From: a virus
Virus record (IMG/VR): IMGVR_UViG_3300034980_000576
Location: 1-64,000 of that record
Length of the DNA stretch: 64,000 bases
Reading direction: 5' to 3' (one strand)
Position numbers and translations under genes: made by a program. Shown piece after piece: positions 1-64,000 of this stretch; positions within the stretch are counted from its first letter, which is position 1; each line of letters starts with the position of its first letter. Under the pieces are notes generated by a model. That model saw only the letters and a program-made list of their open reading frames with translations, was not told where the DNA came from and made no database searches.

Positions 1-1
1 T

Positions 2-700
2 GTTGGTTGTAATTTCAATTTGGAGCATCCGGATATTGGAGAATCGGCGCTGATGTATGATCCCGATGGATTTAACGCGCTTTGTGAAATACTTGATAAG
101 CTCGACGACAGGCGCGATGGTTTCAAATCAACTATTGATGAGTTTTTGAAACAAGAAGGTTATCTGGAAGGCGGAGAATACATCAAATTAGCATATGAGA
201 TAGAAGACAGCCCATTCGAATCCTATGAGTGGGATGTGCGATATGATGGAGAACACCCTCCGGAGTCATATGAGGCGACGGCTGCGATATCACATGACTT
301 TGATCCCGAAGCGTTAGGCTTAGATCCTAGGATTTTGTTTGACATCTTGGATTCTCGCGATTGGCGGCTAGCGATACGGACTGCATTGCTGGCATCTGCG
401 CAAGAAGCGTTAGGAACCGAATATCAACTTGATATAGAGAACTCTCAAGCAGTTGATTCCGGTGGGGATGTCCAGTATACCCTTACCTTTCAAATCACAG
501 CAGATGATCCTGACGAGCGCGTAAAGCTCTTCCGTGAGCTTACAACTGGTGAGGATAGCGATATGGATGATGAAGACAACATAAAAGCAGTCTTTAACAA
601 TGTAATGGCTCAGTTTTTGAACTCTCGGCAGCCATCACACATGCAACAAAATTTAGACGAGCGCTTAGTTCGGACTTGGAAGGGGTTTTTAGGAGTATGA
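2..700 (+). CDS. Hypothetical acidic protein, 5'-truncated by window edge
   Basis: The reading frame is open from base 2 with no stop upstream, so the gene probably begins outside the window; TTG at 20 and ATG at 53 are only possible internal starts. About 230 residues are visible, rich in Asp and Glu, with no signal peptide, membrane segment or motif that I recognise. The stop overlaps the ATG of the next gene (ATGA at 697-700), so the two are translationally coupled. The acidic, helix-prone composition is common among phage structural or assembly proteins, but no function can be assigned. Confidence 0.75.
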   Translation, partial: VGCNFNLEHPDIGESALMYDPDGFNALCEILDKLDDRRDGFKSTIDEFLKQEGYLEGGEYIKLAYEIEDSPFESYEWDVRYDGEHPPESYEATAAISHDFDPEALGLDPRILFDILDSRDWRLAIRTALLASAQEALGTEYQLDIENSQAVDSGGDVQYTLTFQITADDPDERVKLFRELTTGEDSDMDDEDNIKAVFNNVMAQFLNSRQPSHMQQNLDERLVRTWKGFLGV

Positions 701-945
701 ATCAATATTTAAACGATCCTGATTACTTGTTTAGTATTCTTACTGCTCTCGTAAAGAAAAATGGTGGAAAGATCATACTTTCGAAAGAAGAAATGGATGA
801 TGTTTCACAAGGTGATTTAATAGGCATGTATTATGAGCCTAAAACTGGGAATCTCATACTTAAAGAAGTGGAGCCTAAAGACATGCTTCAGGCAACAACA
901 ATTATTAGAGATAAAAAGGAAACCGACAAGGTTTATGATAACTAA
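697..945 (+). CDS. Hypothetical protein, 82 aa
   Basis: The start is ATG 697, not the TTG at 676: an AGGAG Shine-Dalgarno lies at 691-695 and the ATG overlaps the preceding stop. The protein is small, mixed alpha/beta in appearance, with a hydrophilic Lys/Glu-rich C-terminus (a run ending KKETDKVY). It ends in a TAATG overlap with the next gene. No family recognised. Confidence 0.7.
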   Translation: MNQYLNDPDYLFSILTALVKKNGGKIILSKEEMDDVSQGDLIGMYYEPKTGNLILKEVEPKDMLQATTIIRDKKETDKVYDN

Positions 946-1184
946 TGAAAAATATATTTACCAAACACCCTCAAGAGCAAAACGAAACCTATTTGCAACA
1001 CATGTTGGCAGCATGGAAAATTTGTGTTATACTTAAGATACTACTGTTTAAATGTTTTATCCATTCTATCTTTCCATTTCTATTTACCTCTGCGGTATCT
1101 AGTAAGATCGAATGTCTTCAAAGGATGACTGAAAGAAAGAAGTCCAATGATGATGATCTTTATGAAATATTTGGAGGAGATTAA
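945..1184 (+). CDS. DUF6356-like small membrane protein
   Basis: The 79-residue protein begins with an IFTKHP element, followed by ETYLQHMLAAWKI, one long hydrophobic stretch (about residues 27-50, with an HSIFPFLF core) and a short charged tail with RMTERK. This layout (IFTxHP, ETYxxHM, HxxxPFLF, RM) matches my memory of the DUF6356 family, small inner-membrane proteins of proteobacteria sometimes found near capsule genes; their biochemical role is unknown. The start overlaps the previous stop (TAATG). Family assignment is from pattern memory and was not searched. A phage copy suggests capture from a host and a role in the host envelope. Confidence 0.6.
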   Translation: MKNIFTKHPQEQNETYLQHMLAAWKICVILKILLFKCFIHSIFPFLFTSAVSSKIECLQRMTERKKSNDDDLYEIFGGD

Positions 1185-1185
1185 A

Positions 1186-1284
1186 ATGAGATATTTAGAT
1201 CAAGCCTTATCCGAGTTACACTTGAGCGATATAGGGGCTTACGAAGAGGTAATCGAATTGTGGATTACTTACGGAGGGTCCTAG
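1186..1284 (+). CDS. Tiny ORF, 32 aa, with strong ribosome binding site
   Basis: ATG 1186 follows a strong Shine-Dalgarno (GGAGGAG, 1172-1178) with normal spacing and sits just after the preceding stop. The ORF encodes an amphipathic helical peptide starting MRYLDQALSELHLSD and ending at TAG 1282-1284; its last codons contain the GGAGG that serves the next gene at 1286. The tight packing and good signal support expression, but so short an ORF may act mainly as a translational coupler. Confidence 0.5.
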   Translation: MRYLDQALSELHLSDIGAYEEVIELWITYGGS

Positions 1285-1285
1285 A

Positions 1286-1531
1286 ATGAAATATTTAGTA
1301 TTATTTATGCTCTCTGGCGTTGCATATGCCGATGACACAAAAGAAGAGCCAAAAGTTGTTTATAAACAAAAGACTGAGATTGACTTTGAAAGCGTAGATG
1401 TGGTTGGAGAGCTTGTTAAACCACAAGGTTCTCTGGTTCTTGATAGAAAGAGAGCAAAGTTTAATTCAATGGTATGGATCAGAGCCGACTTTGACGATGA
1501 AATGGATAAATCCGTGGAGGAGGTTAAGTGA
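1286..1531 (+). CDS. Secreted CglF-like protein, 81 aa
   Basis: ATG 1286 is preceded by GGAGG. Residues 1-15 (MKYLVLFMLSGVAYA) form a signal peptide with an AYA|D cleavage site. The mature part is a 66-residue soluble domain with the elements EIDFESVDVVGELVKPQG, DRKRAKFNSM and IRADF, ending SVEEVK. This pattern resembles, from memory, small periplasmic proteins of Myxococcota, including the adventurous gliding motility protein CglF. The match is suggestive only. It ends in a GTGA overlap with the next gene. If right, it marks the host group and suggests action in the host periplasm. Confidence 0.5.
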   Translation: MKYLVLFMLSGVAYADDTKEEPKVVYKQKTEIDFESVDVVGELVKPQGSLVLDRKRAKFNSMVWIRADFDDEMDKSVEEVK

Positions 1532-1560
1532 AACTCCTACTTGAAAATTGGCGAAGATAT
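1528..1560 (+). repeat. Duplicated leader-coding sequence, copy 1
   Basis: These 33 bases match 2397-2429 at 31 positions (differences: first base G/A and base 29 G/A). Both encode MKLLLENWR(R/K)Y at the N-terminus of unrelated proteins. The downstream sequences do not resemble each other, so the leader was copied as a unit. Confidence 0.8.
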
Positions 1561-2400
1561 CAAGGAGAACATGATTTTAATGTTCTCTGCGAGAATCATA
1601 CACGCGGACTAATAACGGACACAGAATTAGTAATGCTTTGGGAAAATCAGGTTAATAATGAACTTGACTTGTTACTCTCCGAAGGCGAAATTCTGGATGC
1701 TATTTCAATAGGTTATGAAAAAGGCAAACAACTAGTCGGCAACGCGGCGGCTAAATGGAACGCTGGAATTGAAGCGTGGGCGACATGGGAAGCAAATCTA
1801 TTAAACCAAGCATTTGAGCTTGCGATAAGAGTAAGCGAAACCTCTGCGTTAGAAAAAGCTGCCGCTGTGTTGAAGAAAGTATTGTCTACCATAGATAAAT
1901 TTTGTGAAGCGCATCCTACAATATGTAAGGTAGCAAAATTTATATTACTGATGGCGGTGATTTCTGCCGTTATAGCATTTTTTAGCTCTGAGGCTCAGGC
2001 AGCGGTGGAAGTTACTAAGTTTGACGGATCTCCAATACAATTGGGAGATGGTGGAATAACAGCGATGAAAGGTTTAATGGAGATAGCTAGCAGAGGAGAG
2101 GATCCAGAGCTGCAGCAGAGATATGTAGAAGCAATGCAGTGGTTAGAAACTGTCCACGCATCAGAAACAACAGTGGAGTTGGCAAAGGCTTCCGGTGACG
2201 GGGCCGAACTCTGTAAAATAACATTCAAAGCAATGAAGGACATGTTGCAGACAGGCGAAATACCGGGGCTTCAAAGTTTAATTAATATAGGCGAGAAAGT
2301 GGTAATAAAAACGAATACGGTAACCCAAGAAGTCTATGCCACAGGGAAAGCAACACAAGTCACGCATATTGAATGGCAGAGTCTAACAACATCAAAATGA
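1528..2400 (+). CDS. Putative internal virion protein with leader and membrane segment
   Basis: GTG 1528 overlaps the preceding stop and follows GGAGGAGG. The first 11 residues, MKLLLENWRRY, are nearly identical to the N-terminus of the next gene at protein and DNA level, like a shared targeting peptide. Candidate (L/I)xE cleavage sites of the T4 prohead-protease type follow (LCE|N near residue 22, LSE|G near 52). Residues 60-130 are helical. Residues 135-152 form a hydrophobic segment ending in SSEAQA|A, which looks like an internal signal peptide. The C-terminal half (160-290) has no known motif. Likely packaged in the head and delivered to the host envelope; this is inference from the leader and membrane segment. 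Confidence 0.6.
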   Translation: MKLLLENWRRYQGEHDFNVLCENHTRGLITDTELVMLWENQVNNELDLLLSEGEILDAISIGYEKGKQLVGNAAAKWNAGIEAWATWEANLLNQAFELAIRVSETSALEKAAAVLKKVLSTIDKFCEAHPTICKVAKFILLMAVISAVIAFFSSEAQAAVEVTKFDGSPIQLGDGGITAMKGLMEIASRGEDPELQQRYVEAMQWLETVHASETTVELAKASGDGAELCKITFKAMKDMLQTGEIPGLQSLINIGEKVVIKTNTVTQEVYATGKATQVTHIEWQSLTTSK

Positions 2401-2429
2401 AACTCCTACTTGAAAATTGGCGAAAATAT
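2397..2429 (+). repeat. Duplicated leader-coding sequence, copy 2
   Basis: Second copy of the 33-base leader-coding unit (31 of 33 bases identical to 1528-1560), here fused in frame to a HAD-type phosphatase domain. Confidence 0.8.
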
Positions 2430-3095
2430 ATAAACGAAGAGCACGAACCCATCACAACCCTTCGTATCTTCGACTTCGATGAAACAATAGCCCATACGAG
2501 GTCAGAAACGCGCGTTAAAGCCCCCGACGGCACAGAAGCGACCCTACGTGACCAACAGGAGTTTGAAGAGTATATGAAGGCTGCAGCGGCTAAGGAAGGC
2601 ATAGAGACTTTCGATCCCGTACGAGATTTACAGGACATCGGCTACGATATCGATTTGAGCGACTTCTCGATTGTTAAAGATCCGGCTGAAATAATAATTG
2701 TAACAGATATGTTGAAAGCTTTTCCAGAGAACTCAAAAACATATATTTTGACAGCAAGGAGAGGGACATCGATCGGGCCAATTCTTGATTATCTCGATGA
2801 GATTGGCGTTGATTCCTCGCAAGTTAGAGTTATGGCGACACAAGGAGAATCCAAAGGCGATGTAATGGTTGCAATGATGAAAAACAAGATTATGGACAAT
2901 GGGAAATCCAATATTAATCTCATCGAATACTACGAAGATTCTGAAAAGAATATTAAAGATGTACAACTGAAAGTATGTAACAATAAAGAACTAGAACAGA
3001 TTAAACCAGAAGATTTCGAATTAGTTATCCACAAAGTTGTTGGATTTGACGTCGGCAACGATCGCGAGTATAAAATAGAGACGCTCGGTTGCTGA
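2397..3095 (+). CDS. HAD-superfamily phosphatase with N-terminal leader peptide
   Basis: The start is ATG 2397 (ATGA overlap with the preceding stop), not the in-frame ATG 24 bases upstream. Residues 1-14 (MKLLLENWRKYINE) form the shared leader, ending in INE|E, an IxE site of the kind cut by T4-like prohead proteases. The HAD fold follows: motif I FDFDET (25-30, nucleophile D26), motif II Thr in LTAR (about 119), a GESKGD Lys segment as motif III, and the acidic motif IV YYEDSEKN (about 178-185). HAD enzymes transfer phosphate through an aspartyl intermediate; phage relatives act on nucleotides or RNA 3'-phosphates. The substrate cannot be told here. The leader suggests it may be packaged in the capsid. 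Confidence 0.75.
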   Translation: MKLLLENWRKYINEEHEPITTLRIFDFDETIAHTRSETRVKAPDGTEATLRDQQEFEEYMKAAAAKEGIETFDPVRDLQDIGYDIDLSDFSIVKDPAEIIIVTDMLKAFPENSKTYILTARRGTSIGPILDYLDEIGVDSSQVRVMATQGESKGDVMVAMMKNKIMDNGKSNINLIEYYEDSEKNIKDVQLKVCNNKELEQIKPEDFELVIHKVVGFDVGNDREYKIETLGC

Positions 3096-3128
3096 TTTAA
3101 AACTATTTAAATTGATGGAGATTTTATC

Positions 3129-3452
3129 GTGAATGAATCAAACGGGTGGGAAACCTACTCAAAATTAGTGTTGCAACAACTAGAAACCATGTCGACAGGC
3201 ATCGAAGGTTTACGCAGTGAGCTTCAAGATGTAAAAGGACAACTAACTGAACTTAAAGTAAAAGAAGACAGAGTTCAAGATTTGAAAGCATGGAAAGAAA
3301 AGATGGACGATGTTGCTTCGCCCCCTCAATTAAAAACAGCGCTTATAGAGATCGAAGAACTTAAAATCTTTAAAACGAAGGCAGTTACAATGTTTATGGT
3401 AGTACAAGCAGCTATGGGTGTTGCTGTAGCTTTTGCTTTAGAGATATTTTAA
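3129..3452 (+). CDS. Coiled-coil protein with C-terminal membrane anchor
   Basis: GTG 3129 is the only in-frame start near the GATGGAG Shine-Dalgarno (3113-3119). The 107 residues are a long coiled coil (about 10-60, heptads through RSELQDVKGQLTELKVKE), a second helix, and a C-terminal hydrophobic segment (about 88-107). This build, a cytoplasmic coiled coil with a tail anchor, recurs in T4-like marine phages near lysis or membrane genes; the function is not established. It stands alone between two putative control regions. Confidence 0.6.
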   Translation: MNESNGWETYSKLVLQQLETMSTGIEGLRSELQDVKGQLTELKVKEDRVQDLKAWKEKMDDVASPPQLKTALIEIEELKIFKTKAVTMFMVVQAAMGVAVAFALEIF

Positions 3453-3460
3453 AAATATTG

Positions 3461-3490
3461 TTGACAAATAATATAAATTTGTTATATAAT
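3461..3490 (+). promoter_or_regulatory. Sigma70-type promoter (TTGACA-18-TATAAT)
   Basis: Consensus -35 TTGACA (3461-3466) and consensus -10 TATAAT (3485-3490) separated by 18 bp. The -10 box overlaps ATG 3489, so that ATG cannot be on the transcript; the predicted start of transcription (about 3496-3498) coincides with ATG 3495, giving a leaderless mRNA. Confidence 0.75.
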
Positions 3491-3494
3491 GAGT

Positions 3495-3749
3495 ATGTAC
3501 AAGTTTAAAAAAGGAGATTTAGTGGGGATAAAACACCCCCTAAGTGCCAGCTGTCCCCTAAAAACAGGAGTTGTTGTCACGGAGACAGAATATAACGTTG
3601 TAATTCAATGGGTGTCATATGATAAAACTTTTTTTATGGAAAAACAAGGTGATATTTTTGAAGAACTCAATAAATCTTATCTTTTATCAAGACAGTCCTA
3701 TCATCGCTTAAACGAGAAAGCTTCGTTGTTCTTATTAAACTCTAGTTAA
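3495..3749 (+). CDS. Small SH3/KOW-like protein, probably leaderless
   Basis: I place the start at ATG 3495 because ATG 3489 lies inside the -10 hexamer. The N-terminus MYKFKKGDLVGIKHP with the later TGVVVTETEYNVVIQW strand pattern is typical of small SH3-like beta-barrels of the KOW type that bind RNA or protein. About 84 residues. The predicted transcript has no 5' leader and no Shine-Dalgarno, so translation would start on the terminal AUG. Function unknown; the lone strong promoter suggests early expression. Confidence 0.6.
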   Translation: MYKFKKGDLVGIKHPLSASCPLKTGVVVTETEYNVVIQWVSYDKTFFMEKQGDIFEELNKSYLLSRQSYHRLNEKASLFLLNSS

Positions 3750-3752
3750 AAC

Positions 3753-4067
3753 ATGGGCTACAATAGCGATGAGGCTTCGAAGAGAATAAAACTAGCTGTC
3801 AAACAGCTCAATGGTTCTGCCATCGATGAAACCGACGAAGACGGCAACGCCGTGGAATTATTACCAGAGATAGGTATAGGTTCCGGAGAAGGCTATCTCC
3901 ATTGTTATTGCCCCGGAAAGAAAAGGTTCATTAAAATTTCGAAAGGACAGAAGGCATACATAATTGATAATATGGATAATGATAAAGAAAAATGTTTAAT
4001 ATATACTTGGGATGGACATCTGGTAGAGATCTCCATGGATGAGATTTTTCCAATAGGATTTGATTGA
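3753..4067 (+). CDS. Hypothetical protein, 104 aa
   Basis: It starts 3 bases after the preceding stop. A helical N-terminus (about 1-20) is followed by a beta-rich region with two nearby Cys/His residues (LHCYCPGKK) and alternating strands. It ends in a TGATG overlap with the next small gene. No clear Shine-Dalgarno, so it probably depends on translation of the upstream gene. Family not recognised. Confidence 0.6.
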   Translation: MGYNSDEASKRIKLAVKQLNGSAIDETDEDGNAVELLPEIGIGSGEGYLHCYCPGKKRFIKISKGQKAYIIDNMDNDKEKCLIYTWDGHLVEISMDEIFPIGFD

Positions 4068-4219
4068 TGCTATTTAAGTTTGGAAAATTGTGGAAATCAA
4101 TAATATTGCTTTTAGCGACATGGGGATTCTATCTAATTTTTGATTTTGAATTTACTGTGATCACTTTGCTTTCCCTCCTCCTAGTATCAAATTTAGACGA
4201 TAGGGATTTTTTGCTTTAA
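4067..4219 (+). CDS. Small membrane protein, 50 aa
   Basis: ATG 4067 overlaps the preceding stop (TGATG). The peptide has a basic start (MLFKFGKLWK), a hydrophobic stretch (about 11-25) and a second one (about 29-41), and an acidic tail (NLDDRDFLL). The topology suggests a hairpin of two short membrane helices. It fills the gap between two genes exactly and keeps the operon's overlap style, which supports it as a gene. Function unknown. Confidence 0.55.
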   Translation: MLFKFGKLWKSIILLLATWGFYLIFDFEFTVITLLSLLLVSNLDDRDFLL

Positions 4220-4230
4220 AACCACTACTT

Positions 4231-4446
4231 ATGGTGGTGGGAACAAGAAAAAGACGATATTACAAACCGTCTTCAACGGGTGTTGCGGCGCCGGTTAGCG
4301 GTTATATTGTGAAATGGCTCGGTACCGAGTCCAGTTCGCAAGTTAATAATGATGGCCCATACAACGACATAGAAGAAGCAGCACAAATCTTACAAGCTTA
4401 TTTGAAATCTGGGATATGTAGCTGGATGGTGAGCTATGATGACTGA
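4231..4446 (+). CDS. Hypothetical protein, 71 aa
   Basis: ATG 4231 begins a small basic protein (MVVGTRKRRYYK) with a central SGYIVKWLG strand pair and a helix containing EEAAQILQAYLKSG. The C-terminus reads into the next gene, with an 8- to 11-base overlap. No convincing Shine-Dalgarno. Not recognised. Confidence 0.55.
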   Translation: MVVGTRKRRYYKPSSTGVAAPVSGYIVKWLGTESSSQVNNDGPYNDIEEAAQILQAYLKSGICSWMVSYDD

Positions 4447-4693
4447 TGGGGGTGTTTTCGGCGCGATACAGTCGGAAAACCTTAACATTGGTGATATGGT
4501 AGAGTGGACTCGATGGGATGAAGACGCCAAGAGGTGGACGAGCAACTACGGCATTTTAATTAAAATAGAAAATAAGTTAAAATCTAATAGAATAGTTTCA
4601 GTATCAACTGTAAAGCCTATAAACGAGCCGCATCAGGTGGTAGAATTGTTTACTATAAGTCTACAGCCGATGGCTAGCACAATACGTGCTTGA
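4436..4693 (+). CDS. Small beta-rich hypothetical protein, 84-85 aa
   Basis: Starts at ATG 4436 or ATG 4439, overlapping the preceding gene. The sequence NIGDMVEWTRWDED, then YGILIKI, then a final VELFTISLQP, has the strand spacing of an SH3-like barrel. The type recurs in marine myoviruses from memory, with no known function. A 50-base gap with a repeated AAACTATTTA element follows. Confidence 0.55.
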   Translation: MMTDGGVFGAIQSENLNIGDMVEWTRWDEDAKRWTSNYGILIKIENKLKSNRIVSVSTVKPINEPHQVVELFTISLQPMASTIRA

Positions 4694-4744
4694 TATAGTT
4701 AGTTTTATATCGTTTTGAAACTATTTAGTGTTGTGGAGTGAGAT

Positions 4745-5692
4745 ATGATTAATTATCCTGATATGTTACAGCCTCTAATTGATAAGTTTTTGCCCTTTGC
4801 TCAGAAAAGAATGGGATTCTCTAAACCGCCGCGTTTATTTGTTCGCAGTGACAGCAAAAATGCATGCGATCCATTAGGTAAGACGGCTCATTACGACTCA
4901 GATAATCATTCGATAACTCTGTATGTCACAAAGCGTCATCCTAAAGATGTCCTGCGTTCTTTATCACATGAGTTGGTACACCACACACAGAATTGTCGCG
5001 GAGATTTAAATAACATATCTACCTCTCCGGGATACGCCCAAAGCGATGATCATATGAGAGAAATGGAGCGTGAAGCATACGAACTTGGAAATATGTGCTT
5101 TCGCGATTGGGAAGATGGTATAAAAAATACTATTTATTACGAACATCTACAAAAAGGAGAAATTAAGATGTCTACTAAAGATTGGAAAAACAAAGAATTA
5201 AGAACTATTTTATCTGAAGCGTGGGGCTTCAAGTTCAACACCCTGCAAGAATTTGACGAGTTCAACGGTACCGGAGAGATCCAAGAAGTCTCTATCGAAG
5301 ATCCCGATGCGCCCACAGAAGAAACCGCCGGCGAAGCCAGCGATAAGAGAGAAAAGGCAAATTTAGAGGAAGCTGGAGAGATCGACAGGGGCGCCCTTAA
5401 AGAAGATAGCGAAGCAGAGGAGACGCACCATTATGGAGAAGATGAGAGTGCCGACAAGAGAAAGGAAGACGATCTAGAGCATGACGAAGATTCTACAAAG
5501 CATCATCTAGATGGTATCGAGCACCACCTTGACGCTCTCCGAAAGGATATGCGCTATGATCAGGATCACGAATGGAGCAAGAACGAGTCAGTAGAGGCAA
5601 CCGACGGCGAGGAACTTGAAGAAGACGCCAAACCTGTCGATCCCTTAAGAGAAGCAATAAAGGCGCTTTTAACCAAGCACTTAAAGGGCTAA
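4745..5692 (+). CDS. HExxH metallopeptidase fused to acidic scaffold-like tail
   Basis: Residues 1-135 form a zincin domain: SHELVHH holds the zinc motif H75-E76-L-V-H79, and MEREAYELG near 107-114 offers the third ligand and glutamate. Residues 142-315 are unlike a peptidase: highly charged, helical and acidic, with an EELEEDAKPVDPLREAIK end typical of head scaffold or core proteins. A strong internal Shine-Dalgarno (AAGGAG, 5154-5159) precedes in-frame ATG 5168, so the tail is probably also made alone. In T4 a prohead protease gene lies beside a scaffold gene and carries related internal products; this arrangement is similar in logic but the peptidase is a zincin rather than the T4 gp21 serine protease. 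Confidence 0.65.
   Translation: MINYPDMLQPLIDKFLPFAQKRMGFSKPPRLFVRSDSKNACDPLGKTAHYDSDNHSITLYVTKRHPKDVLRSLSHELVHHTQNCRGDLNNISTSPGYAQSDDHMREMEREAYELGNMCFRDWEDGIKNTIYYEHLQKGEIKMSTKDWKNKELRTILSEAWGFKFNTLQEFDEFNGTGEIQEVSIEDPDAPTEETAGEASDKREKANLEEAGEIDRGALKEDSEAEETHHYGEDESADKRKEDDLEHDEDSTKHHLDGIEHHLDALRKDMRYDQDHEWSKNESVEATDGEELEEDAKPVDPLREAIKALLTKHLKG
5168..5692 (+). CDS. Nested product: acidic scaffold-like protein, 174 aa
   Basis: In-frame internal start ATG 5168 within the metallopeptidase gene, with AAGGAG at 5154-5159 and 8-base spacing, better than the signal of the full-length gene. The product begins MSTKDWKNKELRTILSE|AWGF, where LSE|A matches the T4 prohead-protease cut rule (L/I)xE|(A/G/S). 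The rest is acidic, His- and Glu-rich and helical. I infer a head core or scaffold component; expression alone or as a fusion cannot be settled from sequence. Confidence 0.5.
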   Translation: MSTKDWKNKELRTILSEAWGFKFNTLQEFDEFNGTGEIQEVSIEDPDAPTEETAGEASDKREKANLEEAGEIDRGALKEDSEAEETHHYGEDESADKRKEDDLEHDEDSTKHHLDGIEHHLDALRKDMRYDQDHEWSKNESVEATDGEELEEDAKPVDPLREAIKALLTKHLKG

Positions 5693-5787
5693 ACTCATGA
5701 CTGGTAAGTACAAAAATTGAACTTAAGAAGTCACGAAATCGTTTTATACAAAAACTATTATTATCACACAACACCAAGGAACACACA

Positions 5788-6039
5788 ATGTCATTAGATT
5801 CACAATGGCGAGATTTTCTTACCGAGAGTCTTGATGAAAAAAACATCTTTACCTATATTCAGGGACTCCAAGAAATAATTTCCAATCTTAAACCCAAGAC
5901 AATCACGGAAAGAAGAAGGCTTCAGCTTGCAAAAAACCATTTGCGAGAAGTGAAGCGCTTTGCCAGACGAATGGATAACGACATGAATGTGCTTCAGGAA
6001 AAACTTAATATTTTAGAAGAATCGCAAGGGAACGAATAA
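5788..6039 (+). CDS. Small helical protein with leader-like N-terminus
   Basis: ATG 5788 follows a 95-base intergenic space. The N-terminus MSLDSQWRDFLTE|S resembles the leader of the genes at 1528 and 2397 (a W-R core) and ends in LTE|S, a T4-type prohead-protease site. The rest is two long basic helices (ERRRLQLAKNHLREVKRFARR) and a coiled-coil end. It overlaps the next ATG by 1 base. Likely a head-associated or core protein; inference only. Confidence 0.55.
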   Translation: MSLDSQWRDFLTESLDEKNIFTYIQGLQEIISNLKPKTITERRRLQLAKNHLREVKRFARRMDNDMNVLQEKLNILEESQGNE

Positions 6040-8231
6040 TGGCGAAAGCTAACACTCACCTTACCCACCTTGAAGAGTTGGTACTTACCCAAGGCCCAGT
6101 GGGCTATAAGATGGCTAGAGCGTTCCTTCTGAAGCTTTTACAGACTCTTAAGGGTAACACCAAGTCTAGCATACAAACGTCCGTCAAATGGGACGGAGCG
6201 CCGGCGATCTTTGCTGGTATTAATCCTGAGAACGGCAAGTTTTTTGTAGGTACCAAGTCAATCTTCAACAAGGTGCCAAAAATCAACTATACCGAAGAAG
6301 ATATTATTAAGAACCATGGGCATGCGCCGGGACTTGTCGATAAGCTAACAAAAGCATTAAAGTATCTCCCATCTCTGAAAATTAAAAACATCCTGCAGGG
6401 TGATTTCATGTTTGACGACGGAATGATTGATACAGTCGACATTCAGGGAGAACCTCACTATCGATTCAAGCCAAATACGATCGTGTATGCGGTGCCTGTT
6501 AATTCAGAGTTAGGTGAGCAAATCGGCAAGTCTAAATTTGGTATTGTGTTTCACACCACATATGATAGTCTTGATAGCGGAGCCAGCTTTGGTGCTGACG
6601 TTTCTAACCTTAGAGAGACGCCGGGCGTGTGGTTTGACGATGCATTCTTTACAGATGATACTGGCATTGTTACATTAACAGAAGAAGAAGAATCAGAAAT
6701 TGTACAATTAGTAAAACAAGCTGATTCTGTAAATGAAAAAATAAACTACGATGATCTGCCATCTGCTTTTTTGAACATCTATATTAACAGTGAAATTAAG
6801 AGCGGCAGTTTTCTAGAAAATCCCGAGAAGTCCTTCGAAGGATTCATCAACTGGTATTCTCAAAGAATCCAGAAGAAAATTAACAATTTAAAAAGCGATA
6901 AGGGTAAACAAAGAGCAACCGAGAATGCTCAACAAGCGTTGCAATCCTTTAATGATAAAAAAGAAGATATACTTAATATTTTTAAAGTGAGTCGGCTTTT
7001 GTTTGAGGCTAAAAACATTTTTATTGAAAAATACAACAACGCTGTTTACAACACCAAACACTTTGTCGACAATGGATCTGGAGATCTAATTGCTAGCAAT
7101 CCGGAGGGTTATGTAGCGGTTGATCACAGGGGAAATGGTATCAAATTTGTAGATCGCTTAGAATTCAGTAGAGCAAATTTTGCAATTGATAAGGGTGATA
7201 AATTTTCGGCACCATTAAGTGAAGAAGATGAATATGATTCAGAAGCAGATGATTGGTATGAGCTAAGACATCAAATGGATCAGGAACTCGGAGAACCAGA
7301 AGAAGATGAAGATGACGATCCAGTAGTTGACGCTAGCTATCCAAAAACGGTTGCCATTGTACCCGGAGCTTTCAAGCCTCCGCACAAAGGGCATGCAGAC
7401 ATGGTAAGGCGGTATGCTACCGGTGACGGTGTTGAGAAAGCTGATAAAGTATATGTCGTTATTTCAGCGCCTATGAACGCCCAACGCACGATCCGTGCAC
7501 GCATTGATGGAAAGCTGGTTGATATACCCATCGACGCGAATAATGCAATTGCCCTATGGAAAAAGCTCTTTCCAGAAGTAGCAAATCTTCCGGAAGTTGA
7601 GTTTGAAATAGCGCCGTCGGACATGAGATCTCCAATAACTTTGGCTTTTAAATATATAAGTGACGAAAGCCCACTTCCACTTAATGACGGAGATAGAGTA
7701 ATGTTAGGTGCTAGTGATAAACCTGATACCAAGGGAGAACCCGATTGGTGTCGGTGGAATAGCGTTGACAAAGAAAAGCATGTTAAACCTGGAATTGAAC
7801 TTTTATGTGGCGAACAGTACGCTGTTCCTGCGCTAGCGCGTGGCGGTGATAAAGATTTCAGCGCTACAGACATGCGGGATCTAATATCGGATTTGGCAGA
7901 GGATCCGGACAACAAAGAAGCATATGCAGAGTTGATTGAATTTGTGCCGGCTGATAAGATTCCAGCGCTGCTTGACGAGCTTCTGCCCGAAGGGAGCAGG
8001 AAAGATATAGAAGAGAATTCTATGGCGTCTGCCGGTGCGGCAGGAGGACATGTGGATGTGGCGCGCCCTTTGGGATCTACATTGGTTAAACGAGGGGCAA
8101 GTACGCCCGGAAAACGTGATAAGCCCAAAACCAAGAAAAAGAAAACAAAGAAAGAATATATAGACTTAGGCTTACTTGCCGAAGTTATGGAACTAATTAT
8201 AGAAAGAGGCATTAACAATGAATCCAAATGA
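6039..8231 (+). CDS. DUF6267-like, ligase-like plus HxGH nucleotidyltransferase fusion
   Basis: The 730 residues have two enzymatic parts. The N-terminal part carries the ordered motifs of covalent nucleotidyltransferases (DNA/RNA ligases): motif I KWDG (K50-G53), a GDF element near 121, EGYV (356-359, motif IV) and IKFVDR (368-373, motif V with K369). An acidic linker follows (about 395-430). The second part begins VPGAFKPPHKGH (441-452), the HxGH signature of cytidylyl/adenylyltransferases, with a long domain to about 640. The C-terminus is basic (KPKTKKKKTKKE). Such proteins (DUF6267 type) occur in T4-like marine phages with no known role. The ligase-like reading is my own motif reading. 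Confidence 0.65.
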   Translation: MAKANTHLTHLEELVLTQGPVGYKMARAFLLKLLQTLKGNTKSSIQTSVKWDGAPAIFAGINPENGKFFVGTKSIFNKVPKINYTEEDIIKNHGHAPGLVDKLTKALKYLPSLKIKNILQGDFMFDDGMIDTVDIQGEPHYRFKPNTIVYAVPVNSELGEQIGKSKFGIVFHTTYDSLDSGASFGADVSNLRETPGVWFDDAFFTDDTGIVTLTEEEESEIVQLVKQADSVNEKINYDDLPSAFLNIYINSEIKSGSFLENPEKSFEGFINWYSQRIQKKINNLKSDKGKQRATENAQQALQSFNDKKEDILNIFKVSRLLFEAKNIFIEKYNNAVYNTKHFVDNGSGDLIASNPEGYVAVDHRGNGIKFVDRLEFSRANFAIDKGDKFSAPLSEEDEYDSEADDWYELRHQMDQELGEPEEDEDDDPVVDASYPKTVAIVPGAFKPPHKGHADMVRRYATGDGVEKADKVYVVISAPMNAQRTIRARIDGKLVDIPIDANNAIALWKKLFPEVANLPEVEFEIAPSDMRSPITLAFKYISDESPLPLNDGDRVMLGASDKPDTKGEPDWCRWNSVDKEKHVKPGIELLCGEQYAVPALARGGDKDFSATDMRDLISDLAEDPDNKEAYAELIEFVPADKIPALLDELLPEGSRKDIEENSMASAGAAGGHVDVARPLGSTLVKRGASTPGKRDKPKTKKKKTKKEYIDLGLLAEVMELIIERGINNESK

Positions 8232-9000
8232 AGAGAAATCTCTTAGAGAAAATATAAGACATCTAATAAGACATGTCAAGCAAAAAAGCATCAATGAAGA
8301 GGTACAACTGAGAGGCTTAATTAATCAATTTATTGATATCGAGGTAAACTCCGGACAACTCTCGGAAGGGCAGACACCAGATGTATCCCCAACTCCCAAT
8401 AAATCTACCGGCATTAATGTCCTAGAAGAACTCCTTAAGAAGATTATACCAGTTTTAGAGGTAGATTACAAGTCCCTAACAACGAATAACGAACAAAGAG
8501 AATCATTCAGGGCGCATGTCTTAAATGCCGTGGTTAATTCCTTAACACCTGCACAAATTAATAATGATGCAGCGGACGAGAAAGAGGATTTAGACGAGGA
8601 AATTGAGATTAATGTTGGCGGAAACACTGATGATGATAAGTTTATCGATATCCGGACTGATGCCGAGAAATCTGCGGCTGACGAAGAAGAGGAAGAAGAT
8701 CCGAGAGATACATTTGGTGCAGATGTTGAAGGAGACAAGACGGGTAGGAATGTTGCCTATCAATCCTATAAAAAAATAGAAACTAGTGTTATTGATTCAT
8801 ATGAGCTTCTCTCCGATCCTGAAGATCAAGAGCTGTTCTACGATTATTTGATTGCCAACCTCAAGCTTTATTTTGATAAGTTTGAAGAAGAATTAGCAGA
8901 TTCTGTAGAAGAACCTACAAATCAAGCCTACGATATGGCAAAATCAGGTGAGGCTGGAGAATTAGAATCCGGCGAAGAAGATCTAGAATTGGAGTTATAG
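8218..9000 (+). CDS. Acidic helical structural/scaffold-like protein, 260 aa
   Basis: ATG 8218 overlaps the end of the preceding gene by 14 bases. The N-terminus has two basic amphipathic helices (EKSLRENIRHLIRHVKQK) ending in SINE|E, an IxE cleavage-like site near residue 27. The middle is very acidic (residues about 120-165, EEEEEDPRD), followed by a helical domain with SYKKIETSV and a final Glu-rich tail. Composition and location among head-like genes suggest scaffold or core. No enzyme motif. Confidence 0.55.
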   Translation: MNPNEEKSLRENIRHLIRHVKQKSINEEVQLRGLINQFIDIEVNSGQLSEGQTPDVSPTPNKSTGINVLEELLKKIIPVLEVDYKSLTTNNEQRESFRAHVLNAVVNSLTPAQINNDAADEKEDLDEEIEINVGGNTDDDKFIDIRTDAEKSAADEEEEEDPRDTFGADVEGDKTGRNVAYQSYKKIETSVIDSYELLSDPEDQELFYDYLIANLKLYFDKFEEELADSVEEPTNQAYDMAKSGEAGELESGEEDLELEL

Positions 9001-9462
9001 ATGGCAGATCCGGGAACAGAAGAAGAAAAGCCGAGCACAACTGAAAAGTTAACTGATGAATTTGGTGGTGTTGCGCTACTGGGAATCCACGATCTAAATG
9101 ATTTTAAAAAGGCTTTCGAAATAGTCGAGGGAGTCGACGAGATTAGAAATAATTTGGAAGGCGCCGCTTACCCCCTCACACCAAACGATGAAGGCGAAGG
9201 TGGATCCTTAAATAAGTCAATTGGAAAACGTTTAGGATATAAGGGCAAACAACTTAGAGATTTTATACCAACGCCGGCGCAAGCAGAAGAATACATTGAT
9301 GAAATAGTTGCACAATCTGCAGATATGGCGCATGCAAAAAGTTATGTTATATATTCTTTAATAGTTAACGGATTTAAGAAACATGTTCAACACTTACATC
9401 CCGGAGCATCTGGAGAATCCGCGGAGTCCGAGTTTCTTTTTGATATCGCGTCGGGAGGCTAG
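9001..9462 (+). CDS. Hypothetical protein, 153 aa
   Basis: The ATG directly follows the preceding stop. An acidic N-terminus is followed by a compact helical domain (KSIGKRLGYKGKQLRDFIPT then a conserved-looking HAKSYVIYSLIVNGFKKH). Likely in the same transcription unit as the four preceding genes, whose operon appears to end here before a promoter. Not recognised. Confidence 0.6.
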   Translation: MADPGTEEEKPSTTEKLTDEFGGVALLGIHDLNDFKKAFEIVEGVDEIRNNLEGAAYPLTPNDEGEGGSLNKSIGKRLGYKGKQLRDFIPTPAQAEEYIDEIVAQSADMAHAKSYVIYSLIVNGFKKHVQHLHPGASGESAESEFLFDIASGG

Positions 9463-9506
9463 TCTAGACTGTCTAACGGTTTTATAAATTGTCACACAAT
9501 ATTTAC

Positions 9507-9535
9507 TTGACAAGTTTCTGATAAGTGTTTATACT
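9507..9535 (+). promoter_or_regulatory. Sigma70-type promoter (TTGACA-17-TATACT)
   Basis: TTGACA (9507-9512) and TATACT (9530-9535) with 17-bp spacing, located in the 99-base gap upstream of the regulator gene at 9562. Transcription would begin around 9542. Confidence 0.7.
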
Positions 9536-9561
9536 TTAATTGTGTTCTGCTTGCGATAGTA

Positions 9562-9915
9562 ATGATAGTAAAAATGAAAGATAAGAATATCACTACTAAC
9601 AATAAAAGTATAATAACTAAATTAAAAGATCAAAATAAAATTAATGACAGTTTATTAATGGGAATAAGCTCTCTATCACTTGAAGAATTAATTGCAGTCA
9701 AATTAGAATTGGCTGCAGAGTATATTAATAATAGACTTTATGGTTTCGATATTTGGAGAAAAACTAATTACATAGTGAAAGACGCAATATTAAAATTTGC
9801 TATCTCAACTACAAAGTCAAAAAAAGATGCAGCTAGATTTTTGGGAATAACGCCTCAAGAATTCCAGAAAACCTGCAGAAACTATAAAATTGACGATTAT
9901 TTCAAAGAGAATTAA
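9562..9915 (+). CDS. Fis-like helix-turn-helix regulator, 117 aa
   Basis: ATG 9562 or ATG 9574 may be the start; the first 30 residues are Lys/Asn-rich and poorly ordered. Residues 40-70 form a helical domain. The C-terminus carries a Fis-type helix-turn-helix: KSKKDAARFLGITPQEFQK, then TCRNYKI, aligned with the KxxAAxxLGIxxxxxxxxxxxY pattern. Fis-type domains bind DNA as dimers. It is the first gene after its own promoter and lies ahead of the lipoprotein and tmRNA genes, so a role in early or middle control is plausible. Confidence 0.65.
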   Translation: MIVKMKDKNITTNNKSIITKLKDQNKINDSLLMGISSLSLEELIAVKLELAAEYINNRLYGFDIWRKTNYIVKDAILKFAISTTKSKKDAARFLGITPQEFQKTCRNYKIDDYFKEN

Positions 9916-10518
9916 ATGACAAAATTATTATTTTTACTGATGGTTTCATGCTCGCCAAGCGAACTCAAGGTAGATGAATCATCCCCCGCAGAAGATTCAC
10001 AAGCAATCCCGGAGCCGATGGCTCCAGTAGGAGTAGTACCTGCTGACGATTGCGGACAATTAGCTCTGGGCGATACAGCATGTAATTTTGCATTGCTCGA
10101 TCAGAACGGCGATTCATGGGAACTTTACAAACATGATGACAGCGTGATAGTCCTTGACTTTTCCACAGTTTGGTGTTATCCTTGTCAGATGGCAGGACAC
10201 TATGCACAACCAATTCAAGATGAGTACGCCGATGATAATGTTAAGTTTGTAACAGTGTTGCTTGATGGATCCGTCAGCGGAATTGAACCAAGCGAAGAAG
10301 AGATAAATGAATGGGTAGACTCCCACAGCATTACGTCAGCGCCAATATTACAAGGAAGTAGAGAAAAAATGTTAGCTACAGATCCAGATGCATATGACGG
10401 TTATCTTTTAAGTGGGTTTCCAACATATGTTTATATCGGTAGAGATATGAAATTTTATTCTGCTCATGTTGGTTTCAACGAATCACGCGTTAGACAAACA
10501 ATTGAAGAAGGTTTATAA
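9916..10518 (+). CDS. TlpA/thioredoxin-fold lipoprotein
   Basis: It starts at the base after the preceding stop. A short signal peptide ends at Cys12 (LLFLLMVSC, a loose lipobox). A Pro/Glu-rich linker follows to about residue 40. The thioredoxin fold contains the redox site WCYPC (86-90) after VLDFSTVW, and the cis-proline loop GFPT (167-170). Such proteins reduce or isomerise disulfides in the periplasm. The mature start (DDCGQLALGDTACNF) resembles proteins of Myxococcota-type bacteria. Phage copies are rare; it may help fold exported phage proteins or alter envelope redox. Confidence 0.75.
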   Translation: MTKLLFLLMVSCSPSELKVDESSPAEDSQAIPEPMAPVGVVPADDCGQLALGDTACNFALLDQNGDSWELYKHDDSVIVLDFSTVWCYPCQMAGHYAQPIQDEYADDNVKFVTVLLDGSVSGIEPSEEEINEWVDSHSITSAPILQGSREKMLATDPDAYDGYLLSGFPTYVYIGRDMKFYSAHVGFNESRVRQTIEEGL

Positions 10519-10772
10519 TGTGGAAAGTATATAAATGGGATGGTGAATACATCCAAGGTGAATTTATAAGTGAACACTCCACAGAAAAAGCTGCGTTAGG
10601 AAAAGCAAAAAAGAAGATTAATTATTCAAGAGCCACAAAGAGCAAACTGCCGACATATAAAGTCCGCGGAGAAACTGTAATTTGGCTAGATAAGGAAGAT
10701 GGAACTCCAATAGGGATGATCATCAAAAAAACAAGAAAGAAAAAAGGGGATGCCATGGTTTCGACAGGGTGA
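10518..10772 (+). CDS. Small basic hypothetical protein, 84 aa, ending inside tmRNA
   Basis: ATG 10518 overlaps the preceding stop by 1 base. The protein starts MWKVYKWDGEYIQGEFISEH, has a beta-strand TYKVRGETVIWLDKEDGTP and a Lys-rich end (KKTRKKKGD). Its stop at 10770-10772 lies 27 bases inside the tmRNA 5' end, so the last 8 or 9 codons encode tmRNA stem sequence. It may be a nucleic-acid binder by charge. Processing of the tmRNA from a longer transcript would cut this message. Confidence 0.6.
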   Translation: MWKVYKWDGEYIQGEFISEHSTEKAALGKAKKKINYSRATKSKLPTYKVRGETVIWLDKEDGTPIGMIIKKTRKKKGDAMVSTG

Positions 10773-11088
10773 GAAAGAGGAATAGTGCAAGCAGTCAAAC
10801 GTACCAGCAGACTTAAAACGCAGATACAAAACATAATTGCTAATAACAATAATCACTTCGAATCTGTCCGCTTAGCGGCTTAATCGGGAGGCTGATTAGA
10901 GCCTTCTTTCCAATCTAATCAAAACAACAGATAAGTTGTAAAATCAAACCATCTAAGGCAACAGGACGGTAAGCTTTAGATTATAGCCGCCTACCCATGC
11001 AGTGAGGGGATATAAAAACTGATAAGCTTGTGAATGACTACAATTAGACTTATTCTGGACGCGGGTTCGACTCCCGCCGTCTCCACCA
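10746..11088 (+). ncRNA. ssrA: tmRNA (transfer-messenger RNA, one-piece)
   Basis: The 5' end GGGGATG, with the typical following GGTTTCGACAGGG, pairs with the 3' CGTCTCC of the acceptor (7 pairs, two G-U). The T arm is GCGGG-TTCGACT-CCCGC, and CCA is encoded (11086-11088). The tag reading frame starts at GCT 10839 and ends at TAA 10881-10883, giving ANNNNHFESVRLAA, with the LAA end recognised by ClpXP in bacteria. tmRNA rescues stalled ribosomes and marks their products for degradation. It needs SmpB, which is not seen in the window and is presumably the host's. Confidence 0.93.
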
Positions 11089-11097
11089 TTAAAAAAC

Positions 11098-11295
11098 ATG
11101 TTTATATTCAAATGGTTTAAACGAGAAAAGGAGGAATTTAAAACCCCTCCAATTAAATTAAAAGATCAAATGGAAATAGCCCTTTGGGATATTAAAGAAA
11201 AATATGATCTTGAAACAGAAGAAGTTGAGAGAGCAGTGCTTAATAAAAGAGAAAATATCAAACACATGAATGAATCAACTAAACGTAATTCATAA
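11098..11295 (+). CDS. Small charged hypothetical protein, 65 aa
   Basis: It begins 9 bases after the tmRNA CCA end, with no good Shine-Dalgarno. The N-terminus MFIFKWFKREKEEF is amphipathic and may touch the membrane; the rest is a charged helix. Not recognised. The following 24 bases lead to the next gene. Confidence 0.5.
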   Translation: MFIFKWFKREKEEFKTPPIKLKDQMEIALWDIKEKYDLETEEVERAVLNKRENIKHMNESTKRNS

Positions 11296-11319
11296 TTTAA
11301 ATGGTGATGAGGTGTTGAG

Positions 11320-11811
11320 GTGAATGTATGGATAGCTCTTTATAAAGGAAAGGGAGGAATCATCAACTCGTTTGTTAGATGGTGGACAAAAAGCATATAT
11401 AGTCACGCGGAATTAGTATTAACCGATAAAACAACTTGGATAGGCATCAGCCCCTTTTTAAAAGCAGAAATTACTAAAACCTTTATAGACACTTATGACG
11501 AACACGATTGGGATTTTTATAAAATTCCTGTCACTCCGGAACAGTATGGTGTGATTATAAATTTTTACAATTTAACCGAAGGAACTAGATACGATTGGGT
11601 GGGAATGCTCTTGTCTCAATTTTTGCCTTTTCATATAAAACAAAAAAACAAATGGTACTGTAGTGAATGGATTTTATACGCTTTGAGGATATCCAACGTA
11701 GTAGATTGGAAAGTGATTAAGATTTTCGATCAATCTGACTTATCACCCTCAAAATTATATGATATACTTGAATTATGTGGCTTTAAGAAATGCCAACTGG
11801 AGGAAATATGA
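11320..11811 (+). CDS. Permuted papain-like (NlpC/P60-type) hydrolase
   Basis: GTG 11320 is the only in-frame start near the GATGAGG signal. The 163 residues show the circularly permuted NlpC/P60 layout: a His in SIYSHAEL (H29) and, much later, a Cys in KWYCSEWI (C114 with E116). In this layout Cys and His form the catalytic pair for hydrolysing amide or acyl bonds. Family members act on peptidoglycan peptides or lipids. The substrate is unknown. The stop overlaps the next gene's ATG. Confidence 0.7.
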   Translation: MNVWIALYKGKGGIINSFVRWWTKSIYSHAELVLTDKTTWIGISPFLKAEITKTFIDTYDEHDWDFYKIPVTPEQYGVIINFYNLTEGTRYDWVGMLLSQFLPFHIKQKNKWYCSEWILYALRISNVVDWKVIKIFDQSDLSPSKLYDILELCGFKKCQLEEI

Positions 11812-12296
11812 CGATACATAATGAGATGTACGATGAGGAAGAGAACAAAACAGTGATGGTTTCGGGTGGATTTGATCCCGTGCACGCTGGCCACATTCGA
11901 ATGATTCGCGAAGCCGCAAATCATGGCGACGTGATTATTATAGCAAATTCTGATGAATGGCTTTTTCGAAAAAAAGGATTTGTATTTATGGAATGGGAAC
12001 GAAGAGTCGAAATTTTAAATGCGATTAAGGGGGTTATTTTGGTAGATTCCGTCAATGATGATGATGGAACAGTGTGTGAAGCAATCAAACGACACCGCCC
12101 GACTTATTTTGCCAACGGTGGTGATCGCGGAAGGGCGAATACTCCAGAACAATCAGTGTGTGAGGAGATCGGCGTGAAATTATTATGGGGAATCGGTGGC
12201 GAAGAAAAATTACAAAGTTCTTCGGAGTTAACCAAAAAGGCTAGAAAATTTTCACTGCCGCCCGTACGTACGAGTGAAAAAACTTCCGGAAGATAG
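11808..12296 (+). CDS. HxGH nucleotidyltransferase (RfaE/TagD-type)
   Basis: The start is ATG 11808 (ATGA overlap, GGAGG at about 11799-11803), not ATG 11790. GGFDPVHAGH (residues 20-29) is the nucleotide-binding HxGH motif (H26-G28-H29), followed by the strand IIIANSDEWL and a RxEIL helix. Members join CTP or ATP to a phosphate group (glycerol-3-P, phosphopantetheine, ADP-heptose precursors). It may activate a sugar-phosphate for the glycan island, but it sits 5 kb away, so this is only a possibility. Confidence 0.7.
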   Translation: MTIHNEMYDEEENKTVMVSGGFDPVHAGHIRMIREAANHGDVIIIANSDEWLFRKKGFVFMEWERRVEILNAIKGVILVDSVNDDDGTVCEAIKRHRPTYFANGGDRGRANTPEQSVCEEIGVKLLWGIGGEEKLQSSSELTKKARKFSLPPVRTSEKTSGR

Positions 12297-12315
12297 TCTA
12301 TCTTTGGAATATGAG

Positions 12316-12344
12316 TTGACAACGTTCTCTTAAGATGTTATTAT
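12316..12344 (+). promoter_or_regulatory. Sigma70-type promoter (TTGACA-17-TATTAT)
   Basis: TTGACA (12316-12321) and TATTAT (12339-12344) with 17-bp spacing. The next ATG (12350) begins 5 bases beyond the -10 box, so the predicted transcript is essentially leaderless. The promoter may also drive the tRNA genes downstream. Confidence 0.65.
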
Positions 12345-12349
12345 AGAAT

Positions 12350-12625
12350 ATGAGAAATTCTGAGTATATGAAGTGTTATTTATCAGAACTAGGGCATAAT
12401 AATTTTATGTATCCTTCAAGCTCATGCGCATTATTATCAACAGATTGTGAGCTTGTGAGTATTGCATGGCTCGGAGGGGCGCCTTTGGGACTCAAGCCGA
12501 TGAAAGTGCTTAAATCGTGCCTGACGCCACTTCAACTAAATGAAACCACAAGGACAGGTAGTTCGCCCCCATCGAGGGATGGATACACGGTTGTTTGGGT
12601 TTCAGAAGATTTTCTTGCCCCTTAG
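12350..12625 (+). CDS. Hypothetical protein, 91 aa, ending inside tRNA-Asn
   Basis: ATG 12350 lies 5 bases after the -10 box of a sigma70-type promoter. The protein has CYLSELGHNNFMYPSSSCALL and CELVSIAWLGGAPLGLKP elements and ends WVSEDFLAP; the TAG (12623-12625) lies inside the tRNA that begins at 12616. Strand-like features in IAWLGGAPLGLKPMK favour a folded protein, but there is no homology I can name and an untranslated RNA cannot be excluded. Confidence 0.45.
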   Translation: MRNSEYMKCYLSELGHNNFMYPSSSCALLSTDCELVSIAWLGGAPLGLKPMKVLKSCLTPLQLNETTRTGSSPPSRDGYTVVWVSEDFLAP

Positions 12626-12688
12626 CTCAGTTGGTAGAGCAGATGACTGTTAATCATCTCGCCCGCGATCCAAGCCCGCGAGGGGCAA
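12616..12688 (+). tRNA. tRNA-Asn (GTT), unusual T arm
   Basis: Acceptor TGCCCCT/AGGGGCA is perfectly paired. D arm GCTC-GAGC and anticodon stem GATGA-CTGTTAA-TCATC place anticodon GTT, which reads AAC/AAU. The T loop reads TCCAAGC rather than TTCAAGT, and the adjoining pair (A against C) is mismatched, so the T arm is atypical. CCA is not encoded (CAA follows the discriminator). Possibly decaying, or a functional variant. Confidence 0.8.
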
Positions 12689-12713
12689 CAACTTGACAAA
12701 CAAAGGAGAAAAA

Positions 12714-13187
12714 ATGTCAATTATAACAAAACTGCAAAGTTTAAATCTTGAACCGGATACAATGGTTACCCTAACATACAGCGAAGGTGTTGATGTGTTT
12801 GTACACAATGAGACTGAGGTGGAGACTGCAATGGCAGAAACAGATGTCATCAGTACATTTTCAGAACTTATTGCTACGCCGAAGCTCAAGGTATCGACGC
12901 AATATGGTGGAAGTGTCATCGAACGCCTACGTCAAGAAGAATATCTTGATGATTATGCCCGTGATGGAGATTTTGGCGCCTATTTGAGCGAAGTTATTTC
13001 CGATAATTTCTATGATGTAGACTGTATTGAATACTCTACAGAGAAGTATGATCACAAGCGTGGATTTTGTACCCTAACTGCGCAGGTTCAAATTCCTGCC
13101 GATAATATCATCGCGCAAACTCCATTTCTTAGTGGTTGGACTGCTTCCGTAAACACACCCGATGGAACTTTGAGTTTCGAAGCATAA
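12714..13187 (+). CDS. Conserved phage hypothetical protein, 157 aa
   Basis: The true start is ATG 12714 with AAAGGAG at 12702-12708; TTG 12693 lies upstream and is not used. The protein has an N-terminal strand region, a helical middle (ERLRQEEYLDDYARD) and a SDNFYDVDCIEYSTEKYDHK segment that I recall from marine T4-like phages. No enzyme motif. It lies between two tRNA genes. Confidence 0.6.
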   Translation: MSIITKLQSLNLEPDTMVTLTYSEGVDVFVHNETEVETAMAETDVISTFSELIATPKLKVSTQYGGSVIERLRQEEYLDDYARDGDFGAYLSEVISDNFYDVDCIEYSTEKYDHKRGFCTLTAQVQIPADNIIAQTPFLSGWTASVNTPDGTLSFEA

Positions 13188-13235
13188 AGTATATGTAAGG
13201 TTGGCGACTTACCTAATTACAGAAAGTCGCACTAT

Positions 13236-13311
13236 TGGGGTGTAGTTCAATTGGCAGAACGTCGGACTGTTAATCCGGAAGTTATTGGTTCAAGTCCAGT
13301 CGCCCCAGCCA
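13236..13311 (+). tRNA. tRNA-Asn (GTT)
   Basis: Acceptor TGGGGTG/CGCCCCA, anticodon stem CGGA with loop CTGTTAA and stem TCCG, T arm ATTGG-TTCAAGT-CCAGT, discriminator G and encoded CCA (13309-13311). The anticodon is again GTT, so two tRNA-Asn genes lie 550 bases apart. Regular structure, likely functional. Confidence 0.92.
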
Positions 13312-13315
13312 TTTT

Positions 13316-13390
13316 GCGGGAGTAGCTCAGCGGTAGAGCCCCACGTTGCCAACGTGGATGTCGTGGGTTCGAACCCCATCTCCCGCTCCA
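13316..13390 (+). tRNA. tRNA-Gly (GCC)
   Basis: Acceptor GCGGGAG/CTCCCGC, D arm AGCTC-GAGC, anticodon stem CCACG-TTGCCAA-CGTGG with anticodon GCC (reads GGC/GGU), T arm GTGGG-TTCGAAC-CCCAT, encoded CCA (13388-13390). The window uses GGC heavily, which this tRNA would serve. Confidence 0.94.
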
Positions 13391-13417
13391 TTTTATTCTA
13401 AACCCATATATACTAAT

Positions 13418-13585
13418 GTGGGCATTGAAAAGAAACTTGAGATATTTGCAGAGATGACTGTGGTAGCCGCTGTTATGTTTTTAGCTGCTTTCTTTTGTTT
13501 TCGAGTGCTATTACTTCCAAAAGCAACTCAAACAACGATAGAGAAGGTTTATGAAGTCGAAGAAATCTTACCGGAAAAACGATAA
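13418..13585 (+). CDS. Small membrane protein, about 55 aa (start uncertain)
   Basis: The longer frame reads back into the tRNA-Gly; the real start is probably GTG 13418 or ATG 13454. It holds one clear membrane helix (AAVMFLAAFFCFRVLLL) after a short helical head and ends in a charged KVYEVEEILPEKR tail. No good Shine-Dalgarno for either start. The last 35 bases overlap the next gene. Function unknown. Confidence 0.45.
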   Translation: MGIEKKLEIFAEMTVVAAVMFLAAFFCFRVLLLPKATQTTIEKVYEVEEILPEKR

Positions 13586-13805
13586 AGTTCTCGTTAAATC
13601 ATTTTGTAGTGTTAATGTTTGCGTGATATTAAAAGAAAGATATCTTGTTTCTGAATCTGAATTGAAACTCGGAGTAGACGGATGGGACGCACAAATTTAT
13701 AAACAAAAAGATGTTGAAAAGTTACGCAAATGTGGTGTACCATATACGAAAGGTGAGAAACCTATGGTATGGGTTTTTGATTGGCAAATAATTAAAAATT
13801 GTTAA
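13551..13805 (+). CDS. Small basic SH3-like hypothetical protein, 84 aa
   Basis: ATG 13551 with a weak GAGAAGG signal upstream. Starts MKSKKSYRKNDKVLVK, with NDKVLVKSF as a KOW/SH3-like first strand, then basic residues throughout and two Cys. Possibly a nucleic-acid-binding factor. Overlaps the membrane protein gene by 35 bases. Confidence 0.5.
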   Translation: MKSKKSYRKNDKVLVKSFCSVNVCVILKERYLVSESELKLGVDGWDAQIYKQKDVEKLRKCGVPYTKGEKPMVWVFDWQIIKNC

Positions 13806-13847
13806 CAGTCTGCCACACAACACTAGTTATAGACAGAAAGGGATTAC

Positions 13848-15185
13848 ATGGCTATCAAAAAGAACTATGTACTCGATACGAGTGTATATTTAACCGAAGC
13901 TAGCTCAGTATTTAAATTTGGAAGAAACGATATTTTTGTTCCACTTAAAGTATTGGAAGAAGTTGACGGACACAAGAAACGTCAAGATTCAATTGGCGCT
14001 AATGCGCGCCACTTTATTCGGATCTTAGATGATTTACGCGTACGCGGCTCGCTGGAAAAAGGCGTTAGGATCGATAAGGGACTTGGCATATTAAGAGTTA
14101 TGTCGTATAGTTGCCTTAAAGAAGCTATATTTCCTCCTGATTTGGATATTCGCCATCCGGATCATACTATAATAGCAACTGCAAAAGCTGTACAGATGCT
14201 TTCTCCCGGGAAGAAAACTATTTTAGTTTCTCGTGATATCAATATGCGTGTTATATGTGACTCAATTGGAATGCCGGCAGAAGACTACACTTCCGAAAAA
14301 GCAGTAAGATCCTCGGATGAGTTATACAACGGGTTTGTTATTCAATCCGTGGATGAACAAGTTATTGATCGTTATTACGATGGAGAGACAATAACTATAA
14401 CTGAAGATGAGACTGACGAGATGTGGTACCCGAACCAATACATTATGATGGTATCAAACTCTAACGAAAAGAAATCCGCCCTAGCCAAATTTGAAAATTA
14501 TCACACGCCACTCAAAAACATAATTCATAAAAAAATACCCGATTGGAAGATAGAGTCTAGAAACAAGGAACAAGCATTTGCAATTGATATGCTAATGAAT
14601 CCTGACATTAAGATTGTTTCTCTTGTCGGCAGAGCGGGGAGTGGAAAGACTCTTATGGCTATAGCGGCAGGACTCCAGCAAACTATAGGACTGAGATCAG
14701 ATGAAAACCATTACGATCGATTAATAGTTTCTCGTCCTGTACAACCTCTGGGCAAAGACATTGGCTTTTTACCCGGAACAATGGAAGAGAAGATGTTGCC
14801 ATGGCTAATGCCAATTCAAGATAACCTTAAATTCTTAATGGGCGACAGAACCAACTTGGAAATGTATATGGACAAGGGGAAGATCGAAGTTGAGGCGCTA
14901 ACGTACATTAGAGGGCGTTCAATCGCAAACGCGTACATTGTTATAGATGAGGCTCAAAACCTCACTAAACACGAAATAAAGACGATTATTACCCGTATTG
15001 GAGAAGGTTCCAAGATAATCTTAACAGGGGATATTGAGCAAATCGATAATGTGTACGTAAACGAGACGTCAAATGGCTTAGCGCATGCAATTGAAAAGTT
15101 TAAAGAATATCCAATTGCCGGACACGTTACCTTTCGAAAGGGTGAGCGCTCGGAGTTGGCAACTTTAGCCTCAAAAGTTTTATAG
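13848..15185 (+). CDS. phoH: PhoH family: PIN nuclease domain plus PhoH ATPase
   Basis: Residues 5-130 are a PIN-type RNase domain (LDTS with D10, a pair of conserved Glu near 37, HPDHTIIATA near 104). Residues about 225-445 are the PhoH ATPase: Walker A GRAGSGKT (261-268), Walker B YIVIDEAQN (363-371), followed by ILTGDIEQ. The PIN-PhoH (PhoH2) fusion couples ATP-driven RNA unwinding to cleavage in bacteria. PhoH-type genes are very common in T4-like marine phages, where their role is still unclear. Size 445 is normal for PhoH2. Confidence 0.9.
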   Translation: MAIKKNYVLDTSVYLTEASSVFKFGRNDIFVPLKVLEEVDGHKKRQDSIGANARHFIRILDDLRVRGSLEKGVRIDKGLGILRVMSYSCLKEAIFPPDLDIRHPDHTIIATAKAVQMLSPGKKTILVSRDINMRVICDSIGMPAEDYTSEKAVRSSDELYNGFVIQSVDEQVIDRYYDGETITITEDETDEMWYPNQYIMMVSNSNEKKSALAKFENYHTPLKNIIHKKIPDWKIESRNKEQAFAIDMLMNPDIKIVSLVGRAGSGKTLMAIAAGLQQTIGLRSDENHYDRLIVSRPVQPLGKDIGFLPGTMEEKMLPWLMPIQDNLKFLMGDRTNLEMYMDKGKIEVEALTYIRGRSIANAYIVIDEAQNLTKHEIKTIITRIGEGSKIILTGDIEQIDNVYVNETSNGLAHAIEKFKEYPIAGHVTFRKGERSELATLASKVL

Positions 15186-15214
15186 TTTACAAAACTTAAT
15201 TTTTAAGTTATATT
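15186..15214 (+). promoter_or_regulatory. Sigma70-type promoter (TTTACA-17-TATATT)
   Basis: TTTACA (15186-15191) and TATATT (15209-15214), 17-bp spacing, in the gap before the gene at 15232, which also has a strong AAAAGGAG ribosome binding site. Confidence 0.6.
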
Positions 15215-15231
15215 AATAAAAGGAGAATATT

Positions 15232-15537
15232 ATGTCTATACAAGAAGAATTGGAAAAAGCAATAAGCGAGGAAGATCTACACACAAACGATATGTTGGCT
15301 ATGGCAGTTGATAAAGATACTGAACTTAAAAACATGTTGGTTGAATATGTTGGAACAAAATTTGAGAAAGAAGAAGTAACGGTTAATATGATAGCTGAAA
15401 CCATGGCTCACGAGTTCCCTGAATTTGTTTATGCATTTGCTGAAGAAAACTTTTTACGTGGATACCAACTAGGATTAGACGATGCATATAAATCATTTGA
15501 TAGAAAAGCAACAGAAACTGCAGCAGAAAAACACTGA
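15232..15537 (+). CDS. Conserved phage hypothetical protein, 101 aa
   Basis: Follows a promoter and AAAAGGAG. An acidic helical N-terminus (EELEKAISEEDLHTND) and an all-helical remainder ending in KATETAAEKH. Helical hairpin pattern with AETMAHEFPEFVYAFAEENF, recalled from marine T4-like phage genomes. No function known. The last 56 bases overlap the next gene. Confidence 0.6.
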   Translation: MSIQEELEKAISEEDLHTNDMLAMAVDKDTELKNMLVEYVGTKFEKEEVTVNMIAETMAHEFPEFVYAFAEENFLRGYQLGLDDAYKSFDRKATETAAEKH

Positions 15538-16180
15538 TTTCTACACTGCTACTGGAATACATGTGTATTTCAAGGAACCACCAGCGTCCGATATCGATGT
15601 TGAAAGTGTCATTTCTAAAATTGAATCCACGATCCCTATTCATCTCTTAGAGGAGATTGAAATGATTATTGTGGGGTGGTTTGATGAATTTGAAGAAAGA
15701 GATATAAATGCTTTCTATGATTCGGGAACAGTTTATGTTTCAAATTTACAAGATGACAATAAAGATTTATATGATGATATAGTTCACGAGATAGCTCACT
15801 CAATCGAGTCCCCCCATGGATATTACTTATACGGTGATGAAAAAATAAAAAAAGAGTTCCTATCTAAGCGCACAAGATTACATGATATTTTGTGGAACAT
15901 GGGATTCAAAGCTCCAAAATCGTTTTTTAGGGAAGTAGAATTTAATCAAGAATTTGATGACTTTCTTTATAAAAAAATTGGATATGATACATTGTCTCAA
16001 GCTCTCCAAGGACTCTTTATCAATGCATATGCCGCCACCTCACTCCGAGAATATTTTGCAACGGCATTCACAGAATATTATTTAGATAGTAATCATAATT
16101 TCTTAAAAAGTGTCTCTCCAGCAGCGTATGAAAAAATAATTGGTGCACAAAAGCCTGAATCTCTTGACGACAGTGACTGA
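15482..16180 (+). CDS. HExxH metallopeptidase-like protein, 232 aa
   Basis: Residues 98-106 read DDIVHEIAH with the zinc motif H102-E-I-A-H106; EYFATAFTEYYL near 190-201 provides the Glu of a gluzincin-like site. The layout recalls the lethal-factor-like metallopeptidase families found in many T4-like phages. Substrate unknown; such phage enzymes may process a phage or host protein. Start ATG 15482 overlaps the preceding gene by 56 bases, with no good Shine-Dalgarno, so a later start is possible. Confidence 0.65.
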   Translation: MHINHLIEKQQKLQQKNTDFYTATGIHVYFKEPPASDIDVESVISKIESTIPIHLLEEIEMIIVGWFDEFEERDINAFYDSGTVYVSNLQDDNKDLYDDIVHEIAHSIESPHGYYLYGDEKIKKEFLSKRTRLHDILWNMGFKAPKSFFREVEFNQEFDDFLYKKIGYDTLSQALQGLFINAYAATSLREYFATAFTEYYLDSNHNFLKSVSPAAYEKIIGAQKPESLDDSD

Positions 16181-16192
16181 ACATGTTATAAT
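16164..16192 (+). promoter_or_regulatory. Sigma70-type promoter (TTGACG-17-TATAAT)
   Basis: TTGACG (16164-16169) and consensus TATAAT (16187-16192), 17-bp spacing, 21 bases upstream of ATG 16214. The -35 lies in the end of the preceding gene. It may drive the nuclease and the glycan island that follows with no further clear promoter. Confidence 0.7.
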
Positions 16193-16213
16193 ATAACATC
16201 AACTGGAGCATTC

Positions 16214-16984
16214 ATGCCACACATATCATTTTCTGAATTAAAAGATTGGAGTTTCTGTCCTTTCTATCACAAGTTAACCCGCGTCGACAAGATAGCAGGT
16301 TTCAAAGGCAACGAATACACAGCTTTTGGTTCTGCTATTCATTCTGTTTGCGAGAAAAAGCTTCTCCAAGAAGAAATTGAAAGTGATTTTTTCGTGAAAG
16401 AGCTTAAGAAAAATATTGCTTCACTCGATGATGATGTTGAAGTCAACAAAAAGCTTGTTCTGGATATGATTGGACAAGGAAAGAGAATCATTCCCGAAAT
16501 CCAAGACGCGCTTGATGACTACTTTGAAGAATATGAAGTGATAGCTGTTGAAATGCCCCTAATGGAACCCATTGAAGGCGAAGAAGGATATAACTTTAAA
16601 GGATTTATTGATGCAATCGTTGCAACCCCCGATGGCAAAATTCATATTTTCGACTGGAAGACGTGTTCATGGGGATGGGACGCCAAGAAGAAAAGTGACA
16701 AAATAGTCACATATCAACTTACGTTGTACAAAAAGTACTTTTGTCAAAAAATGAATGTAGATCCAAAGGACGTTGAAACCCACTTCGCACTACTTAAGAG
16801 GACTGCAACCAAAGGTATAGTAGAATTTTTTAGAGTTACGAGCGGACAAAGAAAAACTGAAAATGCTCTTAAACTTTTAAGCACAGCGCTGTACAATATT
16901 AAAAATCAACGTTATATTAAAAACAGGCTGTCCTGCACCGGTGGCTACGGCTGTCAATTTTATAACACAAAACATTGCACATAA
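16214..16984 (+). CDS. Cas4/RecB-like PD-(D/E)XK nuclease with probable Fe-S cluster
   Basis: 256 residues with a PD-(D/E)XK core: GFIDAIV (130-136, D133) and FDWKT (D147, K149), followed by the QLTLYKKYF helix. C15 plus C241, C247 and C255 match the four-Cys iron-sulfur arrangement of Cas4/AddB. Such proteins cut and resect DNA ends. No CRISPR array or other cas gene is in the window, so this is a recombination or DNA-processing enzyme. Four bases of AAAGGAAG precede the following glycosyltransferase gene. Confidence 0.8.
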   Translation: MPHISFSELKDWSFCPFYHKLTRVDKIAGFKGNEYTAFGSAIHSVCEKKLLQEEIESDFFVKELKKNIASLDDDVEVNKKLVLDMIGQGKRIIPEIQDALDDYFEEYEVIAVEMPLMEPIEGEEGYNFKGFIDAIVATPDGKIHIFDWKTCSWGWDAKKKSDKIVTYQLTLYKKYFCQKMNVDPKDVETHFALLKRTATKGIVEFFRVTSGQRKTENALKLLSTALYNIKNQRYIKNRLSCTGGYGCQFYNTKHCT

Positions 16985-16996
16985 AGGAAGACATAC

Positions 16997-18280
16997 ATGC
17001 AAAAAAAGAAGATTCTGGTTTTATCAGATCACCCCCTTTCACCATCCGGAGTGGGAACTCAAACAAAATATTTCATCGAAGCACTTTTAAAAACTGGTAG
17101 ATATCAGTTTATTTGTTTAGGTGGGGCAGTCAAACATAATGATTATACCCCCGTAATGGTAGAGGGTTGGAATCAAGATTTTCGAATCATCCCTGTAGAC
17201 AATTACGGAAACCCGGAGATTATTCGTTCGATACTCCAGAAAGAGAAGCCGGATTTACTGTGGTTCATGACAGATCCGCGTTTCTATGATTGGCTGTGGG
17301 AAATAGAAAACGAAGTTAGATCATACATTCCGATGGTATATTATCACGTATGGGATAATTTCCCTGTTCCAATGTTCAATAAAATATGGTATGATTCTAC
17401 CGATGCCGTTGTCTCCATATCAAAGGTTACAAATGAGATTGTGAAGACGGCATCCCCAGACTCTTATGCTGGAAGAATTCCACATGCAGTAAATTCATCA
17501 GTTTTTTATAAATTCAAAGAATCTGCCGATATTGCACGTGCAAAGGACATTAAAACCCAAATCATAAATACTAGTAAAGAATTTACAAGTCCCGATAAGA
17601 AGGTGTTCTTCTGGAACAATAGAAACGCACGCCGAAAGCAGAGCGGCACTCTTATTTGGTGGTTTAAAGAATGGTTGGATAAAGTCGGACACGATAAGGC
17701 TACTCTCCTTATGCACACAGATGCGAGAGATCCCCATGGACAAGATTTGCCACATCTTATTGAACATTTGGGAATTCAAGACGGACAAGTGTTGCTATCT
17801 ACCAACAAGGTTTCACCACAGGAATTGGCTGGATTTTATAATGCCGCCGATTTTACAATTAATATATCAGATGCCGAAGGTTTCGGCTTGGCAACACTAG
17901 AATCTCTTTCCTGCGGAACGCCCATAATCGTTAATATGACTGGCGGCTTGCAAGAGCAAGTCACTGACGGGCAGAATTGGTTTGGGTGGGGCGCTGTTGC
18001 AGCCAGTAAGTCAATTATTGGCTCGCTTCAAGTACCATACATCTACGAAGATAGAATGGGAAAAGATCAGTTTGAAAAAATGATGAACAAGGCGCTTAAA
18101 TGCAGTAAGAAGGCGTATAATAATATGTCTGAACTTGGAATGCAACATATCGAAACAAATTACAATTTTGAAGATTTTGAAAAAGCTTGGGTAACCAAGA
18201 TTGATGAAATCATGGAAGAAAATGGTTCTTGGGATACAAGAAAAAATTATGCTCGTTGGGAATTAAAGGAGATAGCATGA
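16997..18280 (+). CDS. GT4-type glycosyltransferase
   Basis: 427 residues, GT-B fold. N-terminal domain: SDHPLSPSGVGTQTKY, a Ser/Gly-rich start typical of GT4. C-terminal domain: the EX7E motif in DAEGFGLATLESLSCGTP (E294 and E302) that binds the donor nucleotide sugar. Transfers a sugar from a nucleotide donor to a glycan or protein, probably in the cytoplasm. First of three consecutive glycosyltransferases; its stop overlaps the next start (ATGA). Confidence 0.85.
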   Translation: MQKKKILVLSDHPLSPSGVGTQTKYFIEALLKTGRYQFICLGGAVKHNDYTPVMVEGWNQDFRIIPVDNYGNPEIIRSILQKEKPDLLWFMTDPRFYDWLWEIENEVRSYIPMVYYHVWDNFPVPMFNKIWYDSTDAVVSISKVTNEIVKTASPDSYAGRIPHAVNSSVFYKFKESADIARAKDIKTQIINTSKEFTSPDKKVFFWNNRNARRKQSGTLIWWFKEWLDKVGHDKATLLMHTDARDPHGQDLPHLIEHLGIQDGQVLLSTNKVSPQELAGFYNAADFTINISDAEGFGLATLESLSCGTPIIVNMTGGLQEQVTDGQNWFGWGAVAASKSIIGSLQVPYIYEDRMGKDQFEKMMNKALKCSKKAYNNMSELGMQHIETNYNFEDFEKAWVTKIDEIMEENGSWDTRKNYARWELKEIA

Positions 18281-19518
18281 GAAAGAATATTTTACTTAAG
18301 GGTCCAATCCTTACACGAAGCGGATATGGAGAACAGTCGCGCTTTGCAATGCGTGCACTACGATCACGCCCAGACTTATTTAACGTCTTTATACAACCCC
18401 TGCAGTGGGGAGCCACCTCTTGGATAAATGATATTAATGAGGAAAGAACGTGGATCGATGATGCAATTGAAAAAACAATAGGATATATCCAACAAGGTGG
18501 CAAGTTCGACGCGTCTCTGCAAATTACTGTGCCTAATGAGTTTGAAAATCTTGCGCCCCTTAACATAGGATATACCGCCGGCATCGAAACCACGAAGGTA
18601 GCTCCACAATGGCTGCAACACTCAAACAACATGAAGAAATTGATAGTAGTTTCGAATCATTCCAAAAATGTATTTGAAAATACAGTATACCGAGCCACCA
18701 ACGAAGACACGGGCGAAGAATTAGACTATGGACTGCAGGTGCCTGTAGACGTAGTAAACTATCCCGTTAAACATTATGATGATTTACCAGAGCTAGATCT
18801 TGACTTAGATTGCGAATTCAATTTTCTATTGATATCTCAGTACGGCCCTAGAAAGAACATAGCCAACACTATAAAATGGTTTATCTCAGAATTTAAAGAC
18901 GAGGAAGTCGGATTTGTGGTTAAAACCAACATGGCTAAAAATTCCCTTATCGACAGAGTGAACACGGAAGCGAAGTTTAGAAAGATTTTAGCTGATGTAC
19001 AAGACTCAGCCGATCGTAAATGCAAAATATATTTGTTGCATGGTGATATGACTGACGAAGAAATTCACTCCTTGTACACTCATCCTCAAATAAAGGCTTT
19101 TGTTTCGTTACCCCACGGCGAGGGTTTTGGATTGCCTCTTTTTGAGGCTGCATATTCTGGGATCCCCGTTGTTACTGTTGGTTGGTCGGGACAATTAGAC
19201 TTTTTAGTTGATGATGAAGGAAAAGAAAGGTTTTATAACGTTGCTTTCGATATCAACAATGTCCAAAAGGAAGCTGTGTGGGACGGCGTGATTCAAGCAG
19301 ATAGCAAGTGGGCATATGCCCGCGAAAACTCAGCAAAGAAGCAGATGAGACAGTGCTACGAAGATGTGACAAACAACAATATTGAAAGTGTTGGTGCTCA
19401 TATCAATTTCTTAAATGATAAATTTGATGAAGAAAAACTTTACGCTCAGTTTGTTGATTCTGTGAAATCTGTCACCGGAGAGTCGGTGGCGCAAGAAGCC
19501 AAGGTTATTGTTCTGTGA
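18277..19518 (+). CDS. GT4-type glycosyltransferase
   Basis: The start is ATG 18277, overlapping the preceding stop with AAAGGAG upstream, not TTG 18229. 413 residues. The N-terminus MRKNILLKGPILTRSGYGEQSR carries the GT4 Gly-rich loop. The C-terminal EX7E motif is EGFGLPLFE (E282 and E290) followed by AAYSGIPVV. Donor and acceptor are unknown. It ends in a GTGA overlap with the third glycosyltransferase. Confidence 0.85.
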   Translation: MRKNILLKGPILTRSGYGEQSRFAMRALRSRPDLFNVFIQPLQWGATSWINDINEERTWIDDAIEKTIGYIQQGGKFDASLQITVPNEFENLAPLNIGYTAGIETTKVAPQWLQHSNNMKKLIVVSNHSKNVFENTVYRATNEDTGEELDYGLQVPVDVVNYPVKHYDDLPELDLDLDCEFNFLLISQYGPRKNIANTIKWFISEFKDEEVGFVVKTNMAKNSLIDRVNTEAKFRKILADVQDSADRKCKIYLLHGDMTDEEIHSLYTHPQIKAFVSLPHGEGFGLPLFEAAYSGIPVVTVGWSGQLDFLVDDEGKERFYNVAFDINNVQKEAVWDGVIQADSKWAYARENSAKKQMRQCYEDVTNNNIESVGAHINFLNDKFDEEKLYAQFVDSVKSVTGESVAQEAKVIVL

Positions 19519-21527
19519 AGAAAATAGTCTATTGCGCTCAATTCTTAGATCTATCTGGTTACGGAATTGCCGCCAGAAGATATCTTGATGCGCTAGACTT
19601 GGCAATTTCAGCCGAAGATGTAGATTTAAAAATATATACGACAGTTGCCGCCGGAGTTCAATTAAACTCATTGTCCCATAGGGAACAGGAGCTAATTACC
19701 AAGTACTCTTTTAAGAATGATGCAGCAATAGCAGAGTTTATCCAAGACAACGACTACGAGTGCATTTGGCACATGCCTACTCCAATGCCGCTATTTGCAG
19801 ATAGTAGGTTTTCCACCACGGAGGGGATCCAAACTCCCTCCCTATCTAGAATTATTAAAGCTGCAAAGAGAAATCATCATCTCGTAGTGTGGGAAACTAC
19901 CGATATATCCACAGAATGGAAAGAATCCCTAGAATGGTTTAAACCTCACAGCATTATTACTGCATGCAAGATGAATGTAGAGTTATATTCAAAATATTGC
20001 GAGAACGTGCTTCTAGCGCCGCACCCAATATATGATGTAGATTCAATCAATTCACGCCCCCTCACTCTCCCGCAATCCTTGGAGGATAAATTTGTTATAT
20101 TCTCAATGTCTCAATGGACACACAGAAAAGGATTTGATAAGCTTATAGCCGCCTTTACCGCTGAACTCGGCGATAAGGAAGATTGCCTCTTTATACTTAA
20201 GACATTCGAATCTGCGGAAGCTGGAAGTGCCGAACAGATAGCAAACACCGTTAAAAGTATTCGAGCTGTTGTTAACAAAGAAGAAAAGAAAAACAACATC
20301 TTGCTATTGCCATCTTATATCGCCGAATCGAATATTAAATGGCTATATGAAAACAGCGATATGTTTGCTTTATTGCCGCGTGGCGAAGGGTTTGGTTTGA
20401 CTATTTTTGAAGCAATACTGAACGGGGTACCCGTGATGGTGCCAGATCAAGGCGGCCATTTGGATTATATCGACTCAGAGAATAAATTCATGGTAAGCGG
20501 CATGTGGGATAGTTGCATTGTAAATAATCCCGTGTATTCGCTTGATAGCGAGTGGTACGAACCAAACATCGCTAGCGCCAGACAAAAACTACGTTTAGCG
20601 TACAATATGTGGAAAGAGAACACACTCGCCACTGCCGGCACTCAATCAAAGGAGAAATTGTTGAATAATCCTGATTATGATTCTAAAAAAATAGGGCAAG
20701 ATATAATAGATTTTGTGACACAGCTTCCTGTGACGGCTCACCATCCAAAGGTTCAGAAAAGAAATTTACTTAAAAAGCAGATCTCGTTGACATCGGATTT
20801 GCAAGCGCAAGTGGATATTTTGAAGGATGCCTATGAAGGCGACACTGCATACATTTTAAACTGCGGCCCAAGCTTAAGTCAATATTCTGAAGAATTCCTT
20901 AATGAGTTTTTGGCAGATAAGCTGACAATTAGTGTAAAACAAGCATACAGTGCATTTAAAAATGTTACTGACTTTCATTTTTTCAATTGCGCGAATTTGC
21001 CGATGCCGACATGCGCACCCCTGCTGCAACACTATGAATACGATGAGGAATCTCGTCCGATCATTATCGCTAGCAGCAATTATGATTTAGGGCAGCGCTG
21101 GCATCCGTGTCAAAAACATGATTTATATTTTAAAATTCCGATAAGAACTGAAATAAACAATGAATTTGTTACTATCACTAAGAAATTTGATGATTTTTTG
21201 CTTTCTAATTCCTTGACAAGACCATGCGGACCGGGTATAATGTTAGAAACAGTACTCTTTCTTACTGTTCACCTTGGAGTGAAGAACATAGTAGGCTTAG
21301 GTTGGGATTTAACCAACGATAAAGTCAATGAAGACACATACCAGCATTTTTACGGAAATACACAAAATTTATTTAATCGCGGCGACGTCCTTGACTGGGA
21401 AATTGAAGCCGGAAGAGAATCTTCAAAAGATGTGTATTATTGGCTAAAAGATCTTGGTATAAATCTTCAACTAGTTTCCGACATAAGCACTCTATATGAT
21501 GGCATAGAAAGAATAAACTTAGATTAA
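19515..21527 (+). CDS. GT4 glycosyltransferase fused to MptE/DUF115-like domain
   Basis: 670 residues. Residues 1-415 are a GT4 enzyme: N-terminal DLSGYGIAARR and EX7E motif EGFGLTIFE (E291 and E299). Residues about 440-670 form a second domain with a CGPSLSQ loop near 450 and CGPGIMLETVLFLTVHLG near 570, then LGWDLTND. These match the fold shared by DUF115 (Maf-type flagellin glycosyltransferases) and GT42 sialyltransferases. Maf proteins transfer nonulosonic acids onto protein. With the NeuA and NeuB genes alongside, this protein could add two different sugars. GTG start in a GTGA overlap. Confidence 0.7.
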   Translation: MKKIVYCAQFLDLSGYGIAARRYLDALDLAISAEDVDLKIYTTVAAGVQLNSLSHREQELITKYSFKNDAAIAEFIQDNDYECIWHMPTPMPLFADSRFSTTEGIQTPSLSRIIKAAKRNHHLVVWETTDISTEWKESLEWFKPHSIITACKMNVELYSKYCENVLLAPHPIYDVDSINSRPLTLPQSLEDKFVIFSMSQWTHRKGFDKLIAAFTAELGDKEDCLFILKTFESAEAGSAEQIANTVKSIRAVVNKEEKKNNILLLPSYIAESNIKWLYENSDMFALLPRGEGFGLTIFEAILNGVPVMVPDQGGHLDYIDSENKFMVSGMWDSCIVNNPVYSLDSEWYEPNIASARQKLRLAYNMWKENTLATAGTQSKEKLLNNPDYDSKKIGQDIIDFVTQLPVTAHHPKVQKRNLLKKQISLTSDLQAQVDILKDAYEGDTAYILNCGPSLSQYSEEFLNEFLADKLTISVKQAYSAFKNVTDFHFFNCANLPMPTCAPLLQHYEYDEESRPIIIASSNYDLGQRWHPCQKHDLYFKIPIRTEINNEFVTITKKFDDFLLSNSLTRPCGPGIMLETVLFLTVHLGVKNIVGLGWDLTNDKVNEDTYQHFYGNTQNLFNRGDVLDWEIEAGRESSKDVYYWLKDLGINLQLVSDISTLYDGIERINLD

Positions 21528-21539
21528 CAAGGAGAAAAC

Positions 21540-22400
21540 ATGGAATCTTTTGATCCATACAACAACAAAACAAACTTGCCATTTTTTATTGCTGAAATTG
21601 GTATTAATCATAACGGCGATTTAGAAGTCGCTAAGCAACTTATCGCCATGGCAAGGAGCGCCGGCTGTAATGCAGTAAAGTTTCAAAAAAGAGACATTGA
21701 TACGGTATATACGGCGGATTATTTGGCAGGCACACGCGAGAGCCCATGGGGAACAACCCAACGCGAACAAAAAGAAGGGCTAGAATTTACAAAGGAAGAT
21801 TATGATGTAATCGACGAATATTGTCGTAATATTGGTATCTTATGGTCGGCTTCCGCTTGGGATATTGATAGTCAAGTATTCCTTCAACAATATAATCTTC
21901 CCTTTAACAAGGTAGCATCCGCGATGTTGACGCATACTGATTTACTAGAAGTAATTGCAGCCGAGAAAAGACATACTTTTATTTCCACTGGAATGTGCAA
22001 TTTTGAAGACATTGACAAAGCAGTCGAAATTTTTAATAACAATGGCTGTCCTTATACCTTATTTCATTGCGTATCGACTTATCCTTGTGTTGATGAGGAT
22101 TGCAATCTAAATCTAATCACCACATTGGCGTCACGCTACAATTGTCCAGTTGGATATAGTGGCCACGAAGCCGGCATCACGCCGACTGTGTTGGCAGTTG
22201 CCGTCGGAGCCACAGCAATAGAGCGCCACATCACACTGAACAAGGAGATGTATGGCTCAGATCAATCAGCATCTATCGAGCCAGACGATTTGAACACAAT
22301 GATGGACGAAATTTCGAAAGCCGCAGCTATTGTGGGAACAGGAATGAAAACGTTCTCATCGGCAGAAAGGGCGATATCTGACAAGCTTAGATATTTCTAG
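21540..22400 (+). CDS. NeuB-type nonulosonate synthase, lacking SAF domain
   Basis: 286 residues. All barrel motifs of NeuB are present: AEIGINHNG (18-26), KFQK (47-50), STGM (149-152), a HCVSTYP segment, GYSGHE (205-210) and ERHITL. It would join phosphoenolpyruvate to an amino-hexose to give a nine-carbon acid. Canonical NeuB is about 340-360 residues and ends with an antifreeze-like (SAF) domain that closes the partner's active site; this protein stops at the barrel. A second short NeuB lies at 25779. AAGGAGAAAAC precedes the ATG. Confidence 0.88.
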   Translation: MESFDPYNNKTNLPFFIAEIGINHNGDLEVAKQLIAMARSAGCNAVKFQKRDIDTVYTADYLAGTRESPWGTTQREQKEGLEFTKEDYDVIDEYCRNIGILWSASAWDIDSQVFLQQYNLPFNKVASAMLTHTDLLEVIAAEKRHTFISTGMCNFEDIDKAVEIFNNNGCPYTLFHCVSTYPCVDEDCNLNLITTLASRYNCPVGYSGHEAGITPTVLAVAVGATAIERHITLNKEMYGSDQSASIEPDDLNTMMDEISKAAAIVGTGMKTFSSAERAISDKLRYF

Positions 22401-22408
22401 AAGTTCAG

Positions 22409-23128
22409 ATGAAAGAATTGCTTTCCATATTGAACGACAAAAATGTCCTAATCACCGGTGCTAGCGGAGGCTTGGGCAGATGCATCGCAGCTGAGTTTTC
22501 CAAATTTGGCTGTAATCTGTATCTCACCGGTAGAAATGAAAGCAATTTAATAGAACTCAAAAAAGAAATAGGCTCTGATAAGAGCGTCTTTTACAGTACT
22601 GCTGATTTAGAAGATGTAACACAAATCAAAGAACTGTCTGAAGACGCTCTGCAAAAATTAGGAACTATAGATATTTTAGTTAATTGTGCTGGCGTTTTTG
22701 TTGTTAAGCCTTTCGAAAATACAAAGATTGAAGACTTTAATCGTTCTTTTGATTTGAATGTGCGCGCCCCATTTTTGCTTTGTCGAGAATTCATGGAAGG
22801 AATGCTAACAAAGAATTGGGGGAGGATAATTAATATTGGCTCCTCCTCGGCTTATAGCGGCTTTAAGAGCACTTCGGTGTACTGTGCGTCTAAACACGCC
22901 CTACTTGGGCTCACAAGGGCGCTACACGACGAGTATCGCACCAATAACATACGTTCATACTGCTTTTCTCCCGGCTCTATTCAAACAGAGATGGGCAAGA
23001 AGGTAAAAAATCAAGATTTTGATACATTTATTGATCCCGAAGAAATAGCAAAATACATTATTCTTTCGGTTTCGTTCGATAACGAAATGATATCAAATGA
23101 AATACAACTTAAAAGGATAAACATTTAA
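22409..23128 (+). CDS. Short-chain dehydrogenase/reductase
   Basis: 239 residues. Rossmann motif TGASGGLG (16-23), NAG-type segment NCAG (near 89), and catalytic YCASK (Y158-K162) with an upstream Ser in GSSSAYSG. NAD(P)-dependent oxidation or reduction of a sugar in the nonulosonate pathway is likely from position between NeuB and a sugar isomerase. The ninth base past the preceding stop begins this gene. Confidence 0.85.
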   Translation: MKELLSILNDKNVLITGASGGLGRCIAAEFSKFGCNLYLTGRNESNLIELKKEIGSDKSVFYSTADLEDVTQIKELSEDALQKLGTIDILVNCAGVFVVKPFENTKIEDFNRSFDLNVRAPFLLCREFMEGMLTKNWGRIINIGSSSAYSGFKSTSVYCASKHALLGLTRALHDEYRTNNIRSYCFSPGSIQTEMGKKVKNQDFDTFIDPEEIAKYIILSVSFDNEMISNEIQLKRINI

Positions 23129-23896
23129 ATGAAAATAGGAATTATACAAGGAAGACTGTCAGAACCCCTTGAAGGATTTCAAGACACTCCCTCTAATTGG
23201 CAAAGAGAGTTTAACTTATTGTCAACACTGGGATTAAATCATATTGAGTGGATTGTTACAAAGGAATCTTTCGAGAATAACCCAATCTTTACCGAAGATC
23301 TGCAGGAGTATTCAATCAGTTCCATTTGCGCTGATAATTTAGTTGATGAAAAGATATCTGACACAGACTTCTTAGCTGAGAATCTGACACCTATCTGTGA
23401 AGCTGCCATTAAAAACAAAATAAAGAACATTACAATTCCTATTTTAGAGGATTCAAACTTGACAAGTGGGAAGAAAAGAGATAAGTTTATTTTAGAGATG
23501 CAAGATTTTTCTGAAAGATTTAAGCGTCTCAATTTTTCTTTCGAAATTGAAGATAAAATGGATGTCATTGCTGACATAATTTATATGGGAGATAATTTTT
23601 ACTTGACATACGACACGGGCAATATGACAACCGTTGGCGTGGAACACGAAATATATTTACATATGTTTCATGAAAAGATAAACAACATCCACCTCAAAGA
23701 TAGGGATCCCCAAAACCAAACCGTAGAGCCCCTGACAGGCGCCACTAATTTTACAAAAATATTTGAGAAACTCAAAGAACTGGGTTATAATGGGCTATAC
23801 ACCCTTCAAACCGCCAGAGGAGAGTCTGGAGTTGAAGAAGAAACAATTAAAAAACACACCACAATATTTAAGGAGTTATATAATGAGTGTACGTAA
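23129..23896 (+). CDS. TIM-barrel sugar-phosphate isomerase/epimerase-like
   Basis: 255 residues, the AP-endonuclease-2/xylose-isomerase-like fold: an early IGIIQGRLS strand, metal-site candidates in the DTGNM strand (TYDTGNM) and NNIHLKDRD. Related proteins interconvert sugars with a divalent metal. It starts directly after the SDR stop and overlaps the next SDR by 14 bases. The reaction is unknown; it fits a precursor step. Confidence 0.7.
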   Translation: MKIGIIQGRLSEPLEGFQDTPSNWQREFNLLSTLGLNHIEWIVTKESFENNPIFTEDLQEYSISSICADNLVDEKISDTDFLAENLTPICEAAIKNKIKNITIPILEDSNLTSGKKRDKFILEMQDFSERFKRLNFSFEIEDKMDVIADIIYMGDNFYLTYDTGNMTTVGVEHEIYLHMFHEKINNIHLKDRDPQNQTVEPLTGATNFTKIFEKLKELGYNGLYTLQTARGESGVEEETIKKHTTIFKELYNECT

Positions 23897-24707
23897 TGTA
23901 TTTGATCTAACTGGCAAAACTGCCATGATCACCGGCGCCGGCGGATTGCTCGGCCCAAAACACGCTGAGGCTATCATCGAATTTGGAGGGAATGTAATAC
24001 TAACAGATCATCACCTCGATCGAGTTGAGAAAAAAGTAGCTGAGCTAAATGAGAAGTATGGAGAAGGCAGAGCACAAGCCTTTCATATGGATGTAACAGA
24101 TCCAAAGTCTGTTCAAACTGTAGTGGGCATGTGCGATAAGATCGACATTCTTATTAATAACGCCGCAAAGGATCCTAAAGTTAAAAAGGGCGGTGGCTTG
24201 ACACCCGATAGTCGCTTTGAAACCATGACACCCGAGTATTGGACTGCGGGTGTGGACGCGGCAATGAACGGAACATTCTTTTGTTCGCAAGCTGTTGCTA
24301 ATAAAATGTTAGAGGGAGGGACATCTGGAGTCATTCTTAATGTTGCGTCAGATTTGGGCGTCATTGCCCCCGATCAGCGCCTCTATCGGCAAGACGGAGT
24401 TCAAGAAGAGATGCAAAATGTAAAGCCCATAACATACTCCGCAGCTAAGTGGGCAATCATAGGCATGACAAAGTATTTGGCAGTTTATTTTGCAGAAAAG
24501 AATATTAGAGTGAATTCTATTAGCCCCACAGCCGTCTATAATAACCACCCGGAAGAGTTTGTTGAAAAGCTTACAAACATTATTCCAATGAATCGAATGT
24601 CACACATTGATGAATACAAGGGCGCGATTGTGTTTATGTGCTCGGACGCCAGCACATATATGACAGGTGAGAACGTTGTGATTGATGGCGGAAAGTCGGT
24701 ATGGTAG
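23883..24707 (+). CDS. PtmA-like short-chain dehydrogenase
   Basis: The true start is ATG 23883 (AAGGAGTTATATA upstream), not the ATG at 23763. 274 residues. FDLTGKTAMITGAGGLLG is the Rossmann motif (TGAGGLLG, 17-24) in the form seen in PtmA-type proteins of legionaminic-acid clusters; catalytic YSAAK (Y185-K189). Those enzymes act on sugar precursors of nonulosonic acids. The substrate is not provable here. Overlap with the preceding gene signals coupling. Confidence 0.75.
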   Translation: MSVRNVFDLTGKTAMITGAGGLLGPKHAEAIIEFGGNVILTDHHLDRVEKKVAELNEKYGEGRAQAFHMDVTDPKSVQTVVGMCDKIDILINNAAKDPKVKKGGGLTPDSRFETMTPEYWTAGVDAAMNGTFFCSQAVANKMLEGGTSGVILNVASDLGVIAPDQRLYRQDGVQEEMQNVKPITYSAAKWAIIGMTKYLAVYFAEKNIRVNSISPTAVYNNHPEEFVEKLTNIIPMNRMSHIDEYKGAIVFMCSDASTYMTGENVVIDGGKSVW

Positions 24708-25081
24708 ACTCACCCCCAAATAATCACATTCACCCTCCTATGAAATATGTGGAAAAGGGATGGGGATATGAAAAATGGATTGTTAATAAAAAAGAATACT
24801 GCGGTAAGCTCTTATTTTTTAAAGAAGGAAAACAGTGTTCTTGGCATTATCACAAGAAGAAAGATGAAGTGTTCTATTTACAATCTGGAAAAATGATTGT
24901 TAGATATAGCGAAGGAGATAATCCCGAGCTAGCGAAGCAGATAATTTTAGAGCCGGGACAAAACTTTTATGTTTATACCGGGCTTCGCCACCAAATGTAT
25001 GCCCTAGAAGACTCAGAGCTATACGAATTCTCAACCCAACATTTTAATAGCGACAGTCATAGAATTGTTAATGGAGATTAG
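24701..25081 (+). CDS. Cupin-fold sugar enzyme or binding protein
   Basis: 126 residues. Cupin metal motif 1 in GKQCSWHYHKKKDEVFYL (HxHxxxxE-like) with an ILEPGQNFYVYTG turn and a LRHQMYAL motif 2. Cupins in glycan clusters isomerise or epimerise nucleotide-linked or phosphorylated sugars. The start ATG 24701 overlaps the preceding stop by 7 bases; the stop TAG shares its G with the following GTG start. Confidence 0.75.
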   Translation: MVDSPPNNHIHPPMKYVEKGWGYEKWIVNKKEYCGKLLFFKEGKQCSWHYHKKKDEVFYLQSGKMIVRYSEGDNPELAKQIILEPGQNFYVYTGLRHQMYALEDSELYEFSTQHFNSDSHRIVNGD

Positions 25082-25782
25082 TGAAAGATTTAAGGGACAT
25101 ATGCGTTGTTATTCAAGCGCGCTTGGGTTCTCAACGAATTCCGCAAAAGATGATAAAAGCTTTTGGCGGCACAACTTTGTTTGATCTTTCTATACAAAAG
25201 GTGCTAGATTCTGATTTTATTCCTAAAGATAATTTTTATGTTTCCATTTATGAACAAGAGTTAATTGATATCGCTCAAGATCGCAAAGCTAATATCTTCC
25301 TAAGAAGTGAAAAATCAGCCAACTCAGAAGGAACGCCAATGACAGACATGTATGAATGGTGGAACAAATTACCATTTAAATATTGTGTTCTTGTTAATGG
25401 GTGCACACCTTTTCTGAAGACTGAAACTGTCGATAATTTTGTGAAAGCCTATATGAATAGCGATTCTGACGGGCTTTTTGGAGTTATGGAAAAGAAGAAT
25501 TATTTCTGGAACAAAGATGGAGAGCTACAAACGCCATGGCCAGAAGATCAAGCATGCATGAACACAAAAGCTGTCGAGACTACTTATGAGGCTGCGCATT
25601 GTCTCTATGCCGGCAGAATGGACTTAATCAAAGATGGTATTTGGATGGGGGATTTTCAAAAACCTGGAGATATAGAATTGTACCCGATGGAAGAACGAGA
25701 GTGTTTAGATATCGATTATCCGTGGCAATTTGAACTATGTGAAACATTATATTTTGAATCATTAAAAGAGGAGCATAAATGA
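25081..25782 (+). CDS. NeuA-type CMP-nonulosonate synthetase
   Basis: GTG 25081 overlaps the preceding stop. 233 residues. The signature ARLGSQRIPQK (13-23) is the CTP-binding loop of acylneuraminate/KDO cytidylyltransferases. Later IDYPWQFE is a conserved NeuA end segment. The enzyme would join CMP to a nine-carbon acid, making the donor for transfer. Its neighbours are the two NeuB synthases, so it most likely activates their product. Confidence 0.85.
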   Translation: MKDLRDICVVIQARLGSQRIPQKMIKAFGGTTLFDLSIQKVLDSDFIPKDNFYVSIYEQELIDIAQDRKANIFLRSEKSANSEGTPMTDMYEWWNKLPFKYCVLVNGCTPFLKTETVDNFVKAYMNSDSDGLFGVMEKKNYFWNKDGELQTPWPEDQACMNTKAVETTYEAAHCLYAGRMDLIKDGIWMGDFQKPGDIELYPMEERECLDIDYPWQFELCETLYFESLKEEHK

Positions 25783-26612
25783 AAACTTATATTATTGCCG
25801 AAATCGGCATCAACCATAACGGCTCACTGAAAACAGCAAAGAGGCTTATTGATATGGCTGCGCTGTCTGGTTGTGACGCTGTAAAATTTCAAAAGAGAAA
25901 CCCAGATGTGTGTGTGCCAGAGCATCAAAAATCGGTACCCCGAGAAACCCCATGGGGAACGATGTCTTATCTGGATTACAAATATCGTATGGAATTCGGC
26001 AAAGAAGAATATGATATAATTGACGAATACTGTAAAATGAAGGAAATTGCATGGTCAGCATCCCCATGGGATATGGACAGCCTCGATTTCCTTATACAGT
26101 ATGACATTCCGTTTATAAAAATGCCATCGGCAATGTTAACTCATGAAGAACTGATGCGCGCATGCGCAAGAACCGGTAAAAAGGTAATATTCTCAACGGG
26201 TATGAGCACTCTGGAGGAGATTGATAAGACAGTAGAATGGTTAAGAGAGGAAGATTGCGAGTTTGCACTACTTCACTGCAATTCAACATATCCAGCCCCA
26301 CTGGAAGAATTAAATTTACAATGTATCAAAACTCTTCGGGATCGATATGACTGTGAAGTGGGCTATAGCGGGCACGAATTTAGACTAGGCACAACAGTGT
26401 CTAGCGTATATCTCGGTGCTACAATCGTGGAGCGCCACATTACTCTTGATAGAACTATGTGGGGCTCCGATCACTTGGCATCGTTAGAACCGCAGGGACT
26501 AATCAAGTTAGTGAAAGGCATTAGAGAATTAGAACTCGCCTTGGGTGACGGAGTTAAGAAACTATATGATGGCGAGATGCCGGCGCGCAAGAAGTTGAGA
26601 GGACTAGATTAG
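25779..26612 (+). CDS. Second NeuB-type nonulosonate synthase, lacking SAF domain
   Basis: 277 residues. AEIGINHNG (7-15), KFQKRN, STGM, HCNSTYP, GYSGHE and ERHITLD are all present. It is clearly a paralogue of the protein at 21540 along the whole length, and also ends without the SAF domain, at KKLRGLD. Two short NeuBs beside one NeuA suggest either two different acids or a mixed dimer. ATG 25779 overlaps the NeuA stop (ATGA). Confidence 0.88.
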   Translation: MKTYIIAEIGINHNGSLKTAKRLIDMAALSGCDAVKFQKRNPDVCVPEHQKSVPRETPWGTMSYLDYKYRMEFGKEEYDIIDEYCKMKEIAWSASPWDMDSLDFLIQYDIPFIKMPSAMLTHEELMRACARTGKKVIFSTGMSTLEEIDKTVEWLREEDCEFALLHCNSTYPAPLEELNLQCIKTLRDRYDCEVGYSGHEFRLGTTVSSVYLGATIVERHITLDRTMWGSDHLASLEPQGLIKLVKGIRELELALGDGVKKLYDGEMPARKKLRGLD

Positions 26613-27376
26613 TGTATATAGATGTTTTCCAACATCACAGAGCCATTGAAAAGTTTCCGGATTGGGTGATTAACGATTGTCGCAAGTCACATCCGGATTC
26701 TTTTCGTAAATTTGTTAATTCGGCTGTCGCTGATTCTAATATAGTCTATTCTAATTTAGACTATTTTAAACAATATGAAGGTGCGAAGGTGCTTTTCGTG
26801 GCAGGTGGTCCATCATCGAAGGAAACCGAGTGGACAACCGACGGATATGACTATATCTGGTCATGTAATCACTTCTTCAGGCATCCTCGATTGAAAGATA
26901 TTAAGGTTGATTTGGCGATGATCATGCCTGAAGTTGATTTGCAATCGGAGGAATTTCTTTCATATCGTGATCTACATCAGGTTTATCTTGGATTTGAAAT
27001 TCATGATAAGTGGGTAGCGCATGCGTTTGATAATTATAGTAAATATTTTTGTATGCATACTCGATTCTATAGTAAAATTGGCATAGGCGCCCGGATGCTT
27101 ATATTCGGAGGCGCCTTGAAGTGCAAAGAGGTGGCTTTTATAGGATTAGACGGCCCGATATATCAAATAAGAGGCAATCACGGCTTTGAAAGCGGCAAGA
27201 GTAATTTTCCAGCATGCTACCATGGCGTCCCACAAGAAACAATTTTAAAAAGCTACTTAGATCAACACGAACTGTTGTGGCAGCATATAAATGAGTCATG
27301 CCCAGATACCGCATTTATTAATTTAGGGTATGGTGAAGAGCAACACAGCTTCATAAAGAATAAAGGAATTTCATAA
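26612..27376 (+). CDS. Sialyltransferase (GT42)/DUF115-like glycosyltransferase
   Basis: GTG 26612 overlaps the preceding stop by 1 base. 254 residues. AGGPSSKE (about 69-76) matches the nucleotide loop (GxGPSLxE) of GT42 and DUF115 proteins; SCNHFFRHP resembles the CNQFYF segment of Campylobacter CstII; IGIGARMLIFGGALKCKEVAFIGLDGP recalls their late motif. I read it as a CMP-nonulosonate transferase. The link to GT42 is a pattern match from memory. Confidence 0.65.
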   Translation: MYIDVFQHHRAIEKFPDWVINDCRKSHPDSFRKFVNSAVADSNIVYSNLDYFKQYEGAKVLFVAGGPSSKETEWTTDGYDYIWSCNHFFRHPRLKDIKVDLAMIMPEVDLQSEEFLSYRDLHQVYLGFEIHDKWVAHAFDNYSKYFCMHTRFYSKIGIGARMLIFGGALKCKEVAFIGLDGPIYQIRGNHGFESGKSNFPACYHGVPQETILKSYLDQHELLWQHINESCPDTAFINLGYGEEQHSFIKNKGIS

Positions 27377-28233
27377 TGAGTCAATTTTCATATTTATCTG
27401 ATAAGATCGCAAAAGCAGACTTCCACTCGGCTCCCTTTAAGCATATATTAATAGAGGACTTCTTGCTTCCGGAACATCTGGAGGCAGTGTTGTCCGATCC
27501 TCAAGTACACTTTGAAGAGGTGGGCTCCACTCCGGAGCTAACTAGGCGCCTGCATACAGAAGGATACCGTATTCAGGACTTTCCCGGATGCACCAGCGAT
27601 ATTGATGAATATTTGTGGCACTATAAAAACGACAACTTCCCAACAGGAAGAAAAGGCACTCCAATTGAGAGCTACGGCATCACTTATAGATTACACAGGC
27701 ACGACAACCCCCTCACAGCAGAATTGGTTGAATATTTAAATGGGGAAGAGTTTAAAAAAACTTTAGAAGAAAAATTTGAAATTACAAAGAAAAATCGAAT
27801 TATTACGGCTATCCAAAAGAACCTTTCTCACTATGAGATAAGCCCCCACCCAGATATCAGAGAGAAGGTATTAACCTATCTGCTCAATATAAATAAAGAT
27901 AGTTCAGTTGATGAGCTTCCAATTCACACACACCTGTTGAAGTTTAAAGAAGAGTGGGAATTTATTAAGGAACATTGGAAAACAGATTTTAGTCAAAATA
28001 CGACGTGGGTGCCTTGGGAGTGGTGCGAATCAGTTGTAAATACAAATAGAAATAACTCAATAGTAATTTTTAAGCCCTCGGTAGACACTCTTCATGCCGT
28101 AAAGATGAAGTATGATCACACAAGGCTCCAAAGAACTCAATTATATGGTAATTTAATGGGGCTGGAAAATATTACGAGCCCGGGCAATTATAGAGATCTA
28201 ATAGAGTTGCGCCGCCAGCGTGAAGAGGAGTAA
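27376..28233 (+). CDS. 2OG-Fe(II) oxygenase-like protein
   Basis: 285 residues. YEISPHPDIREKVLTYLLNI contains the first iron ligands (H158-P-D160) of the 2-oxoglutarate oxygenase fold, with a later His (H240) in DTLHAVK and following basic residues that could bind 2-oxoglutarate. Such enzymes hydroxylate sugars, lipids or protein side chains. It begins TAATG after the transferase. Substrate unknown; context favours a glycan. Confidence 0.6.
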   Translation: MSQFSYLSDKIAKADFHSAPFKHILIEDFLLPEHLEAVLSDPQVHFEEVGSTPELTRRLHTEGYRIQDFPGCTSDIDEYLWHYKNDNFPTGRKGTPIESYGITYRLHRHDNPLTAELVEYLNGEEFKKTLEEKFEITKKNRIITAIQKNLSHYEISPHPDIREKVLTYLLNINKDSSVDELPIHTHLLKFKEEWEFIKEHWKTDFSQNTTWVPWEWCESVVNTNRNNSIVIFKPSVDTLHAVKMKYDHTRLQRTQLYGNLMGLENITSPGNYRDLIELRRQREEE

Positions 28234-28236
28234 ACA

Positions 28237-29070
28237 ATGTTAACTTATGCCGAACATTATGAAAAGTGCAAAGAACAGTCAGGATATCCAGAACCCAAGG
28301 TTGATATATATGATTTTACTCATGCCGTTGTTGATGTCACATCTAATTCTGAAGATGATTTAATACAATTGCCGAAAAACTATATGGAAATAGTGAATGG
28401 AGCCAAGAACGAGTATAAGGAGCGAATGAAGGATGCGGCGAATTTAAACATCCCTAGGGATCCCGCAATCGATTTTGCAATCCGACTTCAAAAAATTCAT
28501 GATTGCTCTGAGTTTGAAGCGCTAGCCCAAGTTATAATTCCTCAGCTGGAAAAGAAGCTTTTTGGCTGCCCAGTGGTAATGGAGGCTTTATATACGTATA
28601 AGAATGTATACCGGGAAGCCCCCGAAAGATCATCGTGGATCTGGCACTATGACAACAATCCCAAAGAAATAATTAAAGTAATGGTGTACTTGAGCGATGT
28701 TGATGAAGATTGCGGCGCTTTCGAAATTGTGTGCAACGAAGAGGGCGAAGCTGTTAAGATGCCAACGTATAAGATCGATCACAAAACATGGAATGGCGCC
28801 CCCAACAATAGCCGCATAACAGAGGCACAATTGGATACCATGGCATCAGAAGGGTACTATCCTTCTAAAATACTTGGCAAGAAAGGAACAATTGCTATAT
28901 TTGATAACAATATAGCGCACCGCGCATCAATACCGATGCCCTCCAACACTAGGGACGCTATTGTCTTTATGGTTCGCCCTTGGTATACTAAAGAACAAAA
29001 ATATATTAATAAGAAGCACTGCCGCGCTTGGACAGGCACATCAATTTTTATGAATCCGGAGGATATATGA
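28237..29070 (+). CDS. Phytanoyl-CoA dioxygenase-like 2OG oxygenase
   Basis: 277 residues. WIWHYDNN gives the H137-Y-D139 iron pair; NNIAHRAS gives the distal H228 and nearby Arg (R229), as in the PhyH superfamily. Strands KVMVYLSDVDEDCGAFEIV are typical of the double-stranded beta-helix. Three bases after the preceding stop. Likely a hydroxylase or halogenase-like relative acting on a glycan precursor. Confidence 0.72.
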   Translation: MLTYAEHYEKCKEQSGYPEPKVDIYDFTHAVVDVTSNSEDDLIQLPKNYMEIVNGAKNEYKERMKDAANLNIPRDPAIDFAIRLQKIHDCSEFEALAQVIIPQLEKKLFGCPVVMEALYTYKNVYREAPERSSWIWHYDNNPKEIIKVMVYLSDVDEDCGAFEIVCNEEGEAVKMPTYKIDHKTWNGAPNNSRITEAQLDTMASEGYYPSKILGKKGTIAIFDNNIAHRASIPMPSNTRDAIVFMVRPWYTKEQKYINKKHCRAWTGTSIFMNPEDI

Positions 29071-29801
29071 ACTGTCATTGTTGTGATGGGGAATATACAA
29101 CCCTACAAAAAGATATATACATCTGCCCTGAATGTAGTCATGTCTATAGAGATTACACGGGAGATTCAATTGAATATCATACCAATTGCTATCGCGACGA
29201 AGAAGGCTTTAGAGGATCCGGAGAAATTCTTAATGGAAAAATAACAGAACAGTTTCATGAAAATAGAAAAGGGATGTGCACTAACCGTGTAGCTTATTCA
29301 AATTCTTTTGTGAAGAAAGGCGACAGTGTTTTGGATATTGGCGCCGGCGCAGGTACCTTTGCGAACTTGTTGAGGGAGTCACTTTCCTTAGAAATAATTG
29401 AATGCGCAGAGTTGGACGATAGACTAGTCGCTGAATGCCGCAATCTTGGGTTTGAAACCACCCAAAGCGGGATTTTGGAATTAGAAAACGACAAGAAATT
29501 TGATGTTGTGTGTATGTGGCACGTGCTTGAACACATTCAGGACGTAAAAGAGAGTATTCAAAAAATAAGCAAAATAGCCACAAAGTTCGCCATTATAGAA
29601 GTTCCACTATTGGTTGCTTTGGATGGCAAAGGAAGACGACGAGATTTAACACCACCTAACGATGGAAATTATGATGGACATTATCATTATTTTTGCGAAC
29701 GATCTTTTAAAAAATTGATAGACGATTCTGGAATGAGGATAGTTGATCTGAGAGAGGGCGTCCAATCTCCTGCCTTGTTAGCGGTGATAGAGAATGATTA
29801 A
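29067..29801 (+). CDS. SAM-dependent methyltransferase with zinc ribbon
   Basis: Start ATG 29067 (GGAGG upstream, ATGA overlap) rather than TTG 29028. 244 residues. C3/C6 and C20/C23 form an N-terminal zinc ribbon. The class I methyltransferase motif is VLDIGAGAGTF (88-98), followed by CMWHVLEHI. This arrangement is like sugar C-methyltransferases of the deoxysugar pathways, which carry an N-terminal zinc-binding motif. Substrate unknown. Confidence 0.72.
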   Translation: MNCHCCDGEYTTLQKDIYICPECSHVYRDYTGDSIEYHTNCYRDEEGFRGSGEILNGKITEQFHENRKGMCTNRVAYSNSFVKKGDSVLDIGAGAGTFANLLRESLSLEIIECAELDDRLVAECRNLGFETTQSGILELENDKKFDVVCMWHVLEHIQDVKESIQKISKIATKFAIIEVPLLVALDGKGRRRDLTPPNDGNYDGHYHYFCERSFKKLIDDSGMRIVDLREGVQSPALLAVIEND

Positions 29802-30915
29802 AATAGCTCATTTCGGCGCCTACGGAACCAACATTGGTGACACCGTTGCTCTTAATAATATTCGTCTACAAATATCTAAACATATAGATGAGACAATTGA
29901 GTGGGTACCTATCAACATCATCGGGTTTCTAGACTGCAAGAATGACAAAAGCTACGTTTTAAAAACGTTCAGAGAGCTAACTAAGGGTTGCTCAGCACTG
30001 TTCATAGGTGGAGGAGGGCTCCTAGAAGGAGGGCCCTTCAATGATACCTACACAGGCTGGAAATTGCCATTTAATGACGAAATATTTGAAGAACTTGATC
30101 TTGAAATTCCAATTTATGTCATTGGCGCCGGGATTAACTATTTTAGATCAGTAGCCGGCTTCACCGAGAAAGGAGCGAAAGGGCTTACATCTTTGATTAA
30201 CAAAGCTGCTATATTTTCATTGAGAAACGATGGCTCCATGGACGCTGCAAAAGAAATATTGCCTCCCTCGGTTTTTGAAAAGATTAGAGAGGTTCCAGAT
30301 CCTGGATTAATATATGATTATCACTACGATAGATTGACTATCGCTGAAATGCAAAATAAAACCAAGGTGCTCCAGCCGGCATTTAACGGCGGACAAAACA
30401 TTATGATTGGAAGATTTCTAAACAATGAGAATTTTAATAAAATCATTCGAATGCCCGTTGAACTGGGATTGAAAATATTACCACACACTCCGAAAGACTA
30501 CATGCACTTCCCTCTTCACGTAGCGGGTTATAATATAGCGTGGGATAAACAACATTTCCAGAAATATTCCAGTATTGATACCTACCGAGAACTTTTAGAT
30601 TATTACAGTGAAGTTGGCTGCTCCATCGCAATGCGTGGCCACGGACAGATGATAGCTTTGGCTTTAAATGTGCCGTCTATATATTTTTCAACTCAAGATA
30701 AAGTTTTAAACTTTTCTAAAAGAAATGATTTAATGGATTTTAATGTTGACATCACAGAATCAGGATGGTATATTAAATTAAACAATTTATTTACAAGACT
30801 CACAACTGATGAAGCATTTTTGATTAAATGGTATGAAACACGGGACACACTCGTATCTCGATATCAAGAGCAATTCAGAGAGTTATGTAAACAGATTGCT
30901 GAGGATTTGGTATAA
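29794..30915 (+). CDS. Polysaccharide pyruvyl transferase-family protein
   Basis: 373 residues. The N-terminus IAHFGAYGTNIGDTVALNN and the FIGGGGLLEGG strand are typical of PF04230 (CsaB/WcaK-type). Members ketal-link pyruvate from PEP to a sugar, which adds negative charge to glycans. The C-terminal MRGHGQMIALALNVPSIY is the conserved late motif. It overlaps the preceding gene by 8 bases. Confidence 0.8.
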   Translation: MIKIAHFGAYGTNIGDTVALNNIRLQISKHIDETIEWVPINIIGFLDCKNDKSYVLKTFRELTKGCSALFIGGGGLLEGGPFNDTYTGWKLPFNDEIFEELDLEIPIYVIGAGINYFRSVAGFTEKGAKGLTSLINKAAIFSLRNDGSMDAAKEILPPSVFEKIREVPDPGLIYDYHYDRLTIAEMQNKTKVLQPAFNGGQNIMIGRFLNNENFNKIIRMPVELGLKILPHTPKDYMHFPLHVAGYNIAWDKQHFQKYSSIDTYRELLDYYSEVGCSIAMRGHGQMIALALNVPSIYFSTQDKVLNFSKRNDLMDFNVDITESGWYIKLNNLFTRLTTDEAFLIKWYETRDTLVSRYQEQFRELCKQIAEDLV

Positions 30916-31833
30916 ATGAAGTGGTGTTCTCCGACAGATGCATCTTTCTATAGAGGCGGCGCAACTGTGGTTGATTGGTATAACGACATGATAATAAAAA
31001 GACGCCAAAGCATTCCTGACTGGAAAGAATATACCACTGCTGAATCAGATACGATTGCTGAAAATATTACCAAAAATGGTTACCACAAAATAGAGAATTT
31101 TTGGAACACAGTTGAATTGAATGTTGTGCGTGATGATTGTCACCGAGCGTTTCAATCCATGGATCCTGTATTAATCAAACAAACCCATGGAGAGCAACAT
31201 TCTCAAATAAGCCAGCCATTGTTGAACGTTACAAGTCTGAATTCACTAGCCACTGATAGTCGGATAATAGCAATTGCCACATCATTCTTCAAATGTTTTC
31301 CCGGCTTTGGAACACAAAACCTAAGGTATAGTGCTAGCGAAAATTCTAGAGAGTTCGGCACATGTCAATTTCATCGTGACTTTAACAGCCCAGTCAAGAT
31401 TTTGAAATTTTTTACATATCTAAATGATGTAACGATTGATAACGGACCGTTTACATACGTTGAGGGTTCCCACCGTCGACTGCCAATTGATTGGAGTCGT
31501 AAATTAAGATGGGAAAATGAAGAAATAGAGTCTCTATATGGCGCCAATAGTGTAAAAAATCTCACTGGGAGATATGGAGATTTGATTATAGCAACCACCA
31601 ACGGCTTCCACAAGGGGCTGCCTTTAGAGAGTGGTTTTCGTATATTATTTACAATGAATTTTTTAGTTCATCATGAATTGGGGCAGAGCGTCACCCACTT
31701 ACCTTCCGGCCCCGGGGTATTTTATGAGGGAGAACAATCACCTTATTCAAAGAGATTTAAGATATCTAAAGATTTTTACGAACAACTAAGTGCGGATAAA
31801 AAGCCGCTATACGATTTTATGGAGAAAGTATGA
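30916..31833 (+). CDS. Phytanoyl-CoA dioxygenase-like 2OG oxygenase
   Basis: 305 residues. Iron ligands H153-R-D155 in FHRDF and distal H232 in GFHKG, both in the expected beta-helix context; FTYLNDVTIDNGPFTYVEGSHR is the PhyH core. It starts on the base after the preceding stop. Third oxygenase of the island. The distance of about 77 residues between the ligands is normal. Confidence 0.75.
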   Translation: MKWCSPTDASFYRGGATVVDWYNDMIIKRRQSIPDWKEYTTAESDTIAENITKNGYHKIENFWNTVELNVVRDDCHRAFQSMDPVLIKQTHGEQHSQISQPLLNVTSLNSLATDSRIIAIATSFFKCFPGFGTQNLRYSASENSREFGTCQFHRDFNSPVKILKFFTYLNDVTIDNGPFTYVEGSHRRLPIDWSRKLRWENEEIESLYGANSVKNLTGRYGDLIIATTNGFHKGLPLESGFRILFTMNFLVHHELGQSVTHLPSGPGVFYEGEQSPYSKRFKISKDFYEQLSADKKPLYDFMEKV

Positions 31834-32123
31834 TAGTTTATATTGATATTGATGAAACAATTGCAAACACACCAGACGACAGAAATTATAGTATGTCAAC
31901 CCCTATCGAAGAAAACATTGCAAAAGCAAACAAGTTTTATGATGAGGGACATACTGTTGTATATTGGACTGCCAGAGGTAGTGGCACTGGCATTGACTGG
32001 CATGATATAACGAAGGATCAGCTTGTTCAGTGGGGTGCTAAGCATCATGATTTAAAGCTTGGCAAGCCGATGTATGATTTGTTTATTTGCGACAAGGCGA
32101 TCAACTCAGAGGATTGGGAATGA
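31830..32123 (+). CDS. Small HAD phosphatase-like protein, 97 aa
   Basis: DIDET (6-10) is HAD motif I with nucleophile D6; YWTAR is motif II (T47 region); a Lys in LGKPMYD and acidic residues in FICDKAIN complete the fold without a cap. It resembles short sugar-phosphatase-like proteins of Campylobacter capsule clusters. It would dephosphorylate a sugar intermediate such as the 9-phosphate product of a phosphorylated pathway. Starts in ATGA overlap. Confidence 0.68.
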   Translation: MIVYIDIDETIANTPDDRNYSMSTPIEENIAKANKFYDEGHTVVYWTARGSGTGIDWHDITKDQLVQWGAKHHDLKLGKPMYDLFICDKAINSEDWE

Positions 32124-32782
32124 TGGATAAAAATTGGAATGAGGCTATCAAAAATGAAGTTTACCATAGTGACGCCTATCATCTAAAAGAAGCTAAGTTT
32201 TCAAGAGAGCCAAAGCATATTATTGATATAGGTACCAACTATGGTTGGTTCTCATATCTTGCAGCAGAATTACACCCACAATGCCATGTATGGGCATATG
32301 AATTGATGGAAGAAAATTATGTAGTAGCCAAAGAAAATCTCAAAAAGTTTAATAACGCTCAGGTATCCAACAAGGGTGTAACCGGTGACAATGTGATTCT
32401 TCAAACTCTGTATACTTCCCACAACCGCGGCGGTCACAAAGGTTTATATGCTGGTAATAACTGCTATATATCTAAAAGCAGGTTTGTTTCCACAAAAACA
32501 CACAACAGGATTATAGACGAGATACCGCCTCAGATATCTTTTAAAGAGATAATCGAGACGAACAAAATAGACTATGTTGACTTTCTTAAGATAGACTGCG
32601 AAGGATGCGAATATGAAATTTTTAATCAAATATTTAAATATGATTTAGATAAAAGAATTAAAAATCTTGTTTTTGAGATTCACGGAAAAGGAAATCCGGA
32701 GTATAATAAACTACTAAAAGAATTAGAGAAAAGATTTTCCACTTTTAAAAAGGGAAAAATAACTAAAGCTAGTAATATCTAA
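32120..32782 (+). CDS. FkbM-type methyltransferase
   Basis: Start ATG 32120 or 32123, in the ATGATGG overlap with the preceding stop. About 220 residues. IIDIGTNYGWFSYLAA is the SAM-binding loop and FLKIDCEGCEYEIF (K157-D159 etc.) is the FkbM core. FkbM methyltransferases add methyl groups to sugars or to polyketides. End of the sugar-acting block before small phage genes resume. Confidence 0.75.
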   Translation: MMDKNWNEAIKNEVYHSDAYHLKEAKFSREPKHIIDIGTNYGWFSYLAAELHPQCHVWAYELMEENYVVAKENLKKFNNAQVSNKGVTGDNVILQTLYTSHNRGGHKGLYAGNNCYISKSRFVSTKTHNRIIDEIPPQISFKEIIETNKIDYVDFLKIDCEGCEYEIFNQIFKYDLDKRIKNLVFEIHGKGNPEYNKLLKELEKRFSTFKKGKITKASNI

Positions 32783-32795
32783 AAAGGAGAATAAA

Positions 32796-32966
32796 ATGGC
32801 GACAGTAAAACAACTACAAGAGGAGATTTCAAAACTCCAGAAGAGGATTAGCTCATTTAGCGATGAGGTGTTCACTCTTAAAAACGAATTGAAAAGATTC
32901 AAGACAGATGTTGCATCTGATGTGAGGTATCTCACCGATCGAGTGGACGGCAACAAGAATGGATAA
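32796..32966 (+). CDS. Small coiled-coil protein, 56 aa
   Basis: ATG 32796 follows AAAAAGGAG with good spacing. The peptide is a single long helical coiled coil (VKQLQEEISKLQKRISSF, then FTLKNELKRFKTD) ending in DGNKNG. Overlaps the next ATG by 8 bases. Too short to name, but signals and coding overlap make it credible. Confidence 0.6.
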   Translation: MATVKQLQEEISKLQKRISSFSDEVFTLKNELKRFKTDVASDVRYLTDRVDGNKNG

Positions 32967-33186
32967 CGAAAACACAACCCCACACAAGCTTTCAAACCAA
33001 GCCTTGGGTGCGGTTATGATGGCGTTACAGGAATCACTTCTGAATGAATTGGATATTGTTCCAATTCTTAGAGGATTCGAGCTATTAGAGAGCGCCGACG
33101 GCTTAGTGGTGACGAACCCGCCCACAGTCAGAGTATCTAACGAACAAAAGATTAGTGAACAAGACTTGATTAACATGGTAAAATAG
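32959..33186 (+). CDS. Hypothetical protein, 75 aa
   Basis: ATG 32959 in overlap with the coiled-coil gene. Helical N-terminus (QALGAVMMALQESL) and LRGFELLESADGLVVTNPP, a pattern I recall from small conserved proteins of T4-like marine phages. No function known. The stop overlaps the following GTG by 1 base. Confidence 0.55.
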   Translation: MDNENTTPHKLSNQALGAVMMALQESLLNELDIVPILRGFELLESADGLVVTNPPTVRVSNEQKISEQDLINMVK

Positions 33187-33449
33187 TGCCAAAGTACTAT
33201 TATCACTGCCATAATTGTCATAGTAATTTTTTTGTATATCATATGATGTCCGAAGTTCAAGAAGAATGTACTTCTTGTATGCTTCCGGGCGTAAGCAAGT
33301 TGCTGACAAAGCCGTTACATTTCGATAGTAAAGCAAAGAAGGCATTGACTGGCGATATCACTAAGCAGTATATTGAAGACAATAAAAAGCTTCTTGATGA
33401 TATGAAGAAAGAAGTGAAAGAAAAAGCGTATAAAGAAGAGAATTCGTGA
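33186..33449 (+). CDS. Zinc-ribbon (FmdB-like) protein, 87 aa
   Basis: GTG 33186. Cys pairs CHNC (8-11) and CTSC (28-31) form a zinc ribbon; the rest is a Lys-rich helix (DDMKKEVKEKAYKEE). FmdB-type proteins are small putative regulators. Overlaps the next gene by 4 bases (GTGA). Confidence 0.65.
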   Translation: MPKYYYHCHNCHSNFFVYHMMSEVQEECTSCMLPGVSKLLTKPLHFDSKAKKALTGDITKQYIEDNKKLLDDMKKEVKEKAYKEENS

Positions 33450-34258
33450 GTTTAATTAAAAAGATCAGGATAGCCGAACAAAAGGCGTCAAACAATGCCC
33501 TATGGGATCGCAAGCTGGCATTCATACATGTCCCCAAGAATTATGGAACAACAACAGCTGATTTCTTATTTAGGCTTGTGGATAGTGAAAACGGCTATGA
33601 ACCCGGCAAATCCGCGCACACCACAACTCATATGACGGCGCCACAAATAACATCTTTGCCAAAATATGCTAACCATAACACATTCTGTTTCACACGTAAC
33701 CCATATTCTAGATTTGTAAGTGTTGTTAAGTGGCGTACGCCAAAAGATGCTCTTTTGGGTATTTATCAGTCGCCGCATCCCTTCCGCAGCCTTCCGATCG
33801 GAATAGATGATTTTCACACCAGCACCCACAAAGCATTACAATATATTATAGAAAGAAAGGTGCAAGCACCAACGGATTACGAATTTGAGATAGATTCAAA
33901 AAAATTAGATCGCATGTTTTTACCTCAAACCACGTGGCACAATAACACCACGTCTTTGTATCAATGTGAGGATTATTATAATGAATTATGGCGTTTTATG
34001 CAGGAACATAACATAGCCCGCACAAAAAAAGTTAGTCTTGTTGTCCAACATGAAGGTGATTTTTTAGATGCCAATGGCAAACCAGATCCAGCAAATATGA
34101 CTCACAGAAATCAATCAGAAAAAACCATCGACAAGACATCCTACAAAGAAATTTTTTACGATATTTTGAAAAGAGATCCCGGACTGCACAGAGGGTTTAT
34201 AGATTACTACGGCGCCGATTTTTCATTATTTGATTATGAACCGGAGGTTCTATCATGA
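33446..34258 (+). CDS. Sulfotransferase-family protein
   Basis: GTG 33446. 270 residues. AFIHVPKNYGTTTADFL (25-41) is the 5'-phosphosulfate loop; CFTRNPYSRF (81-90) is the 3'-phosphate motif with R84 and S88. The family uses PAPS to sulfate carbohydrates or tyrosine. It lies at the end of the glycan island, so glycan sulfation is likely. The usual GG before T is YG here, so activity is unproven. Confidence 0.72.
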   Translation: MSLIKKIRIAEQKASNNALWDRKLAFIHVPKNYGTTTADFLFRLVDSENGYEPGKSAHTTTHMTAPQITSLPKYANHNTFCFTRNPYSRFVSVVKWRTPKDALLGIYQSPHPFRSLPIGIDDFHTSTHKALQYIIERKVQAPTDYEFEIDSKKLDRMFLPQTTWHNNTTSLYQCEDYYNELWRFMQEHNIARTKKVSLVVQHEGDFLDANGKPDPANMTHRNQSEKTIDKTSYKEIFYDILKRDPGLHRGFIDYYGADFSLFDYEPEVLS

Positions 34259-34614
34259 GCAAACTAGAAATCATATTAATCTGTGTATCCACACTATCAA
34301 TATTTTTTAATGTAGGGGTGTTTATATACGCACGAAATGCAATTGTGCAACTCTTATCGGTGGCTGGCGAACTTGGAGATCTCAAAGATATGGCAGACTC
34401 CCTAGCTGCACACACCAAAGAAGTTTATGAATTAGAAATGTTCTATGGAGACGACACACTTCAACACTTGATGGATCATGCTCGTTCATTTAATGAATAT
34501 TTAGATACATTTGAATATATCTACTCGTTAACAGACGAGCAGTTGGTAGAAGCAGAAACAGAAATAAAGGAAATAGAAATTGGATCCGAAACCCAAACAC
34601 AAGCCCCAAACTAG
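34255..34614 (+). CDS. Membrane-anchored conserved phage protein, 119 aa
   Basis: ATGA overlap start. A membrane helix (about 5-28) is followed by an acidic helical domain with YELEMFYGDDTLQHLMDH, a pattern I recall from marine T4-like phages. Ends NQ-rich. No function known. It directly precedes the sigma factor gene and overlaps it by 35 bases. Confidence 0.6.
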   Translation: MSKLEIILICVSTLSIFFNVGVFIYARNAIVQLLSVAGELGDLKDMADSLAAHTKEVYELEMFYGDDTLQHLMDHARSFNEYLDTFEYIYSLTDEQLVEAETEIKEIEIGSETQTQAPN

Positions 34615-35287
34615 AAGAAAAAAGAATCATTATTTTACCAAAGTTCACGAAGATGCAATTGTTAGCTATTCGAACACAACATGCATAAAAGAGCGCACTG
34701 AGCTTTATGTAAAATATATCCAGCCAGCATTCAACGAAATGGTGGACAAAATTGTTTTTACATATAAATTTACAAACTTACCCAACATTGACTCTCTAAG
34801 AGACGAGTGCAAGATTTGGTTAATGACTATCTTAGATAAATACGATCAAAGTAAGGGCTCCAAAGCCTTTTCGTATTTTAGTGTAATCACAAAGAACTGG
34901 TTCATTCACAAAGTAAAGAGACAACAAAAAAGGAATCTGCGAGAAGTTGATTTTGAAAATATTGCAAAGCATTACGAAGAGAGGTATTTGTCAACAGATG
35001 ATTCATATCTCAAAGAAAGAGAAACTGCAGAATTTTGGCAATCATTTCATAATGAATTAAAATCCTGGGATGTGTCCCAAATGAAGGATAACGATTTGAA
35101 GGTTTACAAAGCAATTAATATCTTATTTGAATCAAAAGACGACATTGAAATTTTTAACAAGAAAGCTATTTATCTATACCTGCGAGAGATAACCGGACTT
35201 AATACTAAACAGATAGTTAATTCACTGAAGAAGTTTAGAAAACGTTATTCCAATTTTAAAGTGGGCTGGGAAAACGGTGATATATGA
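34580..35287 (+). CDS. gp55-like late sigma factor
   Basis: TTG 34580 is the only workable start. 235 residues. The segment SLRDECKIWLMTILDKYDQSKGSKAFSYFSVITKNWF matches sigma70 region 2 in the compact form of T4-type gp55, which recognises the late -10 element. The C-terminal region lacks a clear region 4. T4 gp55 works with the sliding clamp and gp33; neither is in the window. The assignment is by pattern and gene neighbourhood. Confidence 0.75.
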   Translation: MDPKPKHKPQTRRKKNHYFTKVHEDAIVSYSNTTCIKERTELYVKYIQPAFNEMVDKIVFTYKFTNLPNIDSLRDECKIWLMTILDKYDQSKGSKAFSYFSVITKNWFIHKVKRQQKRNLREVDFENIAKHYEERYLSTDDSYLKERETAEFWQSFHNELKSWDVSQMKDNDLKVYKAINILFESKDDIEIFNKKAIYLYLREITGLNTKQIVNSLKKFRKRYSNFKVGWENGDI

Positions 35288-35577
35288 GCAAAGAAAGTTT
35301 AGATAATCTTATTGGCGAGGCTCTCGAAAATATTCGAAATGATCGAAAAATTGCTAAAGAGTTCTTGAATGAGATAGCAAATCAGATAGCCACAGACGCT
35401 GATCAAAACAGAAGTTTAAGTCCAGTCGCCGCAAAACACATTGAAACAATGCAACGCTCTAATGAACAGTTGGTAAAAATAATTAATATTAAACACAAAA
35501 ATGCCACGATCTCCGAAGAACTCTCAGAGGATGACAAGACTAATTTATATGATATAATCCAAGGTACGACTTCGTAG
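35284..35577 (+). CDS. Helical conserved phage protein, 97 aa
   Basis: ATGA overlap with the preceding gene. Two helices (SLDNLIGEALENIRNDRKIAK and VAAKHIETMQRSNEQLVKI) and an acidic tail. Conserved-looking in marine T4-like phages but unnamed. The following gene starts at its stop. Confidence 0.55.
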   Translation: MSKESLDNLIGEALENIRNDRKIAKEFLNEIANQIATDADQNRSLSPVAAKHIETMQRSNEQLVKIINIKHKNATISEELSEDDKTNLYDIIQGTTS

Positions 35578-36851
35578 TGTCTTTTGATTTCCTAAATCGA
35601 TCAGATTATGTAAACAATGTCGCTTCTTTAGATCTTTTACGTAAATCTATTAAGGAATCAATATCGTTCGACGCGTACGGAAAACGCGATATTTTTCCTG
35701 CCTTGGTTCTCATTCCACCGAAAGCGATGACGGTTACCGAAGCTGCATCTCACGGCGCCCCAACCAAACGTGCAGCATCCCAGCAAGCTAAAGGCACTAA
35801 TTATATCTTTAAAGTTAGAATTCTAGGAAAAAACTCGCCCCATCAATATCTCCCAGATCCTACAGATCCTTCATTTAATATCAATCCAGATGAAAGTACA
35901 TGCTCTCCCCTCACGATTGTAAATTTACATACAACCGTAGTCATGATCCATCAAGGCGGCTTTGGTACGCCAGCTTCACCACCCGCCATGGGAGACATAG
36001 TTGAGATTAGGCTGCAGCGTAACGGTGCCGGCGGAGCTTTAAATATGCAAATTGGAGAATACGTCAAAAAGGTGGCAGGTCAGGGCACCGGCGGCTCTAA
36101 CTTTGATCAGAGCGGCACCTATAGTGTCGTGGGTAATTTTGATTATCTGGATGAATACATGCCAGTGAAGGCTCTGACTGCCACCTACACAGATCCTGGT
36201 GCTACTCCTATTAAAATAACCAACGGAAGTTTATTGAAGGAAGGGATAATAGAGAGCGCCAAAAAGGGCTCTAAACAATACCGCCCCAAAATTCTAAAAA
36301 ACCTCACTCAAGATTACGATAACTTGGCTATGGCATTCGCAAACGCGAACGGCGGCAAGCAGCTGGGCGCTTATGGATATCGTCCCCTCGCGGTACAAAT
36401 CTCCCTCTCTAAAAATCCAGAGAAGGCAGGACTTGCTGCCGAGCCTGGCACGTCTAATCACGGCTGGGGTACTGCGATAGATTTACACTATTATAGCTCG
36501 GCTACATCGTCGACACAGATCAAGCTCGAATTTAATAGCCCTGAATACAAGTGGCTATTAAAAAACGCGCACAAACATGGTTGGGAAAATCCAAGCTGGG
36601 CACTGCAAGGCCGCGGCCGTGAAGAGCCCTGGCACTGGGAATCAACTAAGATGAATAGATTTATAAATCTCGGTGGAAACACGCGCCCACCCCCGGGCGC
36701 GAGTTCGCGCCCACCGCCTGCACCGGAGACGCCCCCGGTAGCAGAATACACATCTGCAGAAGAAGATCTGATGGCTGGCTACGACGCCGACGACGTGTAC
36801 ACATCTGCAGAAGAAGATCTGATGGCTGGCTACGGTGAGTACGAAGATTAA
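35577..36851 (+). CDS. Baseplate spike with VanY-type peptidoglycan hydrolase domain
   Basis: GTG 35577. 424 residues. The N-terminal 200 residues are beta-rich (NYIFKVRILGKNSPHQY), like the OB-fold of T4 gp5 spikes. Residues about 245-360 are a D-Ala-D-Ala carboxypeptidase (VanY) domain: SNHGWGTAIDL (H295 and D302 zinc ligands) and EPWHW (H353). The proline-rich C-terminus holds two 17-residue repeats (YTSAEEDLMAGYxxxx). It would cut cell-wall peptides during entry, replacing the T4 lysozyme domain. Confidence 0.8.
   Translation: MSFDFLNRSDYVNNVASLDLLRKSIKESISFDAYGKRDIFPALVLIPPKAMTVTEAASHGAPTKRAASQQAKGTNYIFKVRILGKNSPHQYLPDPTDPSFNINPDESTCSPLTIVNLHTTVVMIHQGGFGTPASPPAMGDIVEIRLQRNGAGGALNMQIGEYVKKVAGQGTGGSNFDQSGTYSVVGNFDYLDEYMPVKALTATYTDPGATPIKITNGSLLKEGIIESAKKGSKQYRPKILKNLTQDYDNLAMAFANANGGKQLGAYGYRPLAVQISLSKNPEKAGLAAEPGTSNHGWGTAIDLHYYSSATSSTQIKLEFNSPEYKWLLKNAHKHGWENPSWALQGRGREEPWHWESTKMNRFINLGGNTRPPPGASSRPPPAPETPPVAEYTSAEEDLMAGYDADDVYTSAEEDLMAGYGEYED
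36747..36834 (+). repeat. Tandem coding repeat (two 37-base copies, 51-base period)
   Basis: TACACATCTGCAGAAGAAG and following bases (36747-36783) recur exactly at 36798-36834, so the C-terminus of the spike protein carries YTSAEEDLMAGY twice, separated by DADDV. The copies are identical at the DNA level, so the duplication is recent or kept by gene conversion. Confidence 0.85.
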
Positions 36852-36862
36852 TTTGCTACTTC

Positions 36863-36908
36863 TGACTCACAATCAGTCATTTAAACTATACAAAAAACGT
36901 TTTTTTTG
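36863..36908 (+). terminator. Possible weak terminator between tail genes
   Basis: TGACT(36863-36867)-7-AGTCA(36875-36879) is a short inverted repeat, followed by A6CGT8 at 36892-36908. The stem is short and AT-rich, so termination is only possible. The gap to the next gene (86 bases) is one of the largest in this half of the window. Confidence 0.3.
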
Positions 36909-36937
36909 ATACTTATATAATATAAAAGGGAATATTT

Positions 36938-37921
36938 ATGTCTTTTGATCCAAAGAAGCCTGGATTCGTCCCCTACGGGGCCCTGCTGGGATTTTACACA
37001 CAATTTAAAGAGGCGCCCGACGCCCTACGTCTGGTGCCGTCAGATTCCGGTATTTTCCATACATTAGTTCCGGGAAAACCATTACAATTTAAATGCGCCA
37101 TCGGCGAATCTGTGATTAGCCATGCCGGCTCATACATCACATTAGGCTCAGATCGCCCCGGTACAATTTTTAGTGGCTTCGGCGCCCGCGGCTATCAAAA
37201 TGCCTCCACTATAGACTTGGTTGTGGGCCGCGGCGCTAGCGCCAAGGGCGGCGCCGGCCCAAAAGCCGAGTCGGTTGTATCCAATATGTTCTCCGCAGAT
37301 GCAGCTAGAATCTATATTAGCCAATTGACAAAGATCGATCAAAACTTTGGAATTGCACAAGGGGTACCCGGCACAACGCGCCCTGGAGCCGCAGTTGGAA
37401 TCAAAGCTGATGACGTCAGAATTGTAGCGAGAAATAGCTTCAAGATTTGCACAGGCCGTGGATCAGGTTTCGAAGGGCATGGCACCCGCGGGGAAACAAA
37501 TGCATTTGGCGGCAAGAGTACGATTGCTCCCACTATCGAACTAATCGCAGGAAACTATTCAGAGTCAAAATGGGTTTACGGTGGTTTAAAGAACCCTATC
37601 GAGACGGTGCCTTATTTACAAGCCGCCGTCAAAGGCGAAAATCTCACCAAGGCGCTAACTGAAATGAATGAAATTATGGGAAATATATGGTCAGCTGTAT
37701 ATAATCTAGTCTTGATTCAAGCCGGCTATAACGTCACCAACTCAATCGATCCATGGCGTTCATGGAACGCTGCACAAGGCCCACCCGCGACAGGCGGCAT
37801 AATGAGTTATGCTTTGATGAATTTGTGGGCTACTCGTGTGAAAGGAACGATGTGGGAACAATATTATTTAGTAGAGTCGGGATATCGATATATCAATAGT
37901 CCCAATGTATTTTTAACATAA
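36938..37921 (+). CDS. Putative baseplate/tail structural protein, 327 aa
   Basis: ATG 36938 after AAAAGGGAA. Gly/Ala-rich beta-structure with repeated strand units (ISHAGSYITLG, FSGFGARG, STIDLVVGRGASAKGG, DDVRIVARNSFKICTG) suggesting a beta-helix or trimeric spike fold. The C-terminal 100 residues are helical (MNEIMGNIWSAVYNLVLIQ). Located between the VanY spike and the giant protein, so likely part of the hub or spike. Confidence 0.6.
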   Translation: MSFDPKKPGFVPYGALLGFYTQFKEAPDALRLVPSDSGIFHTLVPGKPLQFKCAIGESVISHAGSYITLGSDRPGTIFSGFGARGYQNASTIDLVVGRGASAKGGAGPKAESVVSNMFSADAARIYISQLTKIDQNFGIAQGVPGTTRPGAAVGIKADDVRIVARNSFKICTGRGSGFEGHGTRGETNAFGGKSTIAPTIELIAGNYSESKWVYGGLKNPIETVPYLQAAVKGENLTKALTEMNEIMGNIWSAVYNLVLIQAGYNVTNSIDPWRSWNAAQGPPATGGIMSYALMNLWATRVKGTMWEQYYLVESGYRYINSPNVFLT

Positions 37922-37940
37922 TAAATTAATAGGAAAACAA

Positions 37941-40900
37941 ATGGCAGATTCAAAATTTTTAAGATTCCAAGACGTCGATAACGATGGCTTGATCGATGTT
38001 TGTGATGATTTAATCACCACTCCGGAGACTCCGTGTAAAGGCCCGTGTACTCCAAATCCAGCGGCAATCAACCCACAATGGAAAAATCGGGATATTAATG
38101 AACCATTCCTTAATGAGAAAAAATGCTACTATCAAGTAACAAAAGTTACTCCTCACTCTACAATACAGACAGATGTTGATGTTAACTTTAAAGAGTTTAA
38201 AGAAGAGGCTGTTGATAGTTTATTAAATTTCTACGATAAGGATGATGGTTTCACTTCTAAGGAGAAAGTCCGGAATGCGATGATTTTTGATCGGTATGAC
38301 TTAGATCCGCATCCCAATACGCGCTTAAAATTATTATATTCGGTACCGTTTGACGTTATTTATGAACTCCCGGATGCTGTGCCGGAAGATGAGCCATTCG
38401 AGGACGATGAGCCCGGAACAGTTAAGGTAACATTTAATGCTGCACAGTTGACAACTCAAATCATTCGAGTAAGAACAGGCTTAGGCATGTACGGACGCCT
38501 ATTGAAAGTTTACAGATCTATTGGCGAGGGCAATGCTTACTATAAGGCGAATCGTACGATTTTCAATCTTGATGATTACGGCGACATGGGACTCTGGAGC
38601 GACAGTATTATGAAACAGCTGATGAACGGCCTTGAGGGATTTTTAGACGCTAAAGATTATAGGCTCCCCGGTCAATTTTGGGGTGCATTTAGCAGCGATC
38701 GCTTAGTTACAAAACTCAAGTTTGTGTTCGACGACTACGAATTAAAATCTATGAGAGTCTGGACGGTTGCGTGCGGAAATAAACCCCGCTACTTTGGCAA
38801 AAAGAAGCTGCGCCCACTGCGTGCACAAGGGCCCTGGAAAAACAAAACAGCAGTAGCGTATTTTACTAAGCTACCAGAAATGGCTCGCGCCTTTAATGCG
38901 AGAGTACAAATTCCATGGCAAGACTTTGTTGAAAAGTACACCTACCCAAAAGTATTTTTTGACATAAAAGAAGGCAACACAGAGAAGACAATAGGCTCTT
39001 GTGTGGCTGATGCTCTAGCTGACGAGTTTAAAGAACTCGGACAAGACGTCTTAGACAAGGTGTTCACCATTGGTGATGCTATAGCCTATTTGTGGAGAAA
39101 ATCCATTTGCCGCGACTCCATTAATGAATCCTTGGCAGACGACTTCTTAGCTGGCACTTACCCCGGCGCCGGAACCCCGGATATGACAAAGGCGTTTGGA
39201 ATGGGGAAGGAGCAGGCATTTGGAAATTTATCTAAAGATGATAATGTATTCGTCATGATGTGCATGGCTGTGGCTGCGTCCTCCTCTAACTTGGGCTCAG
39301 TATCGTCGATGATGGGAAACATGTATAAATTCGGGTTCCAGCGCATAAAAATATGCGGGTTGTTCGATCTACTCGGTTCTGTTATCCAGTGTCTCACTGG
39401 CGGCTTAACTCTGGATGAAGCGCTATCAACGATGTTAGAGGCAGCCCTCAAAAATATGGGAATTGAACAGTTTGGAGATCTTTTCAAGGGCTTACCAACA
39501 CACAAACAGCGCGAGCTTGGAGCAATGGTAGAAAAACAACTCAGAGAGGGCAGTTTCTTTTCAAATGAGTCTGTCGCCATTGAAAAACCTTGGGAAAATC
39601 AAGCGGTTATTGACAAAGAGCGCGAAAATATGTCTGAAGATAACTTTGAGGGCATGACACCTACGCCCAACAGCCAAGTGGAAGAACCCAAATATGAAAG
39701 AACTTTGGTGGAGCAAAATGACAAACCCCAGCGCGATACAGTGCCAGTCGATAAAATTATGCAGGCATATATATCAGCATTGCTAGAATATTATAGCGAG
39801 AATCTCTTTGAACTACTCGACGAGTTGAATAAATTCCCGGGCGCCCAAATTATTGCAGCTATCATCGGCTCTTTAGATTGTCCTCATCCTCCCCTCCTCA
39901 ACCCTTCGTTTCCTGATTTCATAAAATCAATTATATTCCCATTCTGCACCAGTATGTCGGAGTTTTCACTCCCTCGTCTTGAAAATCCTCTACAATATTA
40001 TCCCGATTTTGCCGACATTACCGCCTTTATCTGGTACATGGCTAAAAAAATCGTTATAATGATCGTTTGGCAAATTTTGATGATTCTCATGGCTAAAATT
40101 TGTGAATTAATTGGAAATGCCATCTGCAAAGCTCTTGAGGTGACAGGTGCTGTTATCGGGGCCCTCCCTGGCGCCATGGCAGGGACAGCCGATTTGGGGC
40201 AAGTCATTAAAGATACAATCTGTGGGCCAGAAGCTGATGACAAACAAGTAGAGGACACGATCTTAGATCTCATGAGCCAACTCGGACTCGGCTCTGCTGC
40301 GTTTGCTAACCGCGATAGAACACTTCAATTCGGCTTAGATCTTTCTTCATCACTCACAACAGCAGAATTGCAGAATGCGCTTCTTGGAAATCCATCCCCG
40401 ATATTCTTAGAAATAGTGGATCACTTAATTGAGTATGAGTACCCAGAATTCCGAGAGGGTATTCAAAATCGGAATGCTGTAGGGAGGTTCTTCAAGAATA
40501 TTGGTAATCTTATTCCAATAGAAGCCCGTGCAAAACTCGAAGACGCTGCCAACGAAAATATCTGGGACTTAGGCCCCGATGGGGAGGAAGGGGCAAACAT
40601 CGTGGCGGCAAACCCGTCCATGTGTTCTACTCCCGAACAGATCGAACAATTTAAAGCCTTACGTTGTGAATTGTTAGAAGGCAGAGCAACGCCCGAACAA
40701 TGTCATGAAATGTTCTGCGATATGCGTGAAGGAACTTTGGAAGATCTAGCCGACTTATCTGACATTCTTCAAGGTGGCTTGGGTAACCATATTGTGAAGA
40801 ATATGCCACCACTAGTTAGCGAACCCGGATGCGATGACGGGATCTTCCCATGGGAATCCCCCCAGATGGCAGCCTTGGGTGTTCACGCTCTTAGTGGAGA

Positions 40901-43900
40901 TCTTGAGATGCTTAAAATCGATTACGCCAAAGATATGATGGGTAATGGTAATTTTTGGAATAGTGATTCTCAATGGGGATTTATGAATATGATGTTATCA
41001 GACACTCAAGCTTTCGCTCTTACTAGTCACCACGCCAAAACATCAAATGAAAAAGCATATGTAAATTATGCCACAAATCTACCAAATGGCGGCGAAGCCA
41101 CCTCGGGCTTCTTCTCCTTTTTCCAATCGTCTCAAGGGTTTAGTGGGCAGATCGGGCAATATCCCTATTATGTGGGAGAGTGGATGAAGAGACAATTTTT
41201 GAATGCTGGAATGCCGTCGTCCCAGCGGGATAACTTTGTTATCAAGCCTGGATTTTATTCTCTTACGAGCATGGGGAACGATTTGCGCGCTTCCATGCAC
41301 GGCAGCGGCTATGGGTTTAGAAGCTCCAATGGCTCTACCGGTACCAAGAAATATTATGTTGATTTTGAAAAACTGCAGTACAACAACTTTTTTGGCTCCT
41401 TAACACAAGGCATCAACCTATTCATGGTTCCGGACTTTGGTTATAACACCAGTCTTAGAGCCAACATGAACACGGAACAGGTGGAGGTTACTCGTGAAAT
41501 TAGGAAAGGAACCGGCATTAAAGTTAACGGCGGCGACGGATCGCACTCAGGAAAGTCTCTATACTCTCCAGCAGAATTGGGGTGTGACATGGTATTGGAT
41601 TTCCGAGATAACGCCGCCGGCATGCGTCTCGGCGGTAAGGGCTGGATCCCAGCTGACGATAAATGGGACTACATCTCTACCAATGAAGGTGGCAAACCAT
41701 CGGACTGGGCGCCCGGCGGTAAGTGGGGCACCGAATGGTCTTATGGATATGAGATTCAATGTTATTTCAATGACATTCACAAGGACGAAACCGGAAATAC
41801 AAGAAACCGCTTTGATGATAATATCCGGCTTGAGCTTGTTGAAAAAGTTAATTATGGATCCGACCACATGGGCCCATTGGGTAAAGCAATGGAAGACGAG
41901 ATGACGAAAATGGCACCCTTCGATCTTCCGAACTGGATTGAAGGCATACCGATCGTCGGCTGGGCAATTGAGAGCGTGATTAATCTTATATTGATGCCCT
42001 TTACTCAGTTGATTGTGAGAGCCGTTAAGGTGGCAGCACTCCGAGCTAGCGAAGAAGTACACCGCATTAGAGAATTTGAATTCATTTCAGTAGACGATGG
42101 TTTGGATGTCTTCTTCGTCGAACCCGATCCGGAGGATACTCAGCATCCCAAGCTCTCAGATTATCCGGAATTCGCAAGGATTAAAAATCAACTCACACCC
42201 GAATCTCCACCTGTCCTCCTTTTATCCGACATGACAGGATTGAGCAAATCGGAAGCCAAAGCAAGGTATGATTCTACAATGAACTCCATGTTTCAGAAAT
42301 TGGCATATGAGATTGGTGACGCAGAGGACAAGAGCGGCGGTTGGCTTTATGGTGCAGATTATGATTATTTGACGCAAGATGATACTCTCTACGGCGTTAA
42401 AACTGACGCAGGCGAATTTGTTCCTTATTATCTGTCGGGCTACGAAGAAGAAGATATGGTGCTTGGGATAAGCTGGGATCAATATATGAACCCAAAAAAT
42501 CCGAGAGTAATTTATTTGAATCCTGCAATATATGGGGGGAGTTATAGCAAACCTCCCTTACATATTAAACCGCTGCAATATAAAGGTTGGATGGGATTTG
42601 TGCAGGTATTCTTTCCAGAGTCTACTGCTTGTAAACCCCACTCTGTAGATTTGGTGGATTTTGGAGAAATAGAGTCATTTATTCAGGAACATTTCCCGAA
42701 GATGGCAGATGATCCTCGTCTCACTAAAGATCCAGAGTGTGTTAGAGAGGTGCCATTTAAGAGAATTATGACACGCGCCGGGAAGACGGGCATGTACTCC
42801 TTGGTTATGGCAGCCATTAGGGTGTATGCTTCTACTCATCTATTTAAAGCCATGGGAACCTTTTCACAAATTATGCCGAAGTTCCCCGATAATTTTAGTA
42901 GTATTTATTCATCTTATATAGTGGAAAGGATAGAGGAAGATTTCAGAGATGCACCGGACGGCTTTTGGGGATGGGCACAATCATTTAAGGATGATGAATT
43001 CTGGTATGGATTCTTAGAACAGTCTGTTGAATGTTACAATTTCTTGGTAGAGGCCGGCGAGATAGAGATCCCCAAACAGGGCGGGTACCTCCAGAGTGCC
43101 TTTGACACCATCAATGATCTACAAACAGAATACAAATTCCCAATGCGCCCAACCCAGACTCGTAATTATGTTAACTCAGAAGGCGAAGAGAAGAAGCAAC
43201 GAGTGATGGGTTTGTGGGATGCAAAGATAGCCGGCGAGGCTGGATGGTTCCAATCGCTCAAGGGTTATCGTTCAGATGAAAACTTTGAAGCTATTCAATC
43301 TGTTGAAGAGCATGCTAAATTGATTTTACAACAGTTGGTAAATTTTGAACTTACCAAAATGGGCAAAAGGCTCGTGGAAAATATGAGGCAGTACGGATTT
43401 AACCCTCGGATATTTGACTTAGATTATTACGCATTTACGGAGATGAATGCATCTAATAGCGGCGGTGGTGGCGCCCCCGGATCTGTAAACGGTCCGTTAC
43501 ACTTTGCAGGCCCAGAGGCTGTTGATATAATTCAAGCGCTCCCCACACCGGACAATCCAGATCCACGTGGCGAGGGTGTTTCATGGCCCGGCCCGTACTA
43601 TACAAAAGGCGCCGAGTTCCGCGTGGCAATAGACAATGATTCAACTAACGAATTTTCGTATGCTGATGAATATGTTGGATATTACCATGGGCATATCGAT
43701 GAGGAGGGAGATGTTATATATATGGTAGGCGAACAACACACTGGAGACGCCCAAGACGTCCTCACCCCAGTTGATAACTTAGTAGCAGTGGGCACTGAAG
43801 CATATATTGAAGAAAGAGTAAACATCGATGAGATGATGGGAGATTCGAGTCGCAGCGCCTATGAAGCAGCGAGTGACGCAGAAGCAGCGAGAGAAAGACA

Positions 43901-45074
43901 AAGTTCTCCGTATCCAAAAATGAAAACAGAAAAAGTATATATTGGTACTGTTCCGGCACTCGGCGAAACTTCCGGTGGTTCCGAATCGCAACCTTATGCC
44001 ATAGAACAGTATGTATCTGTTAATGGAACTAAAATGACGCCATCAACAGCCAAAGCTACAATAACGGCACAGGACACCAACCTGCGAATATCCGATGTTT
44101 ACCCCGGCACTTTACAATTAGTACATAATGACGCCGGCATTGAAGTTGGTATTAAGGGCAATATAGGAGTTCGCTACGGACTTGCTTTTTATTATATGGA
44201 TGGAATGAAGAAACTAATAACTACCGTGGAAGTTGATTCTCTGGATGTCAAAATCGGACAGTGGAATGTTATGCAACCAAGCAGTAAGTTGTTAATGTGT
44301 TTGCTTAATAAACTAAAAGAAGACGAAAGATATAAGCTAATGACAGATTATATTTTCCCACTTAACAAAGTTACTGCGATTTGGGCAATTTATAATGATT
44401 TCGGCATTATGTCATCTTTGGGAGAAGTTACTTGCGGCTCCGGCGATGACACCATGTGGCTTCCAACGGGTGTAGGCGGCGCCCTGCTCGCCTTGGCGGG
44501 CATAGACGCCGGCGATATTGCAAAACCTAGCGATTGGCTTTCCGGAACCCCATTTACTCAAGTTAAGGTTAAGCCCGGCTCACGCGCATATATTCACCGA
44601 GACGTACTCGAAAAAGAATACGCATGGAGTAGTATGTCAGAAGCAATGAAAGACGCACTAATGCCATTCAGGGTTCCATGGTTCGATGATTCCATCGAAT
44701 ATGAAATAATCTCCTTTGATCAAAGCAAAAGCGGAATAACAGGAAATGAAGGCTGGGCGGCATATACTGATCGCGGAGACGCACCATTAGCCGGCTGGTG
44801 GAGAACGACGTGGGACGAGTGGGATCGAAGACTGTTGAGGAATAGCGCTTACCGGATTAAGAAACTGTTTAAGTCTTATTATTATTCGCGCGATTATCGC
44901 CCGGGCGATGACCTCTTAGGCGATAGTGAGTCACCTTCATTCTTATTTTTGAAGAACCTCAAGGCAGCGATGTTCCCTGTTCCCGGCAAGAGTATGTTGC
45001 CATGGTGGCAGCGTGGAAGACTTCGTAGTAGTCCCTTTAATGCTAAGGGTGAAATGTGCAACGGGAAAGACTAA
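37941..45074 (+). CDS. Giant virion structural protein, 2377 aa
   Basis: AATAGGAAAACAA precedes the ATG. Residues 11-24 (DVDNDGLIDVCDDL) form an EF-hand/TSP3-like calcium loop. Hydrophobic helices lie at about 695-750 (IWYMAKKIVIMIVWQILMIL) and 1330-1370 (IVGWAIESVINLILMPF), unusual for a tail protein. Long helical and Cys/Trp-containing regions lie between them. No known domain covers most of it. Position before gp25/gp6 baseplate genes indicates a baseplate or tail-hub component, or an injected protein. Confidence 0.65.
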   Translation: MADSKFLRFQDVDNDGLIDVCDDLITTPETPCKGPCTPNPAAINPQWKNRDINEPFLNEKKCYYQVTKVTPHSTIQTDVDVNFKEFKEEAVDSLLNFYDKDDGFTSKEKVRNAMIFDRYDLDPHPNTRLKLLYSVPFDVIYELPDAVPEDEPFEDDEPGTVKVTFNAAQLTTQIIRVRTGLGMYGRLLKVYRSIGEGNAYYKANRTIFNLDDYGDMGLWSDSIMKQLMNGLEGFLDAKDYRLPGQFWGAFSSDRLVTKLKFVFDDYELKSMRVWTVACGNKPRYFGKKKLRPLRAQGPWKNKTAVAYFTKLPEMARAFNARVQIPWQDFVEKYTYPKVFFDIKEGNTEKTIGSCVADALADEFKELGQDVLDKVFTIGDAIAYLWRKSICRDSINESLADDFLAGTYPGAGTPDMTKAFGMGKEQAFGNLSKDDNVFVMMCMAVAASSSNLGSVSSMMGNMYKFGFQRIKICGLFDLLGSVIQCLTGGLTLDEALSTMLEAALKNMGIEQFGDLFKGLPTHKQRELGAMVEKQLREGSFFSNESVAIEKPWENQAVIDKERENMSEDNFEGMTPTPNSQVEEPKYERTLVEQNDKPQRDTVPVDKIMQAYISALLEYYSENLFELLDELNKFPGAQIIAAIIGSLDCPHPPLLNPSFPDFIKSIIFPFCTSMSEFSLPRLENPLQYYPDFADITAFIWYMAKKIVIMIVWQILMILMAKICELIGNAICKALEVTGAVIGALPGAMAGTADLGQVIKDTICGPEADDKQVEDTILDLMSQLGLGSAAFANRDRTLQFGLDLSSSLTTAELQNALLGNPSPIFLEIVDHLIEYEYPEFREGIQNRNAVGRFFKNIGNLIPIEARAKLEDAANENIWDLGPDGEEGANIVAANPSMCSTPEQIEQFKALRCELLEGRATPEQCHEMFCDMREGTLEDLADLSDILQGGLGNHIVKNMPPLVSEPGCDDGIFPWESPQMAALGVHALSGDLEMLKIDYAKDMMGNGNFWNSDSQWGFMNMMLSDTQAFALTSHHAKTSNEKAYVNYATNLPNGGEATSGFFSFFQSSQGFSGQIGQYPYYVGEWMKRQFLNAGMPSSQRDNFVIKPGFYSLTSMGNDLRASMHGSGYGFRSSNGSTGTKKYYVDFEKLQYNNFFGSLTQGINLFMVPDFGYNTSLRANMNTEQVEVTREIRKGTGIKVNGGDGSHSGKSLYSPAELGCDMVLDFRDNAAGMRLGGKGWIPADDKWDYISTNEGGKPSDWAPGGKWGTEWSYGYEIQCYFNDIHKDETGNTRNRFDDNIRLELVEKVNYGSDHMGPLGKAMEDEMTKMAPFDLPNWIEGIPIVGWAIESVINLILMPFTQLIVRAVKVAALRASEEVHRIREFEFISVDDGLDVFFVEPDPEDTQHPKLSDYPEFARIKNQLTPESPPVLLLSDMTGLSKSEAKARYDSTMNSMFQKLAYEIGDAEDKSGGWLYGADYDYLTQDDTLYGVKTDAGEFVPYYLSGYEEEDMVLGISWDQYMNPKNPRVIYLNPAIYGGSYSKPPLHIKPLQYKGWMGFVQVFFPESTACKPHSVDLVDFGEIESFIQEHFPKMADDPRLTKDPECVREVPFKRIMTRAGKTGMYSLVMAAIRVYASTHLFKAMGTFSQIMPKFPDNFSSIYSSYIVERIEEDFRDAPDGFWGWAQSFKDDEFWYGFLEQSVECYNFLVEAGEIEIPKQGGYLQSAFDTINDLQTEYKFPMRPTQTRNYVNSEGEEKKQRVMGLWDAKIAGEAGWFQSLKGYRSDENFEAIQSVEEHAKLILQQLVNFELTKMGKRLVENMRQYGFNPRIFDLDYYAFTEMNASNSGGGGAPGSVNGPLHFAGPEAVDIIQALPTPDNPDPRGEGVSWPGPYYTKGAEFRVAIDNDSTNEFSYADEYVGYYHGHIDEEGDVIYMVGEQHTGDAQDVLTPVDNLVAVGTEAYIEERVNIDEMMGDSSRSAYEAASDAEAARERQSSPYPKMKTEKVYIGTVPALGETSGGSESQPYAIEQYVSVNGTKMTPSTAKATITAQDTNLRISDVYPGTLQLVHNDAGIEVGIKGNIGVRYGLAFYYMDGMKKLITTVEVDSLDVKIGQWNVMQPSSKLLMCLLNKLKEDERYKLMTDYIFPLNKVTAIWAIYNDFGIMSSLGEVTCGSGDDTMWLPTGVGGALLALAGIDAGDIAKPSDWLSGTPFTQVKVKPGSRAYIHRDVLEKEYAWSSMSEAMKDALMPFRVPWFDDSIEYEIISFDQSKSGITGNEGWAAYTDRGDAPLAGWWRTTWDEWDRRLLRNSAYRIKKLFKSYYYSRDYRPGDDLLGDSESPSFLFLKNLKAAMFPVPGKSMLPWWQRGRLRSSPFNAKGEMCNGKD

Positions 45075-45127
45075 TATTCTTTATAGCGTAAAAAAACAAT
45101 GATTCTATTTATTAATAGGGGAAAAAG

Positions 45128-45496
45128 ATGTCTTCTTTAGCTGTGAAATTACCAATTACTCGCAATACAGCCGACGGCTTTACGATGATTAAGAATTTTA
45201 AGACTCTGATTAATCAGAATCTGAAGATGCTCGTCCTCACGGCACCCGGCGAAAGAATAATGGAACCTGCCTTCGGCGTAGGTGCCAGACAATATTTATT
45301 TCAAAATTTTGGCAATGATGTATATCAAGAAATAGCGGCAAATATCCGGAAACAAGTGAGAGAGTTTATGCCAGCCGTAGGTATACAACAGATAAATTTC
45401 GATGATAGTAACCCAAACGTGCACGTCCTCGGAATAAGAATTGTTTACTCGATACCGGATATTGGAGTAACAGATTTATTAGAATTTACTATTTAA
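45128..45496 (+). CDS. gp25-like baseplate wedge protein
   Basis: 122 residues, the usual gp25/W family size. The core IKNFKTLINQNLKMLVLTAPGERIMEPAFGVGARQYLF carries the GER and FG landmarks of T4 gp25 (PF04965). A structural baseplate wedge part. Preceded by GGGGAAAAAG. A marker gene for contractile tails; gp6 follows 12 bases later. Confidence 0.9.
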   Translation: MSSLAVKLPITRNTADGFTMIKNFKTLINQNLKMLVLTAPGERIMEPAFGVGARQYLFQNFGNDVYQEIAANIRKQVREFMPAVGIQQINFDDSNPNVHVLGIRIVYSIPDIGVTDLLEFTI

Positions 45497-45508
45497 AAGA
45501 GACTTTTT

Positions 45509-47305
45509 ATGGCAGACGAACAGAAAAAAATATTACCAATTGACTATACTAGTCGAGATTTCGAATCAATTAGAAGTGACTTATTGGAGATTGCCGAAAG
45601 GTTATACCCAGACTCTTTCCAAGATTTTAGTGAAGCTTCCTTTGGTTCTCTGATGGTTGATGCCGTTTCTTACATCGGCGATCAGCTATCCTTTTATTTG
45701 GACTACAACGTTAATGAGTCGTTTCTGGATACAGCATATCAATTTAACAATATACTCCGGCATGGCAGAGTGTTGGGTTATAAATATACCGGACGCCCCA
45801 GCACATATGGTAAGGCAGCGCTTTATGTTCTAATTCCCGCCTCGCAAACTGGCTTGGGCCCGGATTCTAAATATTTGCCGATTCTCCGTCGCGGCGCTCA
45901 ATTCACAAGCGAGACAGGGCTTAATTTTTCATTGGTAGAAAATGTAGATTTTTCAAATCCAAAATTTCCCGTGGTTGTCGCCAGGGTAGACGACACTACG
46001 GGCGCCCCCACCTTCTATGCAGTAAAAGCATATGGCACTGTTGTGTCCGGTATAATGACAACAGAAAGAGTGCCTGCTGGGAGCTATGAAAAATTTAAAA
46101 CGATTACCTTAACTACACCGAATGTTTCGGAAATTATATCGGTTTTTGACACCGAAGGCAATGAATATTTTGAGGTAGATTATCTTGCGCAAGATATGGT
46201 ATTTAAAGAAGTAGCAAACAAGAGCTTTAAGCAGGACAATGTTCCTTCAATTCTAAAGCCATTCCTTGTCTCTAGAAAGTTTATGGTGATAAAAAACTCA
46301 TCCAGCACGATGCTTCAATTTGGCAGTGGAAAACACGGTGCTAGCGATGTTGTGGCGAATCCACAAACCGTAGCTATGGATAGTTGGGGAAAAACATACA
46401 CGACAGCGCTTACGTTTGATCCCACGAGATTATCCAACAACCAAAGCTTGGGTATAGTACCTCAAAATACTACCCTAATAGTTACGCTGAGATCAACGAA
46501 CCCCACGAACTCCAACATCGCCACGGGCGAACTGACAGGAGTGGCATCCTCAACGTTAGAGTTTGAAGATAGAACTCAATTATCTGCTGATGTGATTAAC
46601 TCAATCCAAACCAGTCTAGAAGTTTCAAATGAAGAGCCAATCACCGGCGACGTTACAAATCCAAATTCAGCAGAAGTAAAGCAAAGAATTTTTGACACGT
46701 TTCCAACTCAGAATCGCGCCGTTACGCAGGCTGACTATGAAAATATTACATACAGAATGCCGGCAAAATTTGGTTCGGTTAAACGAGTGTCCGCTCAGAG
46801 AGATCCAGATTCACAAAAAAGAAATTTAAATTTATATGTCTTATCAGAAGATAGTTTTGGAAAATTAATAAAAACCAACTCAACTATTAAGAATAATTTA
46901 AAAAAATGGCTGAATGAATATAGAATGATTAATGACACGATTGACATTTTAGATCCGTATATTATTAATCTGGGAATTAACTTTTCCATAAAAACTATTA
47001 ACGGCGCCGACAAGTTCGCAACCTTAAATCGATGTGTGACAAAATTAGCTAATTTTTATGAAAGTGGCTTTTTCATCGGAGAATCCATGACAATTAGTGA
47101 TATATACCAACAACTCAAGAATGTTGCGGGAGTGTTAGATGTGGTAAATGTTACAATTATAGGCAGAACCGGCGCCAACTATTCAGGATCAAACATAGAA
47201 ATAAATAAAAGCCTCTCGCCGGATGGAGATCAACTCTTGTGCCCAAAAAATGCAATTTTTGAGATTAAGTACCCAACCGCAGACATAAAAGGTAAGGTTA
47301 AATAA
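45509..47305 (+). CDS. gp6-like baseplate wedge (baseplate J) protein
   Basis: 598 residues, as in T4 gp6 (660). N-terminus DYTSRDFESIRSDLL and the SEASFGSLMVDAVSYIGDQLSFYLDYNVNESFL block match the gp6/baseplate J family. The middle has beta-rich segments; the C-terminal domain is typical. It forms the wedge with gp25 in the baseplate. AAAAGAGACTTTTT precedes the ATG. Confidence 0.9.
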   Translation: MADEQKKILPIDYTSRDFESIRSDLLEIAERLYPDSFQDFSEASFGSLMVDAVSYIGDQLSFYLDYNVNESFLDTAYQFNNILRHGRVLGYKYTGRPSTYGKAALYVLIPASQTGLGPDSKYLPILRRGAQFTSETGLNFSLVENVDFSNPKFPVVVARVDDTTGAPTFYAVKAYGTVVSGIMTTERVPAGSYEKFKTITLTTPNVSEIISVFDTEGNEYFEVDYLAQDMVFKEVANKSFKQDNVPSILKPFLVSRKFMVIKNSSSTMLQFGSGKHGASDVVANPQTVAMDSWGKTYTTALTFDPTRLSNNQSLGIVPQNTTLIVTLRSTNPTNSNIATGELTGVASSTLEFEDRTQLSADVINSIQTSLEVSNEEPITGDVTNPNSAEVKQRIFDTFPTQNRAVTQADYENITYRMPAKFGSVKRVSAQRDPDSQKRNLNLYVLSEDSFGKLIKTNSTIKNNLKKWLNEYRMINDTIDILDPYIINLGINFSIKTINGADKFATLNRCVTKLANFYESGFFIGESMTISDIYQQLKNVAGVLDVVNVTIIGRTGANYSGSNIEINKSLSPDGDQLLCPKNAIFEIKYPTADIKGKVK

Positions 47306-48849
47306 TGTCTATCAAAAGATATAGAGCAGACATGGACAATACGATTGTTAATGCTTATCAATCGAACTTATCTACACGCGGCACTGGCTCAAATTCAGGA
47401 CAAGCAGATGTGGTAGAAGTGTACTCTGTTTTCGGAAGACAGCAAGCTAGCAGTTCTGCTGCAACCGGCTCACAAGAACTATCCAGAATTCTAATGAGGT
47501 TTCCGATTAGTGACATTTCGGCAGATCGAACAGCGAACAGCATCCCAGCTAACGGCAAAGTCAGCTTCTATCTTCGACTGTTTGATGCAAAGACATCAAA
47601 GACGGTTCCTAAAAACTATAAGCTTGTAGTTCAAGCAGTTTCCAGATCTTGGGAAGAAGGCGACGGCTTAGATTTAGAAAACTATACTGATTTAACTAAA
47701 AATGGTTCTGGTTCAAATTGGATCCGAGCTAGCAAAGCCTCGGCATGGTCGAGTGTTGGTGGAGATTATCACGCGTCTCCAACATATGTTCAGTATTTCA
47801 CGGGCGGCTTGGGAAACTTAGATGTTGATATCACGGCTCTTGTCGAGCAATGGATTGCCGGCTCGAAGAGTAATTATGGTGTTGGTGTACGCTTAACAGC
47901 CAGCAATGAAGCTTATTTTTCAAGTTCTGCCGGCGTAGATTCTGGAAGCGTTATTCAAAACCCCAATGGAGCCAAGACGTCTTACTACACAAAGCGCTTT
48001 TTCGCCAGAGGTTCGCAATACTTCTTTAAACGCCCGGTGATTGAAGCAAGGTGGGATTCCACCACGCAGGACGATCGTGCAGCATTTTACTTTAGCAGTT
48101 CGCTAGCAACGAAGTCAGAAAACTTAAACACACTTTATTTGTACAACTATGCCAGAGGAAAGCTCAGAAACATCCCGGCGGTAGGTACGGGGCATATCTA
48201 CGTTAGTCTCTATTCGGGCTCTTCTGACAACACCGCACCAAGCGGTTCCAAGCTCGTTTTATATGATGCCGAAACCGCAATGACTGGAGGCCATCATGAT
48301 ACGGGAATTTACACGTGCTCTATCGCTCTTACGAAATCAACTTCTGTTACTTTAGAAACCCTTTACGATGTGTGGCACGATAATTCGGGAACAGAGTTCT
48401 TCACCGGCTCAATTAAGCCTTATACTCTCCGCGGCTCAACACACGCGAGAGAACCAACATACTACCTCTCGATAACAAATTTACAGAATTCATATATGAG
48501 AGATCAGAACGCTCGCTTTAATTTATATGTTCGAGAGAAGAATTGGAGCCCCACCATCTACACCAAAGCGATCGCCAGCGCCCCAACGGAAACCATCTAC
48601 AGTGCATCTTATAGAGTTATTAGGACAATAGATGGACTTGAGGCGGTTCCTTTCTACACGGGCTCAAGTAATAAACATGCTACAGGATTATCATATGATG
48701 TCTCGGGTAATTATTTTGATTTAGATATGAGCTTGTTAGAGCCGGGATATGAATATGCATTTAAATTTGCATTTTATGACGATGAGCTTGGTTCGTGGCA
48801 AGAGCAAAATGAACAATTTAAATTCCGAGTAGACGATTATGAGCATTAA
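47305..48849 (+). CDS. Tail-associated beta-rich protein (DNRLRE-like), 514 aa
   Basis: TAATG overlap start. The first half resembles DNRLRE-type domains (RILMRFPISDI, VSFYLRLFDAKTS, SRSWEEGDGLDLEN, LDVDITALVEQWI), which make beta-sandwich fibre or adhesin modules. The second half contains further beta modules (HIYVSLYSGSS, YSASYRVIRTIDGLEAVPF). Function: likely fibre or baseplate-attached adhesin. Overlaps the next gene by 11 bases. Confidence 0.65.
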   Translation: MSIKRYRADMDNTIVNAYQSNLSTRGTGSNSGQADVVEVYSVFGRQQASSSAATGSQELSRILMRFPISDISADRTANSIPANGKVSFYLRLFDAKTSKTVPKNYKLVVQAVSRSWEEGDGLDLENYTDLTKNGSGSNWIRASKASAWSSVGGDYHASPTYVQYFTGGLGNLDVDITALVEQWIAGSKSNYGVGVRLTASNEAYFSSSAGVDSGSVIQNPNGAKTSYYTKRFFARGSQYFFKRPVIEARWDSTTQDDRAAFYFSSSLATKSENLNTLYLYNYARGKLRNIPAVGTGHIYVSLYSGSSDNTAPSGSKLVLYDAETAMTGGHHDTGIYTCSIALTKSTSVTLETLYDVWHDNSGTEFFTGSIKPYTLRGSTHAREPTYYLSITNLQNSYMRDQNARFNLYVREKNWSPTIYTKAIASAPTETIYSASYRVIRTIDGLEAVPFYTGSSNKHATGLSYDVSGNYFDLDMSLLEPGYEYAFKFAFYDDELGSWQEQNEQFKFRVDDYEH

Positions 48850-51800
48850 AAAACTATTTGAAGACGCAAATAAGACAGACACTTTCGTAGCAGACACCAG
48901 CCAGAAAGATGCATTCGAGCCTGTAGAATCGCAAAGGAATGTTGAACAGAAGTTACGCTCTCAAGCGCGCTATGTACCACAAGTAGACTACTCTGATCCT
49001 ACAAATTTTGTTAAGTATGGATCTGCGCGCTTATACTATGAGTCTGCATTCAATAGAATTCTAGATTATTATCCTTATGACGGCTCTCAGGCTGAAATAA
49101 CAAAATTTCACAATAACAATCTAGACATCGAAGAATATATCTTAGACAAGAGATATCCCAAATCTACTGGATACATTACTCTCGCAAAAGATGGTTATTC
49201 AGTTAGCTCCATAGTTGATGGCTATGGCGTTCCAACTACTAATGAGTATATTGACTTAAAGGGCGGTCCAGGAACGGGCTCAGCGCCCTCCCTGCTACTG
49301 CAAAAGTTATTACCAAATCCCTACAACGACAGCTATAAATCATCTAATCTTTATAGTTCAAACATCTACACTGATGCCGGCCTTCCTTCAGATTATGGAA
49401 AAGGCTCTCGACAGTCAAACCTACGCGCCAACTTTGATGATGGTGTTACTGTAGAATTTTGGATGAAGACGGGTTCGATGGTTCCCGGCGCTATTACGGA
49501 TCGTCAAGTAATTTTTGATTCGTGGAACAATAATGCCGTTTCATCAGCAGATTATGGAAGGCTCATGATAGAGCTTACAGGCACCGTAAACGACTTTGGT
49601 GGAGACAAAAATCCCTTTGTTATAACTGTCCAATCCGGGGCAAACCCCCCACGATCGGTGGGATCAATGAAACTTCTTGGTGCTGACTCCCTACACGAGA
49701 CGATGGGAGACTGGAATCACTACGCCATTCGTTTATATAATACAGGCTCCTCGGGGAAAATACTCAAAACAGAACTGTATGTTAATGGTTTCCGATCGGA
49801 TTCTTCATCTTGGGCGCCCTATTCTTTAAAAACTAAGTTGGAAGTACAGCGAACCCTTGGATCAGCCCACTCATACCACATTGCCGACGGACAATATCGA
49901 TATACATCCTCCGGAAGCCTTCAAGGCTGGTGGCGTTTTGATAAATCCACGATTACAACCACTTCTCCAGAGCCAGATGCCAGTGGAAACAACCATACTG
50001 GTTCGATATCTGCCACAGCACATGCGCCAGCCACCTCCACCTCCACCCCTAGTGCATATGTCCAAACTACAGGCTCCAACGTTTGGGGCGGAGATGCTAC
50101 CGATGCAGTCAGAATAGGCACCGCCGCCACATGGGATGCCATAATTGGAAACAACACTGGATCTGCAACTCCCAGGATGCCCCGCACAACCGAGATGATG
50201 ACGTTCGCAGCATGGGTTTATAAAACCGGCGATGGTGGTGGAAGCCCGGGCAAAGGCAGAATATTTGATTTTGGCAATCAGGATATAGCACTGTATTCGA
50301 ATACCTCCGAAGCGTTGCTCTTTAATACAAAGTGGAATGGAAACAATATAGTCCAATGGACTTCAGCAACTGGTGTATTTTCTTTGAATACGTGGACTCA
50401 TATAGCTATAACATATGACGCGAGAAGCGCAGAGAACAGACCGAAGCTATATATAAACGGCACCCTGACGGCGATGCCTTTAAGTACCGGAACTCAAACC
50501 GGCGCCTACTATGGTATCGCCGGCCAAGAGTGCGTTATAGGAAACAACGCCGCCGGCAATCGCAACTGGGCAGGAAATCTTGCAGATTTTGCAATCTGGA
50601 ATTCTATATTAGACGCAGAGGAGATCCAGACTCTTTATTATGCCGGACAATACACGCAAGCGTTTGACGGCATAACAGAACTAAATTCTAAAAACATGAT
50701 TGCTAGAATTGGCGCCCTTGTCACCTCTCCCGTTAGTTCTTCGGCGCCAGCAGGCGCCGGAAGATTAAGCGGCTCGTTGGATGAATTTAGATATTGGAAG
50801 GCAGCACGCACACCTAAACAAATTGGAGAGTACTGGTTTGATCAGGTAAGGGGCGGCGCAAATTCTGACATAGCGAACGCAGATTTAGGAGTTTACTATA
50901 AATTTAATGAAGGAATCACAACCAACACAGCAATCGACAGCATTGTGTTAGACTATGCCGGCAGAGCAGTTAACGGCGTATGGACAGGGTACAGTACAAC
51001 CTCACGAAACACAGGCTCTGCGATCGTATCTGCTTCTGCCGCAGCCTTCGAGTTCGAAGATCCCATTATAAGAAGCACTCACCCATCGGTGGTAAGTCTT
51101 AAGAGCGAGTTAATAACATCGGGAACGTCATACGATTATAACAATAATGCATCGCTAATGTCCTTGATGCCCGGATGGATTCAGGACGAAGCAGCAGACT
51201 CCGACAATTCAGATCTATATTATATCAACCACATTGCTGGCACCTATTTTGACAAAATACATCTACAGATTTCTCAACTGCCCGCTCTTCGACATATAAA
51301 TTATGTAAGCTCTTCTCACAAGCCCTTACCTTTTTCTAAACACCTGCCGCAATCCTTGGGACTATATGCTCCAGAAATGTTTATCGAATCAGATGTGCTA
51401 GAAACATTTGCTGATCGAGACTCTACTACCTTATTTGAGAATAAACTCGATGAGACAAAGAATTTAATTTATCAAAATCTTTATAATAACCTTGCTCATA
51501 TCTTTAAGAGCAAGGGCACAGAACGAGCAATGCGAAGCGTTTTAAGATGCTTCAATGTTGACAACGGGTTGTATAACGTTAGTATTAATTCCAACAACGA
51601 AGAATATGTGCTAAGAAATAACTTAAAGCACTCGCTGCTCAGAAAGAATTTTCTTAACTTTGCTAACCTGGAGAATACCACAGGTGTAGTATATCAACGT
51701 AAAACCGGCTCGAGCACCGCCGAGCAAGGATCAATTAGAGGACACAGTATTTATGTCCACCCAGATTGGATGCAGGCTAAGTACGGATTTACTTGTGAGT

Positions 51801-54800
51801 CTAATATCATATTTCCAGCTTATGTTTCAGATTATACTACATTTGTACGAGATTCAAATTTCAACCGTGTGCACTTGTTTGGATTAGAACAAGTTGAAAA
51901 CCGCAATGCAGCCAGCATAACCGGCTCTGATACCACATATACACCAGGCAGAGAAGCCTCATTTAGAGTATATGCTGTACGGGAAAGTATAGGATCAAGG
52001 AATGTATATTTCCACTTGACATCCTCTCGAACTGACGGATTGGGAATAAGTCTTACAAGCAGCGTCTTTTTAAATGTTTATGATAATGAGCCGTGGAATC
52101 TTTCTATAAGAGTTGAGCCTCAAAATTTACTCCAAGCAGGCGTTATCAACCGCGGCACATCGACACCTCTGTATAATGTTATATTTGCCGGCTTTAATCC
52201 AAAAACAGCTAATGAAATAGACTCCTTCAAAGTAAGCGCCTCGGTGTCTGACACAGTAGGGCAGCAATTTATTACGGGATCTCGACGTCTTCTCGTAGGT
52301 GCCGATCGCACTAACATAACTGGGGATCTCAACTATCGAAGTGATGTACAGGTTGCCTCGCTAACATATTGGACAAAGGCACTTCACGACGATGATTTAA
52401 AAACGCACGCAGTTGATTTTGAAAATATAGGAATATCCGGATCTCTGCAGACGATATCCCCATTCGAGAGCGGTTCTGTCGATAGCATCAACAGGTATGC
52501 CCTAGCTCTTAATTGGAATTTTGAGAATGTCACCGGCTCCGGCGCCGGCGGCGATTTTATCGCACAAGACTATTCATCTGGATCTGCTGCCTTAATTAAT
52601 GGTGACTTCGGTTGGAATGGTAAATTGGCAGGATATCGATATCCAGGATTTGCAATGCATTTCCCCACATCATCAACAGGTGTAACTACCAAGAAAGAGA
52701 TTAATACATATAAATTTATCAACCCAGAACAAGTCGTCGCGTCAGACTTGGTTCAGACGTTTTCGGATGAAGATATTCTCTACCCTAACTTAAGAAAAGA
52801 AGAAATTGTTCCCAATTATGTCTTTTCAATTGAAAAGAGCATCTACAATGCGGTCACAGAACAAATGTTGGACTTCTTTGCCGGCGCAATTGACTTCCAT
52901 AGTTTAATCGGAGATCCTGTCCACACTTATAGAGGTCGCTACAAGGAACTGGAAAAACTGAGAGGAATATTTTTTGAGCGCGTCAAGAGCGTTTCTAATG
53001 TAGAAAAGTTCCTTTCGTATTATAAATGGTTCGATGAATCTATCACCACGATACTGTCACAATTAGTCCCGGCATCTTCTGAGTTCGTTGACAACTTGTT
53101 GAATGTTGTTGAAAGTCATGTTTTGGAAAGAAACAAATATCAAAATCGAGTAAACATTATTGATTCTAATACTTTTTGGCTTGAAACTGATATGACGAGC
53201 GCCCCCACCACCGCAGGGATTACAGTCGGTGGCGGCGCCGGCGCACTTGTTTCTCCGCCGGCATCTCCTCGCCCCACAAATAAAGGTGTACAGTACTGGC
53301 AAACCCGCGCCGAAAGAGATATAGCCGAGATTTCATCCGGCGATGCAACCATCGATGCACAGAGAGACACTTTCCGTAATGTTATATGGTCGCGTCCACA
53401 CGTATCCGGCGCGCTCCCTAGGTTGTTTACTGATGCCGGCACAGCATATCTTCCCGGATCCTTCGCGCGCAATAATAGTAGCATGCTGCCCAATATTAGA
53501 GCGCAGATTGACAATACTAATAATCAAATATACAAATGGGAAAGGCCATCTATTACGCAAAATGAAATAAAAGGCGGCACAAACTTTAACAAGGGTAAGA
53601 GTTTAGAATATGCATATTCAGCCGTTTATCCCGGAGGCCCCGTAAACACAGATGATGGTGTTTTTGTTCCCCAAAATGTCCTGATAGGATTTGTAGGAGA
53701 GGCAATTGAGTTAACGAATTACGAGAACATTTCTTGGCCAGAAGATTTGGTTCGAACCAGACAGAAGACATTCAAAGTTCAACACGGTCGCGAGTGGGAA
53801 GATGGAATAGGATATAAAAATACTAAATCAGAATTTGCATTTCCGTTTAACGTGCTAAGCAGCAGCGTTGAGGTACGCTCCGGTTATAATAAAGAAGTTG
53901 TTGATCAGGTGGGAAGAAACATAGAGATAACAAACCTACACAACGACGCATATGGAGATCTGCTTGAGGTACCAATGCAGGGCCCATTTACAGAAGAATT
54001 AGTCGGCGGTCATCAGTCGCGACATGTACCGCTTAATACTGGTACTGATACCCCCTACAATCGTCCTGAAGCATGGCGCCTACTGCTCGGTACGTGCAAT
54101 ATACTGCCATCGGGTGCGATCGGACTCGTCGGCCCTGACTATCCTCCCGTAGATTTTAATCCATCTCCCGGAACAAATCCCGATCTTGTTTACCCCTATC
54201 CCAACTACGAGAAAGCATATCTGTATCGCGACTTCGTGGCAAAAAGCCCCGTTAACATCAAAAATATTAAGGCAGTAAACTCAACTAATACAAATACCGT
54301 GATGGGCAATTATATACGAAAATATGAAATTGTGTATTCCTTTGGTGCTTATAATAACCCTCGCGCATTTGTTGAAACTCAGCCAACGTTGCCATCGCAG
54401 CTATCACTAGTGAACTATACAACAAATGTCCGGACAATTTTAGATATACATCGCGGAGAACAGGATCACTTTGAATTCGTCGGAGATTATAGCACTTCAT
54501 ATCTCACAGGGGCAACTAATAAGTCAATTATTACAACAAGATTCTCTGCCCCCGGCGGTATAGAAGCGGAAACAAGAGGTTACCAAGACTTTAAGGCAGC
54601 TGAATATTCTCCATACAATGTACTCACGTACCGCAACCTGTCAGTCAAAAAGCCTTCACAGGGTCCATCTGGTACCCTTTCTGAGCCCCCCGGAGGCACC
54701 CCATCTACATCAAGAGTATACGATATTCACGGGCTAGACTACGGGCTTAACTCCCACAGGGCACGTTATGCTGCTCGCTTTGGTAGGGATTCCTTACACG

Positions 54801-57800
54801 TAACATCTTCGGGTAATCTCCCCGGAGCATCGTATGATCAATTGCCGGCAATGTTCAAGACAAACCGCAACCCTAAAGAAAGCAACACTATAATATATTC
54901 CTTCACTCAGAGCAGCATACCCGACACGGGACTGATAAATGATAAAACAATAGATATCGATACCGGCGGAACTGGCATAATAGCTGTTATTCAAGACGCA
55001 ACCAAGCGCACCGAAAGAGTTTTTGATGCCACATATGCACTGAGCAATGAAAATTCAGTAATGTTCACTTATGGCTGCTGGATAAAGCCCGACGCCGGCG
55101 GAATGAAACTTTTTGAGTTAGGATTCGCGGGCACCAGCGCGAAGCCAATTCACCAACTACAGAAGCAATCTGGCGGAGAATTAAGGTATACATTTGATAC
55201 GACGGATGGTGCTGGAAACTTTACATCCGGATATTATCAGACAAGTGGCACACCTATAACTGGCTCACTGTGGAAGCAGGCTATGATAACAGTCAGCGGC
55301 GCCCACGGCGTGTTGCCCTCAACTGGACCCACTGTTAAATTTTATGTAAACGGCGTAGAGTACGCCAGTACTTATTCCGGCGCCACCGGCCGGGCATATT
55401 TCCCAACTAGCTCACAAAATGTATCTAATTTTAGAGGATATGGAGCCGCGCTTACAAAGCCTGTAGCGTTTTTTGGTAGAATCGATTCCATAAGTGGATA
55501 TGAGTACACCGGTCAAGCAGATGAAATGTCGCTGCATAATACGGTGCTTTCAGCAGCAGACGTCGACGTTCTCTACAATAGCGGATATCCGCAAAATCTT
55601 ACACAATCGGCAATAGCCGGCAGTTCTAGTCTCTTGTCTTGGTGGCGAATGGGCGACTCGCCCAGTGATGACATGTCTGGAGAAGGTTTAAACGCCATAT
55701 CACCACTCAGTGCGTCAGGTGGAAATGTGATAATAGATGTAAAAAACAGTGCGAATATTCATTTTACTGCTCAGTCAGGAAATCTTTTGAAAGCAGAAAC
55801 AGGCTCAGCGTCTTCGCTCCCGGGACAGCCGCCGTCTACCTATTCAGAAGAATACATCAGTGGTTATGGAAGCAAAAAAGAATATGACAACTACAATATT
55901 CAACATCAAATTCCGAGATCAGATAGACAATATATGTGGATATCTAATTCCGTTGTCGATGTATCAAACATCAGATATGCCGGCTATCAATATACGAATG
56001 CCGGCATCAACAATCCGGACAATTTCCAACGGGAGCCATATAGAACTTCTTCGGCAGGCTTAACGCCATACTGGGATTTTGTCAGCAGTTCGAATGCGAG
56101 TACGGGAAGCTTCTATCAGCCCACAAATAGGTTGAATATCGTAATTAATGATCCTGTAGACTTTACTAACAATACGATAGGTACGACAACAATTGAAGAT
56201 TATATGAATTATGATTTAATCGACAGTAGCTCCACCGCCGGCACACGATTGCCAAACTATCTCAACCAACTCCTTGCATCCCGCGGCAGCAATTATGGTT
56301 GGGGATGGAACAGAACGCGACAAGCAGATAATAGAATCATCTTGAACCAGAAGGCAACCAACACGCTTAGGATGGTTACAGATAGGGCTCGTATGCTGTC
56401 GGCTAGTTATAGATTGCCCCCCCTTTCTATGAAAGGCAGAACAGCGTTGGTGAATTATGATCAGAAAAGTGCCCTTGGGAGAGATGTTAATATATCTTTG
56501 AGAATTTCCAATACTAACAACAACATCTTTTTTCCAGAGCTTGATTTGAATAATTACGCAGCAATCAATTACAATGCAGTCTATAATCCCTTGCAAAAAG
56601 TGCTCTCTGTTGTTCGCAAAGGCTCTACAGGAACCCCGCTTAATTGGGTATTATATTCTCAAAATATCTTCCCATCTATTAGAAACGAATTTGTTAGCTC
56701 CTCATCTAAGAGGCTTAATTTTGATAATGGATACTGGCGCGCTAGCAATGCGGAAAGGATAACCCTCGGAAATACAGAAGAGAATTCTTTCGGCGTGAAC
56801 CTCAGTCAAAGTAGTTGGGTGTTGGACGTGGCAGAAAACTTTTTGACGAGATCGGCGGTGGTGACTGCCTCAACTGGCGACAATCGCTTCTATAACCTCC
56901 GCCAAACTAAAGCAGGAGAACTACAAAACACTTACTATAAATATTTCACAGTCCCCCCAAACTTCACCCGGATAAGTGCAGTCTACGCCAGAACGCACGA
57001 ATTGGATACAATGGCTTCGGTTGTCTCCCCGCAAGGCCCAGTGGTGCCACAGACAGGTTCCGGAGGAAAGTCAGGCTCCGCCGGATCCGGACACTTTCAA
57101 AGAGGCTCAGCATCGTTTGAAACAGCAGCGCTCTTAAATCAGCCATTTGGAGGCGAAGCGGTGTGGGAGGCAGGCTCCCAAGCCGGCACAGTCACGAAAA
57201 CCGCAGCAGGGCTAACATTTACGTCAGCACCTTCAGAACCTTGGTTCGGAACTTACGACTTATTCAATGAGAATATAAAGCTTAAAGCAAAGGGTTTTTC
57301 GGTTGTCCCGGAATATAGAATGAGCGAACATGTTTCGAATTACTACAAGTATGGATACATGAATAAGACAGTTTCTGATATGTTTGAAATACCAGGAACC
57401 ATTTTCGATAGTTCAACGGGATCTTTCTATAAGGATTTCTCAAATACTGACTTCCTTGAGGGATTCTTAGGAGTAAAAGCACAAACGCTGCTAAGTGCAT
57501 CAGAGATTAGAATCTCGTGCACCGGCGCAATAAAATACAACCCGTACGAAGGATTTTACCCAGCGCAAAGAACACAGCAGCTTGTTGCTCAATTTAGTTC
57601 TTCTTTCATGAACTATTTCGGCGTTAAAGAATACGGCGCTGCGCCATGGTTTCCATCGAGTGTTGGATCCAGCTACTTTAACAGTAAAGTTGCGGGCATT
57701 ATGAAAAATCTTACCGATTGCGTCTTTTCGCCCGGCATTCTATACAACTCTATTAAGTCTGGAATCGCTGTCGATTATCCAGTTATTCACGATGCATCTA

Positions 57801-60016
57801 AAAGAGCTACCGGCTCCTTTGGAGGGAGCGTCCTCACCACAAACAACTATGCTCTTGTGATTACTGGCTCTGTCGCCGCGGCTTCCGAACAAACAACGGG
57901 ATACCATGGCGGAGAGATCTGGGATCGAAGAATACCCTTCGAAGCCATTGTTGATCCAAACAGACACCTCCCGGGACATCAATATTATTCGATGGAAAGT
58001 CACCCCTCCATGAGTCTAGGCGCCACTTTCAGCACGTACGAAAATGCGTACGCATTCCTGCAAGAAGGGGGAGACGATATATACTCACTCATGGCTTCAA
58101 ACTTCTTTGGACAATCGACGGCTTTTTTCTTAAAGAATTCAGACTTAACAAAACTTAAATCAAAAACAGTTACGGATGATTTGAAATTTAGACCAAATGA
58201 AGTATATGTATCACGAATTAAGCTTCGGCGTTCCGTCAATGGAACGCGCACCTACGACTGGGAATATGACGCTTCCAGCCAACCAGCATCGGTTGGCGGC
58301 ACTCCGGTATCCTCCATCGCCAACGCAAGCAGTGCGTGGGCAACATTCGGAGCAAAAGTCATCTCAAGCGGCTCGGGGTATTCCCTATACGATAGTGTTT
58401 TTCCAGTCCCGCAGGATCCAAAGAGGAATCCATATTTCCATGAAACCTTTACAATGTATTCTCGTCCAACTGCATTCGGCCCCTCCTGCGCTGGACGCCC
58501 ATCGGGCTCCCGCGCCGTTAGTGGTGCCTTTGAGCACGCTTCCTTTGATAGCTTTGAGGGGTATAATTCCGCCTTTACTCCACCATATACCAATGGCGAA
58601 GCCTGGGTTGACTTAATTTTCCGCCCCTCTGCTAGTATTAGTTACGATCTTGAGAGGATCCTGGCAGAAACTAAGGCAGTTAGTTGGCGATTTGATGCAG
58701 GCTATAGAGTCCTTCCCCCCACCGCTCTCACTGCTTCTGAACCAGCAATGCCGGCACTTATTCCGGTTGAAAAACAAGTCCACAATGGCGGCTCAACAAT
58801 AACCCCAGGCAGCGATAAAACAACCCCCTCGATCTATGATGGATATAGAATCAACGTCAACTCAATGCAAGCTACATCTAGTCTAGACATTTTTGGAGTT
58901 GAGCGTGTTTTGGAACAGAAGACAGGGAAGTTCGATACCATCGGAGAGTCAACTAACAAATCTGTCGGCAAAAAATGGGTAATCTCTCCCAAGTGGGAGT
59001 CCCCCATGCTGAACTTTAACGACAAGGGTGTTCATCCAATTAGCACCGCTGCCGGCACCTTAACGCTGCCAGTATACGCTTCAGCCTCTGTCTCTCGGGG
59101 CATGTGGCATCAATTCGGTGTAATACCAAACGATCAGAACACAGGTGTATTCATGGAGATCGACACTATTCCAGAAGAATGGATTAAGAATCATTATGAT
59201 GTAACAATCAACCCAAGTGCTTACAACAACAATAATCCCGGTGATAATCATGATTCCAGAGGACTCTATAAACGCGTGAAGTCTTTAGCAACGTTGTGTG
59301 GATTTGATAAGACTAACTCTTCGAAGCGATTAGGTGAACTTAAAGAAAAGATGACGGTCAAAGAAGCTGTCGTTGCGGTACCATACGTGATCGATGCCTT
59401 GGATGAGTTCGAATTGGCACAGGTTCCCGCATCGTCTCCGCAAAAGAGACAGCGCAAAAGATTTGTAACAATTCCACAGGCACGCTTCGATGCCGCCCTG
59501 AAAGAATTAGAAGGTTCCGCAACTGGCGATTCCATGGCAACTGCCGGCGCCTCAATTAGAAAATTAGCAAAAGCCGTAGAAACATATGTGTTTCCTCCAC
59601 AATTCGATTTTCTTAATAATCCCGATATTTCACCAATGGCGATGTACGTGTTTGAATTCTCTTACGAGTTTGACAAGGATGCATTATCATATATTTGGCA
59701 AAACTTGGCGCCAATAGATTACAAGAAGCTGGAATTCCAAGCAGCATCAATCGCTCACAATTTAGGAAATAATGAAATCTTAAATGAACAAATCTTGATG
59801 AATAAGAATTTACGATGGATGGTTTTCAAAGTCAAACAAAGAGCCACCCAAAATTATTACGAACTTCTCCCCGATCAAGCAGGTGCCTCGACTGATCAGA
59901 TTGATTTTAAAACTGGCAAACTTGGAGAATATAATTTTGGATTCAACTGGCCATATGATTACTTATCTTTTGTAGAGCTAATTAAGATGGACGTTGATAT
60001 ATTACTTAAAAAGTAA
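48839..60016 (+). CDS. Giant tail protein with LamG-like domains, 3725 aa
   Basis: ATG 48839. A conserved-type N-terminus (residues 50-115, KYGSARLYYESAFNRILDYYPYDG) recurs in marine T4-like phages. LamG/concanavalin-like domains: about 190-335 (VTVEFWMKTGSM), 360-605 (LQGWWRFDKST through TFAAWVYKTG) and 2059-2255 (FTYGCWIKPDAGG). A helical block near 1345-1435 (FFAGAIDFHSLIGD, RGRYKELEKLRG) may be a tail scaffold. Large numbers of Ser/Thr/Asn/Gly. LamG domains bind glycans or proteins, so it is probably an adhesive tail/fibre structure. Confidence 0.75.
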   Translation: MSIKKLFEDANKTDTFVADTSQKDAFEPVESQRNVEQKLRSQARYVPQVDYSDPTNFVKYGSARLYYESAFNRILDYYPYDGSQAEITKFHNNNLDIEEYILDKRYPKSTGYITLAKDGYSVSSIVDGYGVPTTNEYIDLKGGPGTGSAPSLLLQKLLPNPYNDSYKSSNLYSSNIYTDAGLPSDYGKGSRQSNLRANFDDGVTVEFWMKTGSMVPGAITDRQVIFDSWNNNAVSSADYGRLMIELTGTVNDFGGDKNPFVITVQSGANPPRSVGSMKLLGADSLHETMGDWNHYAIRLYNTGSSGKILKTELYVNGFRSDSSSWAPYSLKTKLEVQRTLGSAHSYHIADGQYRYTSSGSLQGWWRFDKSTITTTSPEPDASGNNHTGSISATAHAPATSTSTPSAYVQTTGSNVWGGDATDAVRIGTAATWDAIIGNNTGSATPRMPRTTEMMTFAAWVYKTGDGGGSPGKGRIFDFGNQDIALYSNTSEALLFNTKWNGNNIVQWTSATGVFSLNTWTHIAITYDARSAENRPKLYINGTLTAMPLSTGTQTGAYYGIAGQECVIGNNAAGNRNWAGNLADFAIWNSILDAEEIQTLYYAGQYTQAFDGITELNSKNMIARIGALVTSPVSSSAPAGAGRLSGSLDEFRYWKAARTPKQIGEYWFDQVRGGANSDIANADLGVYYKFNEGITTNTAIDSIVLDYAGRAVNGVWTGYSTTSRNTGSAIVSASAAAFEFEDPIIRSTHPSVVSLKSELITSGTSYDYNNNASLMSLMPGWIQDEAADSDNSDLYYINHIAGTYFDKIHLQISQLPALRHINYVSSSHKPLPFSKHLPQSLGLYAPEMFIESDVLETFADRDSTTLFENKLDETKNLIYQNLYNNLAHIFKSKGTERAMRSVLRCFNVDNGLYNVSINSNNEEYVLRNNLKHSLLRKNFLNFANLENTTGVVYQRKTGSSTAEQGSIRGHSIYVHPDWMQAKYGFTCESNIIFPAYVSDYTTFVRDSNFNRVHLFGLEQVENRNAASITGSDTTYTPGREASFRVYAVRESIGSRNVYFHLTSSRTDGLGISLTSSVFLNVYDNEPWNLSIRVEPQNLLQAGVINRGTSTPLYNVIFAGFNPKTANEIDSFKVSASVSDTVGQQFITGSRRLLVGADRTNITGDLNYRSDVQVASLTYWTKALHDDDLKTHAVDFENIGISGSLQTISPFESGSVDSINRYALALNWNFENVTGSGAGGDFIAQDYSSGSAALINGDFGWNGKLAGYRYPGFAMHFPTSSTGVTTKKEINTYKFINPEQVVASDLVQTFSDEDILYPNLRKEEIVPNYVFSIEKSIYNAVTEQMLDFFAGAIDFHSLIGDPVHTYRGRYKELEKLRGIFFERVKSVSNVEKFLSYYKWFDESITTILSQLVPASSEFVDNLLNVVESHVLERNKYQNRVNIIDSNTFWLETDMTSAPTTAGITVGGGAGALVSPPASPRPTNKGVQYWQTRAERDIAEISSGDATIDAQRDTFRNVIWSRPHVSGALPRLFTDAGTAYLPGSFARNNSSMLPNIRAQIDNTNNQIYKWERPSITQNEIKGGTNFNKGKSLEYAYSAVYPGGPVNTDDGVFVPQNVLIGFVGEAIELTNYENISWPEDLVRTRQKTFKVQHGREWEDGIGYKNTKSEFAFPFNVLSSSVEVRSGYNKEVVDQVGRNIEITNLHNDAYGDLLEVPMQGPFTEELVGGHQSRHVPLNTGTDTPYNRPEAWRLLLGTCNILPSGAIGLVGPDYPPVDFNPSPGTNPDLVYPYPNYEKAYLYRDFVAKSPVNIKNIKAVNSTNTNTVMGNYIRKYEIVYSFGAYNNPRAFVETQPTLPSQLSLVNYTTNVRTILDIHRGEQDHFEFVGDYSTSYLTGATNKSIITTRFSAPGGIEAETRGYQDFKAAEYSPYNVLTYRNLSVKKPSQGPSGTLSEPPGGTPSTSRVYDIHGLDYGLNSHRARYAARFGRDSLHVTSSGNLPGASYDQLPAMFKTNRNPKESNTIIYSFTQSSIPDTGLINDKTIDIDTGGTGIIAVIQDATKRTERVFDATYALSNENSVMFTYGCWIKPDAGGMKLFELGFAGTSAKPIHQLQKQSGGELRYTFDTTDGAGNFTSGYYQTSGTPITGSLWKQAMITVSGAHGVLPSTGPTVKFYVNGVEYASTYSGATGRAYFPTSSQNVSNFRGYGAALTKPVAFFGRIDSISGYEYTGQADEMSLHNTVLSAADVDVLYNSGYPQNLTQSAIAGSSSLLSWWRMGDSPSDDMSGEGLNAISPLSASGGNVIIDVKNSANIHFTAQSGNLLKAETGSASSLPGQPPSTYSEEYISGYGSKKEYDNYNIQHQIPRSDRQYMWISNSVVDVSNIRYAGYQYTNAGINNPDNFQREPYRTSSAGLTPYWDFVSSSNASTGSFYQPTNRLNIVINDPVDFTNNTIGTTTIEDYMNYDLIDSSSTAGTRLPNYLNQLLASRGSNYGWGWNRTRQADNRIILNQKATNTLRMVTDRARMLSASYRLPPLSMKGRTALVNYDQKSALGRDVNISLRISNTNNNIFFPELDLNNYAAINYNAVYNPLQKVLSVVRKGSTGTPLNWVLYSQNIFPSIRNEFVSSSSKRLNFDNGYWRASNAERITLGNTEENSFGVNLSQSSWVLDVAENFLTRSAVVTASTGDNRFYNLRQTKAGELQNTYYKYFTVPPNFTRISAVYARTHELDTMASVVSPQGPVVPQTGSGGKSGSAGSGHFQRGSASFETAALLNQPFGGEAVWEAGSQAGTVTKTAAGLTFTSAPSEPWFGTYDLFNENIKLKAKGFSVVPEYRMSEHVSNYYKYGYMNKTVSDMFEIPGTIFDSSTGSFYKDFSNTDFLEGFLGVKAQTLLSASEIRISCTGAIKYNPYEGFYPAQRTQQLVAQFSSSFMNYFGVKEYGAAPWFPSSVGSSYFNSKVAGIMKNLTDCVFSPGILYNSIKSGIAVDYPVIHDASKRATGSFGGSVLTTNNYALVITGSVAAASEQTTGYHGGEIWDRRIPFEAIVDPNRHLPGHQYYSMESHPSMSLGATFSTYENAYAFLQEGGDDIYSLMASNFFGQSTAFFLKNSDLTKLKSKTVTDDLKFRPNEVYVSRIKLRRSVNGTRTYDWEYDASSQPASVGGTPVSSIANASSAWATFGAKVISSGSGYSLYDSVFPVPQDPKRNPYFHETFTMYSRPTAFGPSCAGRPSGSRAVSGAFEHASFDSFEGYNSAFTPPYTNGEAWVDLIFRPSASISYDLERILAETKAVSWRFDAGYRVLPPTALTASEPAMPALIPVEKQVHNGGSTITPGSDKTTPSIYDGYRINVNSMQATSSLDIFGVERVLEQKTGKFDTIGESTNKSVGKKWVISPKWESPMLNFNDKGVHPISTAAGTLTLPVYASASVSRGMWHQFGVIPNDQNTGVFMEIDTIPEEWIKNHYDVTINPSAYNNNNPGDNHDSRGLYKRVKSLATLCGFDKTNSSKRLGELKEKMTVKEAVVAVPYVIDALDEFELAQVPASSPQKRQRKRFVTIPQARFDAALKELEGSATGDSMATAGASIRKLAKAVETYVFPPQFDFLNNPDISPMAMYVFEFSYEFDKDALSYIWQNLAPIDYKKLEFQAASIAHNLGNNEILNEQILMNKNLRWMVFKVKQRATQNYYELLPDQAGASTDQIDFKTGKLGEYNFGFNWPYDYLSFVELIKMDVDILLKK

Positions 60017-60031
60017 CCAATTTAGATAGAT

Positions 60032-61129
60032 ATGGCAAAATTTCTCGACAAAAAAGAACAGGTAATTGATTTTCAGTTGACACCATATGGGGTGCAGAGG
60101 CTGTCTGTTGGCAAGTTAAAGCCTGAGTATTATGCATTTTTTGATGATGGAGTGCTGTATGATTCGCAATACGCTGGTTTCTCTGAAGATCAGAACGCGA
60201 TAAATCCTCGAATAAAAGAAGAAACCCAATATTTAGAGGGAATCCTTCGTTTCGAAGAGATAGAAACCTCCGCGCCACCCCCTCTCTATCTGGAGGCGAC
60301 AGAAGGAGACTCCACAATTCTCAGATCTGATATTGATATATCCCCAGCAAAAACAAAATTAAATGCTAATAAATATTCTTTTGGAACCGCCATAGGATCT
60401 GCAAAATTTGAAGGAAAGAACACACAAGCTGCACCAGCATGGAAAGTAGTTACATGTCAAGGTGAAATTCAATCTTCAACTGCAATTGATGAAGCAAAAT
60501 ATAACTTGACGCCAGCTAGTTCTGACACAGAAGCTACTGAATTTAATATTCCACAAATTAATGTTACTCTAAAGTATACTAAATTAGTTGAACCGCCCTC
60601 TACTTATGCTGGCAGAGATACTGTTGGCGATATGATTAGCGAAACGCCAGCTTTTGCTGATGGAAACGTTATAAAATTGATTAGAAATGATTTGGTTATA
60701 TATGTTGAAGAACAAAACACCGCGTTGCTGGCTGAAAATTTTGATATAGAAGTATTTGAAGTGACGCGAACTACCGTCGAGGACTCATCAATCACCCAAC
60801 TTGAGAAAAAATACTTTGAGAGAGAGGTGAACCAGATAGTAGACGGACTGATGGTTAGCCCCACACCCCACAATAAAAAAGAGACAAAGTTAACAACTGC
60901 CGCGGTAGAATATTATTTTGATGTCTTAAAAGATAAACAAATAAATGATAAAATAGCATGTCAATGCGCAAGTTCTTTTAATAGAGGCTCTTATTATATT
61001 GATATAGATTATGATTGCGACAGCAAAGAAATAGAGGAAGTTTACTATGATATCTATGGCAGCGTTACGGTACCCGAAATATGCGAACCATACCCCACGG
61101 ATCCGACAGATTGCGAGGATGATGAATAA
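60032..61129 (+). CDS. Tail structural protein, 365 aa
   Basis: ATG 60032. N-terminus MAKFLDKKEQVIDFQLTPYGVQRLSVGKLKPEYYAFFDDGVLYD, a pattern common in marine T4-like phage tail operons. The middle is beta-rich, and the C-terminus is acidic with Cys-rich DYDCDSKEIEEVYYD and a PYPTDPTDCEDDE tail. It is followed by a TAATG start. Likely part of the same large tail assembly. Confidence 0.65.
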   Translation: MAKFLDKKEQVIDFQLTPYGVQRLSVGKLKPEYYAFFDDGVLYDSQYAGFSEDQNAINPRIKEETQYLEGILRFEEIETSAPPPLYLEATEGDSTILRSDIDISPAKTKLNANKYSFGTAIGSAKFEGKNTQAAPAWKVVTCQGEIQSSTAIDEAKYNLTPASSDTEATEFNIPQINVTLKYTKLVEPPSTYAGRDTVGDMISETPAFADGNVIKLIRNDLVIYVEEQNTALLAENFDIEVFEVTRTTVEDSSITQLEKKYFEREVNQIVDGLMVSPTPHNKKETKLTTAAVEYYFDVLKDKQINDKIACQCASSFNRGSYYIDIDYDCDSKEIEEVYYDIYGSVTVPEICEPYPTDPTDCEDDE

Positions 61130-64000
61130 TGGGCTCTGATCTATCACCGTTGTTTCCGTCTTTTGGTAAAGTGTTGGGGAAAAATCTCCCGACACCGGTG
61201 TTCCGTTCTATCGAGATAGGAACCCAACCCGTCGGCGAAGAGTACGCCGTCCACGACTTAGCTATAAGTGCCAATTTAACCATAAGCCTAACGAAGCCCG
61301 ACAACGACAAGATGAACATAACAGAATTGTTGGAAAACTATTTTAACGATTTATATTTGTATGTTTATTTTAGCCCATTTGAAAATGTCAATACCACGTT
61401 GGAGGAGAAAAGATTAAATTTAAGAGATCTTTTCGACGCTTATAGCGATAAAGACGTAACGGCACATAATTTTGTCGGCCCTGGATATGGAAGTACCGGA
61501 GGGGCGTCGGATTTTCCAACCTCTATATATGAATATGTTATAGAATTTCAAAAAACTTCATTTTTAGAGAAAATGTTTCCGTCATATTTTGAACCGATGA
61601 CAAAAACATCAGACGCCGAAGATACAATTTTGGGATATACGATCGATCAGGCAAGGAATTTATTAGAAAATCCAACCCAGGACGCCATCTCCGGCATTGG
61701 CGTGAATCCCATATATCGATTGTTTTGGGGATACAAGGGGCCCGCTGGCAGATGGATCGCGGACACCGATATCGGCACCACCGCACTCACCGGCAATTTT
61801 GGCGGTGCCGGCGGCTGGCTAGAGAGTGAAGGTAGAGGTAACCCGCCATCAGACCGCAGTTGGATGCGCCACACTTTGGAGTGGACTCTCACCTTTTTGA
61901 GCCGCGGCGGATATGAGGGAGGAAACAGTTCATGGCGCCATAAGATACGCTTATCTGATTTTGCTTCTACTGACAATGACTATGGCGCTATAATAAATGA
62001 AAATCAAGAATACGACAAAGAAGGCAATGCAATATTTAAGATAAGCAATATTAACACCAAAACTTTTCTAAATACGGCGCACGCATCCACCGGCGACGAA
62101 TTTGGCTCAGTGACGTCTCGCTTGAACGTACTAGAAAAAGTATTTTCTATTGCTTTCGTTGGGCTTGATATCGAAAAAATCGGTACTACTACCGGTCCGG
62201 ACGACTCGCGAAGCGATTCGTATGGGTGGGGAGTTCCCTATCTCGATGCCGACACCTATACTATGGAATTCGGCGGCACCCCCGGCGTTTATGATATGTT
62301 ACCCCGCCGTTCCTTATTCAACACTTATTTCGGAAATATAGTTTATGAACATGTCTTAGAAAAAGGAAAAGTAGTCGAAAAACCAACAGAGGCATTCTAT
62401 AGAGTTTCAGATGAAACTCAGTACGACGATGTCCCAATACAAGCATTGAATTCAAGGTACTATGTGAACGAACCGGTTAGTAGAATCACTATAGAAAAAG
62501 AAATGAAAAAATTAATAGACTCTTTCGAACTGTGGCGCCCCAGCAATGAATCGTTAGACTCAAATATAAAAAATTTGGAACATATCTTAGAAACCACCAA
62601 AGAATCTCCAAACATTTTTATGAAATTTAGAGATTACATGCGAACTTATAGCGACAAATCTCCCATCAATCATGCAGGCAAATTTTACAGCGAGTTTAGA
62701 TCTTTGTCAACACAATTAGTCAAATCTGTTATGACACAGGATAGAGTCACTAAAAAGGTTTTCAAGAACACGGTAGTATATGATGCTCGGTCCACTTTTA
62801 GTACCGGCGGAGTTATCTCGACGGAATATGTTGCACCATATATATATACTGAACAGGAGGGTTTCAAGGCAGGACGAGAAGACAATCCATTTGGAGATTA
62901 TATTCCCACCGATTGGGCGCGATATACCAGCAACGTAGTTTTCAAAAGGGGCGCCGGCGCTGGCTTCTGGGGTGCTGCCGCAGATAAGGAAGATTCAGAG
63001 TGGTTTAACATTTATTATCTTTTTATAGCGGGCTTGAAGGGCCCCATAGATCACACAGTCGGTGGCCCCGGGGATCCGACACCACCAGCAATCGAGGCGC
63101 TCCTAAGCGCGCATGATGTATCCTTGTTAAAACCATGGCAAGACGCCTGGGCTGCCGAGCCGCCCACCGTCACCGAACCAGAAATTCTCGCCGAAGCTGT
63201 GCGCCTAACAGATAATTATTTTAGATATAACAGCGAGTATGAAATACTAGGGATACACGACTACGCCGGCGGCGGAGGAGGCTGGTCCGCATCCGCAGAT
63301 CATCAGGGAAATAGGGTGGTTATCAATGACGGATGGTTTTTCTTCGACTGGGAAAAGGCGCTACATACTTATTCTGCCTTGGCTCATTTTGCAAGTCCGT
63401 CTGCAATACAGAGATTCCTGGGATATAGAATACCATATGAGAACTTCCCTGTGCTGACGGCTGCAGTAACTCGCCGCGGCGTCAACAATAATACTGAAGA
63501 AGCCGGCCATTTTATTGAATGTCGCATGGGTTCTGAATACAACGATTATAGGGGGGGCACCGCCAGCAGCAAATATCCCTACAGTGCATATAGTATAGCC
63601 TCTCATACTGAGGATTCTGATAAGTTTGCTATTGGTTCAATGCTCTATCATAGTCCAGGCGGCGCCGCCGCAAGAGACTCAGAACCCACAATTCAAACTG
63701 AATCCTATTTAAAATTCGTGAATTTTGATGTTGTTAATCGCGATATTTATACTGGTTTGAAAACATTGCGAAATTTTGCTCCATGGACACCTGAATATCC
63801 ATATGCTCCAATAGAACTAGGTTCCCGTGTTGGTGGTGATTATCGTTTAATGGCATATCAATTTAGAGATATAATGGATGATGACGTCGCCTATTATAAT
63901 GCGATCGCCGGAAACATTCCGGACGACGAAGATACAACCGCCGAGTCTAACGCCAAGAGTGCCCTCGAATCGATCAACACTGAAGGCGTACCATTCGGAC
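61129..64000 (+). CDS. Large tail/virion protein, 3'-truncated by window edge (>957 aa)
   Basis: ATG 61129 overlaps the preceding stop (TAATG). The frame has no stop to the end of the window, giving at least 957 residues. N-terminus MGSDLSPLFPSFGKVLGKN with EIGTQPVGEEYAVHDLAISANLTI, then a domain with repeated Gly/Tyr/Trp-rich loops. Mixed alpha/beta, with no domain I recognise. The operon position points to a tail or baseplate component. Confidence 0.8.
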   Translation, partial: MGSDLSPLFPSFGKVLGKNLPTPVFRSIEIGTQPVGEEYAVHDLAISANLTISLTKPDNDKMNITELLENYFNDLYLYVYFSPFENVNTTLEEKRLNLRDLFDAYSDKDVTAHNFVGPGYGSTGGASDFPTSIYEYVIEFQKTSFLEKMFPSYFEPMTKTSDAEDTILGYTIDQARNLLENPTQDAISGIGVNPIYRLFWGYKGPAGRWIADTDIGTTALTGNFGGAGGWLESEGRGNPPSDRSWMRHTLEWTLTFLSRGGYEGGNSSWRHKIRLSDFASTDNDYGAIINENQEYDKEGNAIFKISNINTKTFLNTAHASTGDEFGSVTSRLNVLEKVFSIAFVGLDIEKIGTTTGPDDSRSDSYGWGVPYLDADTYTMEFGGTPGVYDMLPRRSLFNTYFGNIVYEHVLEKGKVVEKPTEAFYRVSDETQYDDVPIQALNSRYYVNEPVSRITIEKEMKKLIDSFELWRPSNESLDSNIKNLEHILETTKESPNIFMKFRDYMRTYSDKSPINHAGKFYSEFRSLSTQLVKSVMTQDRVTKKVFKNTVVYDARSTFSTGGVISTEYVAPYIYTEQEGFKAGREDNPFGDYIPTDWARYTSNVVFKRGAGAGFWGAAADKEDSEWFNIYYLFIAGLKGPIDHTVGGPGDPTPPAIEALLSAHDVSLLKPWQDAWAAEPPTVTEPEILAEAVRLTDNYFRYNSEYEILGIHDYAGGGGGWSASADHQGNRVVINDGWFFFDWEKALHTYSALAHFASPSAIQRFLGYRIPYENFPVLTAAVTRRGVNNNTEEAGHFIECRMGSEYNDYRGGTASSKYPYSAYSIASHTEDSDKFAIGSMLYHSPGGAAARDSEPTIQTESYLKFVNFDVVNRDIYTGLKTLRNFAPWTPEYPYAPIELGSRVGGDYRLMAYQFRDIMDDDVAYYNAIAGNIPDDEDTTAESNAKSALESINTEGVPFG

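Follow-up and report, generated by a model that had tools for sequence, protein, structure and literature searches.

Short N-terminal leaders on otherwise unrelated proteins of an uncultivated T4-like virus are very probably capsid-targeting propeptides of the T4 type, known here from sequence. This reading is supported by a gp21-type (S77) protease in the same genome, by a match with the functional residues of the T4 capsid-targeting peptide (CTS), by leader swaps on the same cargo, and by leaders of this form on enzymes present in virions of cyanophage S-CREM2. The window, i.e., the whole stretch of DNA analysed (64,000 nucleotides, positions 1 to 64,000 of IMG/VR record IMGVR_UViG_3300034980_000576), is contained in a 99-kb contig of this virus, which also encodes a T4-type portal and terminase. 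The initial annotation had proposed T4-like targeting for five starts (1528, 2397, 5168, 5788, and 8218); all five lie at these positions, and a search of the rest of the genome found leaders to be far more extensive than it had described.

Leader classes and their distribution

Class A leaders have the form MKLLLENWRKFLNE|x and occur about nine times in the contig, including, beyond the window, at 77077, 85064, 85686, 86747, 96924, and 98391. Class B leaders (MKITKSQLKQIIKEE...) occur about ten times in the contig, on ten genes beyond the window that are distinct from those of class A. The resemblance exceeds chance: scored with the leader profile, genuine leaders reach 13-24 bits, whereas almost every other start of the contig stays below 8, the exceptions being two overlapping minus-strand frames (11-15). 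A de novo scan for shared N-termini gave 32 pairs, whereas internal segments of these proteins gave 1; T4 IPII/IPIII and the Alt pair served as positive controls and were recovered by the profile, motif, and de novo scans. At least 119 stretches in IMG/VR contain class A leaders, compared with a single match in 257 Gb of prokaryote genomes, and the 264 class A proteins fall into 106 unrelated cargo clusters. The open frame upstream of the leader Met is shorter than 60 residues in 278/279 leaders. In other viruses, the class A cargoes comprise, among others, enzymes of RNA and tRNA repair, kinases, NUDIX hydrolases, and acetyltransferases, and it is plausible that such enzymes suit the first minutes of infection. 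Class B-like leaders are also found in Flavobacterium phage immuto. A literature search found neither proteomics of this phage nor a paper naming these leader peptides. Searches of cultured phages with the leader peptides by tblastn yielded nothing useful, as is expected for 20-residue queries, and the first 20 kb of the window had no megablast match among cultured phages.

The class A consensus ends at Glu14. Among leaders not chosen by the (L/I)xE site, position 12 is L, I, or V in 97/107 and position 14 is E in 91/107, after which conservation collapses; this processing motif closes class A leaders, gene 1528 being an exception. Class B leaders end in the same way, with E14 in 56/57 (E14 was left free by the search, whereas I12 was required), and a second LxE is common at about 20-22. 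At the two T4 targeting positions (Tyr4 and Phe7), class A has Trp8 with Tyr/Phe11, of which Trp was part of the search and Tyr/Phe partly so; WxxF/Y also occurs on other leaders of the same cargo, found without requiring Trp or Tyr/Phe. Class B has L8 and I11 instead of aromatics. It should be noted that the (L/I)xE motif is short, which was counted against the explanation.

Alternatively, the leader might act as a localisation helix that directs proteins elsewhere, for example to the membrane or to a compartment built by the phage, with (L/I)xE being incidental. Some phages that have tubulins build compartments, and the contig does encode a tubulin/FtsZ-like protein (PF00091, 2.3e-8). However, Glu and the L/I two residues earlier rank with the best-conserved positions and persist through insertions and deletions, an S77 protease is present in all large leader contigs, and the motif marks virion proteins of S-CREM2, which together leave this alternative highly improbable.

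Leaders and cargo in the window

The five genes discussed here all lie on the plus strand. The leaders of genes 1528 and 2397 share 31/33 identical bases, and the proteins are unrelated after residue 11. The idea of a copied tag holds for these two, which carry one leader; gene 5788 has the same core, WRDFLTE. It does not extend to genes 5168 and 8218, whose conserved N-termini are their own and were found on no proteins other than their orthologues (37 and 28 loci, respectively). Likewise, an ending in (L/I)xE had been ascribed to all five and is present in four (INE|E at 2397, LSE|A at 5168, LTE|S at 5788, and INE|E at 8218).

The fifth, gene 1528, begins with GTG as its start codon. Its class A leader MKLLLENWRRYQGE (1528..1569), which ends MKLLLENWRRYQGE|H, belongs to a 290-aa protein with one hydrophobic segment and has lost the motif at positions 12-14; there is no L/I at position 12, and the closest relative also lacks the motif at position 14. 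Relatives L213 and L188 read MKLLFENWRKFLKE|A (FLKE|A) at the cut site, and the later sites VLCE|N and LLxE|G are kept in the relatives. The body of the protein (1570..2400), whose hydrophobic segment lies around residues 137-155, has homologues in 5 loci. Because the usual cut site is lost at Glu14, delivery of this membrane protein is the weakest part of the prediction.

Gene 2397 carries the class A leader MKLLLENWRKYINE (2397..2438), with a predicted cut after Glu14 and the top profile score of the contig, followed by a HAD-superfamily phosphatase (2439..3095; FDFDETIAHT ... TAR ... YEDS). Gene 5788 has the class A-type leader MSLDSQWRDFLTE|S (5788..5826), the third-highest score of the contig, before a conserved basic/helical body of 70 aa (5827..6039) with orthologues in 37 loci at up to 87% identity. 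These orthologues keep (L/I)xE despite a one-residue insertion (FLTE, FLLNE, FLINE, and FILGE).

Gene 5168 encodes the N-terminal propeptide MSTKDWKNKELRTILSE|A (5168..5218), whose [LI]xE is shared by about 25 distinct orthologues (as LLSE|A, LLKE|A, ILAE|A, or LISE|A), and an acidic, fast-evolving body (5219..5692); conservation of this protein is mainly confined to its first ~40 residues. Gene 8218 encodes a 27-aa helical propeptide ending SINE|E (8218..8298) and an acidic body (8299..9000), with orthologues in 28 loci. The propeptides of these orthologues end KKLNE|E, IVNE|Q, or IVKE|Q, i.e., [LIV]xE is retained while its position shifts. In both families the [LIV]xE site persists despite inserted or deleted residues. 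Both bodies are candidate prohead-core proteins, and genes 5168 and 8218 may encode such proteins rather than cargo.

A broader version of this idea would be that the leader proteins, or a subset of them (class B, 5168, 8218, 96924, and 98391), are prohead-core or scaffold proteins that are shredded by the protease and expelled, so that nothing is delivered. Besides the acidic character of 5168 and 8218, it draws on the location of 96924 and 98391, which flank the protease gene, on the several conserved sites in the relatives of 1528, on the class B-like protein of phage immuto that sits between portal and protease, and on T4 gp22, gp67, and gp68, which are cut into pieces (PMC9026906). However, each class A cargo is a folded enzyme that keeps its catalytic motifs and has a single site, directly ahead of the fold, and mass spectrometry recovers enzymes with such leaders in S-CREM2 virions. 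This account is considered unlikely, although it deserves more weight than the localisation helix.

Protease and head genes

The initial annotation had tied its reading to the presence of a gp21-type protease, and the contig indeed encodes one at G000:97793-98401 (match to PF03420, Peptidase_S77, E = 1.5e-32), with the T4-type portal nearby. Genomes with class A leaders combine such a protease with T4-type head genes: among leader contigs with a length of 125 kb or more, 18/18 encode an S77 protease, compared with 3/6 controls. The gene is often absent from contigs below about 125 kb, which are read as incomplete and not as counter-evidence. The MCPs of six leader viruses and of phage immuto have [LV]xE where the alignment places the T4 gp23 cut site FLTE|A.

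Leader exchange on the HAD phosphatase

The 2397 protein has the features of the HAD superfamily (DxDxT motif I, T/S motif II, acidic motif IV, and a Rossmann-like fold), and FDFD..T, TAR, and D..S..N are invariant in the alignment with its relatives. Pfam assigns DUF2608 to 26/36 relatives and HAD_SAK_1 to 5/36, and the 2397 protein itself matched no HAD family. The structural model has a mean pLDDT of 90, with weak fold matches in the PDB; the leader is modelled with low confidence as a helix (residues 2-12) apart from the HAD fold.

When this cargo was searched without its leader, many unrelated leaders were found in other viruses, 36/38 of them with [LIVM]xE directly before the fold, in contrast to 0/27 HADs buried in a long ORF (p = 3e-16, a value that ignores relatedness among the sequences). 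Pfam searches of the ORFs with a fused HAD were uninformative. A second enzyme family follows the same pattern (40/44). Judged by these comparisons, one and the same cargo can exchange its leader as a module.

Similarity to T4 and other systems

In the T4 CTS, residues 4 and 7 serve targeting and residues 8 and 10 processing (PMC9026906); these align with W8, F/Y11, L12, and E14 of class A. A profile trained only on the marine leaders ranks T4 gp61.1 first, IPIII sixth, and IPII seventh among 1669 candidate starts. Common to both systems are an N-terminal leader on unrelated proteins, removable in T4 (MKTYQEFIAE|A in IPII and IPIII, cut by gp21) and predicted to be so here, the pattern aromatic-x-x-aromatic-(L/I)-x-E, and the combination of S77 protease and T4-type head genes in one genome. 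However, class A leaders are 14 residues long, being extended N-terminally by LLLEN, and have Trp where T4 has Tyr4, class B leaders lack aromatics, up to about 20 genes are tagged per genome with more than 100 cargo clusters overall, and synonymous positions of the leader DNA are frozen.

In the cultured T4-like cyanophage S-CREM2, virion enzymes have been detected by mass spectrometry (PMC10665884), and among them are proteins starting MKNFSSFLTE|A, MKRFDAFLTE|E, and MKDFDSFLEE|F (FxxFLxE leaders). In this other phage, the motif is present in 3/13 detected non-structural virion proteins compared with 0/89 others, and only a minority of the virion hypotheticals carry it. Its virion-associated kinases and cytidylyltransferases resemble the present cargo in being enzymes with the same leader motif, although in the 10-residue T4 form and not the 14-residue class A form. 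The text of that paper does not mention targeting, leader, or propeptide (PMC10665884).

According to the parts of the literature consulted (PMC5694885, PMC9024508), giant phages phiKZ and SPN3US also have N-terminal head-packaging propeptides, which a distant relative of gp21 removes by cleavage behind a Glu, but with other motifs and a protease of another family (S80); the same parts place a head-packaging signal within the 30 N-terminal residues of phage P1 DarB and report no consensus with the class A motif. Polyvalent proteins include overlapping kinds of enzymes predicted to be injected (2H phosphoesterase, NUDIX, GNAT, and ADP-ribosyltransferase; PMC5512222), but these are fused in one long polypeptide, whereas here they are tagged singly. 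The fused HADs, which lack the leader, lie in ORFs that are only candidate polyvalent proteins.

Based on the T4 precedent, in which CTS residues 4 and 7 perform this step, the aromatic-x-x-aromatic face of the leader helix (W8 and F/Y11) would bind the prohead scaffold core, and the tagged protein would be built into it. The S77 protease would then cut after the Glu of (L/I)-x-E, as the motif and the protease gene suggest; the leader would leave the head, and the mature protein would stay inside. DNA would be packed around these proteins, which, as in T4, would enter the next host along with it. The leader occurs on so many unrelated proteins presumably because it alone suffices, and the natural leader swaps agree with such sufficiency. 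By this mechanism, gene 2397 would deliver a HAD phosphatase, and class B leaders would, by analogy, probably act likewise with an aliphatic helix.

Frozen leader DNA

Codons 3-8 of the leader show no drift at their synonymous sites, which are frozen. CTC CTA CTT occurs exactly in 96/126 LLL leaders, compared with about 0.2% expected from the Leu codons used in the cargo, whereas Leu12 is encoded variably. Protein function alone does not explain these frozen sites, and they were counted against the explanation. The shared element could instead be a nucleic acid: the start of the gene would hold an element for translation or recombination, and the peptide would be a by-product. However, MKLLM, MKLLF, and class B leaders keep the peptide with varied codons, and the (L/I)xE logic is all that is retained by other leaders on the same cargo. 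A translational hairpin, with CTCCT pairing to the ribosome-binding site, was rejected, as AGGAG is present in few genes and the folding energy does not fall below that of shuffled sequences. The nucleic-acid alternative appears the most improbable of those considered. A copied 5' cassette was likewise rejected: within the contig, several leaders are preceded by repeats of ATGAATGGATTAGCAAC, which forms the end of the tubulin-like gene, but across viruses the 40 bases in front of class A leaders show no conservation, and therefore the shared unit starts at ATG.

Implications

Injected phage proteins are usually found only via virion purification, which is impossible for most marine viruses. 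Since related tags occur on more than 100 unrelated marine-virus proteins, injected enzymes would become readable from sequence alone. Metagenomes could thus be turned into catalogues of candidate injected proteins, many without a known family, and published genomes of cultured phages into predictions of packaged enzymes testable with existing mass-spectrometry data. Natural variants of the T4 tag are also on offer for loading proteins into phage heads. More tentatively, and with less than even confidence, the heads of abundant, uncultivated marine T4-like viruses might be a general protein-delivery vehicle in which the frozen 24-base leader start (ATGAAACTCCTACTTGAAAATTGG) is a short-homology slot for swapping cargo, and the virion carries a changing set of perhaps 10-20 different injected enzymes. 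If this is true, many of these enzymes would be devoted to RNA/tRNA repair and signalling and would counter host defence during the first minutes of infection.

Leader peptides in the contig

The initial annotation read the N-termini of five genes (named here by start position) as T4-type capsid-targeting tags, a reading that is right in substance for class A, the 14-residue leader type of genes 1528 and 2397. All five starts (1528, 2397, 5168, 5788, and 8218) are present, and genes 1528 and 2397 are identical at 31 of 33 bases over the first eleven codons, with no likeness beyond. The proposed ending, (L/I)xE, holds for four of the five leaders but not for gene 1528, which encodes a protein with one hydrophobic segment (YQGE/H; a slash marks the predicted cut); two relatives of this gene keep the motif (MKLLFENWRKFLKE/A).

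The record comprises 99,321 bases, the window being bases 1-64000, and bases 60001-99321 were read for further leaders, which were found for both classes. Class A leaders begin at 77077 (MRHQLIMENWRSFLIE/A), 85064 (MKLIFENWRKHLVE/Y), 85686 (MKQLFENWRKCLNE/V), 86747 (MKQLFENWNRYLNE/G), 96924 (MKIILERWDSYLIFE/E), and 98391 (...INERWDRYLKE/E), and class B, a second type without aromatics (e.g., MKITKSQLKQIIKEEL), precedes approx. ten genes (77721, 78383, 82643, 85376, 85942, 86468, 87835, 88127, 88514, and 91244). Directly before the second cluster of leaders along the contig, outside the window, lies a tubulin/FtsZ-like gene (83925-85067; PF00091, 2.3e-8), whose last bases, ATGAATGGATTAGCAAC, recur before genes 85686, 85942, 86468, 87251, and partly 88127.

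Distribution and form of the leaders

Degenerate DNA patterns revealed that both classes are widespread in IMG/VR. Among the matches listed, N-terminal class A leaders occur in at least 106 unrelated clusters (264 proteins) and N-terminal class B leaders in at least 214 (297 proteins), whereas the class A pattern matched once in prokaryote genomes (257 Gb) and was absent from 45 control virus contigs. When class A leaders were found without any requirement past residue 11, position 12 was L, I or V in 97 and position 14 Glu in 91 of the 107 matches listed, conservation being gone from position 15 onward; the consensus of 90 cluster representatives is MKLLxENWRKYLxE, followed by none. Of the 57 class B matches listed, 56 carry Glu14, and a second LxE is frequent near residue 20-22. 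Most cargo proteins lack a Pfam match; the families matched behind class A leaders are zeta-toxin-type kinases, NUDIX, protein kinase, AAA kinases, CCA-adding enzyme, tRNA-ligase phosphodiesterase, RNase T, HAD, NT5C, and GNAT, and those behind class B leaders YkuD, HNH, and DUF6321.

The leader DNA itself, ATGAAACTCCTACTTGAAAATTGGCG, is fixed at synonymous sites from ATG to near codon 8 (1528-1560 and 2397-2429 in the window, and class A leaders in IMG/VR loci). Of 126 leaders with LLL at residues 3-5, 96 encode it by exactly CTC CTA CTT, compared with approx. 0.2% predicted by cargo codon usage, and Leu5 is CTT in 119/120, whereas Leu12 is spread over all six codons. The data do not support base-pairing in a hairpin with the ribosome-binding site as the cause; the fixed block may reflect recombination within the leader or a signal at the nucleotide level.

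Comparison with T4 and the prohead protease

In T4, the ten-residue targeting sequence of IPIII suffices on its own; its residues 4 and 7 are important for targeting and 8 and 10 for processing, with the gp21 cut falling after L/I-x-E (PMC9026906; PMC10229621). Aligned at Glu, Y4-x-x-F7-I8-x-E10 of T4 corresponds to W8-x-x-F/Y11-L12-x-E14 of class A. A position-specific profile trained on marine leaders only ranked T4 gp61.1 first, IPIII sixth, and IPII seventh among 1669 candidate starts. Homing endonucleases aside, a blind shared-N-terminus search in T4 recovered just IPII/IPIII and the Alt pair, a result that validates this approach.

The gp21-type protease on which the tag reading depends is encoded in the contig (Peptidase_S77, 97793-98401, 1.5e-32), together with a T4-type portal (5.3e-78) and a terminase; the contig stops short of the major capsid gene. 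Because related contigs of ~200 kb have roughly 100 kb between the protease and the class A cluster, a spacing also seen here, the contig is probably about half a genome. Peptidase_S77 was found in 18/18 leader contigs of at least 125 kb vs. 3/6 controls of that size (p = 0.01), and at 60 kb or more in 26/49 vs. 5/24 (p = 0.01). It is also present in all four standalone-HAD contigs of 180 kb or more and in none of the 14 fused-HAD contigs tested, which are smaller. A gp23-type capsid protein was detected in 13 of 14 genomes tested, the exception being the present incomplete contig. In six leader viruses and the cultured phage immuto, capsid sites such as LLRE/A, VLRE/A, and IVSE/A align with the T4 gp23 site FLTE/A and, on the basis of this alignment, protease specificity appears to be conserved.

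Different leaders on the same cargo

The model of gene 2397, the putative HAD phosphatase, has a low-confidence helix at residues 2-12, the cut site in a loop, and, starting at residue 21, a HAD fold modelled with confidence; comparison with the PDB gave weak matches (TM about 0.4), with HAD phosphatases and 5'-nucleotidase III amid methyltransferases. Relatives were collected with the HAD domain minus the leader, so that a leader was not required, and in other viruses their N-termini vary: MKLLLENWRQFLNE/S, MLKKWKQFLSE/S, MKNFNNIWRNYLTE/T, MDRRLLKEYIRSVIVE/G, MILLRDLLNE/D, a ~17-residue ...SLLVE/S, and a ~35-residue ...FAFNSLQE/A family. The motif [LIVM]xE lies within 16 residues of the fold in 36/38 distinct standalone HAD N-termini vs. 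0/27 HADs inside a long open frame (Fisher p = 3e-16, uncorrected for relatedness; background 18%). In a second cargo family (IYCDMDGVLVDF), the motif occurs in 40/44, with WxxF/Y(L/I)xE after N-terminal extensions of varied length (MNDKWKKYLSE/D, MLKEWRSFINE/E, MKKELGAWRNYLAE/Q), and orthologues of 5168, 5788, and 8218 retain it despite indels. Such retention is the pattern that selection for a protease site would be expected to leave. The leaderless HAD domains in long open frames (loci L614-L682, mostly virus contigs of 25-65 kb) may represent an alternative route to this activity.

Other genes in the window

The window also encodes a viral tmRNA (10746-11088, + strand; tag ANNNNHFESVRLAA; Rfam RF00023, 116.8 bits; ARAGORN), close to which lie two tRNA-Asn and one tRNA-Gly, and a putative metallopeptidase (15482-16180) with a HEIAHS zinc-site motif and a weak, below-cutoff Pfam match. 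A large surface-sugar island (16997-32123) contains a glycosyltransferase (phrog_2170), dehydrogenase- and dioxygenase-like genes, two NeuB-like synthases (21540 and, by sequence resemblance, 25779), and a CMP-sugar cytidylyltransferase-like gene (25081). A 730-aa protein (6039-8231; DUF6267/phrog_455) without an obvious leader carries a nucleotidyltransferase-like segment (PGAFKPPHKGH); a similar segment occurs in cyanophage cytidylyltransferases bearing FxxFLxE leaders, one of them virion-detected.

Cultured phages and implications

For a marine T4-like phage, the evidence that comes nearest to linking such leaders with packaged enzymes is the published virion proteome of cyanophage S-CREM2 (PMC10665884, Table 3), in the text of which the words targeting, leader, and propeptide are absent. 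Its virion-detected SAM hydrolase (MKDFDSFLEE/F), APH-like kinase (MKRFDAFLTE/E), cytidylyltransferase (MKNFSSFLTE/A), and gp13 (MKDLHSFLTE/Q) begin with such sequences, and a Cas9-like protein has FASFMAE/A at residues 19-25. The pattern [WYF]xx[FYWL][LIVM]xE occurs in the first 24 residues of 3/13 virion non-structural proteins vs. 0/89 other ORFs (p = 0.0017). Genes of Vibrio phage KVP40 (37733, 39187) and Synechococcus phage Syn9 (149735), annotated as hypothetical and cytidyltransferase, begin MLGNFDSFLSE/N, MKQFCNFLAE/V, and MKKFSAFLSE/A, likely unrecognised capsid-targeting leaders. Flavobacterium phage immuto (MW353175), which is cultured and encodes Peptidase_S77, has three more shared-N-terminus families (MKKSQLRQIIKE..., MENFDLKKFLVENKLT..., and MKKQILSEQFKRMQ.LAGIITES; genes 102294, 102880, 113188, 123355; 1803, 103806, 117631, 118632; and 25061, 111675).

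Thus, it is very probable that class A leaders act as T4-type capsid-targeting propeptides. Among the five genes, 2397 makes the strongest case; the claim is reasonable for 5788 and uncertain for 1528, whereas the 5168 and 8218 products are as likely to be processed prohead-core proteins as to be delivered. For the source virus of the window, we infer that proteins behind such leaders would be packaged, cut, and injected.
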